DNA of 64,000 nucleotides from Pedobacter aquae (GTDB lineage Bacteria > Bacteroidota > Bacteroidia > Sphingobacteriales > Sphingobacteriaceae). Under the pieces are notes generated by a model. That model ran no database searches. It was given only the letters and a program-made list of their open reading frames with translations, and had not been told where the DNA came from. A program made the translations under genes and the position numbers. Positions 1 through 64,000 of this stretch are shown piece after piece (the stretch's first letter is position 1; every line of letters starts with the position of its first letter). The stretch covers positions 1,922,001 through 1,986,000 of the forward strand of contig NZ_CP043329.1 of assembly GCF_008195825.1 (NCBI RefSeq), read 5' to 3'.

Positions 1-40
1 CTACTTTTTTGTCGTTTAATCCTATTTTGTTTGTTGCCAT
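1..40 (-). CDS. N-terminus of an unidentified protein, possibly Dps-like (cut by window edge)
   Basis: An ATG read leftwards from position 40 opens a frame of 13 codons, MATNKIGLNDKKV, that runs off the window edge. The short stretch KIGLNDKK is reminiscent of the start of some Bacteroidota Dps/ferritin-like DNA-protection proteins, but 13 residues are too few for identification. It lies 32 bp downstream of the nfeD-like gene on the same strand, so the two could be co-transcribed. Confidence 0.35.
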   Translation of the reverse strand, partial: MATNKIGLNDKKV

Positions 41-72
41 AATCTATAAGTATGATTTAAATTAAAAGGTAA

Positions 73-1404
73 TTAGCTATCAGATTTTCTAACTACCAGA
101 TTATAATTTTCAATCTTACTTACAACAATATTCGTTCCGTTCTCAATAAAACCATCATTAGAAACAGCATCGTACCAATTCCCATCTATTTCTATTTTAC
201 CTGATGGACGTAAATCGGTTTTAGCAAAACCAGTTTTACCAATAAAAGTGGTTTCTGGTTTCCTTACCTGATAGCCTTGTGTTGCCTGTTGCTCATCCTC
301 TAAAACTAATCTTTTAAACATTTTAGATTTCAGGATATTGCCACCAAAGAAAGCACCAACTACAACTGCCCCAATCATAGAGAGGAGAACCAGCAAGAAA
401 GAATTGGTTAAACGCTCACCACTGGTGACGCTAAAATCAAAGAAATCATTCAAAATAAGGCTAAAGGCCAATCCGCTTATAATCATCACAATGCCTAAAA
501 TACCAAAAATTCCAAAGCCGGGGATAAGAAATATTTCTAACACCAATAAAGCTATCCCCACAATAAATAATAGAATCTCCCAGTTATCTGCTAAACCTTC
601 TAAATATAGAGGAGCGAAAAATAATAAAGCCGCTACAACAGAAACAAGCAAGGCAAAACCAATTCCGGGTGCTTGTAACTCAAAATAAATTCCTCCAATA
701 ATTAATAAAATTAAAATACCACTTACAGCCGGGTTGATTAAAAAGCCTATAATATTGTCTATTAAAGTAGGTTGATAAACTTCCAAATCGTAAGACTTTA
801 AACCTTCTTTGGCTAGTAATTCTTTTATAGAGCTAGCTTCTGCATCGCAAAAACCATTAGCAATAGCTTCTGAAGTGGTAAAAGTGAGTACCTTACCTTT
901 GGGTTTAATATTAGGTATTTCTAAATCCGGATCAACAAAACCTTCTGCTATTTTAGGGTTTCTACCTTTGCTTTCTGCCGTAGTACGCATTAAGCCACGC
1001 ATATAAGATTGATATTTCTCTGGTAGCACCTCGCCTTCTGCGTTTACAACACTTGCTGCGCCAATACTTGCTCCTTTGTGCATATAAATTTTATCGCAAG
1101 CTATAGCAATTAAAGCACCGGCTGATGCTGCATTGTTATCTATAAAAACAACAGTTTTCATGGGTGCGGTTAAAATAGCAGAGCGTATAGAATCTGCATA
1201 ATCTAGCATGCCGCCAAAGGTATTCATGTGTATCAATAAAACATCGGCTTTTTGTTGTTTCGCATTTTCTATAGCTATTCTAGTTGTACGCCAAGCAGCC
1301 GGATTTATTTCTTGCTTTAAGTTAAACTGATAAACTTTTGGCTGCGCCATTGCAAATTGACTGCCTATAAACACACTTATGAACAAGTAAAAGATATGCT
1401 TCAT
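73..1404 (-). CDS. NfeD-family membrane-bound serine protease
   Basis: A 443-residue NfeD/ClpP-class protein. Residues 1-20 form a signal peptide ending in AMA. Residues 25-200 are a ClpP-like protease domain with the motif NNAASAGA around Ser94, the expected nucleophile, followed by GASIGAA. Four or five membrane segments fill residues 220-370, and a small soluble beta-barrel (NfeD OB-fold) closes the protein (GKTGFAKTDLRPSG onward). Length and order match the long NfeD form. Family members cleave membrane proteins such as stomatin-like slipins, which are often encoded next door; no slipin is visible here. It is divergent from the gene starting at 1431, with only 26 bp between the starts. 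Confidence 0.85.
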   Translation of the reverse strand: MKHIFYLFISVFIGSQFAMAQPKVYQFNLKQEINPAAWRTTRIAIENAKQQKADVLLIHMNTFGGMLDYADSIRSAILTAPMKTVVFIDNNAASAGALIAIACDKIYMHKGASIGAASVVNAEGEVLPEKYQSYMRGLMRTTAESKGRNPKIAEGFVDPDLEIPNIKPKGKVLTFTTSEAIANGFCDAEASSIKELLAKEGLKSYDLEVYQPTLIDNIIGFLINPAVSGILILLIIGGIYFELQAPGIGFALLVSVVAALLFFAPLYLEGLADNWEILLFIVGIALLVLEIFLIPGFGIFGILGIVMIISGLAFSLILNDFFDFSVTSGERLTNSFLLVLLSMIGAVVVGAFFGGNILKSKMFKRLVLEDEQQATQGYQVRKPETTFIGKTGFAKTDLRPSGKIEIDGNWYDAVSNDGFIENGTNIVVSKIENYNLVVRKSDS

Positions 1405-1430
1405 GATATTAATTTCTATTTTTGATTAAG

Positions 1431-2174
1431 ATGTTAAATAAAGATACATTAAAGCCCTTACTAAACCAGAATATTGAAGGAATTATCTGGAAAATAATGT
1501 TGGATGATGAGCAAAACTGCTTAGCTATAGAAAGTAGAACTTTAGCAAAACAGGTAGTATTTTCTGTTTACGATTTTAATAAACAAACTTTCCTTATCCT
1601 TAACTATGCTTTTGAGGAAAGCTGGCAATTGGGTTTATTAGCAGTTCATGAGTACAAATTGGTGCTACATGGTTTCGAAAATGAATTTGCCCCTACTCCA
1701 AAAAACATATTGGTATTTGATTTAGCACAACAAAAACTTAGCTGGCAAAACTATAGTCATACTGCCCAGGCTGTTTATAAAGAAGGTATAATGGCTTATA
1801 ATGCTAGAATAATGCCTCGTAAACTAGAATTATTAGATTTAAATACAGGCTCATCTTTAGGTTATGTTAAAACTAATGAAGCCTTAAAGCAGCTTCAAAA
1901 TCAAATTATTTTACCAGAAAATAAGCTTGCAGAAAATATTTGGGAAACAGCGCAACAATTAATTTACAAAGACCTTTTTATAAGAAGCTTATACCTAAAA
2001 AACAACAGCAGCTATACCCAAATAATTGAAGTTTACGATAAAGAAAACAATATTTTGCTTTCTGATATTTTAAGTAACGACATACAAAAACTAGCTGAAG
2101 ACACGTTCTTTGTGTGGCTTGGCAAACTGGTTTACATCAGAAACAAATCAGAAATTGTGAGTTATTTACTATAA
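1431..2174 (+). CDS. Conserved Bacteroidota protein of unknown function (DUF4905-like)
   Basis: A 247-residue soluble protein with no signal peptide or membrane segment. It alternates short strands (IIWKIMLDD, VVFSVYDFN, ILVFDLAQQKLSW), suggesting a beta-propeller-like or beta-sandwich fold. It resembles the DUF4905 family of Bacteroidota from memory; no function is known. The ATG at 1431 is preferred over an in-frame TTG at 1422, because a TAnnTTTG-type element (TATTTTTG, 1417-1424) overlaps the TTG. It is followed 31 bp later by the LysM protein and may share its transcript. Confidence 0.6.
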   Translation: MLNKDTLKPLLNQNIEGIIWKIMLDDEQNCLAIESRTLAKQVVFSVYDFNKQTFLILNYAFEESWQLGLLAVHEYKLVLHGFENEFAPTPKNILVFDLAQQKLSWQNYSHTAQAVYKEGIMAYNARIMPRKLELLDLNTGSSLGYVKTNEALKQLQNQIILPENKLAENIWETAQQLIYKDLFIRSLYLKNNSSYTQIIEVYDKENNILLSDILSNDIQKLAEDTFFVWLGKLVYIRNKSEIVSYLL

Positions 2175-2205
2175 TTGCAAAGTTTTTCAGAGAAGACCTT
2201 AATAC

Positions 2206-3111
2206 ATGAAGCTTAAAAAAATCTTATTAATCACCTTTTCTATACTATCATTTTCTGCATCTGCAACTACTTTGGTAGATTCTGTGGGTATAGAAAATTC
2301 TGCCGGAAAAAAAGTTATCCTACACAAAATAGAACCTAAAGAAAACTATTATGCTTTAGGCAGAAAATATAATGTTGCTCCAAAAGCTATCATGGATTTT
2401 AATAGTAACGCAGCACTTAGCATTGGCCAAATTATTAAAATACCAACCGATAGACCTTTTGCAGAACAAAAACCGGTTAGCTTTAATTCTTCATCAAATA
2501 CAACTCAAAATAACGGCAAAAGAGAATCTACCCATGTGGTGCAAGCCAAAGAAACTTTGTATAGCATAGCCAGTAAATACAATATGCGTGTAGATGATTT
2601 GAGACTGCTGAATAACTTAAAAACATCTGCTTTAAGCATTGGCCAAACTTTAAAAGTTTTAGTGAACGATGAGGTTAGCTTAAAACCAGAAGTGGTTAAA
2701 AATACGCAAACAGGTAAACCGGAAGTGGTGAGAGAACAAATCACAAAACCCGAAACCAAAATCAAGTATTTGGATTCTACTGATTCTAACTTGGGCATAG
2801 AAATACCGAAAAACAGATATGGTATTACCGAAAAAAATGAAAAAGGTATTGCCGTTTGGATAAATGATGAAAACTTAGACGCAACAAAAAGCTATGCTTT
2901 ACACAAGCTTGCCCCGGTGGGTACTATAGTAAAAATCACTAACCCAATGACTAATAGAAGTGTATTTGCTAAAGTTGTAGGTAAGTATACCGAGAATGAA
3001 ACTACCAAAGATGTCATCATTGTTATAACCAAAGCAGCGTCTGATGCTTTAGGTGCGCTAGATAAAAGGTTTTTAGTAAACATTACATACGGACTTCCAA
3101 ATGAACAATAA
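2206..3111 (+). CDS. Exported LysM / RlpA-like peptidoglycan-associated protein
   Basis: A 301-residue protein with a signal peptide (residues 1-20, ending SASA). Two LysM modules follow: residues about 38-82 (ENYYALGRKYNVAPKAIMDFN) and about 108-150 (ETLYSIASKYNMRVDDLR). The C-terminal region, about 210-298, resembles the double-psi beta-barrel of RlpA (LAPVGTIVKITNPMTNRSV, then a final KRFLVNITYG). LysM binds glycan chains; RlpA-type barrels bind or cleave peptidoglycan in some species. The usual catalytic Asp/His pair of active RlpA was not clearly identified, so binding rather than lysis is the safer reading. The last 11 bp overlap the uridine kinase start, suggesting translational coupling. 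Confidence 0.8.
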   Translation: MKLKKILLITFSILSFSASATTLVDSVGIENSAGKKVILHKIEPKENYYALGRKYNVAPKAIMDFNSNAALSIGQIIKIPTDRPFAEQKPVSFNSSSNTTQNNGKRESTHVVQAKETLYSIASKYNMRVDDLRLLNNLKTSALSIGQTLKVLVNDEVSLKPEVVKNTQTGKPEVVREQITKPETKIKYLDSTDSNLGIEIPKNRYGITEKNEKGIAVWINDENLDATKSYALHKLAPVGTIVKITNPMTNRSVFAKVVGKYTENETTKDVIIVITKAASDALGALDKRFLVNITYGLPNEQ

Positions 3112-3736
3112 GCCTTTTGTGATAGGGGTTGCTGGTGGTAGCGGCTCGGGCAAAACGTTTTTCTTAAACTGTTTTTTAAACCATTTTACACCAGAAGAGG
3201 TTTGCTTAGTGTCTCAGGATGATTACTACATCCCGGTAGGCCATTTATCGGCTGAGGAAAACAAACTTTACAACTTTGATTTACCTTCTTGTATAGATAT
3301 TGAGGCTTTTGAAAAAGATATCACCAGCTTATTAAATTACCAAACCGTTTACAAAAAAGAGTATACTTTTAACAATAGCAATGCGGTTCCTAAAATTTTA
3401 GAAATAAAACCCGCTCCTGTATTAATTGTAGAAGGTTTATTTATTTACCATTACCCAAGTGTAGACCCGCTTTTTGATTATCGTATTTTTATTGATGCTG
3501 CTACAGAAATAGCACTAGAAAGACGTTTACATAGAGATTTAATGGAGCGAGGATATTCTGAAGAAGATGTGATGTATAAATGGGAAAACCATGTGATGCC
3601 AGCTTATGAGGAATACCTATTACCGCACCGTAACCGTTGTAATAAAATTGCAGATAATTCTACCAACGAGCTCAGAAATATTCTTGATTTAACAGACGAA
3701 ATATCTCAGGAACTACGTTTGAAGTTGAATATATAA
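3101..3736 (+). CDS. udk: Uridine kinase family protein
   Basis: A 211-residue cytoplasmic P-loop kinase. The Walker A motif GGSGSGKT sits at residues 12-19. The SQDDYYIP motif after the first domain is the substrate Asp region of uridine/cytidine kinases, and LIVEGLFIYH is the Walker B-like strand. The arginine-rich lid RRLHRDLMERG follows. The protein would phosphorylate uridine or cytidine with ATP or GTP in pyrimidine salvage. Length fits the family (about 205-215). It overlaps the LysM gene by 11 bp. Some Bacteroidota paralogues of this fold have unproven substrates, so uridine specificity is inferred from family. Confidence 0.85.
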   Translation: MNNKPFVIGVAGGSGSGKTFFLNCFLNHFTPEEVCLVSQDDYYIPVGHLSAEENKLYNFDLPSCIDIEAFEKDITSLLNYQTVYKKEYTFNNSNAVPKILEIKPAPVLIVEGLFIYHYPSVDPLFDYRIFIDAATEIALERRLHRDLMERGYSEEDVMYKWENHVMPAYEEYLLPHRNRCNKIADNSTNELRNILDLTDEISQELRLKLNI

Positions 3737-3802
3737 ACTTTAGAATTATTTATAGGTATTAATTTTCTTAAAAAGCTCTAATACCGAAATTGCTATTTAT
3801 CT

Positions 3803-5026
3803 ATGACCAAAGAGCCTAAAAATGCTGCACTCGGATTTATATTTATCACTTTATTGATAGATGTAACTGGTTTAGGTATCATCATCCCGGTATTGCCCAC
3901 TCTTATTTCTGAACTTATTCATGGAAATATTAGCGAAGCAGCAAGCATTGGAGGCTGGTTAACTTTTGCTTATGCTTTTGTTCAGTTCATATGCGCTCCA
4001 CTATTAGGAAATTTAAGTGATAGATACGGTAGAAGACCAGTTTTGCTTTTTTCTTTATTAGGTTTCGGGATTGATTATTTACTACTTGCTTTTGCCCCCA
4101 CAATAGGATGGTTATTTGTAGGACGTATTATTGCTGGTTTTACCGGAGCAAGCTTTACAACAGCGTCAGCCTACATTGCTGATGTAAGTACACCCGAAAA
4201 AAGAGCTCAAAATTTTGGTTTAATTGGCGCTGCCTTTGGTCTAGGCTTTATCTTAGGCCCCGTACTAGGCGGAGTATTAGGGCAGTTTGGATCTAGAATA
4301 CCATTTTTTGCTGCTGCAGGTTTAAGCTTTTTAAATGTTATTTACGGATATTTTGTACTGCCAGAATCTTTACCTGTAGAAAAAAGACGTCCTTTTGATA
4401 TTAAAAGAGCAAATCCATTAGGCTCATTATATCAATTAAAAAAATATCCTGCTGTTTATGGCTTAGTGCTTACCCTCATCCTCATGTACATTGCTAATAA
4501 TGGTTTGCAAAGTACGTGGTCTTTTTATGGAATGGAAAAATTTAAGTGGAACGAAGCTTGGGTGGGCTATTCTTTAGGCTTTGTTGGTTTGATGATTGGG
4601 ATTGTACAGGTGGGTATCATCAGGTGGGTAATTCCTAAGTTTGGGCAAGAAAAGAGTTTATACATTGGCTTAGCTTTTTACAGCCTAGGCTTATTATTAT
4701 TTGCTTTTGCAGCAGAGGGCTGGATGATGTTTGCCTTTATCATCCCCTATTCTTTAGGCGGTATAGCCGGACCAGCACTTCAAAGTATTATAAGTGGTTA
4801 TGCCCCAACAAATGAACAAGGAGAGCTTCAAGGTGCCTTAACAAGCTTAATGAGTGCAACAACTATTGTAGCACCACCAGTAATGACTAACCTTTTTGCT
4901 TTCTTTACCGGAGATAAAGCACCATTTATTTTCCCAGGAGCACCATTTTTTGTTTGTTCTATTCTGGTTTTGATAAGTGTTTTTACTGCTGCAAAAAGCA
5001 TGAGAACACATGCACCAAAAAGTTAA
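3803..5026 (+). CDS. MFS transporter, TetA/DHA1-like exporter
   Basis: A 407-residue inner-membrane protein with 12 predicted helices. The N-terminal half carries [13 protein letters not shown] in helix 1 and the MFS motif [15 protein letters not shown], between helices 2 and 3. [10 protein letters not shown] matches the exporter-type motif C. This places it in the proton-driven DHA1 group that includes TetA. Such proteins are widespread in Bacteroidota chromosomes without tetracycline resistance, so the substrate is unknown. The 3' end overlaps the GtrA gene by 17 bp. Confidence 0.85.
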
Positions 5027-5543
5027 AGATTTTGTATTCTTGTTTATGCTTTTAAGCCTTCACTATTTCGTTAAAGAAACTATACTTAAAACTGTTGATT
5101 TTTTCTATCCAATCTTCAGGAAGTTTATGCCGTTACAAACTTACCGTTATGCCGCTTGTGGAGGTTCAAATACCGCTTTAAATATTTTAATTTACTTTAT
5201 ATCTTATAATTTTGTACTAAAAAAGCAAATTGTTCATCTACCATTTATTGCCATAAGCCCGCATATTGCAGCTTTTTTAATAGCCTTTTTTATAACCATG
5301 CCCATAGGCTTTTATCTAAATATGTTTGTAGTTTTTAAAGGCTCTTACCTGCGTAGAAGAATACAATTTATAAGATACTTTATGGTAGTAATGGCTTGTG
5401 TGGTTTTAAACTATCTGTTTTTAAAACTATTTGTAGAGCAATTTGGCTGGTACCCTACCCCTTCTGCAATTTTAACTACGGTTATTATTATAGGTTTTAG
5501 TTATTTATCGCAAAGGTATTTCTCTTTTAGGGTTAGAAAATAA
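5010..5543 (+). CDS. GtrA-family membrane protein
   Basis: A 177-residue protein with four membrane helices. The region from [14 protein letters not shown] onward is the typical first helix of the GtrA family, and [12 protein letters not shown] then SQRYFSFR match later family signatures. GtrA-like proteins are thought to move or accommodate lipid-linked sugars across the inner membrane for surface glycan decoration. About 38 extra residues precede the family start, so a downstream ATG (FRKFMPLQ) could be the true start. It overlaps the MFS gene and probably shares its transcript. Confidence 0.8.
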
Positions 5544-5547
5544 AAAA

Positions 5548-5567
5548 GGCCCGAAATTTTTCGGGCC
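5548..5567 (-). terminator. Intrinsic terminator
   Basis: A perfect 9-bp stem, GGCCCGAAA/TTTCGGGCC, is followed on the minus strand by six T residues (A-run at 5542-5547 on the plus strand). It ends the gene at 5590-6156, which is read leftwards, and may also stop the convergent GtrA transcript. Confidence 0.85.
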
Positions 5568-5589
5568 GCTCATATAAAATTTTGCGCTA

Positions 5590-6156
5590 TTAAAACTGTC
5601 TAAACCCGCTTCCGCCTCTGCCACCACGCACCATTTGAGTTTTATCTAGCATATTCATCTGCCCTTTCATCATTTTAATTTGCTCAGCTAAAAGCTTATT
5701 CTTATCAGCTTTTTCAGCTTCTTTTAATAATCTTTGTGCTTCACGCTTATTTCTTTTACCCATCTCTACACCAGCTAAACTTAAGTTCGCTAAGGCGATG
5801 TTATGATCCATCGTCAAACCAAAAGATAAAGCCTTTTTAAAGAACTTTTCTGATTTCATTGGAGATTTTCTAGACTCTATTAAACCTAATAATAAATGGT
5901 AATATCCCCACTGACCTTTAAACAGCTCCTTTTCATAATTTTTGATGCTATCTAACCAAGATTCTGCTTTGTCCATGTTTTCTTTTCTCAAAAACCATTG
6001 CGCTATAAGCATTTTTTCGTTGAAGATATAGGTAACAAAAACTAAGATGGAAATGAAGATTAAAAGAATTCCCCATCCCCAATGAGAAAAAACAATTAAA
6101 GTGATGGCAGCTCCAAGAATCAAAGCTCCTAATATAATTCTGATGAAATTTGGCAT
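5590..6156 (-). CDS. Membrane-anchored tetratricopeptide-like protein of unknown function
   Basis: A 188-residue protein. Two hydrophobic helices span about residues 5-22 and 26-44. The rest is a helical, lysine-rich cytoplasmic domain with TPR-like pairs (WGYYHLLLGLIESRKSP, SEKFFKKALSFGLTMDHNIALANLSLAG, AQRLLKEAEKADK). The C-terminus is glycine/arginine-rich (RGGRGGSGFRQF). TPR segments usually hold protein partners, but no function can be assigned. It is divergent from ung, with 78 bp between starts, and ends at a strong terminator. Confidence 0.6.
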   Translation of the reverse strand: MPNFIRIILGALILGAAITLIVFSHWGWGILLIFISILVFVTYIFNEKMLIAQWFLRKENMDKAESWLDSIKNYEKELFKGQWGYYHLLLGLIESRKSPMKSEKFFKKALSFGLTMDHNIALANLSLAGVEMGKRNKREAQRLLKEAEKADKNKLLAEQIKMMKGQMNMLDKTQMVRGGRGGSGFRQF

Positions 6157-6234
6157 GTCAAATGTATTTAATATACTTTAGTGGCTGCAAATATCGTTTA
6201 TTTGAGCTTTTAATCAATAAAAAGATAAAGAAAT

Positions 6235-6912
6235 ATGTCTGTACAATTAGAATCATCTTGGCTAGCTGTTTTAGGGGAAGAATTTGAGAAAGATTATATG
6301 CTTCAATTAAAACAGTTTTTACGAGAAGAAAAGCAAAAAGGGAAAACCATTTACCCACCTGGCACAGAAATATTTAATGCTTTTAACTTAACTCCTTTTC
6401 ATGATGTCAAGGTTGTGATACTGGGGCAAGACCCTTATCATGGCCCTGGGCAGGCACATGGTTTATCTTTTTCTGTTAAAGAAAACATGAAATTACCTCC
6501 ATCATTACAAAATATTTACAAAGAACTTAGTACAGATATTTCTGGCTTTAAAATTCCTTTTCATGGAAATTTAAGCAGCTGGGCCAAACAAGGTGTATTA
6601 CTTTTAAATGCCACTTTAACGGTAGAAGCCAGTAAAGCAGGTTCGCACCAAAACCAAGGCTGGGAAATTTTTACCGATGCAGCAATAAAAGCCTTATCAC
6701 AACATAAAGAGAAACTTGTTTTTATGTTGTGGGGTAAATTTGCACAGCAGAAAATTACTTTAATAGATACAGCAAAGCACTTTATTATTAAATCTGCACA
6801 TCCATCTCCGTTTTCTGCCTATAATGGTTTTTTTGGTTCTAAGCCATTTAGTCAAACCAATAATTATTTACTACAACAAGGTAAAGAAGCTATCAATTGG
6901 CAAATAATTTAG
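6235..6912 (+). CDS. ung: Uracil-DNA glycosylase, family 1
   Basis: A 225-residue enzyme that removes uracil from DNA, the first step of base excision repair. The catalytic water-activating motif GQDPYHG (Asp66) and its continuation [10 protein letters not shown] are intact. The DNA-insertion loop motif [13 protein letters not shown], containing the catalytic His, is near residue 190, and LLNATLTVE is the uracil-specificity strand. Length is normal for Ung (220-230). It stands alone between divergent and downstream neighbours. Confidence 0.95.
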
Positions 6913-6962
6913 ATAGATACAAACTCGAACATGAAATTAAACGTAAAACCATAAAATAGAAC

Positions 6963-6970
6963 TAACTTTG
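6963..6970 (+). promoter_or_regulatory. Candidate -7 promoter element for the MASE3 kinase
   Basis: TAACTTTG matches the Bacteroidota -7 consensus TAnnTTTG. No good -33 TTTG is seen 19-20 nt upstream. Its position fits translation starting at the TTG codons at 6980 or 6989 and so supports the upstream start proposed for the next gene. Confidence 0.45.
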
Positions 6971-6979
6971 TATTTATAA

Positions 6980-8859
6980 TTGAGCAGCTTGAATCTACCC
7001 ATAAGCAATCTTATTAAAAAAATTATCGTACCCTGTTTGCATCTTGCTTACTGTTGCTTGTTTTATTTGTAAGCGTCAAAGAAAGCTATTTACTTTTTCA
7101 TACGCTGGTAGAGCTATTTTCTGTAACGGTTGCTTTTGCAGTTTTCATCGTTACCTGGAACTCTAGAAAAATTCTCGATAATAACTACCTCTTTTTGGTT
7201 GGTATAGCTTATTTGTTTATAGGGATATTAGATATTTTGCATGCCCTTACTTATAAAGGGATGAACATCATCAATAGTACAGCCTTTTATGCCAACCAAT
7301 TTTGGATAGCCACACGTTTCCTAGAAAGTATTACTTTACTGGTAGGTTTTTGGTTTTTAAAACGTAAACAAAGGCTTAACGCCGATTATATCTTTCTAAT
7401 CTATTTATTTATCAGCGGCTTACTCGTTTTATCTATTCTTTATTGGAAGAATTTCCCTGTTTGCTACATAGAAGGTATTGGTCAAACAGCTTTTAAAATT
7501 TATTCAGAGTATATCATCATCATCATATTAATGATGGCTTGCTTCACCTTAGTTAGAAGGAAAAAGTATTTTGATCCTAAAGTTTTTTACTTGCTTTTTG
7601 CCTCTTTAGCTTTTTCTATTTTAAGCGAGTTTTGTTTCACTTTATACATCACCAATGATGGTATTCTTAACCAAATTGGTCATTACGGCAAACTCATTTC
7701 CTTCTTTTTAATTTACAAAGCCAATGTAGAAACCAGTTTCCTTAACCCAACTGGTATTTTATTTAAAGGACTAAAAGATAAAGAAGAAAGCTACAGAACT
7801 TTAGCAGAAAATCTTCCAGAACTTATCATCCGTTTAGACAAAAATTTCAGATGTATTTATACCAATAATGCATTAAGTAAATTCACAAAGCTAAACAGCC
7901 AGCATTTTTTAGGTAAAGCATTATTTGCTATGGGTTTACCTAATTATTTTGAGCAAGCCTTAATGGAAACCCTGTTGAGTGCCCAAAGAGATAAAAGCTT
8001 AAAAGAAACCAAGCTAGATATTGTCTTAGATCATAAATCCTATTTTTTTGCGATACAAATTGTACCAGAATACCTATCAGATAATGAAATAGAAACTTAC
8101 CTCATCATTTGTTATGATATTACTCAGCTTAAAAACACCGAAAATCATTTACAAGAAATAAATGCTACTAAAGATAAATTCTTCTCTATCATAGCTCATG
8201 ATTTAAAGAATCCTTTTAACGCCTTAATTGGCTTTAGTGAACTCATTTATAAGAATACCGAAAAGTATAGTACAGAGCGTATACAGCAACTGGCACTTAG
8301 AATGAATACCAGTGCCAAACAAGCGTTCAACCTTCTAGAAAACTTATTAAGTTGGTCTAGAATACAAACAGGTAATTTAGTACCCAAAATACAAACCCTA
8401 CATGCTGTAGATATACTAACAGAAACACATCAGTTATTTTTGGCTTCCGCCGATGCTAAAAATATCACCATCAACTTAAATTACCGAGAACTTATTTACG
8501 TAAATGCCGATAGGCAAATGCTGAATACCGTTTTACGTAACTTAATCACCAATGCCATAAAGTTTACGCACCCAAATGGTAAAATAGAGCTTAAACTAGA
8601 TGTAAAAAATCAAGAAGTTTTATTTAGCATCACCGATAACGGCATCGGGATAGAAAAAGCTTATGTTGATGAAATTTTTAAGATAGAAAACAGATATTCT
8701 AAACCCGGCACCGCAGATGAAAAAGGCACAGGTTTAGGATTGATACTAGCTAAAGAATTTATAGAACTACACCAAGGAAAAATTTGGGTAAAAAGCGAAA
8801 TTAACCAAGGAACAACTTTTTACTTCACGCTTCCTGGCTTTGCAGCCGATAAATCCTAA
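6980..8859 (+). CDS. MASE3-PAS sensor histidine kinase (frame broken at A7 near the start)
   Basis: Inner-membrane sensor kinase. A MASE3 membrane sensor (several helices, FHTLVELFSVTVAFAVF and LFIGILDILHAL) is followed by a PAS domain (ENLPELIIRLDKNFRCIYTN), a HisKA domain with phospho-His in FFSIIAHDLKNPF, and an HATPase domain (NLITNAIKF, DNGIGI, GTGLGL). No receiver domain is attached. From the TTG at 7054 the frame gives 601 residues but cuts off the first membrane helix. A frame from TTG 6980 (MSSLNLPISNLIKK) joins KNYRTLFASCLLLL if one A is added to the A7 run at 7016-7022, giving a complete first helix. Its stop overlaps the convergent Lrp gene by 4 bp. The signal and response partner are unknown. 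Confidence 0.8.
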
Positions 8860-9320
8860 TATTCTAAAGGGATAATAGGCTCTTTTTTACTGGTAGACAT
8901 AATCATCATGGTTTGGAAAGTCTTTACCACAGATATTCTACTTATCTTCTGCATAATTAACTGCTCATAAGCCTTAATATCTTTTACATAAGCTTTTAAA
9001 ATAAAATCGCATTGGCCGGTTACGTGGTGGCACTCAGTAATTTCTTTTATCGCATTAACTTCTTCTAAAAAAACCGTAATGGTATCGTTCTGATGAAAAT
9101 CTAAAGACACTTGTATAAAAGTTTTAATTCCTAAGCCTAGCTTTTCCTCATCAACCAAGGCATGGTAACTTTTGATATAGCCAGAATGCTCTAACTTTCT
9201 TACCCTTTCTAAAGTTGGCGCTGGCGATAAACCAATCATTTGTGAAAGTTGCAAATTGGTAATTCTACCATTTTCTTGCATAATCTTAAGAATATTCAAA
9301 TCTATCTTATCCAGTTCCAT
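8856..9320 (-). CDS. Lrp/AsnC-family transcriptional regulator
   Basis: A 154-residue regulator. Residues 1-60 form the AsnC-type helix-turn-helix (LDKIDLNILKIMQENGRITNLQLSQMI split over three helices; SPAPTLERVRKLE is the recognition helix). Residues 65-145 are the alpha/beta RAM effector and oligomerization domain (CHHVTGQCDFILKAYVKD). Family members bind DNA as octamers and respond to amino acids, commonly leucine, asparagine or lysine; the ligand cannot be told here. It is divergent from the DtxR-type regulator, with 150 bp between starts. Confidence 0.9.
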   Translation of the reverse strand: MELDKIDLNILKIMQENGRITNLQLSQMIGLSPAPTLERVRKLEHSGYIKSYHALVDEEKLGLGIKTFIQVSLDFHQNDTITVFLEEVNAIKEITECHHVTGQCDFILKAYVKDIKAYEQLIMQKISRISVVKTFQTMMIMSTSKKEPIIPLEY

Positions 9321-9414
9321 AACCTTATATTTTATACAAATTTAGCTTTTAATCCCTTAAACCAAATAAAATTCTTTAAAACGATTTATATCAAGATATT
9401 AATTGGTTAAAATA

Positions 9415-9449
9415 ATTTTTAGATTAATCTAAAAATATAATTAGATTTG
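9415..9449 (+). promoter_or_regulatory. Promoter with overlapping palindromic operator of the metal regulator
   Basis: A perfect 22-bp palindrome (9415-9436) has the core TTTAGATTAATCTAAA. It is followed by TAGATTTG (9442-9449), an exact match to the Bacteroidota -7 consensus TAnnTTTG, 22 nt before the regulator ATG. The palindrome covers the place of the -33 element. DtxR/MntR repressors bind AT-rich palindromes of similar form and often repress their own promoter. Metal-dependent autoregulation of this operon is therefore inferred. Confidence 0.65.
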
Positions 9450-9470
9450 TAATAATAATATTTTAGCATC

Positions 9471-10127
9471 ATGATTACTTCCTTTACAGAAGAAAATTAC
9501 TTAAAATCTATTTATCACTTATCACCAGACGAAGGCACTGCCGTTAATACCAATGCCATTGCAGAATCTTTAAATACCAAAGCAGCATCTGTTACAGATA
9601 TGCTGAAGAAACTTGCTGAGAAAGAATTCATCAATTATATCAAATATCAAGGTGTTACTTTAACGCCTTTGGGCAGAGAAAGGGCTTTAAATATTATTCG
9701 TAAACACCGTTTATGGGAAGTTTTTCTGGTAGAGAAGCTTAATTTTAAGTGGGATGAAGTACATGATTTAGCCGAAGAACTAGAACATATCCATTCTGAT
9801 TTATTGATCAATCGTTTAGATGAATTTTTAGAGTTTCCTAAAACAGACCCACACGGCGACCCTATTCCTGATAAGCATGGCAAATTTAACGTTCCAGAGC
9901 TCATCCCCATATCAAAACTTAAGAATGAAACTTTAGGAATTATCAGTGGCGTAAGAGAACACTCGCCCCTATTTCTCAAATACCTTGAAAAAACCGGACT
10001 GGTTTTAGGGCAGGAAATTAAAATTAAAGAGCAAATAGAGTTTGATGGCTCTTTCATTATTTCTATCAAAGAAAACGACATTATGATTAGCAGAGAAGTG
10101 GCAAAAAATTTATTGATAGCTATATGA
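9471..10127 (+). CDS. DtxR/MntR-family metal-dependent transcriptional regulator
   Basis: A 218-residue regulator. Residues 1-65 form a winged helix (EENYLKSIYHL, AESLNTKAASVTDMLKKL). Residues 70-140 are the metal-binding dimerization domain, with RKHRLWEVFL, EELEHIHSD and the DPHGDPIP motif. Residues 150-218 resemble the FeoA/SH3-like domain of long DtxR members. It would sense Mn(II) or Fe(II) in the cytoplasm and repress uptake genes. It overlaps the NRAMP transporter gene by 4 bp (ATGA), so it heads the metal-uptake operon. Whether Mn or Fe is the co-repressor cannot be told from sequence; coupling to an NRAMP transporter favours Mn. Confidence 0.9.
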   Translation: MITSFTEENYLKSIYHLSPDEGTAVNTNAIAESLNTKAASVTDMLKKLAEKEFINYIKYQGVTLTPLGRERALNIIRKHRLWEVFLVEKLNFKWDEVHDLAEELEHIHSDLLINRLDEFLEFPKTDPHGDPIPDKHGKFNVPELIPISKLKNETLGIISGVREHSPLFLKYLEKTGLVLGQEIKIKEQIEFDGSFIISIKENDIMISREVAKNLLIAI

Positions 10128-11998
10128 ACAGAAAACATACAGAATCTTTAAGTGAGGTACACAGCAGCATTAAAACCGAAAAAAAAACAGGTTGGAGAAA
10201 AATTTTCGCCTTTCTTGGGCCAGCCTATTTGGTTAGCGTTGGCTATATGGACCCCGGAAATTGGGCTACAGATATAGCCGGAGGCTCTCAGTTTGGTTAT
10301 AAACTGATATGGGTTTTACTGATGTCTAACCTGATAGCGCTTTTATTACAATCATTAAGTGCCCGTTTAGGTATTGTAAGAGGTTTAGATTTGGCCCAAG
10401 CTTCTAAAAAAGCTTATCCTAACTGGGCAAATATTCCACTTTATATTTTAGCTCAAATAGCTATTATAGCTTGTGATTTAGCAGAAATTATAGGAATGGC
10501 TATTGGCTTAAACCTCCTTTTTGGCATTCCTCTAATTTGGGGCATCAGCATAACAGCATTAGACACCATTCTTTTACTTTTCTTATTAAAAAAAGGGATG
10601 CGCAGCATGGAGGCCTTTATAGTTTCTATGGTTTTTATAGTTGGCGTTTCTTTTTTGATGGAGATGATTATTGTACAACCCCAATTAAATGATGTTGTAA
10701 AAGGTTTTATCCCTAGCTCTTTAGATGGTAGTGCTCTTTATATTGCCATTGGTATTATTGGCGCTACGGTAATGCCCCATAATTTATACTTACACTCTTC
10801 TTTGGTGCAAACACGTAAAATAGAGCGCAGTAGCAAAGGCATTAAAGAAGCTTTAAAATTTAATTTAATTGATACTACCATTGCACTTAATCTGGCTTTC
10901 TTAGTTAATGCAGCCATTTTAATACTCTCGGCAGCTGCTTTTTTCACCAATGGTTTTAACGAGGTTGCAGAGATACAAGACGCACATAAACTACTTGGAA
11001 ACATATTTGGTAACGCAGCACCAACACTTTTCGCTATTGCGCTTATTGCATCGGGCCAAAGTTCTACCATAACAGGTACGCTAGCAGGGCAAATTGTAAT
11101 GGAAGGGCATTTAAATTTACGTATTGCACCTTGGTTAAGAAGGTTAATTACCCGTTTATTGGCTATTACCCCTGCATTTTTTACCATCATTTATTTTGGA
11201 GAAGAATCTTTGGGTGCACTGCTTATTTTAAGTCAGGTAGTGTTAAGCTTACAACTAGGTTTTGCCATCATCCCGCTTATCCATTTCAATTCAGACGCTA
11301 AGCTGATGAAAGAGTTTGCTATTAAAACATGGGTTAAAATTTTGGCTTGGCTAAGTGCAGTTATCATCATCAGTTTAAACGTAAAATTAGTTATTGATGA
11401 AATTAGCGGATGGCTGGTAAGTGCTGGCGAAAATGCTTTCTGGTTATACTTAACGGTAATTCCTTTAGCTATTGCCGTTGGTCTATTATTGTTATACATT
11501 ATCATTAAACCCTTTTTCCCTACGCAAGACAAGCAAACGGCGGTACCTCATGGTAGTGCCCTCAACCTAGCAGATTTAAATACTCCTGTTTATCAAAACA
11601 TTGGCATCAGTATAGATTTTTCTGAGAACGATAAAAACGTTATCAGACATGCTATTTTACAAGGTGGCAAGCAAGCCAATTATACGCTTATTCATATTGT
11701 TGAAACAGCCGGAGCCCGCTATCATCAGCAAAATGTAATGGATATGGAAACCATCAGCGATGAAGAAAATCTTAAGAAATATCAGCAAAACCTAAAAGAT
11801 TTGGGTTTTAACAGCACCTATAAAATTGGCTATGGTTCTACTTCAAGTGCTATTGCAAAAATTGTGAATAAAAGTGAAATAGACTTTTTAGTGATGGGTG
11901 CACATGGCCATAAAGGCTTTAGCGATTTATTATTTGGTTCTACAGTAGATGCAGTAAGACATCAGGTTAACATACCTGTTTTAGTGGTTAGGAAATAA
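10124..11998 (+). CDS. mntH: NRAMP Mn(II)/Fe(II) transporter fused to a UspA domain
   Basis: A 624-residue protein. Residues 20-460 are an NRAMP transporter with the metal-site motifs DPGN (GYMDPGNWATD, helix 1) and GATVMPHNLYLHSS (helix 6). The Ala and Met positions match Mn/Fe members rather than Mg- or Al-type homologues. After a linker, residues about 480-624 form a universal stress protein domain (NIGISIDFSENDKNVIRHA, with the nucleotide-binding motif GAHGHKGFSDLLFGSTVD). Ordinary MntH is about 410-450 residues, so the C-terminal domain is an extra module, probably a cytoplasmic nucleotide sensor that tunes transport. The gene overlaps the regulator and lies 1-19 bp before the TonB receptor. 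Confidence 0.9.
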   Translation: MNRKHTESLSEVHSSIKTEKKTGWRKIFAFLGPAYLVSVGYMDPGNWATDIAGGSQFGYKLIWVLLMSNLIALLLQSLSARLGIVRGLDLAQASKKAYPNWANIPLYILAQIAIIACDLAEIIGMAIGLNLLFGIPLIWGISITALDTILLLFLLKKGMRSMEAFIVSMVFIVGVSFLMEMIIVQPQLNDVVKGFIPSSLDGSALYIAIGIIGATVMPHNLYLHSSLVQTRKIERSSKGIKEALKFNLIDTTIALNLAFLVNAAILILSAAAFFTNGFNEVAEIQDAHKLLGNIFGNAAPTLFAIALIASGQSSTITGTLAGQIVMEGHLNLRIAPWLRRLITRLLAITPAFFTIIYFGEESLGALLILSQVVLSLQLGFAIIPLIHFNSDAKLMKEFAIKTWVKILAWLSAVIIISLNVKLVIDEISGWLVSAGENAFWLYLTVIPLAIAVGLLLLYIIIKPFFPTQDKQTAVPHGSALNLADLNTPVYQNIGISIDFSENDKNVIRHAILQGGKQANYTLIHIVETAGARYHQQNVMDMETISDEENLKKYQQNLKDLGFNSTYKIGYGSTSSAIAKIVNKSEIDFLVMGAHGHKGFSDLLFGSTVDAVRHQVNIPVLVVRK

Positions 11999-11999
11999 C

Positions 12000-14365
12000 A
12001 TGAAAAATTTAAATAACATGAAAAATTTATTTATTCTATCATTTTTTTTATCGCCAATGGCGCTTTTAGCTCAAAAAGCTAACATTTATGGAAGAGTTTT
12101 CGCTTCAGGTATGCCTGTAAAACAAGCGGTTGTTAAACTAGATAAAAGCTTAAATTATCAGGTAACTGATAGTTTGGGAACTTTTCAATTTTCAGATGTT
12201 TTACCCGGACAGCATATCATCAGCGTAAGCTTATTGGGCTATAAAAATTATAAAAAATCTATTTCGGTTAAACCGGATGAAAAACTAAACTTAGAAATAC
12301 AGCTCCATAACGATGATTTAGGCTTAAATGAAGTGGTTGTAAGCGCTACCAGATATGGCGTATCAAGAAAAGAGGCCCCGGTTGTGGTAAACGTCATTGG
12401 TGCAAAACTTTTTAATGCCACACAATCCTTAAGCTTATCAGAAGGTTTAAATTACCAACCCGGTGTAAGGTTAGAAAACAATTGTCAAAATTGCGGCTTT
12501 ACCCAAGTAAGGTTAAACGGATTAGAGGGCGCATATTCCCAAGTTTTAATCAATAGCAGGCCAATTTTTAGCGCTTTAAGTAGCGTTTACGGTCTAGACC
12601 AAATACCCACCAGTATGATAGAGCGTGTGGAAGTGGTAAGAAGCGGAGGCTCGGCACTTTTTGGTTCAAATGCTATTGCAGGTACTATCAATATCATTAC
12701 CAAAGATCCAGTTCTAAATTCGTGGGAAATAGGCTCTAACATAGCCTTAATAAATGGAAGAGAACCAGACAACGTTATAAATTTTAATGGTAGCATTGCC
12801 GCAGAAGATTTAAAAAGTGGCGCTACATTTTATGGGATGTTTAGAAATCGTTCTCCTTTTGATGCCAACGCAGATGGTTTCACAGAAATTACCCGTATGG
12901 AGAACAATACCTTTGGTGGCAAAGCTTTTTTAAAACCTACCGATAGAAGTAGGCTTACGCTAGATTTTAGCGCTATAAAGGAATTTAGAAGAGGTGGAGA
13001 CCGCCTAAATCTTGCACCACATTTTACTGATATTGCAGAGCAGCTAGACCATAATATTTTAATAGGAGGTTTAACTTTTGACCAGTATAGTAAAAATTAT
13101 AAAAACAAATATTCGGCTTATATATCAACACAAAAGGGTACCAGAAACAGCTATTACGGTGGTTTAGGAGGTAGTTATACTGCGGCAGATAGTACCAGAG
13201 CTAATAATGCTTATGGTTTTACCGATGATATTTCTGTTGTAGGAGGCTTGCAGCTAACCAAAAATCTTGAAAACACCTCGGTTTTTGTCATGGGTGCAGA
13301 AGTACAACATAACCAAGTTGAGGATGAGATTGCTGGCTATAACAGGATTATAGATCAATCTTTAACAACTTTAGGTTTTTATGCACAATACGAATGGAAA
13401 CCTAACGATAAACTCACTGCTTTATTAGGAAGTAGATATGATATTACTCATGTAAATGGAAATTATACTTTGCAAAATATCTTCCGTAACTCGAACCTTA
13501 GGAAAGGGGTGTTAAGTCCGCGTTTTACGCTTTTGTATAAATTTAATGAAGACTGGCAGTTTAGAGGCGGCTATGCCCGAGGTTTTAGAGCGCCACAAGC
13601 TTTTAATGAAGATATGCACATTTCATCCGTAGCCGGCGAGCAAAGATTTGTGATATTATCAGAAAACTTAAAAACCGAATTTTCTGATGCTTTCACGGCA
13701 TCTTTAAGCTATGCTTGTACTTGGGGTAATACGCAAGTGAGTTTCCTTACAGAAGGTTTTTACACCACTTTAAAAAACCAATTTGTTACCATTAATACAG
13801 GTGCTTCTTTAGGAAACGGAACTATTTTAGAAGAAGTAAGTAACGGAGAAGGCGCTTATGTAAGTGGTGCAAATTTCGAGCTTAATATAGTGCCTTCTGC
13901 TAAATTTAACCTGCAAGCTGGCGGAACTTGGCAAAAAACCGCATACAACAATGCTCAGGTTATTTATGATAATCCTGATGATTTAACAAATACCAATGTA
14001 AGTATTACCGAGTTTTTAAGAACCCCACGTAGCTACGGCTATTTTAATAGTAATTATAAGGCTACCCAAAAGTTAAGTTTTGATGCAAGTGCAGTTTATA
14101 CCGGAAATATGATTGCCGCTAGAGTTATCAATGCTGATGGATTACCACAGCTGGTTACAACCCCAAGTTTTTTAGAATTAAATTTAAAAAACACTTATCA
14201 GTTTAAGCTAAAAATTTGATGATAGATTGCAGTTTAGGCGTTCAAAATATATTTAATAGTTTCCAGAAAGACTTTGACACAGGCCCTACCAGAGACTCTG
14301 GTTATGTTTACGGACCAGCCAGACCAAGAACATTTTATTTAGGCTTGAAATTTAAGAGTTTGTAA
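12000..14365 (+). CDS. TonB-dependent receptor, metal-uptake operon (frameshifted at A5)
   Basis: Outer-membrane receptor. A signal peptide (ending ALLAQ) precedes a carboxypeptidase-like regulatory domain (about 28-105), a plug (about 110-235) and a 22-strand barrel. The uninterrupted frame stops at 14219, but the last strands continue in another frame to 14365 ([28 protein letters not shown]), a textbook receptor C-terminus. One A added to the A5 run at 14210-14214 gives 788 residues. The plug has Cys162 and Cys165 in NNCQNCGF. Placement behind the MntR-like regulator and NRAMP suggests import of Mn, Fe or a metal chelate across the outer membrane. The second Met (12018) may be the real start. 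Confidence 0.85.
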
Positions 14366-14366
14366 T

Positions 14367-14816
14367 ATGCTGAGGTTTTTGCTAGTTGTATTTTTTTGCT
14401 TAGGCGTGATAAAGTCTGGAAATGCTCAGGAAATTACATGGCTGAGTTTTGAGCAACTAGATGATTCTTTAAAAGTAAAGCCTAAACCTGTTATTATTAG
14501 TTTTTATACTGATTGGTGTTTATACTGCAAAAAAATGGATAAAGAAGTTTATTCTAAAGCTGCTGTTATTAAAGAAATTAACCTACATTATTATGCAGTT
14601 AAGTTTGATGCAGAAACTAAAACACCTATCCATTTTGATGGTAAAACTTTTCATAAAAAATCTCAATTTCATGAGCTGGCCCTTTTGCTTGGCGCTAGAG
14701 AAAAACAATTTACACCTCCGGTAATACTTATTTTAGATAGTAATTTCGTTATTAAAAGTCGGTGGTTTGAATATTTAAGTAGTGATAAACTCCTTGAAAT
14801 TTTAAAAACTAACTAG
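14367..14816 (+). CDS. Exported thioredoxin-fold protein with WCxxC motif
   Basis: A 149-residue protein with a signal peptide (residues 1-20, ending GNA). The motif DWCLYCKKMDKEV (Cys51, Cys54) sits after a beta-strand, as in thioredoxin-like proteins of the DUF255/thioredoxin-7 type, and TPPVILILDSN supplies the cis-proline region. It should act in the periplasm as a disulfide reductase or isomerase. It begins 1 bp after the stop of the reconstructed TonB receptor, so it is the fourth gene of the metal operon. The receptor's plug carries a CxxC pair that could be its client; this pairing is inference only. Confidence 0.8.
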   Translation: MLRFLLVVFFCLGVIKSGNAQEITWLSFEQLDDSLKVKPKPVIISFYTDWCLYCKKMDKEVYSKAAVIKEINLHYYAVKFDAETKTPIHFDGKTFHKKSQFHELALLLGAREKQFTPPVILILDSNFVIKSRWFEYLSSDKLLEILKTN

Positions 14817-14870
14817 GAAAGTAACCCTGTTAAAGCTTCAATTACTCAATTTTTTCACGATATTTGCGCC

Positions 14871-15338
14871 ATGTCTAATAAAATAACATCCAGTGTAAAC
14901 ATCAGAAACAAGAAAGCTACTTTTGAATTTAGCATTCTTGAAAAATTTGTTGCTGGCATTAAACTTTTAGGTACCGAGATTAAATCTATCAGACAAGGGA
15001 AAGCAAATATTGGCGATTCTTTTTGTTCTTTTATCAATAACGAGTTATATGTGAGAAATATGGATATTGCCGAGTATTCTCACGGTTCTTTTTACAATCA
15101 TGAAGCTAAAAGAGACCGAAAACTTTTACTCAATAAAAAGGAAATCAAAAAATTATTGGTTAAAGGAGAAGATAAAGGTCTTACCATTATACCCTTACGT
15201 ATTTTTATTAACGAGAGAGGCTTTGCTAAAATGGAGATAGCCTTGGCCCAAGGTAAAAAAGCTTTTGATAAACGTGATGCCATTAAAGAAAGAGACGTAA
15301 AGAGAGAATTAGATATGGTGAAGAAGAAGTATGTTTAG
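14871..15338 (+). CDS. smpB: SsrA-binding protein SmpB
   Basis: A 155-residue RNA-binding protein that brings tmRNA to stalled ribosomes in trans-translation. Conserved stretches are GIKLLGTEIKSIRQGKANI, FYNHEAKRDRKLLLNKKEI, LTIIPLRIFINERGFAKMEI and the basic C-terminal tail KRDAIKERDVKRELDMVKK. Length is normal. No tmRNA gene is seen in the window. Its stop codon runs directly into the 7/8-bp repeat array. Confidence 0.95.
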   Translation: MSNKITSSVNIRNKKATFEFSILEKFVAGIKLLGTEIKSIRQGKANIGDSFCSFINNELYVRNMDIAEYSHGSFYNHEAKRDRKLLLNKKEIKKLLVKGEDKGLTIIPLRIFINERGFAKMEIALAQGKKAFDKRDAIKERDVKRELDMVKKKYV

Positions 15339-15560
15339 GTGGTTAGTTTGTTAGGTGCTAGGTGGTTAGTTTGTTAGGTGGTTAGGATCTAGGTGGTTAG
15401 TTTGTTAGGATCTAGGTGGTTAGGTGGTTAGGATCTAGGTGGTTAGGATCTAGGTGGTTAGTTTGTTAGTGGTTAGTTGGTTAGTTTGTTAGGTGGTTAG
15501 GATCTAGGTGGTTAGTTTGTTAGGTTCTAGTTTGTTAGGTGGTTAGGGTCTAGTGTTTAG
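15339..15560 (+). repeat. Array of 29 interleaved 7/8-bp repeats ending in TAG
   Basis: The 222 bp directly after the smpB stop can be parsed without a gap into 29 units of 7 or 8 bp. Three words account for almost all: GTGGTTAG (13 copies including two slightly altered), TTTGTTAG (7) and a 7-mer of the form xxxCTAG, mainly GATCTAG (5) with GTGCTAG, GTTCTAG and GGTCTAG. The last unit is TGTTTAG. Order is irregular but GTGGTTAG follows nearly every CTAG word. There are no unique spacers, so it is not CRISPR. Slippage between short words sharing a TAG end is the likely origin. Confidence 0.9.
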
Positions 15561-15562
15561 TT

Positions 15563-15585
15563 CCGATAGCTATCGGGAGTTTTTA
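15563..15585 (+). terminator. Probable intrinsic terminator after smpB and the repeat array
   Basis: The perfect palindrome CCGATAGCTATCGG (15563-15576) is followed by GAGTTTTTA on the plus strand. It lies between the repeat array and the convergent pcm gene, which ends at 15612. The same hairpin sequence is familiar from intergenic regions of Bacteroidota. Confidence 0.6.
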
Positions 15586-15611
15586 GGTTAGGCATCTTAA
15601 ATAGCGCTATT

Positions 15612-16268
15612 TTACCAAGCTTGGTCTCCTAATAAGGGCACAAATCTGAAAGTATCCAATACAATTTTATCGAAATCATTTTCTGAAACACGCAAAACAG
15701 TTACCATTTTTTGGCTTTTTTCATCCCCTACGGGTATGACTAAAATACCTCCTATTTTTAACTGCTTTAATAATATTTGTGGAACTAAAGGTGCGCCTGC
15801 TGTTACAATAATCTTATCGTAAGGGGCATGTTCTGCAATACCTTTAGAGCCATCTCCAAGAAAAAACTCTGCCTGATAACCAATATGAGGCAATACTTGT
15901 CTTGTTCTTTCGTATAGTTTTTCTTGTCTTTCTATGGTATAAACCTTGGCCCCTAACTCTAACAAAACACAGGTTTGATACCCACAGCCAGTACCAATCT
16001 CTAAAACTTTATCTCCTTTTTTAATATGTAATAATTCACTTTGGTAAGCTACAGTATAGGGGTTAGAAATAGTTTGCCCTTCGCCAATTGGGAAAGCTTT
16101 ATCTAAATAAGCTTGGTTCCAGAAAGTTTCATCAAAGAAATAATGTCTTTTTACAGCACCAATAGCTTTTAGTACCTGTTCATCAGAAATCCCTTTTTGC
16201 TTAAGCTCTTCTACTAGCTTCTTTCTTGCCCCCTTTTCGCGGTAATTATCTACAAATTTATATCCCAT
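15612..16268 (-). CDS. pcm: Protein-L-isoaspartate O-methyltransferase
   Basis: A 218-residue SAM-dependent methyltransferase that repairs isoaspartyl residues in aged proteins. The family signature GEGQTISNPYTVAYQSELL is present, followed by the SAM-binding motif VLEIGTGCGYQT and the later motif APYDKIIVTAGAPLVP. The N-terminal helix with VLKAIGAVKRHYFF is also typical. Length is in the normal range. It is divergent from the sugar transferase gene and convergent to smpB. Confidence 0.93.
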   Translation of the reverse strand: MGYKFVDNYREKGARKKLVEELKQKGISDEQVLKAIGAVKRHYFFDETFWNQAYLDKAFPIGEGQTISNPYTVAYQSELLHIKKGDKVLEIGTGCGYQTCVLLELGAKVYTIERQEKLYERTRQVLPHIGYQAEFFLGDGSKGIAEHAPYDKIIVTAGAPLVPQILLKQLKIGGILVIPVGDEKSQKMVTVLRVSENDFDKIVLDTFRFVPLLGDQAW

Positions 16269-16366
16269 TTTGCTACAAAAATAGAATCTGAAATCGAATT
16301 TAAAGCAATTTTATTAGCTTTACCAGCAGTTCATCATCATAAAAATATACAAGTAACAGAACATCA

Positions 16367-17726
16367 ATGTTTAAACAAAAAAACTTATACTTTTATTTGT
16401 GTTGATTTACTTGCTGCACTCTTTTTTCTATTTAGCACAAAAAGCATCCTGAAGGAGAATCTTTTTCTAGTCTTTATCACCTTTATTCTATTAGTTCTGC
16501 TTTATGCCTTTACTGGTACTTATGCGCAGTTTACTAGAAAATCAAGATTTAAAGAGCTTATTAGAACATTTAACCAATCTATCATCATCACCTTATTTTA
16601 CATTTGGTTATTTACAACTATTAAAGACAGTAATTTATTCAGCGTCTATTTAGAGGAATTTTTAAACTTTGGCCTTTGCCACTTATTAATTGTTGGCTTT
16701 TGCCGATTATTATTTCTAACCTGGATAAAGAGACAAATTCAGAAAGGAAGTATAGGATTTAATACAATTTTAATTGGCAACAATGTTAAAGCCAAACAAC
16801 TGCTCGAAGAAATTCAATCTCAACCTAAAAAATTAGGTTTTAAATTTATTGGCTATGTTTACCTTAATGACGGAACGTTAGATTCGCCAGCTATAAATCT
16901 TCCAAAACTGGGTAGCTTTGATGAAATCCATCAACTCATTAAAGACCAAGAAGTAGAAGAAGTTATCATTGCTATAGAAAGTAAGCAACATCATCAACTA
17001 AAGAATATTTTAAGCCAATTAGAACAAACAGAGGTTATCATAAATATCATACCTGATATTTATGACATCATCTCTGGTTTTGTTAAGCTTAACTATTTGT
17101 TTTCTATTCCGCTGATAACGCTACACCCAGATAATATGCCTTTTTGGCAAAGAAGCCTTAAAAAGATACTAGATTATAGTATTGCTATAACAGTACTTAC
17201 CCTCTTTTCGCCAGTATTTTTAGTCATTTATGTTTTAATTAAATTAGATAGTAAAGGCCCTGGCATTTATCAACAAGAAAGAATTGGCAAAGACGGAAAG
17301 CCGTTTAATATCTATAAGTTTAGGACAATGTTTGTAGATGCAGAGAAAAATGGTCCTTCTCTATCTAAATCTAATGACCCAAGAGTTACTAGAATTGGTA
17401 AAATTCTAAGGAAAACTAGATTAGATGAGCTTCCGCAGTTTATTAATATTTTAAAAGGAGATATGGCTTTGGTAGGGCCCAGACCAGAAAGAGCTTATTA
17501 TATTCATGAAATAGAAAAAGAAGCACCTCATTATCATTATCTGCATAAAGTATTGCCAGGTATTACTTCTTGGGGACAAGTAAAATTTGGCTACGCAGAA
17601 AATGTTGAGCAAATGGTAAAAAGATTAACATTTGATATAATTTATGTCGAAAACAGGTCTTTGGCATTAGATTTAAAGATATTGCTGTATACAATTATTA
17701 TAGTATTGCAGGGAAGAGGAAAATAA
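16367..17726 (+). CDS. Undecaprenyl-phosphate sugar phosphotransferase (start region frameshifted)
   Basis: Polyprenyl glycosylphosphotransferase that puts the first sugar of an exopolysaccharide on the lipid carrier. The region 16384-17726 is one open frame: membrane helices (VDLLAALFFLF, LFLVFITFILLVLLYAF), a Rossmann-like middle (NTILIGNNVKAKQLLEEI) and the catalytic domain (residues KKILDYSIA, then YKFRTMFVDAE, RKTRLDELPQF and GDMALVGPRPE). The first TTG in that frame is only at 17097, giving a 209-residue catalytic piece. An ATG at 16367 (MFKQK) joins the long frame if one A is removed from the A7 run at 16377-16383, yielding about 452 residues, the normal length. It is divergent from pcm. 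Confidence 0.85.
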
Positions 17727-17760
17727 ATTATATACTTGTAAAATTTTTGAGCTCAAAAAA

Positions 17761-18444
17761 ATGAAGAAAATACTAATCTTAACTTTAGGTATCTTATTTT
17801 ATAGTCAAGCTTTTTCACAATCGCAAAATAACTACTCTTATAGCTTTGGTATAAAAGCAGCAAATTATGGTGATTTTCCTAGATTGATGAACGAAGTTAG
17901 GGGTACTAACAGTTACCGTTCTTCGTATTTAAACGGCTTTGTTTTTAAATTTAACGACAATCAAATCAGTTACAGATTTATCGGCTCTAAATATGCAAAT
18001 AGTAATTATTCTTTTAAAAATATTTGTCATGATTGTGAAGCTGTAACAGGTAACTTTTCTGATTTTAATTTAAAAGCCGGTTTTGAGCGTAGTTTAATCT
18101 ATGGAGTGGTACAACCCTATTATGGCTTAGACTTAGGCTACAGGAAAATATATTTTGATGGCACTGCCAACAGTGCTAATAATAACGCTTTGCTGTATGA
18201 TGTTATAGTTGAGAAAAATGGCGCACTTATACATCCATTTTTAGGTGTTAAAGTAAATTTATACAAAGCAATGTTTACTTTAAGTGCAGAAGCAGGCTTA
18301 GACATTCTTTTTTCTAATGATAAAGAAACTAAAACGCTTAATGATGGTAATAGAACTACATCTATTGCTAACTTTAGAAGATGGGGATTCAATAATTTGC
18401 CCTTAAGTATGCTAAGTTTACAGTATAATTTTGGTCGTCAATAA
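17761..18444 (+). CDS. Exported beta-barrel-like protein of unknown function
   Basis: A 227-residue protein with a signal peptide (residues 1-19, ending AFSQ). The mature part alternates polar and aromatic residues in strand-like blocks (SYRFIGSKYAN, PYYGLDLGYRKIYFDG, HPFLGVKVNLYKA, MFTLSAEAGLDILF) and ends SLQYNFGRQ, the pattern of a small outer-membrane beta-barrel of eight to ten strands. No family was recognised. It follows the sugar transferase by 34 bp and may be co-transcribed; its end overlaps the convergent priA stop by 7 bp. Confidence 0.65.
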   Translation: MKKILILTLGILFYSQAFSQSQNNYSYSFGIKAANYGDFPRLMNEVRGTNSYRSSYLNGFVFKFNDNQISYRFIGSKYANSNYSFKNICHDCEAVTGNFSDFNLKAGFERSLIYGVVQPYYGLDLGYRKIYFDGTANSANNNALLYDVIVEKNGALIHPFLGVKVNLYKAMFTLSAEAGLDILFSNDKETKTLNDGNRTTSIANFRRWGFNNLPLSMLSLQYNFGRQ

Positions 18445-20918
18445 GGGTCTACATTTACAACTAGATAGCTTCCTTTATTGAGTTTATTAGCCTCAAAATT
18501 GCCAATTTCTCTTTTTAGATATTCTTTAATTTTAGGTATAGATTGATGCTGCAAATCTATCTTAAGAATAATGGTTTGGATATAATAGTTGCGTATACGT
18601 CCAATAAGCGGAGTTTGAGGTCCAATAACCAAATCACCCAAAGTTTTCTTTAATTCTCTTGCAAGACCTTCTGCTATTTGTTGGGTTTTAGCAAAATCTT
18701 TGTGCTTGATATCGATATGAATTAAACGGTAAAATGGCGGATACTTAAATTGCTTTCGTTCTAAAATCTCATGTCTATACATAGCCTCATAATCGTTATT
18801 CACAATTTGTTGGATGACACGGTTTTTAGTATCATAAGTTTGGATAATCACTTTCCCTTGCTTCTCTCTTCTTCCTGCCCTACCTGCAACTTGAGACAAC
18901 ATTTGAAAACTACGCTCGTAAGCTCTAAAATCAGGAAATTGCAGCATACTATCTGCATTGATAACACCTATGGTTGTAACATTATCAAAATCTAAACCTT
19001 TAGCTACCATTTGGGTACCAACTAAAACATCTAAACGCTTCTCTTCAAAATCTGTAATGATATGTTGATGAGCGTTCTTATTTCTTGTTGTATCATAATC
19101 TAAACGCCCAATTTTTAAATCAGGCAGCATCACACGTAAATCATCCTCTACCTTTTCTGTACCTAAGCCTTTATATTCTATATGTTTAGAACCGCAAGCC
19201 GGACATTCAGAAATATTATCTTCCCTATAACCGCAATAATGGCAATGTAATTTCCCCGAGGCCTTATGATAGGTTAAGCTTACATCGCAATTGATACATT
19301 TTGGTGTATTACCACAAGTTTTGCAAATTAAGATGGGTACATAGCCTCTCCTATTCTGGAATAAAATAACTTGCTCTTTTACTTTTATAGCTTCCTGTAT
19401 ACGATCTAAAAGTACGCTGGTAAAATTTTCTTTGATGGTTTTCCGAGCCTTTTCTTCAGTGATACTCACCACTTCTATTTCTGGTAGGTTAACTCCGCTA
19501 TAGCGAACATCTAACCTAACCAAGCCATACTTTTGCTGAGTAGTAGCATTAAAATAGCTTTCTAAAGATGGCGTTGCAGAACCTAATAAAACTTTTGCTT
19601 GATAAATATTGGCCAAAACAATAGCAACATCTCTGGCATGGTAGCGTGGTGCTGGGTCATATTGCTTGTAGCTGGCTTCATGCTCTTCATCAACAATGAG
19701 GAAACCTAAATCTGCAAAGGGAAGAAATAAAGACGAGCGAGCTCCTAAAATGATTTTAGCTTCATTCTTTAAAACTTTCTGCCAAATTTCTGCCCTTTCA
19801 TTATCATTAAATTTACTGTGATAAACCACAATTTGATTTCCGAAATGGAACTTTAATCGTTCTACAATTTGTGCTGTTAAAGCAATTTCGGGAAGTAGAT
19901 AAAGTACTTGTTTGCCTAAGGCTAAATACTCTTCCATTAAGCGTATATACAACTGTGTTTTACCAGATGAAGTAATACCATGCAAAAGTGTAACCGGCTT
20001 CTCTTTAAAAGATTGCTTGATTTCATCAAACGCTTTTTGTTGCGCTTCGCTTAAACTAAAATTATTTGTACTTTCTTCATCATCAAAACTAAAACGACTG
20101 ATGATTTCTTCCTTAACCTCAAAAATACCTTTTTCTATTAAAGCTTTTATAACTGCTGCACTAGCACCGCTTGCTTCTGTAAGGGCTGCTCTGGTTATTT
20201 TTATTTGTTCCTTTTGAAGTTTTAAATAGGCTAATAAAGCATCTAATTGCTTAGGCGACCTTTCAAGAAGTTCAAATAGCGCTTTCAGATGTTCTTTATC
20301 TTCATAAAAGCTATTTAAACGAATATTTTTAACGGTTTTGGGCTTAAATTTTTCATTTATCTCTTCCGATATAAAAACAATACGTTTATCTAGCAGACTT
20401 TTTATGATAGGAAATATGGTTTTCTGGCCTAGTATTTTCGCAATTTCTTGCAGCGTAAGTTCATTCTGAATTTCAAGAGCGTCTACCACAAGATACTCTT
20501 TATCATTAAGGATACTTTTGTCTAACCCTTCCTCATGGCTAAGAATAATTTTTGTTTCGCTTGCCAATTTTAGTGCTGAGGGTAATGCGGCGGCCATAAC
20601 CTCGCCTGTGTAACACAAGTAATATTCGGCAATCCAGTCCCAAAGTTTTAATTGTTTTTGGGTGATGATAGGATGCTCATCTATAATATCAATCAGGTAT
20701 TTAGCTTCGTAGGCAATTGGTGCTTTATCTGTTATAGAAGCAATAATAGCTGTATAAATCTTACTTTTACCAAATTGTACAACTGCCCGCTTCCCTATAG
20801 CCAATTCGTCATTTAGCTCAAAAGGAACACGGTAAGTGTAAAGCTTAGGAATTGCCAAAGGCAAAATTACCTCAGCAAATAAGGTTTTTCTTGCATTATG
20901 ATGATCAAAATCTATCAT
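18438..20918 (-). CDS. priA: Primosomal protein N' (replication restart helicase PriA)
   Basis: An 826-residue helicase that restarts collapsed replication forks. It has the N-terminal 3'-DNA-binding domain (residues 10-110), the Walker A motif GITSSGKT near residue 316 and the DEEH box in FLIVDEEHEASYKQ. Eight cysteines form two zinc sites (CKTCGNTPKCINC, CHYCGYRED, CPACGSKH), followed by helicase motifs V and VI (VGTQMVAKGLDFDNV, QVAGRAGR). All key parts are intact and length is usual for Bacteroidota. The ATG overlaps the DUF423 gene stop by 4 bp (ATGA). Confidence 0.96.
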   Translation of the reverse strand: MIDFDHHNARKTLFAEVILPLAIPKLYTYRVPFELNDELAIGKRAVVQFGKSKIYTAIIASITDKAPIAYEAKYLIDIIDEHPIITQKQLKLWDWIAEYYLCYTGEVMAAALPSALKLASETKIILSHEEGLDKSILNDKEYLVVDALEIQNELTLQEIAKILGQKTIFPIIKSLLDKRIVFISEEINEKFKPKTVKNIRLNSFYEDKEHLKALFELLERSPKQLDALLAYLKLQKEQIKITRAALTEASGASAAVIKALIEKGIFEVKEEIISRFSFDDEESTNNFSLSEAQQKAFDEIKQSFKEKPVTLLHGITSSGKTQLYIRLMEEYLALGKQVLYLLPEIALTAQIVERLKFHFGNQIVVYHSKFNDNERAEIWQKVLKNEAKIILGARSSLFLPFADLGFLIVDEEHEASYKQYDPAPRYHARDVAIVLANIYQAKVLLGSATPSLESYFNATTQQKYGLVRLDVRYSGVNLPEIEVVSITEEKARKTIKENFTSVLLDRIQEAIKVKEQVILFQNRRGYVPILICKTCGNTPKCINCDVSLTYHKASGKLHCHYCGYREDNISECPACGSKHIEYKGLGTEKVEDDLRVMLPDLKIGRLDYDTTRNKNAHQHIITDFEEKRLDVLVGTQMVAKGLDFDNVTTIGVINADSMLQFPDFRAYERSFQMLSQVAGRAGRREKQGKVIIQTYDTKNRVIQQIVNNDYEAMYRHEILERKQFKYPPFYRLIHIDIKHKDFAKTQQIAEGLARELKKTLGDLVIGPQTPLIGRIRNYYIQTIILKIDLQHQSIPKIKEYLKREIGNFEANKLNKGSYLVVNVDPY

Positions 20919-21301
20919 TTATCTCTTAAGGCTGCTAACAATAAACTTAACCAACCCATTATAAATAATAAGCCACCAACAGGTGTTACCGGACCAAGAA
21001 AAGAAGCGCCGGCCCAGCCCATATAATCTTTTAAAGACAAGATATATAAAGAGCCGCTAAACAGCAAAATACCTCCTGTAAAACAATAAGAAGCAAAATT
21101 TATGAGCGCATTTTTATATCGAGCAAAAGTGCTCAGAAATAGTAATGCAAAAGTATGATAGAAATGATACTGAACAGCAGTGTGCCAAACATCTAAGCTT
21201 TGTGCCGATACTATTTTTTTTAATGCATGAGCGCCAAAGGCACCTAAAATTACGGCTAAAGCTCCAAAAAAAGCTGCTGTGATGATAATTCTCTTGTTCA
21301 T
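20915..21301 (-). CDS. DUF423 family inner-membrane protein
   Basis: A 128-residue protein with four membrane helices. The N-terminal GALAVILGAFGAHALKKI and the middle VQYHFYHTFALLFL are hallmarks of the DUF423 (YgdD-like) family, whose function is unknown. It lies immediately upstream of priA with a 4-bp stop/start overlap, implying translational coupling. The divergent gene on its other side starts about 94 bp away. Confidence 0.88.
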   Translation of the reverse strand: MNKRIIITAAFFGALAVILGAFGAHALKKIVSAQSLDVWHTAVQYHFYHTFALLFLSTFARYKNALINFASYCFTGGILLFSGSLYILSLKDYMGWAGASFLGPVTPVGGLLFIMGWLSLLLAALRDK

Positions 21302-21369
21302 AAACCCGCAGTGTAAATCGCTAATTTAATAAAGATGCAATCAATTTTCGGTGCTTCAATACAAAAATC

Positions 21370-21377
21370 TATTTTTG
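21370..21377 (+). promoter_or_regulatory. Candidate -7 promoter element
   Basis: TATTTTTG matches TAnnTTTG and lies 17 nt before the ATG at 21395. It supports that start over the in-frame ATG at 21335, which would sit upstream of the transcription start. The -33 region is weak. Confidence 0.45.
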
Positions 21378-21394
21378 TTGAGAGGAAATATAAA

Positions 21395-23011
21395 ATGAGA
21401 AAAATAATAATCACGATAAGCGTACTTGTAATTGCCGTTTTTGCTGCCGTATGGCTATATTTCAGTAATATTTCCGCGTCTGAAAGCACCACAGAAAAAG
21501 CTTTTAATGCAATACCTGCTGATGCTTCTCTTATTTTCGAATATAAAAATGAATCTTCTTACTATGATATTTTTAAAGATTTCACACTTTTTAAAGATGT
21601 GTTAGGTGAAGATATCATGAAGCATTTAACTGCCCTTAAAAACACTTTTATTGATGATGCCGGATTTAATGAAGCCTTATTTGCATCCGAGCTTTACTTT
21701 TCTATTCACCAAACCAGTAAAAACCAAGCTGATGTTTTGATTATTGCTCCTTTAAAGAACAAACAGCTAGAGCTTAGCCAAGAAGGCATCAATAATTTAA
21801 AACAGAAGTTTAAAGTAACAGAAAAACTGCTAGATAAAACAACACTTTATACGCTTACTTTTAATAACCAAAGCAAATTCTACTTCACTTTAGCAAAAAC
21901 TGTTTGGATAGGTAGTTTCAATGAAAATCTTGTTCAAAAAGCAGTTTTAGAAAGCTCAAATAAAAAACAAAAATTCTTTAAAGGCGAGAGCTTTAGCTCG
22001 GTAAGAAATAAGAACGCTATTGCTAACCTATATATCAATTACCCAAATTTAGCTTCTTTCTTAGCTGGCTTCTCTAAAAAAGATAAACCCGCAGAAACAG
22101 AGAATTTAAAAACCTTTCCAGCATTTTCTAGCTTAAACATCAATTACCAAAAAAATGCTTTTATGTTTAGTGGCATTACAGAGCTAGAACAAAAAGGCAG
22201 TTATCCTGCTTTATTTTTAAAGCAACAATCGGGAAAATGCACCTTATTAGATTTAGTTCCTTTTGATGCCGCTTCTTACCTTTTTTACCTCGTTTCCAAT
22301 CAACAAACTTTTCAAAATGATTTGAATACCTTATTTGAGAAGAGAAAAGAAATTGGAAAGAGAAAAAGCCAACTTCAGAATATTTCTGAAACGCATTCTA
22401 TCAATATCGAAAAAGAATTCCCAGTTGTATTAGGGAAAGAGTTTGGATGTATCCAAGTAGCATCGGGCAATAAAATAGGCATCATTAAAACTACCAATAC
22501 CGGAAGATTATCTTTCATACTATCAACTATCAGTACTTCTATCAACTCAAAAATATCAAGGTTTGATGATTCTGATTTACTCTATTACCATTTAGGAGAT
22601 CCTTTCAAAGGCTTTAGAAGACCTTATTATGCTATTATAGAAAATCATTTATTGGTTTCTAATAATATGCAGGCTTTAAATGGCTTCCTAAAAAACTACG
22701 AAGAGCAAGATTTCTTAAGCAGAACAGATAAGAATTTGCAGTTTCAACAGTACTTATCTAACCAAGGAAACATCTTTTACTTCTTACATAATAGCAATGC
22801 TAAAGCTGTAGTAAAATCTTATTTAAGCAGTAAAGCAAACAAACAGTTTAAAGGTGAAGAGTTTGGTTGGAAGAATGTTTACGGTATATCTATACAATTT
22901 AGCGCTGATAAGGATAAATTTTTTACCAATTTGTATATGAGTAAAGTTCCAGAATTGGAAGATGTAAACCCTCAAGCAGATTCTTTACTTTTAGACTCCT
23001 TATTAAAATAA
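21395..23011 (+). CDS. Membrane-anchored exported protein of unknown function
   Basis: A 538-residue protein from the chosen ATG (558 from an ATG 60 bp upstream, which lies before the candidate promoter). One N-terminal membrane segment (IIITISVLVIAVFAAVWLYF) is followed by a long periplasmic part starting AFNAIPADASLIFEY. That motif and the repeated strand-helix pattern resemble the DUF3352 group of Bacteroidota proteins; this is from memory. No catalytic motif is visible. It is followed after 36 bp by a beta-barrel protein gene, and the pair may form one transcript. Confidence 0.65.
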   Translation: MRKIIITISVLVIAVFAAVWLYFSNISASESTTEKAFNAIPADASLIFEYKNESSYYDIFKDFTLFKDVLGEDIMKHLTALKNTFIDDAGFNEALFASELYFSIHQTSKNQADVLIIAPLKNKQLELSQEGINNLKQKFKVTEKLLDKTTLYTLTFNNQSKFYFTLAKTVWIGSFNENLVQKAVLESSNKKQKFFKGESFSSVRNKNAIANLYINYPNLASFLAGFSKKDKPAETENLKTFPAFSSLNINYQKNAFMFSGITELEQKGSYPALFLKQQSGKCTLLDLVPFDAASYLFYLVSNQQTFQNDLNTLFEKRKEIGKRKSQLQNISETHSINIEKEFPVVLGKEFGCIQVASGNKIGIIKTTNTGRLSFILSTISTSINSKISRFDDSDLLYYHLGDPFKGFRRPYYAIIENHLLVSNNMQALNGFLKNYEEQDFLSRTDKNLQFQQYLSNQGNIFYFLHNSNAKAVVKSYLSSKANKQFKGEEFGWKNVYGISIQFSADKDKFFTNLYMSKVPELEDVNPQADSLLLDSLLK

Positions 23012-23047
23012 ACTTTATTTAACCCTTATTTTTAGATAAATTTAATC

Positions 23048-24496
23048 ATGAGAATTTGGGTATTTTTAAGCTTTCTAGTGTTTGCCCATCTTGTAGTTAA
23101 AGCTCAAGAAACATCTCTTATACATTCTAAAACTGTATTTGATTCTTTTGAAAACCCTGTAAATACTGCCTTTGTTCCTGAAGTAAGTAACAAATATGCA
23201 GTAAGCTTTTTATTATCATCTTTTAGCACACAATTACGTTTTAAGGGAGATATAGAGCCTAGCTTAAAGGCTTTTATTTTTAACCGAGACAGTATAAAAG
23301 GCGGTCCTTTATTAGGGGCTAACAAACAAAATGAACTAACGGGTAATGTAAATTACTACTTAGCCATGTTTAAATTATTCAAGAGTATTAAGTATCAAAG
23401 AGAAATTGGCGCATCAATACAATTTAGAAATATTGGCAATGCTTTAGTACCTAACTCTACCTTTGCATTTTTAGATAGCTATAAAAATTTTAATAGCCCT
23501 TATGCTGATGTTTTTAATAGCACAGCACTTAATCAATCTTTTTGGCAATTTGGCTTAACTTACCGAGAGAATTATAATGAAAAACTCGCTTTCGGTGCTA
23601 AGTTAAGCTTCTTAAGTGGCGCAACTTATCATCAAATTGATATTAAAGAATCGGCCATAAGGCTATTAACAAAAGGTTATGAAGCATACTTTAATGGCTC
23701 TTATCAATCTAACTTAGGTACAGATTCTGTAGAGATTAAAAACCTTTTACCCAACTTTAAAAACCCAGGGATGGCCATAACTTTAGGAAGTTCTTATGCT
23801 TTTAAAAATGGCATGTATGTAACTGCACATTTGAAAGACTTAGGCTTTATCAGGTGGAATAAAAATGCGGTAAGCTCAACTTTTAGTGATACATTAACTC
23901 CTACTAAAATAGATACTTTGATACCCAATGGTAACATCAGAACAAATCTTAATAGAATGATTGCCACTGGAGCTCATTTAGGTAAATTCACCAGCTTTTT
24001 ACCTGCTCATTTACAAATTGCTGCCTCCAAAGAATTTGGCTTATACAAACCCGTTTTTGTAGCTACCCAATATTTTGATGGTCGTGGCACCCAGTTAGCC
24101 TTGGTAAATAATTTTAGAACCGGTGCTTTTAATTTTGCTCTTAATGCTCAATATGATAAACCTAACGGATTGCAATTTGGTGGCTTGGTGATGTTACAAT
24201 CTCTTACTACCGAGCTGTATTTAGGCTCTGAAAAGCTTTTACCAAGTTATTATTTCACAAAAGGCATGCTTAATAAAGATGCCAATATTGGCAGAAGCCC
24301 TACCCAAATGAATATTTTTATGGGACTTAATATTAAGTTTGGTAGAAAAGTTCAAAGCGATGGAATGGCAGATTTTATTGATGGTTTAAACGATGCAGAA
24401 ACAGGTTTTGTGTACAGATTGAGCAATAAAGAAAGAAAAGCTGTTAGAAAAGAAGCCGCAAAAAACACTAAGAAAGCTAATAAAAGAAGAAATTAA
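23048..24496 (+). CDS. Outer-membrane beta-barrel-like protein (DUF5723-like)
   Basis: A 482-residue protein with a signal peptide (residues 1-19, ending VVKA). The mature chain is rich in amphipathic strands (YAVSFLLSSFSTQLRF, FGLTYRENYNEKLAFGAKL, MYVTAHLKDLGFIRW) typical of large Bacteroidota outer-membrane barrels; it resembles DUF5723. The tail is strongly basic (KKANKRRN), which is unusual for a barrel end and probably disordered. Its stop overlaps that of the convergent tsaB by 4 bp. Function unknown. Confidence 0.65.
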   Translation: MRIWVFLSFLVFAHLVVKAQETSLIHSKTVFDSFENPVNTAFVPEVSNKYAVSFLLSSFSTQLRFKGDIEPSLKAFIFNRDSIKGGPLLGANKQNELTGNVNYYLAMFKLFKSIKYQREIGASIQFRNIGNALVPNSTFAFLDSYKNFNSPYADVFNSTALNQSFWQFGLTYRENYNEKLAFGAKLSFLSGATYHQIDIKESAIRLLTKGYEAYFNGSYQSNLGTDSVEIKNLLPNFKNPGMAITLGSSYAFKNGMYVTAHLKDLGFIRWNKNAVSSTFSDTLTPTKIDTLIPNGNIRTNLNRMIATGAHLGKFTSFLPAHLQIAASKEFGLYKPVFVATQYFDGRGTQLALVNNFRTGAFNFALNAQYDKPNGLQFGGLVMLQSLTTELYLGSEKLLPSYYFTKGMLNKDANIGRSPTQMNIFMGLNIKFGRKVQSDGMADFIDGLNDAETGFVYRLSNKERKAVRKEAAKNTKKANKRRN

Positions 24497-25182
24497 GCTT
24501 TTTTCTTTCCGGCCACGTAGTCCTTTAAATAATATGGCTCAAAATAGGCTATGTCTTCAAAAACAGCTTCTTTAAACTTCTCATAAGCTGGTTCTATTAA
24601 ATCCTGAGCAGAATTGGTAAAGTCATCCATTACTCTGGTATTGATATGCGTAGCTAAAACCTCTTCACATTTAGGCGCTCCATCACCAAAAAAGTAAACA
24701 ATATAAGTGTCTAAAATAGCTTTAAAAGAATTTTCATCTACAATTACAGCTTCCGTAGCTTTTAATACTTCTACCTCTTTGTTGTAAAAAGCAGTATAAA
24801 CTTCCATTCTTCTGGCGTCTATCATAGGACAAAAAACAGTGTTTCCATTTACAGAATAACACTTTTTAATAAAACCATTAGCCATTGCGGTTAAAGTATT
24901 AATGGCTATTAAAGGAATATCCAAAGCAAAACATAAACCCTTTGCGGTAGAAACACCTATCCTTAAACCAGTATAAGAACCGGGCCCCATACTTACGGCA
25001 ACAGCTTTAAGTTCTTTAAAACTTCTTTGCGTCTTTTTCAGCAATTCATCAATAAAAACAGTTAAAGATGCAGCATGAATATTAGCTTCTGTACGTTCTA
25101 TTTTATCTATAAATACACCGTTTTCTGCTAAAGCTACAGAACAAGTTGTAGTAGCTGTTTCTATATGTAGGATAAGTGCCAT
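24493..25182 (-). CDS. tsaB: tRNA threonylcarbamoyladenosine biosynthesis protein TsaB
   Basis: A 229-residue ASKHA-fold protein. ILHIETATTTCSVAL is the N-terminal strand-turn motif, and AVSMGPGSYTGLRIGVSTAKGL, written here in part, is the TsaB signature. TsaB pairs with TsaD and TsaE to form t6A at position 37 of ANN-decoding tRNAs. It has the usual length of bacterial TsaB and lacks the metal-binding HxxxH of TsaD, as expected. It is the last gene of the rpmH-rnpA-yidD-tsaB run, 5 bp after yidD. Confidence 0.93.
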   Translation of the reverse strand: MALILHIETATTTCSVALAENGVFIDKIERTEANIHAASLTVFIDELLKKTQRSFKELKAVAVSMGPGSYTGLRIGVSTAKGLCFALDIPLIAINTLTAMANGFIKKCYSVNGNTVFCPMIDARRMEVYTAFYNKEVEVLKATEAVIVDENSFKAILDTYIVYFFGDGAPKCEEVLATHINTRVMDDFTNSAQDLIEPAYEKFKEAVFEDIAYFEPYYLKDYVAGKKKA

Positions 25183-25187
25183 ATGGT

Positions 25188-25418
25188 TTAAGGTACTGGA
25201 TCATGCCCATGGCCGCCCCAAGGGTGGCATTTTCTAATTCTATTTAAAGTTAACCACATCCCTTTAAATGGACCATGCTTTTTAATGGACTCAACCCCGT
25301 ATTGAGAACAGGTGGGTGTAAATCTACATGATGCGCCAAATAAAGGAGAAAGCAAATATTGATAAAGCCTTATCAGCAATAAAAACAAAAATGAAAATAT
25401 TTGTTTGATAAAACCCAT
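25188..25418 (-). CDS. yidD: Membrane protein insertion efficiency factor YidD
   Basis: A 76-residue protein with an amphipathic N-terminal segment and the conserved core [19 protein letters not shown], then [12 protein letters not shown] and [14 protein letters not shown]. YidD assists YidC-dependent insertion at the inner membrane. Its usual neighbours rnpA and rpmH lie directly upstream; the start overlaps the rnpA stop by 1 bp. Confidence 0.95.
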
Positions 25419-25807
25419 TACTTAACCATTTGCTTTTCTAGGTTTAAAAGCGCCAAAGAAAGTTTTTCATAAAGGTATTGATAATCTAATATCTCTTTAC
25501 CAACATAATTAAATGCTACTAAAACCTGCTTTTGCTGATTTTCTAAAAAAGGATATAAGCTAGTGGCTTTTTGTAATCTATAAGCTTCTTTTATTCTCCT
25601 TTTGATGAGATTTCTATCAACACTTTTTTTAAACCTCCTTTTTGGTACAGAGATTACAATTTGTGCAGGATATTTCTGAGGCGTTTGATTGATTAACCAA
25701 GTTATCCTAAAAGGATAAAATAAAAAAGAAGAACCATTGTTAAAAAGCTCTGTTAAAAGCTTTTTGCTACACAATCGTTCTTCTTTTGTAAGTTGGAAAT
25801 TTTTCAT
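25418..25807 (-). CDS. rnpA: Ribonuclease P protein component
   Basis: A 129-residue basic protein, the protein subunit of RNase P, which trims 5' leaders of tRNA precursors. It has the central motif [18 protein letters not shown] with the RNR-type signature and the following IKEAYR helix. Length fits. It sits 76 bp downstream of rpmH, the classic order, and overlaps yidD by 1 bp. Confidence 0.94.
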
Positions 25808-25883
25808 TGCATTAAACCCGATTTAAAATATAGAGACATCGGATTATACATTCACCTTATAAAGGTAATGAACGCAATTAAAA

Positions 25884-26042
25884 TTATGCTTTATGACGAC
25901 GCTCGTCAGAAACTGTTAATCTTTTTCTGCCTTTAGCTCTTCTAGACGCTAATACTCTTCTACCGTTTGCAGTAGACATTCTTTCTCTGAAACCATGCTT
26001 GTTTCTTCTTTTTCTTTGAGAAGGCTGGAATGTTCTTTTCAT
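25884..26042 (-). CDS. rpmH: 50S ribosomal protein L34
   Basis: A 52-residue protein, [20 protein letters not shown] at its start, with [20 protein letters not shown] in the middle, all diagnostic of L34. The short tail [11 protein letters not shown] is typical of Bacteroidota. It is first in the rpmH-rnpA-yidD-tsaB cluster and is preceded by a near-consensus promoter. Confidence 0.97.
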
Positions 26043-26083
26043 GATTATATATAATAATAATTTCGCTCTATAAAATAAGAGTG

Positions 26084-26114
26084 CAAATATAGACTTGTTT
26101 TTCTATAAATCAAA
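26084..26114 (-). promoter_or_regulatory. Promoter of the rpmH-rnpA cluster
   Basis: On the minus strand TTTG (26114-26111) is followed by exactly 19 nt and then TATATTTG (26091-26084). This is the Bacteroidota housekeeping consensus TTTG-N19-TAnnTTTG. Transcription would start near 26077, about 35 nt before the L34 ATG. Confidence 0.8.
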
Positions 26115-26171
26115 ACCAAATTAGAAATAAATAAAATTTAGGCTTTGATAAACATTTAAGCTTAAGTCCTT

Positions 26172-26560
26172 TTATTTTGCTTTTAAAATATCTCTAATTT
26201 CTGACAGTAATAATTCTTCCTTACTTGGTACTGGCGGTACTACAGCCTCTGCTTCTTTATCCTTTTATTGATTCTATTTACGCCTTTAATAAGAATAAAA
26301 AGCACAAACGCCACAATCACAAATGCTAAAACTTCTGATAAAAAGTTACCATACTTTATAGCGGTACCAGGTATTACCAATTGGTTAAGCTCTGTTAAAT
26401 TTGCAGCTGTTAAAGCAGGTGTTAATATAGCTGGTGTAATCACATCATCTACCAATGAGCTTACAATTTTTCCAAAAGCTGCACCTATTACAACCCCTAC
26501 TGCTAAATCAATTACGTTACCTTTTATAGCAAATTCTCTAAATTCTTTAATTATCCCCAT
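26172..26560 (-). CDS. mscL: Large-conductance mechanosensitive channel MscL (C-terminus frameshifted)
   Basis: Two-helix inner-membrane channel that opens under osmotic downshock. The N-terminus MGIIKEFREFAIKGNVIDLA and the first helix AVGVVIGAAFGKIVSSLV are canonical, and the second helix is VLAFVIVAFVLFILI. The uninterrupted frame ends at 26240 after KKQRL (106 residues). In another frame the sequence goes on as KEAEAVVPPVPSKEELLLSE, then IRDILKAK, which is the conserved MscL cytoplasmic helix. One base added at a short run between 26253 and 26267 restores 129 residues, the normal size. The pore itself is unaffected by the break. Confidence 0.88.
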
Positions 26561-26691
26561 AGATTTTGGTTTTAGTTTTGTTATTAATAAGAAATGAAAT
26601 TAGAAAAAAATTAAATACCACCGAAATTTATCGAACAAAATATCCATAAAATATGCTTAAACTAGTGCTGTTAATATTAAGCAGCTTTGTT

Positions 26692-26699
26692 TAACTTTG
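26692..26699 (+). promoter_or_regulatory. Candidate -7 promoter element for rpoN
   Basis: TAACTTTG matches TAnnTTTG and lies 19 nt before the rpoN ATG at 26719. The -33 element is not clear. Confidence 0.45.
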
Positions 26700-26718
26700 C
26701 TATTTCTGATACACTATT

Positions 26719-28191
26719 ATGCTTAAACAGAATCTTCAACAAAAATTATTACAAAAACTATCTCCTCAGCAAATACAGTTTATCAAACTGTTACAAGTGC
26801 CAACCGTTGCGCTAGACACTAGAATTAAAGAAGAATTAGAAGAAAACCCTGCTTTAGAGGATATTAGCTTGGCTGATATGAATGACCCTATTGAGGAATA
26901 TCCTGATAAAGACCCTGATGATGACTTTAGAGGCGAGGATTCCGGTGATGATTTAGCCGAGTTTAATGTTGATGATTACCTTCAAGATGATAACCTCAAT
27001 GAATATGGAAACAGGTATGATAGCAACGATGATGAAGAAGAGAAAAAAGAGCTTCCAATAGCTATAAACAATACTTTTTTTGAAAATTTACAAGCTCAAT
27101 TAGATTTAATTCCTTTAGAGGATAAAGAATATTTAATTGCACAACAAATTATAGGAAGTTTAGATGATGATGGTTACCTGAGAAGGCCTATACCTTCTTT
27201 AATAGATGATTTAGCTTTTTCTCAAAGTGTAATGGCAGAAGATGAAGAGGCCGAGGAAATGTTAAAGGTTATCCAGAACTTTGACCCACCAGGTGTAGGT
27301 GCTAGAGATTTACAAGAATGTCTACTCATACAGCTCAGAAAAAAGGACACTTCTTTAAAAACCATTCAAATAGCTATCAATATTGTTGAGAATTATTTGG
27401 ATGAATTTACAAAAAAGCACTACGATAGATTAGAAAAATCTTTAAGCTTAACTTCAGAAGAGTTAAAAGAAGTTATCAATGAGATTTTAAAATTAAACCC
27501 AAAACCTGGAGATTCTGGAGTTTCTAACTTGAAACAAATGCAAGTAATTCCGGATTTTCATATCACTAAAAATGATGGCGTTTTAACCCTTACGTTGAAT
27601 TCTAAAAATGCTCCGGAACTTAGGGTTAGTAAATCTTACCAAGAAATGTTTCAGCATTATGAAAAAACTTCAGAAAAAGATAAAAAACTAAAAGAAGCAG
27701 TTCATTTTGTAAAACAAAAGTTAGACTCTGCCAAGTGGTTTATAGATGCTATTAAGCAAAGACAACAAACCCTGCTTAAAACCATGAATGCTATTATGCA
27801 TTACCAATATGAATACTTTCTTTCTGATGGGGATGAACGCTATTTAAAACCTATGATTTTAAAAGATATAGCAGATAAAATAGGCATGGATATTTCAACG
27901 GTTTCTAGGGTAGCTAACTCTAAATATGTACAAACAGAGTTTGGAACTTACTTATTAAAATCATTCTTTTCTGAAGCTATACAAACGGAAAGTGGAGAAG
28001 AAGTTTCTAACAAAGAGGTTAAGAAAATTTTGGAAGAGTGTATTGGTAATGAGGATAAAAGAAAGCCTTTAGCAGATGAAAAACTAACTGAAATTTTAAA
28101 AGATAAAGGCTATAACATTGCCAGAAGAACCGTAGCTAAATACCGCGAGCAAATGGGGATACCAGTTGCTAGACTAAGAAAAGAATTATAA
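26719..28191 (+). CDS. rpoN: RNA polymerase sigma-54 factor
   Basis: A 490-residue sigma-54. Region I is glutamine/leucine-rich (LQQKLLQKLSPQQIQFIKLL). An acidic region II follows (residues 50-115, many Asp/Glu). The core-binding domain contains NFDPPGVGARDLQECLLIQL, split here as the family signature. The helix-turn-helix (IADKIGMDISTVSRVANSKY) and the C-terminal RpoN box (ARRTVAKYREQMGIPVARLR) recognise -24/-12 promoters. No bacterial enhancer-binding protein is encoded in the window. It ends at a 40-bp palindromic terminator. Confidence 0.96.
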   Translation: MLKQNLQQKLLQKLSPQQIQFIKLLQVPTVALDTRIKEELEENPALEDISLADMNDPIEEYPDKDPDDDFRGEDSGDDLAEFNVDDYLQDDNLNEYGNRYDSNDDEEEKKELPIAINNTFFENLQAQLDLIPLEDKEYLIAQQIIGSLDDDGYLRRPIPSLIDDLAFSQSVMAEDEEAEEMLKVIQNFDPPGVGARDLQECLLIQLRKKDTSLKTIQIAINIVENYLDEFTKKHYDRLEKSLSLTSEELKEVINEILKLNPKPGDSGVSNLKQMQVIPDFHITKNDGVLTLTLNSKNAPELRVSKSYQEMFQHYEKTSEKDKKLKEAVHFVKQKLDSAKWFIDAIKQRQQTLLKTMNAIMHYQYEYFLSDGDERYLKPMILKDIADKIGMDISTVSRVANSKYVQTEFGTYLLKSFFSEAIQTESGEEVSNKEVKKILEECIGNEDKRKPLADEKLTEILKDKGYNIARRTVAKYREQMGIPVARLRKEL

Positions 28192-28193
28192 AT

Positions 28194-28233
28194 AAATTGT
28201 GATAGGTTTAAAGCTTTAAACCTATCACAATTT
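28194..28233. terminator. Bidirectional terminator, 40-bp perfect palindrome
   Basis: A perfect inverted repeat of 20-bp arms, centred on AAAGCTTT, with outer ends AAATTGTGAT and ATCACAATTT. It separates the convergent rpoN and porP/sprF-like genes and contains the last codons and stop of the latter. A/T runs on both sides fit termination in both directions. Confidence 0.8.
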
Positions 28234-29173
28234 CATGTGTACCATTAGAAACTGCATTTAAAGAGGACCTGGTTATATCATAAGCATAACCTGCATCTAA
28301 AGTTTTACTAATGGTAAAACCCATAATAGCAGAAAAAGAATCCTTTTTACGATACGAGCCTCCTAACCAAAAATTATTTCTGTAACTCATTCTTAAATTA
28401 AAGTCTATACCAACAGGTAAAGGCTTTATATACTTAAACATAACTGAAGGTGTAAAAGAAAGATCTTCTGTTACCCAAAACCTGTATCCACCGTTAATAA
28501 AGTAATGACTTACCTCTAAACCATCTTCGTAATTACTATTAAAAACTAGTTTTTGCTTCATCACCTGTTGCATAGATGCTCCTAAAAAGAATTGATGCGC
28601 ATATAAATAAACGCCAACATTTACATCAGGAATCCATTTAACGGTACTGCCTTCTGCTAAAGCTGGCTCAAAAGGGTCTTCAAAATTAAGTTCATTAGCA
28701 TGAAGACTTATCCGGCCAACGCCACCACCAACACCTACGGATAAATTAGCAATATCGCCCAAAGCTAGATGATAAGCATAAGTTAAGTTGATACTTGCCC
28801 TACCAAAAGAACCTGTTTGGTCATTCAAAATAGTTGCACCAAGCCCGTGATGATTTTCTGAAGATAGGTAGCTGTTTTTATCAGACCTAGTACCTATTTC
28901 ATCTACACCATAATCAGCAGAGCCGGCAATAAGCATATCACGATCAAAATTTATGGGAGTTGAAATGGTGAGATAACTGGTTTTTGGCGAGCTTTCTAAA
29001 CCTAACCATTGATTTCTAACTCCTCCTCTAATTTCTAAAGCTCTAAACATCCCAGTAACAGCAGGGTTTATAACCTGCATATTTTGCAAATATTGTGTAT
29101 AATGAGGTCTCTGTTGTGCTATAACCACAACATTTAACACCATCAATAAGATTAACAGCTTAACTATCTTCAT
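28208..29173 (-). CDS. PorP/SprF-family type IX secretion system membrane protein
   Basis: A 321-residue outer-membrane beta-barrel protein. It has a signal peptide (ending VIAQ), the family opening RPHYTQYLQNMQVINPAVTG and the common RNQWLGLESSPKT motif. Members of this family accompany large type B (gliding-type) T9SS substrates and are needed to secrete or anchor them on the cell surface. Its start overlaps by 1 bp the stop of the PKD adhesin gene, so the two are a translationally coupled partner pair. The last codons lie inside the palindromic terminator. Confidence 0.92.
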   Translation of the reverse strand: MKIVKLLILLMVLNVVVIAQQRPHYTQYLQNMQVINPAVTGMFRALEIRGGVRNQWLGLESSPKTSYLTISTPINFDRDMLIAGSADYGVDEIGTRSDKNSYLSSENHHGLGATILNDQTGSFGRASINLTYAYHLALGDIANLSVGVGGGVGRISLHANELNFEDPFEPALAEGSTVKWIPDVNVGVYLYAHQFFLGASMQQVMKQKLVFNSNYEDGLEVSHYFINGGYRFWVTEDLSFTPSVMFKYIKPLPVGIDFNLRMSYRNNFWLGGSYRKKDSFSAIMGFTISKTLDAGYAYDITRSSLNAVSNGTHEIVIGLKL

Positions 29174-32100
29174 TATCTTATCAATGTTATAGAACCTGTA
29201 TACCTATTGCGCCCATTATTAGGTTCGATGATGTAATAATAAACCCCAACCGGGACATCAACCCCATTAAACCTACCATTCCAAGGAGTGTTATATTGTT
29301 GAGCCTCAAAAACCACTTGCCCATACCTGTTAAAAATTTTGATAGATGCACTAACAAAAGATTCTAAATATTTAATCACCCAAGTATCATTATAACCATC
29401 GCCATTAGGACTAAATGCATTAGGAATATTTGGATCTTGATAAACGGCCACTAATACTTCATCTGCTACATAACAACCTTGTGGCGAGCTCACCGTTAAA
29501 ATGTATTTTGTTGTTTCTTTAGGCGATGCAATAGGGTTTAATATTTTATCATCACTTAACCCTATAGAAGGAGACCATTTGTAGGTAAGATTTTCGCCTT
29601 TTATGATTTTAGCTTGTATTTGTTTTTCTCCTGCTAATAAGATGTTTAAATCTTCGCCAGCGTCTACCTCAGGAACATCTAAAACTCTTATGGTTTGTTT
29701 CACTGTATCGGCACAACCTCTTGGAGTTAAAAAAGAATATACAATTTCATGATTCCCTACACCGGCTACCACAGGGTCAAAATACACACCGTCCACAACT
29801 CCTTTACCCACGTACTTTCCTGTTCCAGCTATACTATTAATGTCTTTCCCATTTAAAAGAACCCTGAAATTATTTAAACAAAGCTCTGCAGGAGCAAGAA
29901 AACTTAAAGACGGACTGCCATTAACAGTTACATTTGTTGGTAAAGATTGTTGGAAACAAACCGAACCAGAGTAGGCTCTTAATACTACTCTATAATTTGT
30001 TGCTAAATGATTTTTAGGATATTTGAAACTATATATTTCCTCAAATTGTGGGTTCACATCAACCAAATCTGGTACAGAAGAAACGCCGTTATATTGGAAA
30101 AACCATTCTATTTTGGTGATATTACCAAAAGGAATGGTGCTTTTATTTTTAAAAAAGACTTCTTTATTGCTACATAATCCGGTAGCATCCATAACTTCAA
30201 AAATTGGCTGAGGGTTAGCGCCACTTATTTTAATCACCCTAGAAAAAACAGCGTTACAACCTTCTGTAGAAATAGCTGTTAGGGTTACCGTATATTGCCC
30301 TGCTGCATTATATTTATGTACAGGCTCTGCTTTGGTGTTTTGAGAAACATCATTGCTACCATCTCCAAAATTCCAAAACCAAGATGTTACACTGCCTGTT
30401 AAAACTTTAGCCTTAAAACCTACAAAATCATTCACACAAGAACCAGGGTCATCAAAAGTAATTTCAGCAGGATTATTAATTACAAAGCTTCTGGTTATGG
30501 TATTTTTACAATTGAAAGAAGTTGTAGTGGTTAACTTAACATTATAAGTTCCGGCAACTGCGAAAAGATGAGAAGGGTTTTGTAAAGTACTTATTGTTGT
30601 ATTATCTCCAAAATCCCACTCCCAAGCTATAATATTTCCATCTTGTGAGGTACTTTCATCTCTAAAACTGATATTGGTATTTACACAAAGAGGAGACGCT
30701 ACACCTATTTTAGAAACTTGTGGTGCAGCAATAAAAACAGTTTTCTCTAAAACATTAGACAAACAACCAATAATACTTTTCAGAACTAATTTTACTTTAT
30801 AATTTCCTGGACGAGCATAAATATGTGATGGATTTTGCAAGGTAGAGGTACTTCCATCACCAAAATCCCAAATCCAACTATTAACAGGCTCTCCAATATT
30901 TTTCTCTACATAAGTAAAATTAGCCGGAGTACCTAGACAAGTAGCTGCCGGAAATGTAAACTCGGGAACAGGTAAATCTATCACCTCAAAATCAAACTCG
31001 ATGACTTCTTCATCTGTAGTAGAACAAATATTTGCTCCAGGTGGAGTTGTAGAGGTAATGATAATCTTTTTAACTCCGGAGGATGAAAAATTCTTTTGTG
31101 AGGATAATCGATATTCATACAGAACCTTATTCCCAGAATTAATGATAATAGGCTCTGGATTGTTTTGTACAATTTCTGTATCAGAAGCTTCTAATTTCCA
31201 TACCAACTTAGTTGTTCTATAAGGTAAAGCCAGCTTAAAATCATACGTATCACTCACACAGGCAATTTTTACGGCTTGGTTTGTACCACTTTTAAGTGCC
31301 GATACATTGATATTAGATGCCAAACTTGTTCCTGCAGAATAAGCATAAGATTCATAGTTACCGAAGCCATAGGCTATCGCATTAAAACCTGTATCTGCGG
31401 ATAGGCTAAAACTACTTCCACCTATTTGATGAAGTAATATTTGTGCATAAGAAAACTCTGGCTTACTTGGGAAAGCGGTAAAACGATTAGAAAAATCCTG
31501 ATTATTTAGTTTAAATGAGGATACTTTTGATGTAGGTATAGTGATATTTAAAAATTGCTCTGCTATGTTTAGCTTAGTTGATGAATACAAGGTTATTCTA
31601 TCTATACTGTATTCTAAAGGATTAAGCAATACCATATCTGGGTCACTGGTTCTAGCAGGAGAACGTATACCATTTCTAGAGTCGGCACATATTTGCGTTA
31701 AAGCATATTGAGCTACTGATATTTTTTGTCTGCAGTAATGAAAGAAAATGATGTTACAGGCGCTGTAGTATAATATTCACCAGCATTTAAAGTAATCGTT
31801 GTTCCTAATAAATTAACATTTGTATTATTCTCAGAAGCTAGAATACGATAAATACTACCCGAGTCTCTATCATAAAAGGGAACCATACTAAAATTAACAC
31901 CCCAGCTTTCTATTGGATAAAGCTGCTGCAATAAAGGATCAAGTGATGTATCATTGGTGACGATACAAAATGGACTACTTATAATGATAGCTGAACTACC
32001 CGAAAAAACTGCGATTTTTTTACAATTAGAAATGGTTTTGTCTACTTCAATCAAAGTTCCGGTAACATCCTGAGGATTTTGGTATTGATAAACATCACCA

Positions 32101-32675
32101 ATATTAGGTAATACGACCTGAAAAGTACTTTGTTTGATGCCATCTAAAACCGGCGTAATATTAACGGTTGTATTGGCTTCAACAGCAACTACATTAAGTT
32201 GAGATAAACCACGATCTATTGTAGATTGTGTGTAAGCCATAGCATGATACTTTTGCCCTAATGCTTCATTAGGAAGCACTAATGTTGCAGCAGATCTTGC
32301 TCCTGCAAAAATATGCCCATAAACAACTATTTTAGGCTTGCCAGGGTCTACAGTTACTTTTATCCCTTTATTACTAAAAACACTTGTCCCTTCACCTATA
32401 TAAGAGATATCTCTAGGCAAAACAACTTCTGTTATGGTATTAGCGGCTACACTAAAATCTTTAGAAAAAGTACCACACTGAACTTTTCCGGAACTATTAC
32501 TTTTAGACGTAACAAAAACTGAAATATTTGCCAAACTACCACCCGAAGGCACATGCGCTGGGAAACATAACCAAAAAGAAGTACCCTCATTAGAAATATT
32601 TTGAGCCTTACTGGCTGAAGATACGGCTATTAAAAAAAATAGAAAGTAGAAAAACAGTAGCCTACGCTTGAACAT
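29173..32675 (-). CDS. Giant surface adhesin: IgGFc-binding-like, PKD repeats, T9SS type B tail (frameshifted at T6)
   Basis: Reconstructed as 1167 residues. A signal peptide (residues 1-24) precedes a region like the IgGFc-binding protein N-terminal domain (GTSFWLCFPAHVPSGG, about 28-330). A middle part follows, then at least three PKD domains with the signature WxWDFGDG (WIWDFGDGSTSTLQNPSHIY and two more, about 565-820). The C-terminus (PNAFSPNGDGYNDTWVIKYL, IFNRYGQVVF, GVYYYII) is the T9SS type B sorting domain. The frame breaks at the T6 run 31722-31727; the 31636-31712 stretch reads ISVAQYALTQICADSRNG in the other frame and joins both halves. It should be a secreted surface adhesin. Confidence 0.88.
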
Positions 32676-32895
32676 GAACAGATCCCAAAAATTAAAAATT
32701 AAAACACAGGGGTTTATTTTTATGCCATCCTAAAACTTTTCTATACCTGCCAACGTAATTGTTAGTAATTTTGAGGAAAAGGTTTAATTTATTCTAATCT
32801 AAAGATTAGTTTAATAAAAGTTAAATATATTTTAAAATATTTAATCTAGCTTTTCTTATTGAAATATCATTGAATTAAAAATATTTAAGAGATAC

Positions 32896-33606
32896 ATGCC
32901 AGAGAAATTATCGCAACCCAATATTGATGTATATGTAATTATTCCGGCATATAATGAAGAGCAATCTATAGCTAAAGTTGTACAAGCTATACCCAAAGAA
33001 CTGGTTAAAACTGTTGTTGTAGTTAATAATAATTCTAAAGACAACACTAAAATACAAGCAGAAATGGCTGGTGCCATTGTTGTTGATGAACCTAGACCAG
33101 GCTACGGATATGCCTGTTTAAAAGGTATAGATTTCTTGAGTAATCATATTAAACCCCAAGATATAGTTGTTTTTTTAGATGGTGATTTTTCTGATTACCC
33201 GGAAGAAATTCCTGATATCATCAATCCGATTTTAAACAATAAAGCCGATTTAGTAATTGGTTCTAGAGCTTTAGGCGTAAAAGAAAAAAACTCTATGACC
33301 ATTCCGCAAGAGTTTGGTAATTGGCTGGCAACAAAATTAATCAAGTGGTTTTATGGAGTTAAATTTACAGACTTAGGACCATTTAGAGCCATAACATGGT
33401 TACATTTGCAGCAAATTAATATGCAAGACAAAACCTACGGCTGGACGGTTGAGATGCAGATTAAAGCCGCCAAACAAGGTTTAAGATGTATGGAAGTGCC
33501 CGTTAAATACCGTAAAAGAATTGGCGTTAGCAAAGTTTCTGGAACCGTAAAAGGTGTTATATTGGCGGGCTATAAAATTATTTGGATGATTTTTAAAAAT
33601 CTATAA
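32896..33606 (+). CDS. Family 2 glycosyltransferase, dolichol-phosphate-mannose-synthase-like
   Basis: A 236-residue cytoplasmic GT-A enzyme. VYVIIPAYNEEQSIAKVV is the nucleotide-binding start, VVFLDGDFSDYPEEI carries the DGD metal-binding motif, and GSRALG plus DLGPFRAI are typical of the polyprenyl-phosphate hexosyltransferase branch. It lacks a C-terminal membrane domain. It probably moves a sugar from an NDP-sugar to a lipid carrier or glycan. It lies 6 bp before a second, membrane-bound GT2 gene, so they are almost certainly co-expressed. Confidence 0.88.
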   Translation: MPEKLSQPNIDVYVIIPAYNEEQSIAKVVQAIPKELVKTVVVVNNNSKDNTKIQAEMAGAIVVDEPRPGYGYACLKGIDFLSNHIKPQDIVVFLDGDFSDYPEEIPDIINPILNNKADLVIGSRALGVKEKNSMTIPQEFGNWLATKLIKWFYGVKFTDLGPFRAITWLHLQQINMQDKTYGWTVEMQIKAAKQGLRCMEVPVKYRKRIGVSKVSGTVKGVILAGYKIIWMIFKNL

Positions 33607-33612
33607 AGCAAA

Positions 33613-35076
33613 ATGTTTCTACAGTATTCTATCTTAATCATTTATGCTTTTTGCTTATTGGCTATTTTTATATTTAGTATTGGACAAGCTTTTTTGATTT
33701 ATTACTACATCAAATCATCAAAAAAAGAGGTTAAAGCTTTATCATGGCATCATCAACCTAAAGTAACCATACAATTACCTTTGTTTAATGAGCTTTACGT
33801 TGTAAAACGATTGATACACAGCGTTTGCGAGCTAGATTACCCAAAAGAACTACTAGAAATACAGGTATTAGATGATTCTAATGACGATTCTCTTGCCCTA
33901 ACAGCTCAATTGGTAAAAGAGCAACAAGCTGCTGGTTTTAATATTAAACATATTACCAGAACAAAAAATATAGGCTTTAAAGCCGGAGCTTTACAATACG
34001 GTTTAGAACAAGCTTCAGGAGAATTGATAGCTATTTTTGATGCCGATTTTGTGCCTCCACAAGACTTTTTGCAAAAGCTTGTCCCTTATTTTCAAGAAGC
34101 CCAACTGGGTATGGTACAAAGTAAATGGGAGCACTTAAACGAAGATTATTCTTTATTAACAAAAATTCAAAGCTTTGGCTTAGATGGCCATTTTACGGTT
34201 GAACAAACAGGAAGAAATAAGCAAAATTTATTCATCAACTTTAATGGTACAGCTGGTATATGGCGTAAAAACTGTATTGTGGAAGCTGGCGGCTGGCAAC
34301 ATGATACCTTAACAGAAGATCTGGATTTAAGCTATAGAGCACAACTAAAAGGCTGGAAATTTAAGTATGCAGAAGCGTTTGGCACTCCGGCAGAGCTCCC
34401 AATGGAACTTAATGCTTATAAATCTCAACAACACCGCTGGACAAAAGGCGCTATAGAAACCTCAAAAAAAATGCTTTCGCAGATTTGGCAATCTGATGAA
34501 AATCTTAGCCGTAAAATTTTTGGTTCTTTACACTTGCTTAACGCTTATGCTTTTTTACTGGTGTTTATAGCAAGTATTTTAAGCTTACCTATTTTGGTTA
34601 TTAAGAACCTGCATCTGGTTGATATGTTGTATTTTAATTTGATGACCGTTTTTGTTGGCGGATTTATCATTGTTACCATTTTCTACACCACCTCTTATTT
34701 TTCTAAAAAAACAAGTTTTATAAACTTCTTGAAGCTTTTCCCTGTTTTTCTATCATTCTCTATGGCCATGAGTTTCCATAACGCAATAGCTGTTTTAGAA
34801 GGTATTTTTGGGTTTAAATCTGATTTTATCAGGACACCAAAATTCAATATCAACAATAAAAAAGAAGGTTTTACCCATAACATCTATATCAAGAAAAGTT
34901 TACCGAAATCATTTTATATAGAACTTTTCTTGGCTTTTTACTTCCTTAGCGGGATGATGATGTCTTTTATCTATCAGGATTTCGGATTATTGCCCTTTCA
35001 TACGCTGTTGTTTTGTGGTTTTTGCTTGTTAAACTTTTATGCCATCAAACATAGTTTTATGGGCTTAAAAAATTAA
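33613..35076 (+). CDS. Processive membrane glycosyltransferase, family 2 (cellulose-synthase-like)
   Basis: A 487-residue membrane GT2. After an N-terminal helix come the D,D,D,QxxRW signature elements: VLDDSNDDS, FDADFVPP, TEDLDLSYRAQLKGW and QQHRWTKGA. Four or five helices follow (about residues 300-480). This arrangement is shared by synthases of linear beta-glycans such as cellulose, glucomannan-like and hyaluronan-type polymers. The product is not known. No BcsB or cyclic-di-GMP PilZ partner is present. It is convergent with the hybrid kinase gene, only 4 bp apart. Confidence 0.85.
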   Translation: MFLQYSILIIYAFCLLAIFIFSIGQAFLIYYYIKSSKKEVKALSWHHQPKVTIQLPLFNELYVVKRLIHSVCELDYPKELLEIQVLDDSNDDSLALTAQLVKEQQAAGFNIKHITRTKNIGFKAGALQYGLEQASGELIAIFDADFVPPQDFLQKLVPYFQEAQLGMVQSKWEHLNEDYSLLTKIQSFGLDGHFTVEQTGRNKQNLFINFNGTAGIWRKNCIVEAGGWQHDTLTEDLDLSYRAQLKGWKFKYAEAFGTPAELPMELNAYKSQQHRWTKGAIETSKKMLSQIWQSDENLSRKIFGSLHLLNAYAFLLVFIASILSLPILVIKNLHLVDMLYFNLMTVFVGGFIIVTIFYTTSYFSKKTSFINFLKLFPVFLSFSMAMSFHNAIAVLEGIFGFKSDFIRTPKFNINNKKEGFTHNIYIKKSLPKSFYIELFLAFYFLSGMMMSFIYQDFGLLPFHTLLFCGFCLLNFYAIKHSFMGLKN

Positions 35077-35080
35077 GTTT

Positions 35081-37603
35081 TTATGCTTTCAGCCTTGCTA
35101 TCTGGTTCATCAATAAATTTAACTTTTTTATAAGGCCAATAAGCGTTTCATCAAAACTTTCATTCCATAGCTTAGCATCCTGCAAAAGTAGTTCCTGCTC
35201 TCTAAATAAAGCCGCTAAAGGCTTTGCCCCTACTTGTGCAACACGCCCAGCAATACGATGAACTACTAAACTAACCTCTTCTAATTTTTGCTTTTTGATA
35301 TTGCCTTCTAAAATTTTAATATCTTGATGAGAATCTTCTATGAATCGATTTAAAATATTTAAAGTTTGTTGCCAATCACCAAAAGTCATTTTCTCTAGCG
35401 CAGTTAAATCAAATTCTGGATGAGTTTGATTTTCCTCTTCAACAGTATTTACACTACCATTTATCAGCATAGAAAGTAATTGTTCTTCTTTAAAAGGTTT
35501 CATAAGCAAACCATCAAAACCACTATTTAAAACTTGTACGGTTTCTTCTGGTAAAACTTGCGCTGTTAAAGCGTATATCAACACATCGGGATGTTGAATT
35601 TTCTCTTTTAATTTTTTACAAAGGGTAATACCGTTCATCCCCGGCATACGCATATCTAAAAAAATAAATTTAACATCATTGGTAAGTTCTGTTTTTAAAG
35701 CCTCTTCAGGCGATGAAAAACATTCATAAGCTATTTGATAGTTATCAAAAATTAAAGCACATAAATCTAAAATAAATTGGTCATCATCTACTATCCAAAC
35801 TTTACCCTTGAAAGCAGTTGATAGCAGATTATTTTTTACCCCTAATAAGCCTTCTTCTTGAGGCTGATGGACTTGCCTGAATTTTAGATAAACCGTAAAA
35901 GAACTACCTTTTGCGGGGCTACTTTTTACATGTATTCTCCCTTCTTGGCTTTCTACTAATGCTTTAACAATGCTTAAACCTAAACCTGCGCCTGCCCTGT
36001 TCATCTCCTTATTTTCGGGGTTGTTGGCTTGTTCAAACTCATTAAAAATAAGTCTAACTTCATCTTTAGTCATCCCAATTCCAGTATCTTCAATAACAAA
36101 CATAAAATGCACATCATCAGCTTGTTTCTTGTAAGATACGGCAATGCTCACCATCCCCACATGGGTAAATTTTATGGCGTTACTTAACAAATTATAAAGA
36201 ATTTGTTTGAGCCTAAAAGCATCACCTTCTACCCATAAGTCATCGTCAATATCAAAATCCTGAACAATTTTAAGTTCCTTTTTCTCTGCTTGTAAGTGCA
36301 TCACAGAAAGCACCTCGGTTAAAAGTTTTTGCATATTAAAAACTTCATGAGAGAAAGTAAGCTTTCCTGATACAATACGGTTATAATCTAATACCTCATT
36401 TACAATTTGCATTAAATGTTCTGATGAATGATAAATAGCCTCAATATCTTTTTTACGAGGATTTTCTTGTTTTCTAATAAGTTCAGAATATCCGATGATT
36501 GCTTGTAAAGGTGTTCTAATCTCATGGCTCATGTTAGACAAAAAGCGTTGTTTGGCTAAGCTATGATATTCTGCCTCTTCTTTAGCTAACTCTAAATCTT
36601 TACGGTATTGGTTGCTTTTAGCGATATCTGACAGGATAAAATAAAGCAAGATAACGGTAACCAAGAAAAACACAATAATGATGATGCTGATTTGCTTAAT
36701 GCTATCATTTACAACTTCGCGGGCTTCTTTATTGTTGATTTCTATTTGCTTCACAGCTTCGCTTTCTACCTCACGTAATACAGTTAGCATTTTATTGATG
36801 AGTAAATCGCTAGTACTGGCTAAAATGGCTTCCCTATTGATAAAAACTTCGCTTTTTTTACGTTGAACTTCTTCTAGCTGCCTAATAGTTCTTTCTACAT
36901 TTTGGATGATACTATCTTGACGAGACAAAGCTACTGTATCCACTTTAACATTAAGCTCCTCATTCATGATATTGAAAGACTGATTATTCTTATCATCCTT
37001 TTTTTTACTGAAGAGCTTACCAAAGAAGGTTTTAGGTCCTTCGGATAGCTTATTTTCATCATTATTTTTAATGGTAGTGATTAATGTTCTTTTTTCTGAA
37101 CGCAAGACCAAACTATCCAAATCTTTAGATGATTCATCAACCAAAGCGTTTAACTCTGCCACTTGATTAGAAAAAGAATTGTTATTAAGCAAACCTTCTC
37201 TTACTTTAAGGTAATTGATAAACAAACGGTCTCTTTCTTTTAGCAGCGCATTCATAGATTTTATGCGGCTAAGCTGTAAAGAATCATTAGCGTAAAGTTT
37301 GCTAAGGCTATCAATACCTAAACTTAATTGCTTTGTTTCTTCCAGAAAGATACTGTAATCGCCTGGGTTATTTAAAGCCTGTGCTTTTTGTAATTGATCA
37401 AGACTAATGATTTTGAACGTAAGCTCATTTACCAATCTTAAACGTTCGCCGGGTTTGGCTACATCCTCAAAAGAACCTAGCATTTTGTTAAATGCATACT
37501 TACTGGTAGCCCAAGCTAGGCCTAAAGCAATACAAGCAAAAAATGCTGCTATAATAATTTTACCCCGAACAGATTGGCTAAAGCTTTTTGTTTGTTGGTT
37601 CAT
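35081..37603 (-). CDS. Hybrid sensor kinase with receiver and HPt domains
   Basis: An 840-residue inner-membrane phosphorelay protein. Membrane helices at about 14-32 and 303-325 bracket a 270-residue helical periplasmic sensor. HisKA has phospho-His360 in FLSNMSHEIRTPL. The HATPase domain (NLLSNAIKF, DTGIGM, GAGLGLSIV) follows. The receiver has acceptor Asp650 (FIFLDMRMPGMNG), and a C-terminal HPt domain carries His782 (SLVVHRIAGRVAQVG). This His-Asp-His chain passes phosphate to a separate response regulator, which is not encoded in the window. It has no DNA-binding domain. Input signal unknown. Confidence 0.9.
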   Translation of the reverse strand: MNQQTKSFSQSVRGKIIIAAFFACIALGLAWATSKYAFNKMLGSFEDVAKPGERLRLVNELTFKIISLDQLQKAQALNNPGDYSIFLEETKQLSLGIDSLSKLYANDSLQLSRIKSMNALLKERDRLFINYLKVREGLLNNNSFSNQVAELNALVDESSKDLDSLVLRSEKRTLITTIKNNDENKLSEGPKTFFGKLFSKKKDDKNNQSFNIMNEELNVKVDTVALSRQDSIIQNVERTIRQLEEVQRKKSEVFINREAILASTSDLLINKMLTVLREVESEAVKQIEINNKEAREVVNDSIKQISIIIIVFFLVTVILLYFILSDIAKSNQYRKDLELAKEEAEYHSLAKQRFLSNMSHEIRTPLQAIIGYSELIRKQENPRKKDIEAIYHSSEHLMQIVNEVLDYNRIVSGKLTFSHEVFNMQKLLTEVLSVMHLQAEKKELKIVQDFDIDDDLWVEGDAFRLKQILYNLLSNAIKFTHVGMVSIAVSYKKQADDVHFMFVIEDTGIGMTKDEVRLIFNEFEQANNPENKEMNRAGAGLGLSIVKALVESQEGRIHVKSSPAKGSSFTVYLKFRQVHQPQEEGLLGVKNNLLSTAFKGKVWIVDDDQFILDLCALIFDNYQIAYECFSSPEEALKTELTNDVKFIFLDMRMPGMNGITLCKKLKEKIQHPDVLIYALTAQVLPEETVQVLNSGFDGLLMKPFKEEQLLSMLINGSVNTVEEENQTHPEFDLTALEKMTFGDWQQTLNILNRFIEDSHQDIKILEGNIKKQKLEEVSLVVHRIAGRVAQVGAKPLAALFREQELLLQDAKLWNESFDETLIGLIKKLNLLMNQIARLKA

Positions 37604-37663
37604 TAAAAAGCTTTAAGCAAAATTTAATCCAATGTTAGGTAAGTTTTGGATAGATTAATAATA

Positions 37664-37698
37664 ACAAAGCGCTGCAAATAAGCTTAGCAACGCTTTGT
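37664..37698 (-). terminator. Probable intrinsic terminator after the GH3 gene
   Basis: Arms ACAAAGCG (37664-37671) and CGCTTTGT (37691-37698) pair perfectly, with further TGC/GCA pairing inside. On the minus strand the hairpin is followed by TATTATTAATC. It lies 27 bp past the stop of the GH3 gene. A similar ACAAAGCG stem occurs at 45415. Confidence 0.6.
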
Positions 37699-37724
37699 AC
37701 TAGTTAAAAGATGAATTTTTGTTC

Positions 37725-39938
37725 TTAGCGTAAAGTGAATTTTTGTTCTAACCTGATATCATTAGAAGCGCTACCAATCATAAGTTTAAAATCTCCGGGC
37801 TGCGTAATGTAATTTAAATCATCATCATAAAAGGATAACTTACTTCTCTCTATTTTAAAGGTTAAGTTTTTAGACTCGCCCGCTTTTAAGTTGATTTTTT
37901 GAAAATCTTTTAATTCTTGTACAGGCCTTATAGGTTGTGCAACTTCATCTTTTAAATATAATTGAACAACCTCTTCGCCATCATATTTACCTGTATTAGT
38001 TATATTCACACTTACAGTTATTGTATCATTCAGATTCATTTCAGATTTATTTAAAACTAAATCAGCATATTTAAATGTGGTATAGCTAAGACCATGACCA
38101 AAAGCAAACTGCGGTGTGTTAGGGATATCTAAATAAGCAGATTTGTATCGTGTATCATTTTTTAGAGGAGGTCTGCCTGTATTGTAATAATTATAAAACA
38201 ATGGAATTTGACCTACAGAACGCGGGAATGTCATAGGTAATTTACCAGATGGATTGTAATCTCCAAATAAAACATCGGCCATGGCATGACCTGCCTCACT
38301 ACCTAACCACCAAGTATATAGGATAGATTTTACGTGATTGGCTGTATAATTAAATACCAAAGGACGGCCAGCCATAATCAAGACCACAACTGGTTTTCCG
38401 GTTTCTTGTATAGCCTGAATTAATTTCTCTTGAACACCTGGGATATGAATATCAGATCGGCTTTTTGCTTCTCCGCTCATATCGAAGGTTTCTCCAACAG
38501 CCATTACCACAACATCTGCCTGTTGGGCTACTTTTAAAGCTTCTGCAAAGCCTGAAGTTATAGTATCGTTTATATTACAACCTTGTGCGTAAAGGATATC
38601 GGTGTTTTTACCTAGCTTACTTTTTACCCCATCATATAAAGAAACCAATTCATCGTTTTCCCATTCTACAGACCAAAAACCTTTCATATCTTTATTAGAT
38701 TTAGCTAAAGGCCCTATTAAAGCAAGTTTCTTAACTGTTTTAGAAATAGGTAATATTTGGGTTTCATTTTTTAGTAAAACGATACTCTTTTTAGCTACTT
38801 CTTTGGCCGCTTGCCTATTTTTATCAGCGTTAAGCTCTTGTTTTTCCCTTTTTTCATTACTATAACGGTAAGGATCCTGAAATAAACCAAGCTCAAATTT
38901 CTTTCTCAAAACTCTTCTCACCGCATTGTCTACATCAGCTATAGAAATCTTACCTTCTTGCACAAGCTCTACCAGATGTTTACGGTAACCACGGCTTTCC
39001 ATATCCATATCATTACCAGCTGTAATTGCTAATTGTGTGGCGTGTTTTAAATCTTTGGCATAACCATGAGCTGTCATCTCTGTAATAGAACCCCAATCGC
39101 TCACTATAATACCATTAAAGCCCCATTTATCTTTTAAAATATCTCTTTGTAAATATTTATTTCCGGTAGCAGGGATACCATTGATATCATTAAAAGAATT
39201 CATGAAGGTGGCTGCACCAGCATCAACTGCAGCTTTAAAAGGAGGTAAATATATTTCCCAAAGAGCTCTTTTACTAATGTCTACACTATTATAATCTCTT
39301 CCAGCCAAAGCAGCACCATAAGCTGCAAAATGCTTGGCACAGGCTAAAATAGCTTGTAAATCTCCAAAACCTTTGCCTTGTAAACCTTCTACTCTAGCTT
39401 TTGCTATTAAAGAACCTAAATAGGGATCTTCTCCAGCACCTTCCATCACCCTTCCCCAACGTGGGTCTCTAGAAATATCAACCATGGGTGCAAATGTCCA
39501 ATGCAGACCTGCGGCAGCAGCTTCACGAGCGGAAACCTGAGCAGATAGCTTAATAGCATCTAAATCCCAGGATGCCGCCTCTGCTAAGGGAATAGGAAAG
39601 GTAACCCGATAACCATGTATGACATCTAAACCAAATAGTAGTGGAATTTTAAGCCTTGTTTTCATGGCTTCTTGCTGAATTTCTCTGGTTACTTTAGCAC
39701 CTTTAACATTTAACATAGAGCCTACATGACCTTTCCTAATCTCATCAAGCATATTCACGTTTCGCTCATGCACAGGGCCGGTTACGTTTCTACCAGAATA
39801 TTGGTTTAATTGGCCTGCTTTTTCTTCTAAAGTCATGAGGTTTAGTACCGAATCTACTTTTTGATCGATTGTTTTTTGTTGGGCATAGCCTAGACTACTC
39901 CATAAGCCCGCAATAAATAATAAAGATGTTTTTTTCAT
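37725..39938 (-). CDS. bglX: Periplasmic beta-glucosidase, GH3 (BglX-like)
   Basis: A 737-residue exported glycosidase (signal peptide ending GYAQ). The (beta/alpha)8 domain contains KHFAAYGAALAGRDYN and the nucleophile Asp281 in GIIVSDWGSITEM. The second domain follows (VKKSIVLLKNE), then a C-terminal fibronectin III-like domain (SVNITNTGKYDGEEVVQLYL). BglX-type GH3 enzymes release terminal beta-glucose or beta-xylose from oligosaccharides. In a locus with two GH10 xylanases, beta-xylosidase activity is a reasonable alternative. It is the last PUL gene, separated from GH10 by a terminator-like hairpin. Confidence 0.92.
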   Translation of the reverse strand: MKKTSLLFIAGLWSSLGYAQQKTIDQKVDSVLNLMTLEEKAGQLNQYSGRNVTGPVHERNVNMLDEIRKGHVGSMLNVKGAKVTREIQQEAMKTRLKIPLLFGLDVIHGYRVTFPIPLAEAASWDLDAIKLSAQVSAREAAAAGLHWTFAPMVDISRDPRWGRVMEGAGEDPYLGSLIAKARVEGLQGKGFGDLQAILACAKHFAAYGAALAGRDYNSVDISKRALWEIYLPPFKAAVDAGAATFMNSFNDINGIPATGNKYLQRDILKDKWGFNGIIVSDWGSITEMTAHGYAKDLKHATQLAITAGNDMDMESRGYRKHLVELVQEGKISIADVDNAVRRVLRKKFELGLFQDPYRYSNEKREKQELNADKNRQAAKEVAKKSIVLLKNETQILPISKTVKKLALIGPLAKSNKDMKGFWSVEWENDELVSLYDGVKSKLGKNTDILYAQGCNINDTITSGFAEALKVAQQADVVVMAVGETFDMSGEAKSRSDIHIPGVQEKLIQAIQETGKPVVVLIMAGRPLVFNYTANHVKSILYTWWLGSEAGHAMADVLFGDYNPSGKLPMTFPRSVGQIPLFYNYYNTGRPPLKNDTRYKSAYLDIPNTPQFAFGHGLSYTTFKYADLVLNKSEMNLNDTITVSVNITNTGKYDGEEVVQLYLKDEVAQPIRPVQELKDFQKINLKAGESKNLTFKIERSKLSFYDDDLNYITQPGDFKLMIGSASNDIRLEQKFTLR

Positions 39939-39954
39939 TAAATTAATTGTAAAA

Positions 39955-39979
39955 GGGAAGCTGTTTTATACAGCTCCCC
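39955..39979 (-). terminator. Probable intrinsic terminator between GH10 and GH3
   Basis: On the minus strand a hairpin GGGGAGCTGT/ACAGCTTCCC with a 5-nt loop and one mismatch is followed by TTTTAC. It lies 34 bp past the GH10 stop and just before the GH3 start, so GH3 expression may depend on read-through or its own promoter. Confidence 0.6.
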
Positions 39980-40012
39980 GATAAGTTTAGTCCCATATGG
40001 TAATAGCATTTT

Positions 40013-41287
40013 TTAATCCATCATAAAAACGCTCATAAGTATATTTTTTGTATAACTTGATTGATTATATAAAGTTGCAAAACCATTGTTTTCAACCTTA
40101 TTTAACCATGAATCAGAATCACCGACGTTCCATAAAGTAATACCCCATCTTTGATTATCAGGTACGATAGAACGATAAGCCTGAGGGACAAAATAATAAC
40201 GATAATACTGCGCTCCTTTTCTCTCACTCTCTGTTGTCGTGTCATTATTTATACTGCCGTTTATTTCTCTTTTTGCGATGCTAACATCTAGTTCAGAAAT
40301 ATGAACTTTTAATCCGGTTTCTTTCATTTTACGGATGGCATACTCTATATTTCCGTTTGCGTTTTCAGCTATATCTTTAGTTTTTGTGGTATAATTCATG
40401 TGAAATTGCAAGCCTACACCGTCTATAATAGGTTTACCTCCTTCTGTTTTTGTCTTTAGATAATTAACCAAATTATAAATGGCATTGGTTTTAGCTTTAG
40501 AGTATTCATGACCATAATCATTATAAAATAATTTCAAATCATAATCTCCTGCTTCATTAGCGGCCTTTCTTGCAGCTCTAAAAGCTAATTCTATATGATG
40601 GCGTCCTTTTTCTTCATCAGTAGAGCCTTGCTGAAGATTTCTGTACCAAACACTGTAGTCTTTATCTTTGTCTGAAACTGCATCGCCACTTCCTCTATAG
40701 GTACCATTATCATTAAAAGCCTCATTTACAACATCCCAAGATTTCATTAGAGGCTTTCCATTTGCATCTTGATAAATACTTTCTCTTGCATAATGCTTAA
40801 CAACTTTAGAAATATGCGCTTCTAAAATCCCTTTAAATCTGTTATATCTTTCTGCTTGAGGAGTATTATTTTCAACATAAGTTATCCAAGATGGATTACT
40901 AAAATACCATATTAAAGCATGGCCATGTATCCTTTTTCTACCATTGTACATTGCAGCATGTTCTATTATCGTATTATCTAAACCTGTAAAATTATTCTCA
41001 TTAGGCTGAAGAGCACTAAATTTCATGGCATTTTCTGCTGTAATACTGTTATATTCTTGCTTAACTAAATCAGAATACAGCGAATTATTAGTATAATCAC
41101 TAAGACTTATTGCAACACCCACTTTAACATCAGGATTTGCAGTTTGTAATCGCTCATTCCCCACTAGAGCGCTAGTATTTGCAATATTTTTATTTGATGG
41201 CTTAACTGATTTTTCAGCGTTTTCAATAGTTTTTTTACAGCTTAGGATGCTTAACCCCATAACTGTAATAAAGATGATTTTTTTCAT
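40013..41287 (-). CDS. Endo-1,4-beta-xylanase, GH10 lipoprotein
   Basis: A 424-residue lipoprotein (lipobox LSILSC, Cys17). The catalytic barrel has GHALIWYFSNPSW, the acid/base Glu189 in SWDVVNEAFNDNG and the nucleophile Glu332 in VHISELDVSI. Both match active GH10 enzymes, which cut internal beta-1,4-xylosidic bonds. It begins 89 bp after the GH50-like gene and is followed by a terminator hairpin. Residues 18-40 are a low-complexity linker after the lipid anchor. It is a paralogue of the GH10 at 42833. Whether it faces outward or the periplasm is not visible. Confidence 0.93.
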   Translation of the reverse strand: MKKIIFITVMGLSILSCKKTIENAEKSVKPSNKNIANTSALVGNERLQTANPDVKVGVAISLSDYTNNSLYSDLVKQEYNSITAENAMKFSALQPNENNFTGLDNTIIEHAAMYNGRKRIHGHALIWYFSNPSWITYVENNTPQAERYNRFKGILEAHISKVVKHYARESIYQDANGKPLMKSWDVVNEAFNDNGTYRGSGDAVSDKDKDYSVWYRNLQQGSTDEEKGRHHIELAFRAARKAANEAGDYDLKLFYNDYGHEYSKAKTNAIYNLVNYLKTKTEGGKPIIDGVGLQFHMNYTTKTKDIAENANGNIEYAIRKMKETGLKVHISELDVSIAKREINGSINNDTTTESERKGAQYYRYYFVPQAYRSIVPDNQRWGITLWNVGDSDSWLNKVENNGFATLYNQSSYTKNILMSVFMMD

Positions 41288-41376
41288 AAAAATTGCTTTT
41301 TGGTTTTATAATGGTGAATATTAAATTTTAAAGCTGTTCCTCCTTTCGTTGTTAAGAGCATTAATAAATATTGTTT

Positions 41377-42807
41377 TTAAATATCCTTCTTAGGATTATC
41401 ATAAAACTTGATAAGATTATACACGTTATCGTTCATGATTTTCATTTGCTTTAATAATGGTTGATACCTATTAAAGTCTGAGTCTACAATCCCTTTATTG
41501 GAATCTCTATTAGAATAGTCTACCTTTAAATTATTTGGATCATTATCTTGATAAGTAAACCAATGCCAGCCAACGCAATTTTTACTTTTAATAAGCTCAT
41601 TCACAAAATTCTGATAGAAATAGCCTCTATCTAACTGCGTTTTAACTATCCAACCTGCACCAGTGGTATTTTTTAAGCCAGAATCTTCTCCTTTAGTATA
41701 CCATTCTGTAATTAAAAAAGGTTTACCGCTCCATTTACCCCAGTTTTGTAATTGAAGAGAATCTGGCTCCCACATTCTGTAATGGTTAATAGAAATAATA
41801 TCCATATACTTACCAGCAACCTTAAAAATTTCCGGATTGGTTAATTCCTGACGATTTTGCTGATTGAATCTACAACCTAAGTACATGTGGTTAGGATCAT
41901 ATTTTTTAATAGCTTTTGTAACCTTTTGCATGTAGGTCTCAAAATAATAGCCTGAGAATGCTAATCTATCCTCTTCTGTAATATCTTCTATACCAGCAGT
42001 TTTACCCTTACGTTTATTTAACCAGTTACTTGCCGCTATATATCCAGCCTCGTCTTTGGCTAATTGTGTTAAGTGAATATCTAATGCATCAGTTTTCCAA
42101 GGAAGTTCATTATCGGTATAATAACCTAAGAGATATTTATCTTCTTTATATTTTACAATTTCTTTAATTGCTTTTTCAACGTGAACATCAAACTCAGAAT
42201 CAAAAACCATTGCTAAATCAAAACGATAGTTTTGCCAGCCTGCTACTTTATATTTACCACCAAAACGCTTAATATGTTCTTCTCTATAATTCCCCATTGG
42301 ACTAATTATAATAGTGTAAACCAGGGGTTGCTTAGCTGCTCTTAATAAATCTACCGCAGACCAGCTTCCGGCTCCATTAAAGCCATAGCTTCTTAACATA
42401 GCAACCTCTTCTTCTCTCCAGCGCTCTTCTGTTTGGTATTTCTGTTTTAACATTTCTTTTTGATGGTCTGATGAGCCTGGCCTAAAAACAGCTACTGCTT
42501 TATGTATAAAAGGGTAACCCTCTGGATCAATAATCCACCAACGACCATCAATTTGCTTGGTTGTAAAAAAACCACTTGCTTGGACCTGATTTACTTTCCA
42601 ACTACCATATTGGTTTAAGATTGGCTCTTTTTTAAATTTAAAATTTGGAATCTTGTCTAGTGTTTTTGCCTTAAATTGCAACCAGACACTATCTTCTTTA
42701 GACTTTTTAACGTCTACCAAGTGGTAATTAACAGGATTTTGTGCCCATAAATGGGTTAAGAAAATTAGACATAAAATGCCTATTAATGATAATTTGTATT
42801 TCATCAT
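41377..42807 (-). CDS. Clan GH-A glycoside hydrolase, GH50 agarase-like
   Basis: A 476-residue exported protein (signal peptide ending HLWAQ). The opening QASGFFTTKQIDGRWWIIDP, then EGYPFIHKAV, resembles the start of GH50 beta-agarase-type barrels. The probable acid/base Glu234 is in GYYTDNELPW and the probable nucleophile Glu368 in FLITEWYTKG, as in retaining clan GH-A enzymes. Agarose as substrate is not implied: many relatives occur in loci for other glycans. It lies 25 bp after the GH10 at 42833 and 89 bp before the other, so it likely acts with them on xylan-derived oligosaccharides. Family assignment is tentative. Confidence 0.75.
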   Translation of the reverse strand: MMKYKLSLIGILCLIFLTHLWAQNPVNYHLVDVKKSKEDSVWLQFKAKTLDKIPNFKFKKEPILNQYGSWKVNQVQASGFFTTKQIDGRWWIIDPEGYPFIHKAVAVFRPGSSDHQKEMLKQKYQTEERWREEEVAMLRSYGFNGAGSWSAVDLLRAAKQPLVYTIIISPMGNYREEHIKRFGGKYKVAGWQNYRFDLAMVFDSEFDVHVEKAIKEIVKYKEDKYLLGYYTDNELPWKTDALDIHLTQLAKDEAGYIAASNWLNKRKGKTAGIEDITEEDRLAFSGYYFETYMQKVTKAIKKYDPNHMYLGCRFNQQNRQELTNPEIFKVAGKYMDIISINHYRMWEPDSLQLQNWGKWSGKPFLITEWYTKGEDSGLKNTTGAGWIVKTQLDRGYFYQNFVNELIKSKNCVGWHWFTYQDNDPNNLKVDYSNRDSNKGIVDSDFNRYQPLLKQMKIMNDNVYNLIKFYDNPKKDI

Positions 42808-42832
42808 TTTATATAATTAGATATAGTTTTTA

Positions 42833-43930
42833 TTATTTTAAACCAGCTAGGAAACCAAAGTAAGCAGGCTTTTTAGCATATGATTCATCAAAAAGTAATG
42901 GATATTCTTTAAAGCCATTTGCACTTTCTTTAAGCCAAGTGTATTTATCAGTTATTCCCCACGTTGTGATAGCAAATTTTTGATTGGCAGGTATAGCATT
43001 ATAAAGTTTAACGATGTTTTTATAAACCTCTGCTTGTTTTTGTTTATCAGCATCTGTTAATACATAGGTACTTACATTATTAGTATTTACTTTAATATCT
43101 ATTTCAGAAATATGTATTAATAAGCCGGTACTTACTAAATCGGCAAATCCGTTACTTATTTGAGTTTGGTTTGTAGAAATACGATAATGAAATTGGTCTC
43201 CTAAACCATGAATTGGTACTCCGCTTTCCTTAAATCTTACGGCCATTTCCTTCATGGCTCTTCGTTTTCCGGCGGCCAACACTACGCTATAATCGTTATA
43301 AAATAATTTAGCAGCCGGATCTGCCTCGTTAGCATACTTAAAACATCTACCTACAAAAGCGATTGGATCTTTAAATTTTCCTTGTATTTGAGATTCTACT
43401 CTTAATGAACCATTATCATTAAAAATCTCATTGGCTACATCCCAGCTTTTGATTTTCCCTTTATATCTTCCAACAACAGTTTGAATAAAAGTTTTCACTT
43501 TATTTTCGAAAGTAACTGTATCATAATTAGCATTTTTAAACCATTCTGGAAAAGATTTATACCACAACAAAGTATGGCCATGTACATCCATATTGTTTTG
43601 TTGAGCATAATTTACCAGATAATCGCAATCAGCAAAAAAGTAAGTGTTTTCTGCTGTCCAAATGAAATTCATTTTCATCTCATACTCTGCAGAAAGCTGA
43701 TTAAACTCTCCTTTAAAAGTATTGTTATAAGCGCTTTCTCCTTTAATCAAATCTGATTTTACAGCTGCACCAAATTTAAAATTAGCTACATCTTTAATTT
43801 TTTCTGTTGATGTAGGAGGTGTAACTACTGGAGGCTCAACTACAATAGGTTTCTCTACTGTATTTTTCTTACACGCTGTTGTTGCCAACATTAGGAAAGA
43901 GATGTATAAAAGTACTTTTCTCATAATCAT
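42833..43930 (-). CDS. Endo-1,4-beta-xylanase, GH10 lipoprotein
   Basis: A 365-residue lipoprotein (lipobox ATTAC, Cys20; an in-frame ATG two codons later could also start it). A proline/valine-rich linker (residues 25-45) leads to the catalytic barrel. It has GHTLLWYKSFPEWF, acid/base Glu168 in SWDVANEIFNDNG and nucleophile Glu276 in LIHISEIDIKV. It is shorter than the other GH10 in the locus. An upstream box and -7 element shared with susC (44015-44082) mark it as the head of its own regulated unit, GH10 then GH50-like then GH10. Confidence 0.93.
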   Translation of the reverse strand: MIMRKVLLYISFLMLATTACKKNTVEKPIVVEPPVVTPPTSTEKIKDVANFKFGAAVKSDLIKGESAYNNTFKGEFNQLSAEYEMKMNFIWTAENTYFFADCDYLVNYAQQNNMDVHGHTLLWYKSFPEWFKNANYDTVTFENKVKTFIQTVVGRYKGKIKSWDVANEIFNDNGSLRVESQIQGKFKDPIAFVGRCFKYANEADPAAKLFYNDYSVVLAAGKRRAMKEMAVRFKESGVPIHGLGDQFHYRISTNQTQISNGFADLVSTGLLIHISEIDIKVNTNNVSTYVLTDADKQKQAEVYKNIVKLYNAIPANQKFAITTWGITDKYTWLKESANGFKEYPLLFDESYAKKPAYFGFLAGLK

Positions 43931-44014
43931 TTAATTTATCATACTAAGCAACAGAGTTGGTATTAGTAATTGGTTTTAAATTGGTTTATAATGGTTTTAC
44001 CATTTTTTCTATTA

Positions 44015-44082
44015 CAAATTTCTATTTTAGAATTGGGGTTAAAGGGTGTCTTTTTTCCTTAATTAAGGGCTTAAACGTACTT
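44015..44082 (-). promoter_or_regulatory. Predicted HTCS-type operator and promoter of the GH10 unit
   Basis: TTAAACGTACTT (44071-44082) is followed on the minus strand, after exactly 52 nt, by TTTG (44018-44015) inside TAGAAATTTGT. The same 12-mer and the same 52-nt spacing occur upstream of the first susC (58732-58799). There is no -33 element, which fits an activator-dependent promoter. The leader to the GH10 ATG is about 80 nt. Confidence 0.6.
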
Positions 44083-44145
44083 TAAAATGTTAATCATTAG
44101 TTTTAATTAGTTTACGCTCTTCCGGAGCTTTCATTAAACGCTCAT

Positions 44146-45399
44146 CTAAAGCAGAGTAACTGAATTTTTCAATAAATTTCCACGTTTATCAAATACTAGC
44201 ATGTGTGTAGTTTGAGGCGAAATAGCAGATTGATAGTTTTTAGCTAAACCAGCTGCTATATTTATACTCACATGTTTATTTGTTTTTTTCCTATTAAATT
44301 GTAAATGATATTCAAATGCTTTCTGCTTACTTTTATTAAGTAACATTACTGTCATTCCTTCTTTATCTCCCATAGGAATAACTACTATTTCTTTCTGGCT
44401 TTCTTGATGTGGTAAGTAATAAGCTCGCTTGTAACGAGACAATAACCAAGTATGGTAATAATTAGACCTTTTTAAATATTGATTATTTAAAAAATCAAAC
44501 ATACTCAGGTCTGTTCCTTCTCTATCTGCACCTCCTTCTAAAATACTCCAAGGGCAAATGGTAAAAGCTTGCTCTCGCATGCCTAAATCGTATAATTCGG
44601 CAAACATTTGTCCATTATAAAAAGTATAAGGCTGATAATCTTCTTCTAACTTCTTATCTACCAACCAATGCGAATTAAACTCTGTAATAGCCCAAGTTAA
44701 ATGATGCTTTTTTGCTCTATTTTTATTTAGAACATAGAGCTTCTGCTTTAAATCTTTTACATCAGTTTCAAACCTGCTGATATCTTTAAATTTGTAATGA
44801 TGAAACGAAACTACATCTAAATAATAATAGTCTTTACCTGATATTTTACCAGTTAAATCTAAATCGCCACCAAGCAGCCTGTTATGATAATCAGGAGTGA
44901 AAGAAGCAGCATCAAACCCAATAATTTTTACATTGGCATCGTATCTTTTTATTTGCTCGCTAATTTTTGTAAAATAATCATACACTTCTTCTGGTTTTGC
45001 AAACTGATTTTTGTGATCAGGTTCATTACCGATACTCCAAAACTTAACTCCCTTTTTGTTTTCTCCATTGATATAAGTAATGGCTTTAAAAGCTAGGTCG
45101 TTATTTTTAAATTGACGCGGCATTTGCAAAATAGGTTCTGCACCTACAGATCTTACATAATCAATTAACTTTATAGCTTCTTTATTGATAAAACCTGCAT
45201 TTTCATACCCATTACCCCCAATTCTTATGGTTTGATACTGAACATCTTTTACAAACTCTTGAACCTTAAAAATTCCACTTCTTTCCCATGCATTTTGTCC
45301 GAATAGATAATTGCTAATCTTGATTTTCTTAGGATAAACAGATTGTGCAAACAAATGCCCTCCGAAAAATATATACAGAAAAAAAAGTAAGCATCTCAT
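44146..45399 (-). CDS. Exported clan GH-A glycoside hydrolase, family uncertain
   Basis: A 417-residue protein with a signal peptide (residues 1-19, ending LFAQ). The barrel has strand ends TIRIGGNGYENAG, FWSIGNEPD with probable acid/base Glu126, DVVSFHHYKF, and AITEFNSHW with probable nucleophile Glu240. This pattern fits the retaining clan GH-A and is nearest in flavour to GH39, GH44 or GH51 enzymes, but none could be chosen with confidence. A small C-terminal beta domain (MTVMLLNKSKQKAFEYHL) follows. It lies between a terminator hairpin and the GH10 promoter. Expression may rely on read-through from the upstream operon. Confidence 0.7.
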   Translation of the reverse strand: MRCLLFFLYIFFGGHLFAQSVYPKKIKISNYLFGQNAWERSGIFKVQEFVKDVQYQTIRIGGNGYENAGFINKEAIKLIDYVRSVGAEPILQMPRQFKNNDLAFKAITYINGENKKGVKFWSIGNEPDHKNQFAKPEEVYDYFTKISEQIKRYDANVKIIGFDAASFTPDYHNRLLGGDLDLTGKISGKDYYYLDVVSFHHYKFKDISRFETDVKDLKQKLYVLNKNRAKKHHLTWAITEFNSHWLVDKKLEEDYQPYTFYNGQMFAELYDLGMREQAFTICPWSILEGGADREGTDLSMFDFLNNQYLKRSNYYHTWLLSRYKRAYYLPHQESQKEIVVIPMGDKEGMTVMLLNKSKQKAFEYHLQFNRKKTNKHVSINIAAGLAKNYQSAISPQTTHMLVFDKRGNLLKNSVTLL

Positions 45400-45414
45400 A
45401 TTTATTGCATTAAA

Positions 45415-45447
45415 ACAAAGCGGAGAATATGATTATCTCCGCTTTGT
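45415..45447 (-). terminator. Intrinsic terminator after the T9SS surface protein gene
   Basis: A perfect 12-bp stem (arms ACAAAGCGGAGA and TCTCCGCTTTGT) with a 9-nt loop is followed on the minus strand by TTTAATGC. It lies 5 bp past the stop at 45452 and ends the transcript that runs from the first susC. Confidence 0.75.
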
Positions 45448-45451
45448 ATAT

Positions 45452-47110
45452 TTATTTAATAATCTTCTTACTGATGTTTCCTGTTGCAGTTTTTAAGGTT
45501 ACTACGAGTACATTTTTAGCATTTACAGGTATCGTAAAAGAATTATTCCCTTTAGAAAGCTTAAGAGAGGTTTCTTTAATTTTTCTTCCTGTTAAATCTG
45601 TTATGATAAGATCAGCATTGGTAAAATGAGCTGAATGAATAATGACTTCTAATTCGTCTGAATTTTGCCTACTAAAGACTTTCAAATCAGCTATCTCTAA
45701 ACCAGATTGAACAGCGATTATATCAGATAGGCTAAAAGATCCGTTAAAATCAATTTGCTTTAATTGATAGTAGTTTGTTCCTATTACTGGATTTTCATCT
45801 GTAAAACTGTAAGTAATTTTGTTATTAGAGTTTCCATTTCCATCTATAGCTTTGATTTTTTCAAACTTTTTACCATCGCTAGAACGCATAATATCAAAAT
45901 ATGAATTATTACGTTCAGAAGAAGTTACCCAACTCAGCTGAATGCCACTTTCTACTTTTTTTCCTTGAAAAGAAACTAAACTAACAGGTAAGGTTGCTGT
46001 ACCTATGGCACTACTTCCCTGTGGCGCCATGGTAACACTTCTAAATACTGTGCCAGCAGGCGCTGTTGCTAAAGTTGTTACAGCTGTTGTTGCTGTAGGC
46101 GCAGCAGGAGCTCCGGTTGGTGTTAGGTAGGTATCCTTAAAAGTAATTAATCTAGAAGAACCTGTTCCGGTACCATCATTACCCCAAGTAGTGAGATACA
46201 AAGTAATTTCTGTATTGGCCCCTACTACATTTAACACTCCGGTAATACTTTTAACTAAATCAGTATTTGGACTTGAGCTTATATTAGTTCCAAAAGAAAT
46301 CCAATCTGTATTAGTAGAGTTGGTATAGTATCTTCTTATGGTACCCGTTGCATCATCAACAGCATACATCAACCTTCTTGTGCCTAGCTGAAACTCAATT
46401 ACCTGATTTATAGTTACACCACTACCTAAGCCTGCTCTTGTTATAAAAGTTGTAGATGTTGTTGGCAATGGAGATGCATAAGCTAAAGTAGAGAATGTGC
46501 CAATTGGAGCTATTAAGCTATTATTTATAATACTTAAAGTTCTAGGAGCATTTTGATTTACACTTATTCTTGTTGAGCTGGTTGATCCTAAAGTAGTGTA
46601 TTGAACACCGTTAGTAAAGCCATTAGCCCAGATATTTGTACCATCAATCACTGCGGAACGCGGTGCTCCTAAACCTGTTGTGGGGTCGCTTGAAAGTGTA
46701 GTTGTAGTATTTAAACTTCCATCTGCTGCTATTACACCTACCACTAAACCGTCTGCGGCATTTGGTGCTGTAGAACCTACTGCGGCATTATAGCCAAAAA
46801 TTGTAATGTATTTACCATCTTGAGACAAAGTAGATGCACCCTCTTCTTGATATTTACCAGTTGCTGCTAGCTTTAATAGACCTGTTAAACCTTTGTTTAC
46901 TCCATTAGTTACTGTTGGTACTGCTCTAGTTTTAACTAAATTTCCGGATGTATTATACTCATCTAAAAAAACTGGCACTAATTCTCCGTTGGTATAAGTA
47001 GCACCATTACCGTAGCGGTACACTACCAAATTACCGGATGTAAAACCTTGGGAAAAAGCAATACTCCCTGCTAGTAACATAGCACCAATTAAAAGTAATT
47101 TTTTCTTCAT
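45452..47110 (-). CDS. PUL-encoded surface protein with T9SS type A sorting domain
   Basis: A 552-residue protein with a signal peptide (ending IAFSQ). Residues 25-370 hold repeated strand-loop blocks (EEGASTLSQDGKYITIFGY, APRSAVIDGTNIWANGF, APRTLSIINNSLIAPIG), which look like blades of a beta-propeller. Residues 375-465 (VSLVSFQGKKVESGIQLSWV) form a fibronectin-like module common before sorting tails. The last 80 residues (LKVFSRQNSDELEVIIHS, ITDLTGRKIKE, VLVVTLKTATG) are a T9SS type A sorting domain. No catalytic motif is seen. It lies 38 bp after GH2 in the susCD transcript, so glycan binding at the cell surface is a fair guess. Confidence 0.75.
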   Translation of the reverse strand: MKKKLLLIGAMLLAGSIAFSQGFTSGNLVVYRYGNGATYTNGELVPVFLDEYNTSGNLVKTRAVPTVTNGVNKGLTGLLKLAATGKYQEEGASTLSQDGKYITIFGYNAAVGSTAPNAADGLVVGVIAADGSLNTTTTLSSDPTTGLGAPRSAVIDGTNIWANGFTNGVQYTTLGSTSSTRISVNQNAPRTLSIINNSLIAPIGTFSTLAYASPLPTTSTTFITRAGLGSGVTINQVIEFQLGTRRLMYAVDDATGTIRRYYTNSTNTDWISFGTNISSSPNTDLVKSITGVLNVVGANTEITLYLTTWGNDGTGTGSSRLITFKDTYLTPTGAPAAPTATTAVTTLATAPAGTVFRSVTMAPQGSSAIGTATLPVSLVSFQGKKVESGIQLSWVTSSERNNSYFDIMRSSDGKKFEKIKAIDGNGNSNNKITYSFTDENPVIGTNYYQLKQIDFNGSFSLSDIIAVQSGLEIADLKVFSRQNSDELEVIIHSAHFTNADLIITDLTGRKIKETSLKLSKGNNSFTIPVNAKNVLVVTLKTATGNISKKIIK

Positions 47111-47148
47111 GTTGTAATAATTTAAGTTTATAAGGGTTAGAAAAAGGA

Positions 47149-48969
47149 CTATTTGTATAGTCCTTTTATAGTTTCATAAAAATTATAAAGCGTATAAAAC
47201 GCTTTCTTCTTTTTACCCGTTTCTGAAATAAGCCCTTTACGGTTCCAGAAATTCTGATAAATAGGATGAGGTCTTCTAGGCGATCTAAAATCAACTAAAA
47301 TCCAAGGCGTCATTCCTCTTAAAGCATCAATCTTTTTAAGAATTTTAAACTGATTTTCATAAAGAGCTTCTTGATACTCTTCAGAGAATTTAGTTTCAGC
47401 ATCTGCATGGAAACCACCCAAAGCATCTCCGCCAAATTCTGATATAACCACAGGTTTATCGTATTTTATATCAAAATAGTATTTGGTAATTTCCTTAGGT
47501 GTACCACCCCAATACCAACCTGCGTACTCATTAAAACTTACTAAATCTAGCTTTGCTCCTAAAACATCATCAATAATAACACGGTTACCATCACGATGTA
47601 ATTCTAATGCGGCAGCCACTAATCTGGTATTATCATTATTTCTGGCAACATCTACCAAATTCCCCATAAATTTGTGTCTTGGGTTACTTAAAGGTGTTTC
47701 ATTACCAACAGACCAGATGATAACACTTGCTCTATTTTTATCACGTGTTATTAAATCTGTTAATTGTCCTTTTGCATTAGCATAGGTATCAGGATTTTCC
47801 CACTCTATTGTCCAATAAACTGGCACTTCTGCCCATACCATTAGCCCCATCTCATCTGCAAGACGTAGCATTTCTTCATTATGAGGATAATGAGCAAGTC
47901 TTACAAAATTACAGTTGAGTTCTTTAGCCCAATTCAGTAACATCCTTAAATCACCGGTAGAACGCGGGCGACCTGCAACCATTGGATTTTCATCATGTAT
48001 AGAAATACCTCTTAAAAAAACAGATTTACCATTAAGTAAAATATCTTTACCAGAGGTTTGTATGGTTCTAAAACCAATTTTATCTGCTACGGTATCCGTA
48101 TTAGCTATAATTTTTACTTGATATAACTTAGGGCTCTCTGGAGACCAGTATTGCAATTTTTTTATAGGAATTTTTATGGCCGCATAACCATTGTTATTGG
48201 TTTGGACATTGATATTAAGTTTAGCTTCAGGTATTTGGATATTAAGTTTTTGACTCTTATTACTTCCTTTTAACTGAACAAAACCCTCTAACTCTTGCGC
48301 ATTATTTTTAGCTAACTGTATCTTATAATCATGTATATAAGTATCAGGCAATTCTGCTAAATAAACATCGCGAGTTATACCGCCATAATTCCACCAATCT
48401 GTATTAATAGTAGGTACTTCTTCTTTTCTTCGGGTATTATCTACTTTTAAAACAACAGAATTTTCGCCTGATTTTAGCAAGTCCGTAACATCAAAATGAA
48501 AAGGCGTAAAGCCACCTTTATGAATACCTAATTTTTTACCGTTTAAATAAACATGTGCTTCATAGTTTACGGCAGCGAAATAGAGTAAATACTTTTTACC
48601 ATTTATTGGCTTAGCACTAAATAAACGACGATACCATACCGTACCTTCGTAAAAAGCAAGTTTTTCTGCTTGCGAATTCCAATCAGCAGGTACATTTAAA
48701 GTGGGCTCATAATCAAAATTATATTCTATCAACTCTGATTTATCAACCTCTGTTTTATCATCATAATAACCACCAGTTTTACTGTTAGATTCATCAAAAG
48801 GCTTTCTTCTATAGTCATAAAAACCATTCTCATAAGGGTCTAAAACGTAATTCCATCGACCGTTTAAACTTATTTTTTTTCTTGAAGATATGTTTTGTAT
48901 TAGCCCATCTTGAGCCTTGATAGGCTGCACTAAACATAAAACACATAAAATGGCGAGTAACTTTCTCAT
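47149..48969 (-). CDS. GH2 beta-glycosidase, beta-glucuronidase-like
   Basis: A 606-residue exported enzyme (signal peptide ending PIKAQ). It has a jelly-roll domain (FYEGTVWYRRLF, YLNGKKLGIHKGGFTPFHFD), an Ig-like domain, then the barrel: acid/base Glu424 in VIIWSVGNETPL and nucleophile Glu511 in PVVISEFGGDALGG. The short three-domain layout and the ending FRSPRRPHPIYQNFWNRKGL are like beta-glucuronidases and compact beta-galactosidases of GH2. In a xylan-type locus, removal of side-chain or terminal sugars is likely, but the sugar cannot be read from sequence. It follows the second susD by about 137 bp. Confidence 0.88.
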   Translation of the reverse strand: MRKLLAILCVLCLVQPIKAQDGLIQNISSRKKISLNGRWNYVLDPYENGFYDYRRKPFDESNSKTGGYYDDKTEVDKSELIEYNFDYEPTLNVPADWNSQAEKLAFYEGTVWYRRLFSAKPINGKKYLLYFAAVNYEAHVYLNGKKLGIHKGGFTPFHFDVTDLLKSGENSVVLKVDNTRRKEEVPTINTDWWNYGGITRDVYLAELPDTYIHDYKIQLAKNNAQELEGFVQLKGSNKSQKLNIQIPEAKLNINVQTNNNGYAAIKIPIKKLQYWSPESPKLYQVKIIANTDTVADKIGFRTIQTSGKDILLNGKSVFLRGISIHDENPMVAGRPRSTGDLRMLLNWAKELNCNFVRLAHYPHNEEMLRLADEMGLMVWAEVPVYWTIEWENPDTYANAKGQLTDLITRDKNRASVIIWSVGNETPLSNPRHKFMGNLVDVARNNDNTRLVAAALELHRDGNRVIIDDVLGAKLDLVSFNEYAGWYWGGTPKEITKYYFDIKYDKPVVISEFGGDALGGFHADAETKFSEEYQEALYENQFKILKKIDALRGMTPWILVDFRSPRRPHPIYQNFWNRKGLISETGKKKKAFYTLYNFYETIKGLYK

Positions 48970-49042
48970 ATAATTTGTTAAAGAATAACTTGATAAGGTT
49001 TACTTATGCAAGGTTTGATAATAAATTGCTATTTAATTAAGT

Positions 49043-49069
49043 AGTTAGGCTAGATGCACTGCACCTAAC
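49043..49069 (-). terminator. Weak hairpin after the second susD
   Basis: GTTAGG (minus strand) pairs with CCTAAC around a 15-nt interior in the susD-GH2 gap, with a further AGTA/TACT match outside. The T-run that follows is poor (TACTTAATT). It may attenuate rather than end transcription into GH2. Confidence 0.35.
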
Positions 49070-49106
49070 CTTTACTACTTTAAGAATGAACATTAACCAA
49101 TTAATA

Positions 49107-50780
49107 CTAATTTGTCCATCCGGGATTTTGAACTAATGCAGGTTGCCTATTGATATCTACTAAAGGGAAAGGAAATAAATAATTTTTGCTGGTGAAAATC
49201 CTGTTTTCTACGATAAACCTTTCATAAGTAAAAGAACCGTTTGCTTGTCTGGTGATACGCATACCACTTACTGGCTTGTTAAATTCTGTTTCGCCTTTTT
49301 TCCATCTTCTTACATCATAAAAACGGTGACCTTCAAAACATAGCTCAACACGTCTTTCGTTATGTATCAAATCTCTCATCTGTTCTTTTGATAAAGTTGG
49401 AGAACCTGCTACTAAAAGAGGTAAATTAACACCTGGTCTTCTTCTAACTTGGTTTAAATAAGTATATACACCAGCTACAGGGCCCTGTGCCTCATTTAAA
49501 GCTTCAGCATAGTTTAGCAGAACCTCTGCATAACGTAAAATAACCCAAGGTCTTCTCACATTACTGTTAGATGCTTGATTCCAGGTAGCCGCTTCGCTTA
49601 AGAATTTGCGCATATAATAACCTGTCTTTGTAGCATTTACATTTCTATTTAAACCATCTCTACCATCAACAAAAGTTTCAACTGCTCTGCCTTTAAATAC
49701 TCTGCCATTGTAATTGATATTAAGATCTAGCCTTGGATCTCTTCCTGTATAGGGGCTGTTAGGATTATAACCAGATGTAGGGTCTGTAAGAGGCTTACCG
49801 TTTGCCATACCAAAAGCATCAACCATTTCTTGCGTAGGGTTTGTTCTTCCACTTGCCCCATCAAAACTGATTGGCGCATTAAAGGTTTCTATATCATTAC
49901 GGTTGGTGGCTTGAGTAGCAAAGATTACTTCATTGTTGTATTGCGCTTGATTATAATTAAAAATAGATACATAGCTAGCTTGAAGGCTATGTCTATTTAA
50001 ATCTATTAATGCTTTTGCAGCATCTGCAGCAGCTTGCCATTTTGCTAAATCATTATTAGGATTATTGAGAGGGCTTGCCGCATACAATAGCATTCTTGCT
50101 TTTAATGCCATCGCTGCGGTCTTAGTTGCTCTTCCACGATTAGCAGCACTCCAAGACTGTGTCCATTCTGGTAATTTAACCATAGCAGAATCACAGTCTT
50201 TAATAATTTGATCAACACATTCTTGAAATGTGTTCTTTGGCTGGTCTAAATCTTCTAACCTATCGAAAACACGAGTAGCTAAGATGACACCTCCGTATCT
50301 TTTCACCAAATCAAAATGAAACATGGCTCTTAAAAAAAGAGCTTCTCCTTTTAAACGTGTTTTATCTGCCTGCTCTGTTAAACCATCAACTGGTATAATC
50401 ACAGCTCTATCTACATTTTCTAAAAAAAGATTTACCCTTCTTAAACCTGTATAAAGTGTTGAGTATTGTTCATCAACGGTTCTAACGGGGCTCCAAGTAC
50501 CATTATTAAAGATATTAATGGAAGAACCTACGTTAGAATTAACAGCCTCGTCACTACCAGAAGCTAATAAAGCACCATTTCCATCAATATTATAACCATC
50601 TTGAAGAGATAAATACGCAGTATTTAAAACTCCCCTAGCATAAGCATCATTAGCCCAAACTTGATCTCCGGTTATAGCACCATCTGTAGTGGTACCATCT
50701 TGTAAAAAGCTTTCTTTACAACCAGTTGCTACTGTAGCAGCTAGCATGATATATATTATATTTTTAAATGTCTTGTTCAT
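49107..50780 (-). CDS. SusD-like glycan-binding lipoprotein (second pair)
   Basis: A 557-residue outer-membrane lipoprotein (lipobox TVATGC, Cys21). It has the SusD-type helical TPR scaffold: GEALFLRAMFHFDLVKRYGG in the first half, LKARMLLYAASPLNNP in the middle, and RRVELCFEGHRFYDVRRWK near the end, all family hallmarks. It caps the SusC partner encoded 10 bp upstream and captures oligosaccharide at the cell surface. It is a paralogue of the SusD at 53851: the block LLYAAS followed by KWxAAADAAKALxDLN is shared. Confidence 0.95.
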   Translation of the reverse strand: MNKTFKNIIYIMLAATVATGCKESFLQDGTTTDGAITGDQVWANDAYARGVLNTAYLSLQDGYNIDGNGALLASGSDEAVNSNVGSSINIFNNGTWSPVRTVDEQYSTLYTGLRRVNLFLENVDRAVIIPVDGLTEQADKTRLKGEALFLRAMFHFDLVKRYGGVILATRVFDRLEDLDQPKNTFQECVDQIIKDCDSAMVKLPEWTQSWSAANRGRATKTAAMALKARMLLYAASPLNNPNNDLAKWQAAADAAKALIDLNRHSLQASYVSIFNYNQAQYNNEVIFATQATNRNDIETFNAPISFDGASGRTNPTQEMVDAFGMANGKPLTDPTSGYNPNSPYTGRDPRLDLNINYNGRVFKGRAVETFVDGRDGLNRNVNATKTGYYMRKFLSEAATWNQASNSNVRRPWVILRYAEVLLNYAEALNEAQGPVAGVYTYLNQVRRRPGVNLPLLVAGSPTLSKEQMRDLIHNERRVELCFEGHRFYDVRRWKKGETEFNKPVSGMRITRQANGSFTYERFIVENRIFTSKNYLFPFPLVDINRQPALVQNPGWTN

Positions 50781-50790
50781 CTGCTTACAA

Positions 50791-53700
50791 TTAAAATTTA
50801 AGATTTAAGCCTAGCGAATAGGTTCTTAGGTAGGGATATGATGAGTTATAACCTGCTTCTGGTATTTCAGCATCAATAGGTAAATCTAAATCATCAAACG
50901 TAAGTAGATTAAAACCACTTACATAAACCCTCATAGAGGATAACTTCAACTTTTTAAGTACTTGAGGAGAAATAGTATAACCTATTTCTGCATGCTTTAA
51001 CTTAATAAAATCACCAGAACGTAACCAAAAAGTAGAATTTTGAACATTATTACCTCTATTCGCAAGGGTTAATCTTGGATAAGCTGCAGTAGCGGATGTT
51101 TCTGGTGTCCATCTATCAACACTAAACTGATTGATGTAACCTGTATTATTTGAACCAGCGTTTACTAAATCATTTATTTGGATTGTTCTGCCTCCAACAC
51201 CTTGAAAAAGGGCTGAAAAATCGAAGTTCTTATAGTTGATAGAAGTTCCGAAACCAAAATAAGAAGTTGGAATATTGGTATAATCTGTAGTAACAAAGTC
51301 AAGATTATCTATTACTTTATCATTATTCATATCGCGGTAGCGGATATCACCTGGCTTAACCAATGCAGAAAAACGCTGTACAGGTGCTGCATCTATTTCT
51401 GCTTGAGATTGAAAAAGCCCTTCTGCTATAAGAAAACTCTTGGTAACAGAGCCTCCAACATCAACACCACCAATAGGCTTACCAATATTTCTTTGATAGG
51501 ATGGTATGTTAGCAGGTTCGTTTAAAGCATCTGCCTGGCTTTTCACATAAGTATAATTACCAAATAGCCCAACAGTTACTTTATTAAAAGTTTTGCGGAT
51601 GTTGATTGTTCCTTCTACACCTTTAAAGCTTGCTTCACCTTCATTAACTGCAACCAAATTTTGGCCAATAATTCTAGGTAGTAAATCAGTAGTGAGTAGT
51701 TTTTCTCTATTTTCTTGAAAATAGTCTGCGCTAATAGAAACTACTTGTTTAAACATGTAGGCATCAAAACCTAGACTTGCTTTTTTAGCTCTTTCCCAAG
51801 TTAATAATGGGTTTCCTAACTCTTGCTCGTAAGTAGAAGGCACATTAGAGTAACCGGTTCCAAAGAAAGTTTGAGTACCACCTCTTGAAAAATAATTTCT
51901 ATAAGCAAATTTTCTTGATGTACTTAAAGCATCATTACCTACAATGCCGTATGAACCTCTCAGTTTAAAATAATCTAAAGCTTTGAAAGTTTTAAGAAAG
52001 TTTTCCTCTGTAACTATCCATCCGGCTGAAATAGCTGGAAACCATCCTGCCCTATTGCCAGGCAAGAAATTTTCAGAACTGCCATAGGTAGCAATAAAAT
52101 CAGCAAAATACTTTTGTTTATAGTTATATGATAATCTATTAGCTAATTGCTCTGTCTTATTATCTAAACGCCCAGGCGCTGCACTAACGGCTCTTTGGAA
52201 ACGAGTACTAAAATTAACATTGTGTTTACCAAAACCCCTGATATAATCAAACCCTCCCCAGAACTCATTAGCTCTTATATTACTATTAAAAACTGAGTTT
52301 GAGTATGCAATTGGGGATTGATTTCCGAAACGCGTATACGAACCATCATTTTCTAATTGATAAACTTCATATGATTCATCAAACCCAGATTGATACAAGC
52401 CAGTAACATCATAGGTATAAAAAACATTTGCCGATAACCCTTCTGTGATAAAGTTTAATTTTTGTTTAACATTTAAGGTGGCTAATAAAGTACGATATAA
52501 GTCTGTTCTGTTTCCTCTAGCTTGTATCATTCCTAGTGGATTATTTCTAAAAAGTGCACTTCCACCGTAAGTACCATCGGCATTATAAATAGGAAATGCA
52601 TTAGAAGGAGTTCCGAAAACAGCCGATAAAAAACCGCCGTTCCCATCTCTAGGGTAACGTAAATCATTAACTCTACCACCAACATCCAAGGCAACATCTA
52701 AACTTTTGTTCACACGGATGTCTAGATTAGTTCTAAAATTGTACCTTTTAAAATTAGTATTTGCATTGTAACTGATATTTTCTCCGCCACCATATAAGCC
52801 ATCCTGATTAAAGAAGCTTACATGAGTAAAGTATTTAGCAAAAGAATTCCCACCGCTTACAGTAGCTACATAACGTTGTACAGGAGCAGATTTTTTGATA
52901 AACAAATTCGGAAAATTAACATTTGGATATTTGAAAGGATCTGTTCCATCACGATAAGCGTCTAAAACAGTTTGATTATATTGAGGAGTATTACCATCAT
53001 TTACTTGAGCTTCATTAAATAAAGTAGCATAATTAAATGAATTTAAAGGACTGATTAAATTTACCGGGGTTTGCAAACCTCCTTGAACATCAAAAGTTAC
53101 TTTTGTTTTACTAGCACTTCCTCTTTTTGTAGTTACATAAATAACACCATTAGCAGCATTCATACCATACCAAGCCAAAGAAGCTGCATCTTTTAAAACG
53201 CTTATTCCTTCAATCTCATTCAAATCCATATCAACAAAATCCCTAGCTACACCATCAACCAATACCAGAGGTGCTTGCGAGCTGTTAAAAGAAGACCTTC
53301 CTCTGATTAAAAATGTAGCATCATCTGTACCTGGTCTTGTGCCTGTCTGTTGAATATGTAATCCCGATAATCTGCCTGCTAAAACGTTATTTAGGGTTGA
53401 TGATGGAAGTTGAGGTAAAGCATCGCCTTTAATTGTATTAATGGTTGCTGTAACTTCTCTTTTTTCCTAACTCCGAAAGGTATAAATACGTCATCATCAT
53501 CACTAGCATCTATTAAACTACGATTTAGTATTACCTGAGCATCTTGTAACTCTACTGCAGATTTTCTTAAGGTATTAAAGCCAGGTTTAGTAAAAATAAT
53601 TTGATTAGTTGCGTCTGTCTCTAAAGAAAATGCGCCATTATCATCAGACATCACACCTGTTGTTTTCTCTTGGATAATGATGCTAACACCACTTATAGGA

Positions 53701-53825
53701 TTGTTTTTAGAATCTTTTATCTTACCAGATATGGTAATTTTTTCTTCTTTATTTTGAGCAAAGTTGCTAAAAGCAGCCCCCAGCAATAGAAGAAGAGAAA
53801 TGATATGTTTATATTTTGATTTCAT
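50791..53825 (-). CDS. SusC-like TonB-dependent transporter (second pair, frameshifted at T6)
   Basis: Reconstructed as 1011 residues. A signal peptide (ending FSNFAQ), a carboxypeptidase-like domain (ITISGKIKDSKNNPISGV) and a plug precede the barrel. The N-terminal frame ends at 53391 and the barrel frame begins upstream of 53262; the gap reads continuously as REVTATINTIKGDALPQL, then LAGRLSGLHIQQTGTRPGTD, once one base is added at the T6 run 53460-53465. The usual VVVVGYG box is replaced by DDDDVFIPFGVRKK, an acidic variant. It imports oligosaccharides with the SusD partner that follows 10 bp later. It is 25 bp after the first susD. Confidence 0.9.
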
Positions 53826-53850
53826 CTTATTTAAGTTTAAAGTTTACAAC

Positions 53851-55509
53851 CTATTCCCATCCAGGATTCTGAGTAAGAACACCCTTACTTTTAAATATCT
53901 CTGTTCTTGGAATTGGATACAGGTGCATATAATCAGCAAAAGTTCTTTGGTAGATGCTTGGTAAAACAATAGGATTATAAGTAAAAGAGCCATTAGAATT
54001 TCTTACCACATTCATCCCCATAACAGGCTTATTAATGACTTCTACACCTATTTTCCAACGCATAATATCATACCATCTAAAATCTTCAAAAGCTAGTTCT
54101 ACAGCTCTCTCATGTCTAATAGCTTCTCTCATTTGAGCTTTTGTTAATCCTAAAGGAAGATTTGGCATAGAAACCCTTGCTCTAATAGTATTTATAGCAT
54201 TATAAACCGTATTATCTGGTGCTGCTAAAAATTCATTTTGTGCTTCGGCATAGTTTAATAGCACCTCTGCATATCTAAAAAAGATATAATTAAAGAGTGC
54301 TCTTGCCGTTGTATTTCTGGTATAAACTTCTGGCCACATTTTTCTGCAGTAATATCTGGTGGCTGTATAAATGATATTATTCTCTCTAAAATCATTACCA
54401 TTATTCCACATCTGCATTCTTCTTCCTTGCCAAGGCGCATCATTATAAAGAATATTGGCGTAAAATCTTGGATCTCTACCTGCATATGGATTAGCAGGAT
54501 TATATCCAGAGGTTGCATCAGTAATAGGTTTACCGGTAAGTTGCATTTCATACATATCCACATGGTTTTGGGTAGGATTCATAGAACCCTGTGCACCACC
54601 AGAACCTGGAGACATGATGAAATCTAGTAGCATCCCATCTATAGCTCTTGGACCTCTTATTTTAATCATGATATATTCTGGAGACTCTGCTACATTCATG
54701 ATTTCGCTATAAGTAGGATGTAAGGTAAATGCATTTAAATCCATTAAAGCTTTAGCAGCATCAGCAGCGGCTTTCCATTTATTTAAATCATTTGAGGTAT
54801 TATGTAAGGCACTAGCTGCATATAATAATACTCTTGATTTTAAGGCCATGGCAGCTCTACTTGTAGCCCTTCCATAACTAGCATTATCATAAGAAGGTGG
54901 TAAATTAGTTATAGCTTGGTCTAAATCTGCCACTATAAAGTCTACACATTCTTGATAAGTATTTCTAGGTAAATCAGCATTATCGGTAATTTCAAGAGCT
55001 TTGTCTACAATCGGTACACCACCAAATCTTTTTATCAATTCAAAATATAAAAACGCTCTTATAAACTTCATTTCTCCTTCTATCCTTGTAGGATCTTGAT
55101 TGGGTGTCCATGGCACTGTAGACATTTTCCCTAGCATTACATTGGTAATTCTTATACCGGCGTATGCTCTTTCCCATATTCCACCAATATCATTTAAAGC
55201 AGAACCTCCTCTTTCATAATGATCATGAAATAGACCTTGATTTAATGTTCTGATAGAAACATCGGTATTACCAGAAACCGCTTCATCTGAAGCTTGTGAT
55301 GTTGTACCTCTGTGGTTGTTAAACCTTGCATAATCATCTACTAAAAAGTTATATGCATTATTTGCAAACTGAGAAGCCAAAACAGGATCACTAAATACTT
55401 TTTCCTCTGATAAGGCTACTCCAGGTGCTCTATCGAGAAAGTTCTTCTCGCAAGAAGTAGCTGTTAAAAGTATAACGATGGATACTATAATTTTAAAATT
55501 TTTCATCAT
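53851..55509 (-). CDS. SusD-like glycan-binding lipoprotein (first pair)
   Basis: A 552-residue outer-membrane lipoprotein (lipobox TATSC, Cys20, followed by EKNFLDRAPG as in many SusD proteins). SusD landmarks are GEMKFIRAFLYFELIKRFGG, LKSRVLLYAASALHNT and RHERAVELAFEDFRWYDIMR. It partners the SusC encoded 7 bp upstream in a lidded outer-membrane importer. Fold and length are normal. It shares many blocks with the second SusD, so the two susCD pairs arose by tandem duplication. Confidence 0.95.
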   Translation of the reverse strand: MMKNFKIIVSIVILLTATSCEKNFLDRAPGVALSEEKVFSDPVLASQFANNAYNFLVDDYARFNNHRGTTSQASDEAVSGNTDVSIRTLNQGLFHDHYERGGSALNDIGGIWERAYAGIRITNVMLGKMSTVPWTPNQDPTRIEGEMKFIRAFLYFELIKRFGGVPIVDKALEITDNADLPRNTYQECVDFIVADLDQAITNLPPSYDNASYGRATSRAAMALKSRVLLYAASALHNTSNDLNKWKAAADAAKALMDLNAFTLHPTYSEIMNVAESPEYIMIKIRGPRAIDGMLLDFIMSPGSGGAQGSMNPTQNHVDMYEMQLTGKPITDATSGYNPANPYAGRDPRFYANILYNDAPWQGRRMQMWNNGNDFRENNIIYTATRYYCRKMWPEVYTRNTTARALFNYIFFRYAEVLLNYAEAQNEFLAAPDNTVYNAINTIRARVSMPNLPLGLTKAQMREAIRHERAVELAFEDFRWYDIMRWKIGVEVINKPVMGMNVVRNSNGSFTYNPIVLPSIYQRTFADYMHLYPIPRTEIFKSKGVLTQNPGWE

Positions 55510-55516
55510 TACAGAA

Positions 55517-58500
55517 TTATAATTGAATGTTTAAACCAAAATTGTAAATACGGGATGATGGATACAGAGACTGTACAGAAAACGAGGTGTTAGATAAATT
55601 GATGTTTTCTGGATCTAAATACATACGGAATTTTGTCCATGTATGTAAGTTCTGTCCGTTTAAAAACAATCTTAAAGATGAGATTTTAGCTTTCTTTAAC
55701 CACGTTGCAGGAACATTCCAAGAAAGCTCTGCATTTCTAATTTTTAAATAACTAGCATCTTGTAAGATAAAATCATTTAACCTGTAATTTACATAAGGAT
55801 TTCCTCTAGAATGTAATGCCGGCCAAGTTGCTGTAGCAGCGGTTTCTGGTGTCCATCTGCCCAACTGTATACCATACATTTGTTGACCATTGTTTTGTTC
55901 TGTTAAAATTACATTTGAGCTTACATTGGCAACACCTTGAAATAGTACCGATAAAGAGAACCCTTTATATGCTAACCTTGGGGTTACGCTATAAGTATAT
56001 TCAGGAGTACGAGAGTAACCTATAGCAGTTTGGTCATCATTAGTAATTACTCCGTCTTGATTTACATCTATATATTTTAAATCTCCCGGAATAGATGTTC
56101 CTAATAAATTTTTTGGAGAGTTATCAATTTCTTCTTGAGAGTCATAAAAACCATCCGTAACAAAACCAAAGAACTGACCTAGTCTTTTACCTTCTTGTTT
56201 TTGGTATTCTGGTCTACCTTGTGGTTCATCCCTATTAATAACTTTATTTCTAGCAAAAGATAATTGGGTAGTTAAACCATACTTAAACTGTCCGGTTCGT
56301 TTTTGATAATCTAACTCAATTTCATAACCCTTGTTATAAACTTCTCCAATATTTAATCTTGGATAAATTTCACCATAAGTTTGTAATCCCGATTGTCTTG
56401 CAGTTAAAATATCTGTTCTTTTCTCATCAAATAAATCAAATGTTAACCTGATAGATTCTTTTAAAAATGAGGCATCAATACCAATATTTCTTTTTCTACC
56501 TTTTTCCCAAGTAATATTAGGGTTACCTACAGAACTGATAAAGGAAACCAAATTATTAGTAATAGAATTGGGGTTACCAAATTGAACACCGTTATTTGGT
56601 CTTGACCATGCAGGATTAAAAGAAGTTCCTCCAGAAGCGGTCCCATAATTCTCCAAAAACAAAAATCTTTGATTTGTCCCGTCAATAGATAAATTATCAT
56701 TACCTACAATACCATAACTACCTCTTATTTTTAAAAGGTTAAGCCATGATATATCTTTCATAAAATCTTCGTTGGTAATAGTCCAACCGGCAGAAACCGC
56801 GGGAAAGAAACCATATTGTAATCCTATCGGGAAGTTCTCAGAACCATTGTAAGCTGCATTAAATTCTGCAAAGTATCTGTTATCATAATTATAAGTAACC
56901 CTGCTTACTACACCTTGTGAAGCAGATGGCGGAGCTGTTGTTTGACTAGAGCCTGGACTCTTTACAAGCTGACGAGTACCTAATGCTAATGCTGTAACTG
57001 TGTGTTTTCCAAAAGATCTATTGTAGTAAAGCCCTCCTTGTAAATTAGAACTTATTCTACCATCATAACTTACTAATAAGCCACTTAGGGGCTCGTCTCT
57101 TTGTCTGTCTGGTGATAAAGTAACATCTCCTGTCCTTCTATCATAAACATAAGCCGCCCAATTGGCATTTCTTCTGGTTGTACTATTAAAATAAGAGTCA
57201 TAACCTAAATTGGCTTTAAAACTTAAGCCTTTTACTAAAGACCCTAAATTATAATTTATGTTAAAAGTACTTTCTACAGCATTAAAATCATCATTTCGGG
57301 TTCCCCATCTGGTTAAAACAGCAAGCGGATTCCAGATATTAGTACCTACAGACGGGTTTTGAGCTATTCTACCATCAGGTAGCATAATAGGATAAGCAAA
57401 AGAAGGTGTTTGTAAGATTCTAGAAATCATTCCCTCTACGTTATCATAAGAAAAAGAGTTCGACTGTAAACCAGAAGGTTGATAACGTTTTTGTAGCCTA
57501 CCACCTAGTATAACACCAACAGTTAAATTTTTTGATAATGTGATATCTAAATTTGAACGAAGATTGGTACGATTGTAATCTGGTGTGCTTTTTATGCCAA
57601 AAGGAGAATCAAATTCCTTAAAGATACCTCCTTCATAAAGATATCCAACCATAGCAAAATACTTAATAACTTTTGTACCCCCACTTACTTGTAGATTATG
57701 TTGTGTTTGCGGATAATATTTTTTGTCACATAATCAAACCAATTTACGTTGGGATAACCTAATGGGTCTGAACCATCTTTAAATTTCTGTAGTTCTTCTG
57801 CTGTCCATGTCTCGGTTAAATTGTCATTCCTATTAGCTTCATTAATAAGGAGTGCATTATCATAAGCACTTAAAGCCTTGGGGATTCCTGTATAGGTTTG
57901 TATACTGGCATTACCTGAATAACTCACTACTGGTTTACCTACTTTACCTGATCTTGTAGTTACTAAAATAACCCCGTTAGCTCCTCTGATACCAAAAATT
58001 GCCGTTGATGAAGCATCTTTTAAAACAGAGATTGATTCTATTTCATTAGGGTCTAATTGTCCAAAATCGGGTCTTTCTATACCATCTACTATTACTATTG
58101 CAGATGAATTACCATAAGTAGCTGCACCTCTAATATTAATAACCGAGCCGTTAGCTCCAGGTTGTCCGCTAGCTTGTACAGTTGTAACACCAGTTAAACG
58201 TCCTGCCAAACTATTGGTAACATTAGCTACTGGAGATTGCAAAATTTCTTTAGTTTGAATAGTACTAACAGCACCTGTTAAAGTTGCCTTTTTTTGTTCT
58301 CCGTATCCTACTACAACTACTTCATTTAAATTATTTACACTTTCTACAAGTACTACTTGTATGACAGATTGGTTTCCTACCGTAATTTGTTGAGAGAGAA
58401 AACCCAAATACTTAAATTCTAATACGGCTTGTTCATTAGGTACTCTAATAGAAAACTCTCCATTAGCTCCGGTTATCACTCCGTTAGTAGAATTTTTCAC

Positions 58501-58677
58501 TAATACACTTACACCTGGAAGGGTTAAGCCTGTTGCATCTTTCACGGTTCCTGTTACTACCTTATTTTGTGCTAAAACTTCTACTGTTATTAAACATAAC
58601 ATTAAGCATAGGCTTCGCTTAAAATAAGTTAATAGGATACCGCACTTGAAATTTTTCTTCTTGTAAAGACTTTTCAT
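55517..58677 (-). CDS. SusC-like TonB-dependent transporter (first pair, frameshifted at T6)
   Basis: Reconstructed as 1053 residues. A long N-terminus with a signal peptide (ending VEVLAQ) precedes a carboxypeptidase-like domain (VVTGTVKDATGLTLPGVSV), the TonB/SusC motif NEVVVVGYGEQKKATLTGAV and the plug. The N-terminal frame ends at 57685 and the barrel frame starts upstream of 57652. The stretch between reads YYPQTQHNLQVSGGTKVIKY when one base is added at the T6 run 57719-57724, joining the halves. It is the first gene of the PUL transcript, with a predicted HTCS-regulated promoter at 58732-58799. It would import oligosaccharides across the outer membrane with its SusD. Confidence 0.92.
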
Positions 58678-58731
58678 TTGAATAAGTTTGGTTTAATAAT
58701 TTGGTTGTGTTACACAAGACTGGCAACAGCA

Positions 58732-58799
58732 CAAAGATGTATAGATAATGAAAAAGCAGAGGGATTCATCTGTACGTAATTGAGGTGTTAAACGTACTT
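58732..58799 (-). promoter_or_regulatory. Predicted HTCS-type operator and promoter of the susCD operon
   Basis: TTAAACGTACTT (58788-58799) lies exactly 52 nt from TTTG (58735-58732, within TACATCTTTGT) read on the minus strand. A second half-site GTACGT (58772-58777) gives either an inverted repeat or, on the minus strand, two TACGT copies 18 nt apart. The box and spacing recur at the GH10 promoter. No -33 TTTG is present. The leader to the susC ATG is about 54 nt. Confidence 0.65.
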
Positions 58800-58807
58800 A
58801 AAGGCAT

Positions 58808-58831
58808 AAAAAAAGGGATTTTTAAAATCCC
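58808..58831 (-). terminator. Intrinsic terminator after the HTCS gene
   Basis: A GGGATTTT/AAAATCCC stem (58815-58831) is followed on the minus strand by seven T residues (58814-58808). It ends the regulator transcript 91 bp past its stop, so susC needs its own promoter. Confidence 0.75.
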
Positions 58832-58921
58832 CTCCTACTTATTGAAAAAATTTGATGGATGATAAGAGACTTAAGAAAAGTGTGGATAAAAATATTTTCA
58901 ACCTTTATTACATGAGCTTAA

Positions 58922-61900
58922 TTAATCTGTTTGTTTAACAGACTGTAAAAATTCAGAAGGAGATAATTGATATTGTTTTTTAAATTCTTTACTAAAATGT
59001 TTTCTATCGTTAAAGCCTACCATATACGCAACCTCTGCAATAGAGAAAGTAGAAATTTTAAAAAGCTCTGCTGCCTTTTTTAATCTCATTTGTTTAATTA
59101 ATTCTGCTACAGAATAACTGGTAAGTGTTTGAACTTTTTTATAAAGAACAGTCCTGCTCATCCCTATTTCATTTACTAATTCATTAACATCAAATTCTGG
59201 ATTACCCATTTTATCTTCAATAATGTGTATCAGTTTTTGAATAAATTTTTCTTCCGGAGATGTTATAGCAGTATTACTTGGCTGTAAAATTACTTGCTGA
59301 CTAAATTTTTCCCGCATCACCTCTTGAGCTTTTAGTAGATTCCTAATATTTAACAATAATATTTGCAAACTAAAAGGCTTAGAGATGTAGGCATCAGCCC
59401 CTATACTTAAACCATCTACTTGATGAGCTACTGAAGCTCTGGCTGTAAGTAAAATAAAAGGAATATGACTCGTACTTTCTGATGATTTTGCTTTCTCGCA
59501 AAGTTGTAACCCATCTAAACCGGGCATCATGATATCACTAATAATTAAGTCTGGAATTTCTTCTTGCATGTAATCCAAGGCTAATTGACCATTTGTAAAC
59601 TCTACTATTTCATACTCATCTCTTAAAGTATCAGCTATTAAACCTCTAACCTCATCATTATCTTCTGCAATTAATAATTTATACTTTTTATTTTGGTTTG
59701 ACACCTCTGCTTCATCATGGCTATAAGCTGGTACATGATAAGGCATGAAAGATTTTTGATAATTCTCTATGTATGCAGATTCTGAAACAACTTCTGATTC
59801 TGCTAAATGATTCTTTCCAGTTCTGAGCTCTATGGTGAAAACAGTAAGCTTATTTTCAGCCTGCTTACTAGAAACTCTAATTTTACCTCTATGCAGTTCT
59901 ATAATACTTTTTGATAATGCTAAACCTATACCACTACCAATATTCTGATGCCCTCTATCATCAACCTGAAAAAAACTATCAAAAAGTTTATTCTGGAAAT
60001 CTTCTGGTATTCCTTTTCCCGTATCAGTAACTTTAATTTCTATCCAATCTTTATTTCCTTCTTGGTAAGCTATCTCAACTTTTATACAACCATTATCTGG
60101 CGTAAACTTAAAAGCATTAGATAGCAAATTAAAAATCACCTTTTCTAACTGATTTTTATCAAAATACAGAAAAATTGGTTCTTTAGGTGCAACAAATTGA
60201 TAATCTATGTTCCTATCTATGGCTAAGTTTCTAAAAGATTCATAAATATCTTTTGAAAAAGGGATTATATCTTGGTAACTACAATATATCCTCATATGCC
60301 CTTCTTCTGCCTTCCTAAAGTCAAGAAGCTCGGTAACTAATTTCATTAATCTATCTGCATTATTTTTTATAAGCTCTAGCTGTTTAATAAATTTAGGATG
60401 GTTATCTCCAGATATTAACCTTTCTAATGGCCCTAATATTAATGTTAATGGAGTTCTTATTTCATGAGAAATGTTAGTAAAAAAGTTCAATTTCATTTGA
60501 TAAAGCTCTTGTTGCCTTTCATTTTGCAAATGTTCTAGATATAAATCACGTTTTAACCGAGCTCTATTTCGTAAGAAATTAATAATTATACTTGATACTA
60601 AAACTATGATTGCAGCATAAAGCAGATATGCCCACCATGTTAACCACCAAGGTGGCAAAACAATTATCTTAAGATTTGTAACCTCATTACTCCAAACGCC
60701 ATCATTATTAGAAGCTTTAACTTTAAACAAATGAGAACCAGGTGCAAGGTTTGCAAAATTTACAACTCGCTGTTTTCCGGTTAGTTGCCAATCTTCATTA
60801 ACAGAAAATCCTTCAAGTTTATAAGCATATTGATTATTTTCTGGATTTATAAAATTAAGTGCAGCATATTTTAAACTTATATTAGCTTGATTATAATCAA
60901 CGGTTATTTCTTTTAACTCAGAAATAGACCTTGATAAAGGAGAATCATCACCGTTAATTTTAACTGCTTTATTATTAATTAGTATTTCTGTAAGAACAAC
61001 TTTAGGTGCTTTCTTATTCTTAATGATTTTCTCAGGATAAAAAATGGATAATCCATTCATTCCGCCAAACAGTAGTTCATTGGTTTTAAGCCTTACAGCT
61101 GCAAGCGTTGAAAACTGATTACTAATTAAGCCATCATTTGCAGAATAATTTGTAATCTCTATATCTTCTTTTTTAAAGGGCAATGAAAACTTCTTGAAAC
61201 TGAGTTTGAACATGCCTACATCAGTACTTATCCAAATATTTTGTTTACTATCTTCTACAATAGAGTGTACAACATCATCTTCTAAGCCTAATTTCTTATC
61301 TATAACATAAAATCTTTTTGATTTTTTATCAAAGTAATTTAAGCCCCCCCTTCTGTACCTATCCAAAATCTTTTTTTTGAATCTTGATAAAGGGTTGTTA
61401 TGTTATTGTTGCTTAATTGAAACTTAGTATCTCTAACCTTTTTATAGAGCTTAGTGAGTTTACCTAAACTTGTATCATAAAAATTTAAACCGTTTTGAGT
61501 TCCAATCCACAAATTGTTATTTTCATCCTTTAATAGGGCAGTTACAAAATTATCGCTCAGAAAACTTAGGTTTGGAGAACTTAAATAAGAAAAATAGCCG
61601 TTTGGAACTACATCTCTAATATTTAAAAAATTTTGTGGTTTTTTAAATCGATTGATAGCTAGTTGCTCTGTATTTTTCCGTAGGTATACAGGAGATTCTC
61701 CGTTTGGCCTAACAAACCTTAGTCCACCACCATTAGTACCTACCCAAACACCATCATTATCAGGTAATACGGTTAAAATAAGGTTTTCACTAAACTTTCC
61801 ATCTTTAACAGGAAAGCTAAAATATTTAAATTGTTTATTTGCTTTATTAAATAAACTTAAACCATCTAAAGTACCTACCCATAAATTTCCCTTTCCATCA

Positions 61901-63120
61901 TCACCTAAAGATTTAACTCCATTATTTGGCCGACCAATACTTTTAGCTTTTATAGCATAATATTCACTTTTATTAGTTTCTAAATTGATATGGTTTAACC
62001 CACCTCCAAATGTACCTACCCATAAAGAACCATCCTTATCTTCTAAAACAGCGTTAACCAGAACATGGCTTAAGCCTATTTTACCTCCTATACGTTCTCC
62101 TATATTCCTAAAATTAGAGTTTCCTGCATAATAAAAGTTTATTCCACCACCAAATGTACCTACCCAAACACAAGAAGCTTTATCTTTCATAAAACTCCAA
62201 ATAGCATTATCATTTAAAGAATTAGGGTTTAATGGATCATGCTGATAATTAGTAAATTTTTGAGTTTTAATATTTAAAGAACTAATACCATTTCTTGTAG
62301 CAAACCATACGGTTTGATGATCATAAATTAAAATATCCCTTACCCAATTAGACGCTAGAGTATTAGCGTTATTTTCTTCAGATATAAAACTAGTAACCTT
62401 ATCTTTTTTTATATCATAAAAAAATACACCGGTAACCTCGGTTCCAAACCATAAATTACCTGTGTAATCTTGTTTGATTACCATAACTTTAGAATCTATA
62501 AGCAATGGTGTTTGATTAAAGACTTTTGGTAAAGACACTAACTTACCCGTAAATGGGTTAAACTTCTTTAAGCCTTGTTTAGTGCCTACCCATAAATAAT
62601 TACTATTATCTATAAATAAAGAAAATATAGGTACAGTTCTAAAAGATGGATTTTCAGAATCATAATCTACATCTTCTAATTTTAAAGTTTTCTTATTTAA
62701 CTTCTTTAAACCCCCAAATGTACCTACCCAAATATTTTTTTGTTTGTCTTCAACTATTGTAGATACATAATTACGTCCTCCTTTTATCTCTTGTATATCT
62801 ATATGAGTAAAAGTTTCTGAATCTTTATTGTAAAGATTTAAGCCATTTGCTGTGCCTATCCATATTTGTTTATAGCTATCTTGAATAATGGCATTAACAC
62901 GGTTATTACTGATACTTTTGGGGTTAGTATCATCAAAAATGAAATTTTTAAACTCATACCCATCATAACGGGTAAGCCCTTTTAGGTTACCAAACCAAAT
63001 GAAGCCTTTATCATCTTGTAAAAATCCAGAAATAGGACTTTGTACTAAGCCTTCTTTATAAGAGATATGCTTAAAATTTATCTCATGGGCCTTTTCTTGA
63101 GCTTTTAAATTTAAAAGCAT
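58922..63120 (-). CDS. Hybrid two-component system regulator (HTCS) of the PUL (frameshifted at C7)
   Basis: Reconstructed as 1399 residues. A signal segment precedes two seven-bladed periplasmic propeller halves with many repeats of the type IWIGTxxGLNxY (about 25-750). Then come a Y_Y_Y domain (about 760-822), a membrane helix (about 826-850), HisKA with His886 in FFTNISHEIRTPL, HATPase, a receiver with Asp1196 (LIISDIMMPG) and an AraC-type HTH (about 1300-1395, VAYMVGFNDRKHFSKEFKK). It senses oligosaccharide in the periplasm and activates the locus. The frame breaks at the C7 run 61344-61350; an eighth base restores GTEGGGLNYFDKK, the normal repeat. Confidence 0.93.
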
Positions 63121-63264
63121 ACAAAAAATGCCACAAACAAATAGAACTTGTAAATGAGAGTTTTCAAAAGTTAAAAGATAAGTTGGCTTATACGAATCTA
63201 GTAAATTATAATTTAATGTATTAAATTTTTTACAAGTAATATTATAATCTTCAGCTTCAAAAAC

Positions 63265-63296
63265 AAAAAGGCGAAATTTTAAAATTTCGCCTTTTT
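63265..63296 (-). terminator. Intrinsic terminator of parC
   Basis: A perfect 32-bp palindrome: AAAAAGGCGAAATTTT and its reverse complement. On the minus strand it lies 5 bp past the parC stop and ends in a T-run, and the symmetry allows action in both directions. Confidence 0.85.
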
Positions 63297-63301
63297 TATA
63301 T

Positions 63302-64000
63302 TTAAAATAATCCCAATTGCCCTTTGTCGTCTATATCAATGTCATCGGGGTTGGTAATTTCAAAATCTACTTTTTTAAGAGGTTTTACTTCTGCTTTTTC
63401 TGGCTGCTTTTCATCCTCAGGAGATTCATCATTATCATCAGCTATTTCTGAAGTGCTGTTCTCTAAATCATCTGTTTCTTCTTCATCTGAAGGCGCTTCT
63501 GGCTTTTCTTCTTCTGGTTCTTCGGCTTGCTCATCAGTTAGTAAAATTACCTTTTGCACATCATGCGGACTTAATTTGTTCCCTTGTGCTTTCATGCCTT
63601 TTACATCTATCAGCTCTGCTAAGTCAACCTCGCTTTCATCATAAAGTTGGCTTTTACCTTTTAAAGCTTCTATTTTTACTATTGGATGTTGCGCTTTGGT
63701 TATGATAATCATTTTAGAACCTGGCTCTTCATTAATGAAACCAATTCTTTTACCTATGGCTAAGTCTTCAAATTTAAAGCGTTTGATATAGTAAACCTTT
63801 GATTTTCCGTCTTGATGGATAACGGAATAAATCGTTTCTAGATTAAACTTCTCCATCCTCATCATTTTATCATCAAAATGATTGGTTAAATCAAAACTAC
63901 TAAGCTCATAACTACCATCAGCAAATACGCATAATATTTTATCTTCTGCTTGGAACTCGCCTAAGAAACGCCCATGGCCGTTTTCATTTAAGCGTTTTAC
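63302..64000 (-). CDS. parC: DNA topoisomerase IV subunit A, C-terminal part (cut by window edge)
   Basis: An open frame runs from the right edge at 64000 to the stop at 63302 (232 residues; the upstream part is outside the window). The visible stretch FADGSYELSSFDLTNHFDDK, then IHQDGKSKVYYIKRFKFE, matches the C-terminal beta-pinwheel region of Bacteroidota ParC. It ends with a long acidic linker (many Glu/Asp, about 60 residues) and the tail IDIDDKGQLGLF. Topoisomerase IV decatenates daughter chromosomes. GyrA is the alternative, but the linker and tail favour ParC. An in-frame ATG at 63865 is internal. Confidence 0.85.
   Translation of the reverse strand, partial: VKRLNENGHGRFLGEFQAEDKILCVFADGSYELSSFDLTNHFDDKMMRMEKFNLETIYSVIHQDGKSKVYYIKRFKFEDLAIGKRIGFINEEPGSKMIIITKAQHPIVKIEALKGKSQLYDESEVDLAELIDVKGMKAQGNKLSPHDVQKVILLTDEQAEEPEEEKPEAPSDEEETDDLENSTSEIADDNDESPEDEKQPEKAEVKPLKKVDFEITNPDDIDIDDKGQLGLF

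Follow-up and report, generated by a model that had tools for sequence, protein, structure and literature searches.

Does a 12-bp box that recurs upstream of a susC gene and of a GH10 xylanase gene mark a common control site, and which regulator would read it? Within the window, by which we mean the whole 64-kb stretch of DNA analyzed, exact copies of TTAAACGTACTT occur at 58788-58799 and 44071-44082, as the preliminary description had reported, and nowhere else. Read on the minus strand, the gap between box and TTTG is exactly 52 nt at both sites, in the contexts TACATCTTTGT and TAGAAATTTGT, and neither promoter carries a TTTG at the -33 position. The preliminary description had held that many copies of the box with its spacing elsewhere would speak against a shared site; our genome-wide scan found no such copies. 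The genome (3,854,044 bp, one contig) contains six copies of the box itself. The other four have no TTTG within 100 nt and represent repeated sequence of a different kind, coding ORF where checked. These copies lie in repeated sequence at G000:143925, 592296, 919833, and 3316037 (L001, L002, L003, and L006), the one in L001 at the 3′ end of a 192-aa ORF starting with MAKNHHLFKFLF.

We assessed how often such a pattern arises by chance. In Markov-simulated windows of 64 kb, ~1,100 pairs of repeated 12-mers arose, of which 5-14 shared a TTTG offset; the real window has 1,898 repeated pairs in all. Because of these background numbers, a 12-mer with a shared TTTG offset is unconvincing when taken alone; by itself, it is within chance and not significant. 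A scan of 150 relatives for the exact 12-mer followed by a variable gap and TTTG returned nothing beyond chance matches, since the relatives do not conserve the exact 12-mer.

As judged by comparative genomics, the pattern is genuine. Eight related genomes encode relatives of the window HTCS that are 52-69% identical to it, in neighborhoods holding SusC/SusD pairs, GH2, GH10, GH3, and the 552-aa protein at ~40-80% identity, incomplete in some genomes. Intergenic regions of these relatives, before susC, GH2, the 552-aa gene, or GH10, share a conserved element that reads roughly rTACrTTTArACCCYTnATTnAGTACAnnnAnACaCCYT. The GH10-promoter site is kept in four genomes, the window's own (G000) and those of three other species (G008, G017, and G012), whose GH10 orthologs are 68-73% identical. 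In G012, the HTCS gene is followed directly by GH2 and not by susC, and the site still follows the HTCS gene.

The box is thus a real shared site, as had been proposed, but the conserved unit is longer than 12 bp and comprises the two operator intervals listed in the table below. Each operator spans 39 bp and consists of two ~14-bp half-sites in direct repeat, with a consensus of about ACAWTTTTACCCCT and starts 22 bp apart, equal to two helical turns; the 12-bp box takes in the 5′ portion of the first half-site and two further bases. Over 23 sites, operator self-identity was 0.54 at period 22 and at most 0.42 at any other period, and the cleanest copy, in G192, is a perfect repeat, ACAATTTTACCCCT-N8-ACAATTTTACCCCT. 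This architecture revises two details of the earlier reading. The TACGT lying 18 nt from the susC box, formerly taken for its second half-site, is incidental, as self-identity at period 18 is only 0.24. The GH10 copy had been said to lack a second half-site; both copies in fact have a partner 22 nt downstream, which is degenerate before GH10, making the proximal half-site weak there. An inverted-repeat reading, GTACGT...ACGTAC, was considered for the susC site and rejected: it is missing before GH10 and in the relatives, and the period-22 direct repeat fits all sites. We found no signal of concerted evolution of the half-sites within a genome.

Features of the window discussed in the text (all coordinates are window positions)
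Feature	Position	Strand	Details
HTCS regulator gene	58922..63120	-	Pfam: beta-propeller (Reg_prop), Y_Y_Y, HisKA, HATPase_c, Response_reg, AraC-type HTH
Operator before susC1	58759..58797	-	GTACGTTTAACACCTCAATTACGTACAGATGAATCCCTC; 33.6 bits with other-species matrix, best window match
susC1 operator half-sites	about 58782-58795 and 58760-58773	-	period 22
Presumed -7 element, susC1	58732..58739	-	CATCTTTG (CAnnTTTG), 23 nt past operator
susC1, TonB-dependent SusC/RagA transporter	55517..58677	-	TIGR04056, TIGR04057; orthologs 59-69%; first target
Genes after susC1: susD1, susC2, susD2, GH2, 552-aa protein, 417-aa protein	44146..55509	-	
Operator before GH10	44042..44080	-	GTACGTTTAAGCCCTTAATTAAGGAAAAAAGACACCCTT; 31.3 bits with other-species matrix
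GH10 operator half-sites	about 44065-44078 and 44043-44056	-	
Presumed -7 element, GH10	44015..44022	-	GAAATTTG, 23 nt past operator
GH10 xylanase	42833..43930	-	PF00331, E 2e-83; second target
GH10-downstream genes: 476-aa agarase-like GH, GH10, GH3	37725..42807	-	gaps 25-89 nt

The distance between operator and TTTG is close to invariant. TTTG stands at +22/+23 in 22 of the 23 sites, compared with a background of 1.9%, mostly in the form CATATTTGT or CATCTTTG; the sole exception is the site before GH2 in G012, which has TTTA there. Bacteroides promoters carry TAnnTTTG at -7 and TTTG near -33 (PMC7366714). The window promoters have the TTTG core of that sigma-ABfr element within their presumed -7 elements, and two differences set them apart. 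The sigma-ABfr promoter has a TTTG at about -33, whereas the window promoters lack it; there, the proximal half-site ends in CCCYT at a distance of 22-23 nt from the presumed -7 TTTG and takes up the -33 position. Moreover, the sigma-ABfr -7 element begins with T, whereas the first base is C before susC and G before GH10, off the TAnnTTTG consensus; most relatives also have C.

Visual inspection first revealed the operator layout, together with its TTTG. The scoring matrix was built from 14 sites from other species, contained no window sequence, and did not use TTTG. With this matrix, the susC and GH10 sites rank first in the window (scores in the table), followed by a third match at 9.3 bits; the best score from 200 simulated windows was 20.9 bits. 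Across the 3.85-Mb genome, the degenerate core with TTTG at the right distance matches these two sites and no others, and the reversed control gave 0. A sequence-only covariance model returned the GH10 operator as its best genome match (E 7e-4). The susC site came only eighth in the genome with this model, because the local alignment lost half of the site, and the full-length matrix was used instead.

We extended the scan to ~1 Mb around 80 HTCS genes of named genomes, where scores above 18 bits were confined to close-relative loci. The next real-looking matches, at 16.2 bits in Pedobacter rhizosphaerae and 14.9 bits in P. frigiditerrae, accompany HTCSs that are ~45% identical and have TTTG at +22/+23, and HTCS loci with other DNA-binding domains had no strong sites. 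Over 301 genomes of the family, the operator model matched 15, nine of which are sources of the training sites or the window's own genome and hence provide no proof. Five matched genomes lie outside the matrix (G155, G172, G192, G267, and G333); in all five, the site adjoins an HTCS gene with a related AraC domain and is followed by a susC-like gene, with TTTG at +23. An extra site in G008, also outside the matrix, precedes the orthologous GH10 gene (73% identical) and has TTTG at +22. The match in G015 was rejected as weak and partial, without TTTG and beside unrelated genes.

Conservation of the sites, of their spacing, and of their linkage to related HTCS genes lends strong support to the suggestion that a common activator acts at both promoters and that the adjacent HTCS reads the site. 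The full HTCS domain set is present in the window but spread over two ORFs, 61339-63120 and 58922-61366, owing to a base missing from or added to a run of G near 61340, whereas the orthologs are single proteins of ~1,400 aa. Such 1-nt shifts in or near short homopolymer runs were seen in HTCS (61339-61366), susC1 (57652-57685), and susC2 (about 53440-53470). That a single locus has three frame breaks points to sequencing errors left uncorrected; possibly, the locus is instead decaying, or the HTCS lesion is real. Among the window proteins scanned with Pfam, which cover part of the window's ORFs, there was no AraC-type regulator besides the HTCS; other matches were to sigma-54 and to a hybrid kinase without a DNA-binding domain.

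Downstream of the GH10 operator, the three genes that follow the xylanase gene probably form one unit with it. One of them, located between two GH10 genes and kept in relatives, encodes the 476-aa protein (41377-42807), which has no Pfam match and resembles agarase-type glycoside hydrolases of solved structure (5t3b, E 4e-58; 4bq4). No further operator was found among the genes after susC1. The 552-aa protein encoded there (45452-47110) has no Pfam match, is conserved in the cluster, and carries a weak T9SS sorting tail, making it a probable T9SS cargo; its gene has its own operator in three relatives but none here, where it lies 38 nt from GH2. The 417-aa protein (44146-45399) shows only a weak GH44 resemblance, is 57-64% identical in relatives, and has no solved relative by sequence.

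Taken on their sequence and conservation, the boxes are very likely the 5′ parts of two operators of the adjacent HTCS (58922-63120), which end 22-23 nt before a TTTG-type -7 element. Four other explanations were weighed against this reading. That a 12-mer simply recurred by chance in AT-rich DNA would be in keeping with the simulations, in which more than 1,000 repeated pairs arose and a few always shared their TTTG offset, but it does not account for the scores obtained with a cross-species matrix, the orthologous positions of the sites, or their genome-wide uniqueness with TTTG; the blind matches in genomes outside the matrix already refute it, and we regard it as practically negligible. 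Recent copying from one promoter to the other within the genome, with no shared regulator, could explain why 12 bases of the first half-site are identical. However, the spacer of the GH10 site, AATTAAGG, is common to the orthologous GH10 sites of other species and is not that of its own susC site, and operator sites within a genome are no more alike (identity of 0.66) than sites before the same gene in different genomes (0.69), leaving copying highly improbable.

A different kind of alternative accepts the motif and questions what stands around it. The sites could be real and yet read mainly by another regulator, for instance a paralogous HTCS whose AraC domain is similar. The nearest paralog in the same genome (G000:1583417, 47% identical) matches the window HTCS in the type of its second recognition helix (NDRKYFSKEF), and related direct repeats with TTTG at +23 occur in the paralog's neighborhood. 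Such a paralog-type site reaches 14.3 bits, in contrast to 31-34 bits, and the strong operator tracks the window HTCS and its relatives across genomes, even where the target gene differs; with no second AraC-type regulator gene among the scanned window proteins, we consider this explanation unlikely. Some cross-binding may nevertheless occur, because paralogous HTCSs that are closely related share this operator layout, with weaker matches at 14-16 bits. About as unlikely, if marginally less so, is that TTTG is not the -7 element, its fixed distance being due instead to some other constraint or to a different start site. The C or G that replaces the first T of TAnnTTTG would fit this idea, whereas, of the known -7 consensus, TTTG varies least (PMC7366714), and it keeps its place in all but one of the sites.

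The related repeats that the 1583417 paralog seems to have as its own lie at L068:4557-4595 on the minus strand (G000 about 1569056) and in L113, with ACCCCT cores and a period of ~22; TTTG follows at +23, and one of them stands before a susC-like gene.

If the adjacent HTCS reads both operators, its periplasmic propeller would bind a xylo-oligosaccharide, the presumed ligand, whereupon the kinase would phosphorylate the receiver domain. Two AraC-type DNA-binding domains could then sit on the same face of the helix, bound to the tandem half-sites, the proximal half-site taking the place of the -33 element, so that contact with RNA polymerase would replace the missing -33 contact. In this way, susC1 and the genes following it would be switched on, and the GH10 unit separately. 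We infer activation rather than repression, as well as the start sites.

This layout may be general beyond the window HTCS, because a related repeat at the same distance seems to serve both the 1583417 paralog and the corresponding HTCS in G013. An unbiased search for repeats of period 20-24 downstream of distant HTCS genes was noisy. We therefore offer only tentatively, giving it somewhat less than even weight, the idea of a single promoter grammar common to the HTCS activators of Bacteroidota, in which a period-21/22 repeat places its proximal half-site at a fixed 22-23 nt before TTTG, replacing the -33 box, and specificity resides in the half-site bases. Were this grammar general, HTCS targets could be predicted genome-wide by layout, giving a simple target rule for a very large family of regulators and an explanation for promoters without a -33 box.

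The operators described here add a solid new case to a class of control site already known and do not amount to a new kind of system. According to PMC3878776, direct repeats averaging 21 bp are predicted for 16 Bacteroides HTCSs, and the present sites agree with that class: they have similar half-sites in direct repeat at a period of 22, lie upstream of PUL operons beside an HTCS gene, and are conserved with the orthologous regulator. In the same study and RegPrecise, the operators predicted for HTCS_Hep, HTCS_Man, HTCS_Rgu, and others have 12-16-bp half-sites about two helical turns apart, like those found here, and likewise precede susC/susD and enzyme operons next to the regulator gene. The present operators differ in belonging to Sphingobacteriaceae (named relatives in Pedobacter and Arcticibacter), in their period of 22 and half-site ACAWTTTTACCCCT, and in serving a xylanase-bearing PUL. 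They differ further in the fixed 22-23 nt to TTTG measured here, as the passages of PMC3878776 consulted describe no such strict distance. Direct binding is documented in B. thetaiotaomicron, where the receiver and AraC domains of BT4124 and BT4663 bind the bt4114 and bt4662 susCD promoters in gel shifts (PMC11253607); the ligands and sequences are other than those of the window HTCS, for which binding is predicted. Compared with these systems, the locus provides, for an HTCS of the xylan type from outside the gut Bacteroides, a well-defined predicted operator, a predicted regulon of two operons, and a strict promoter distance.
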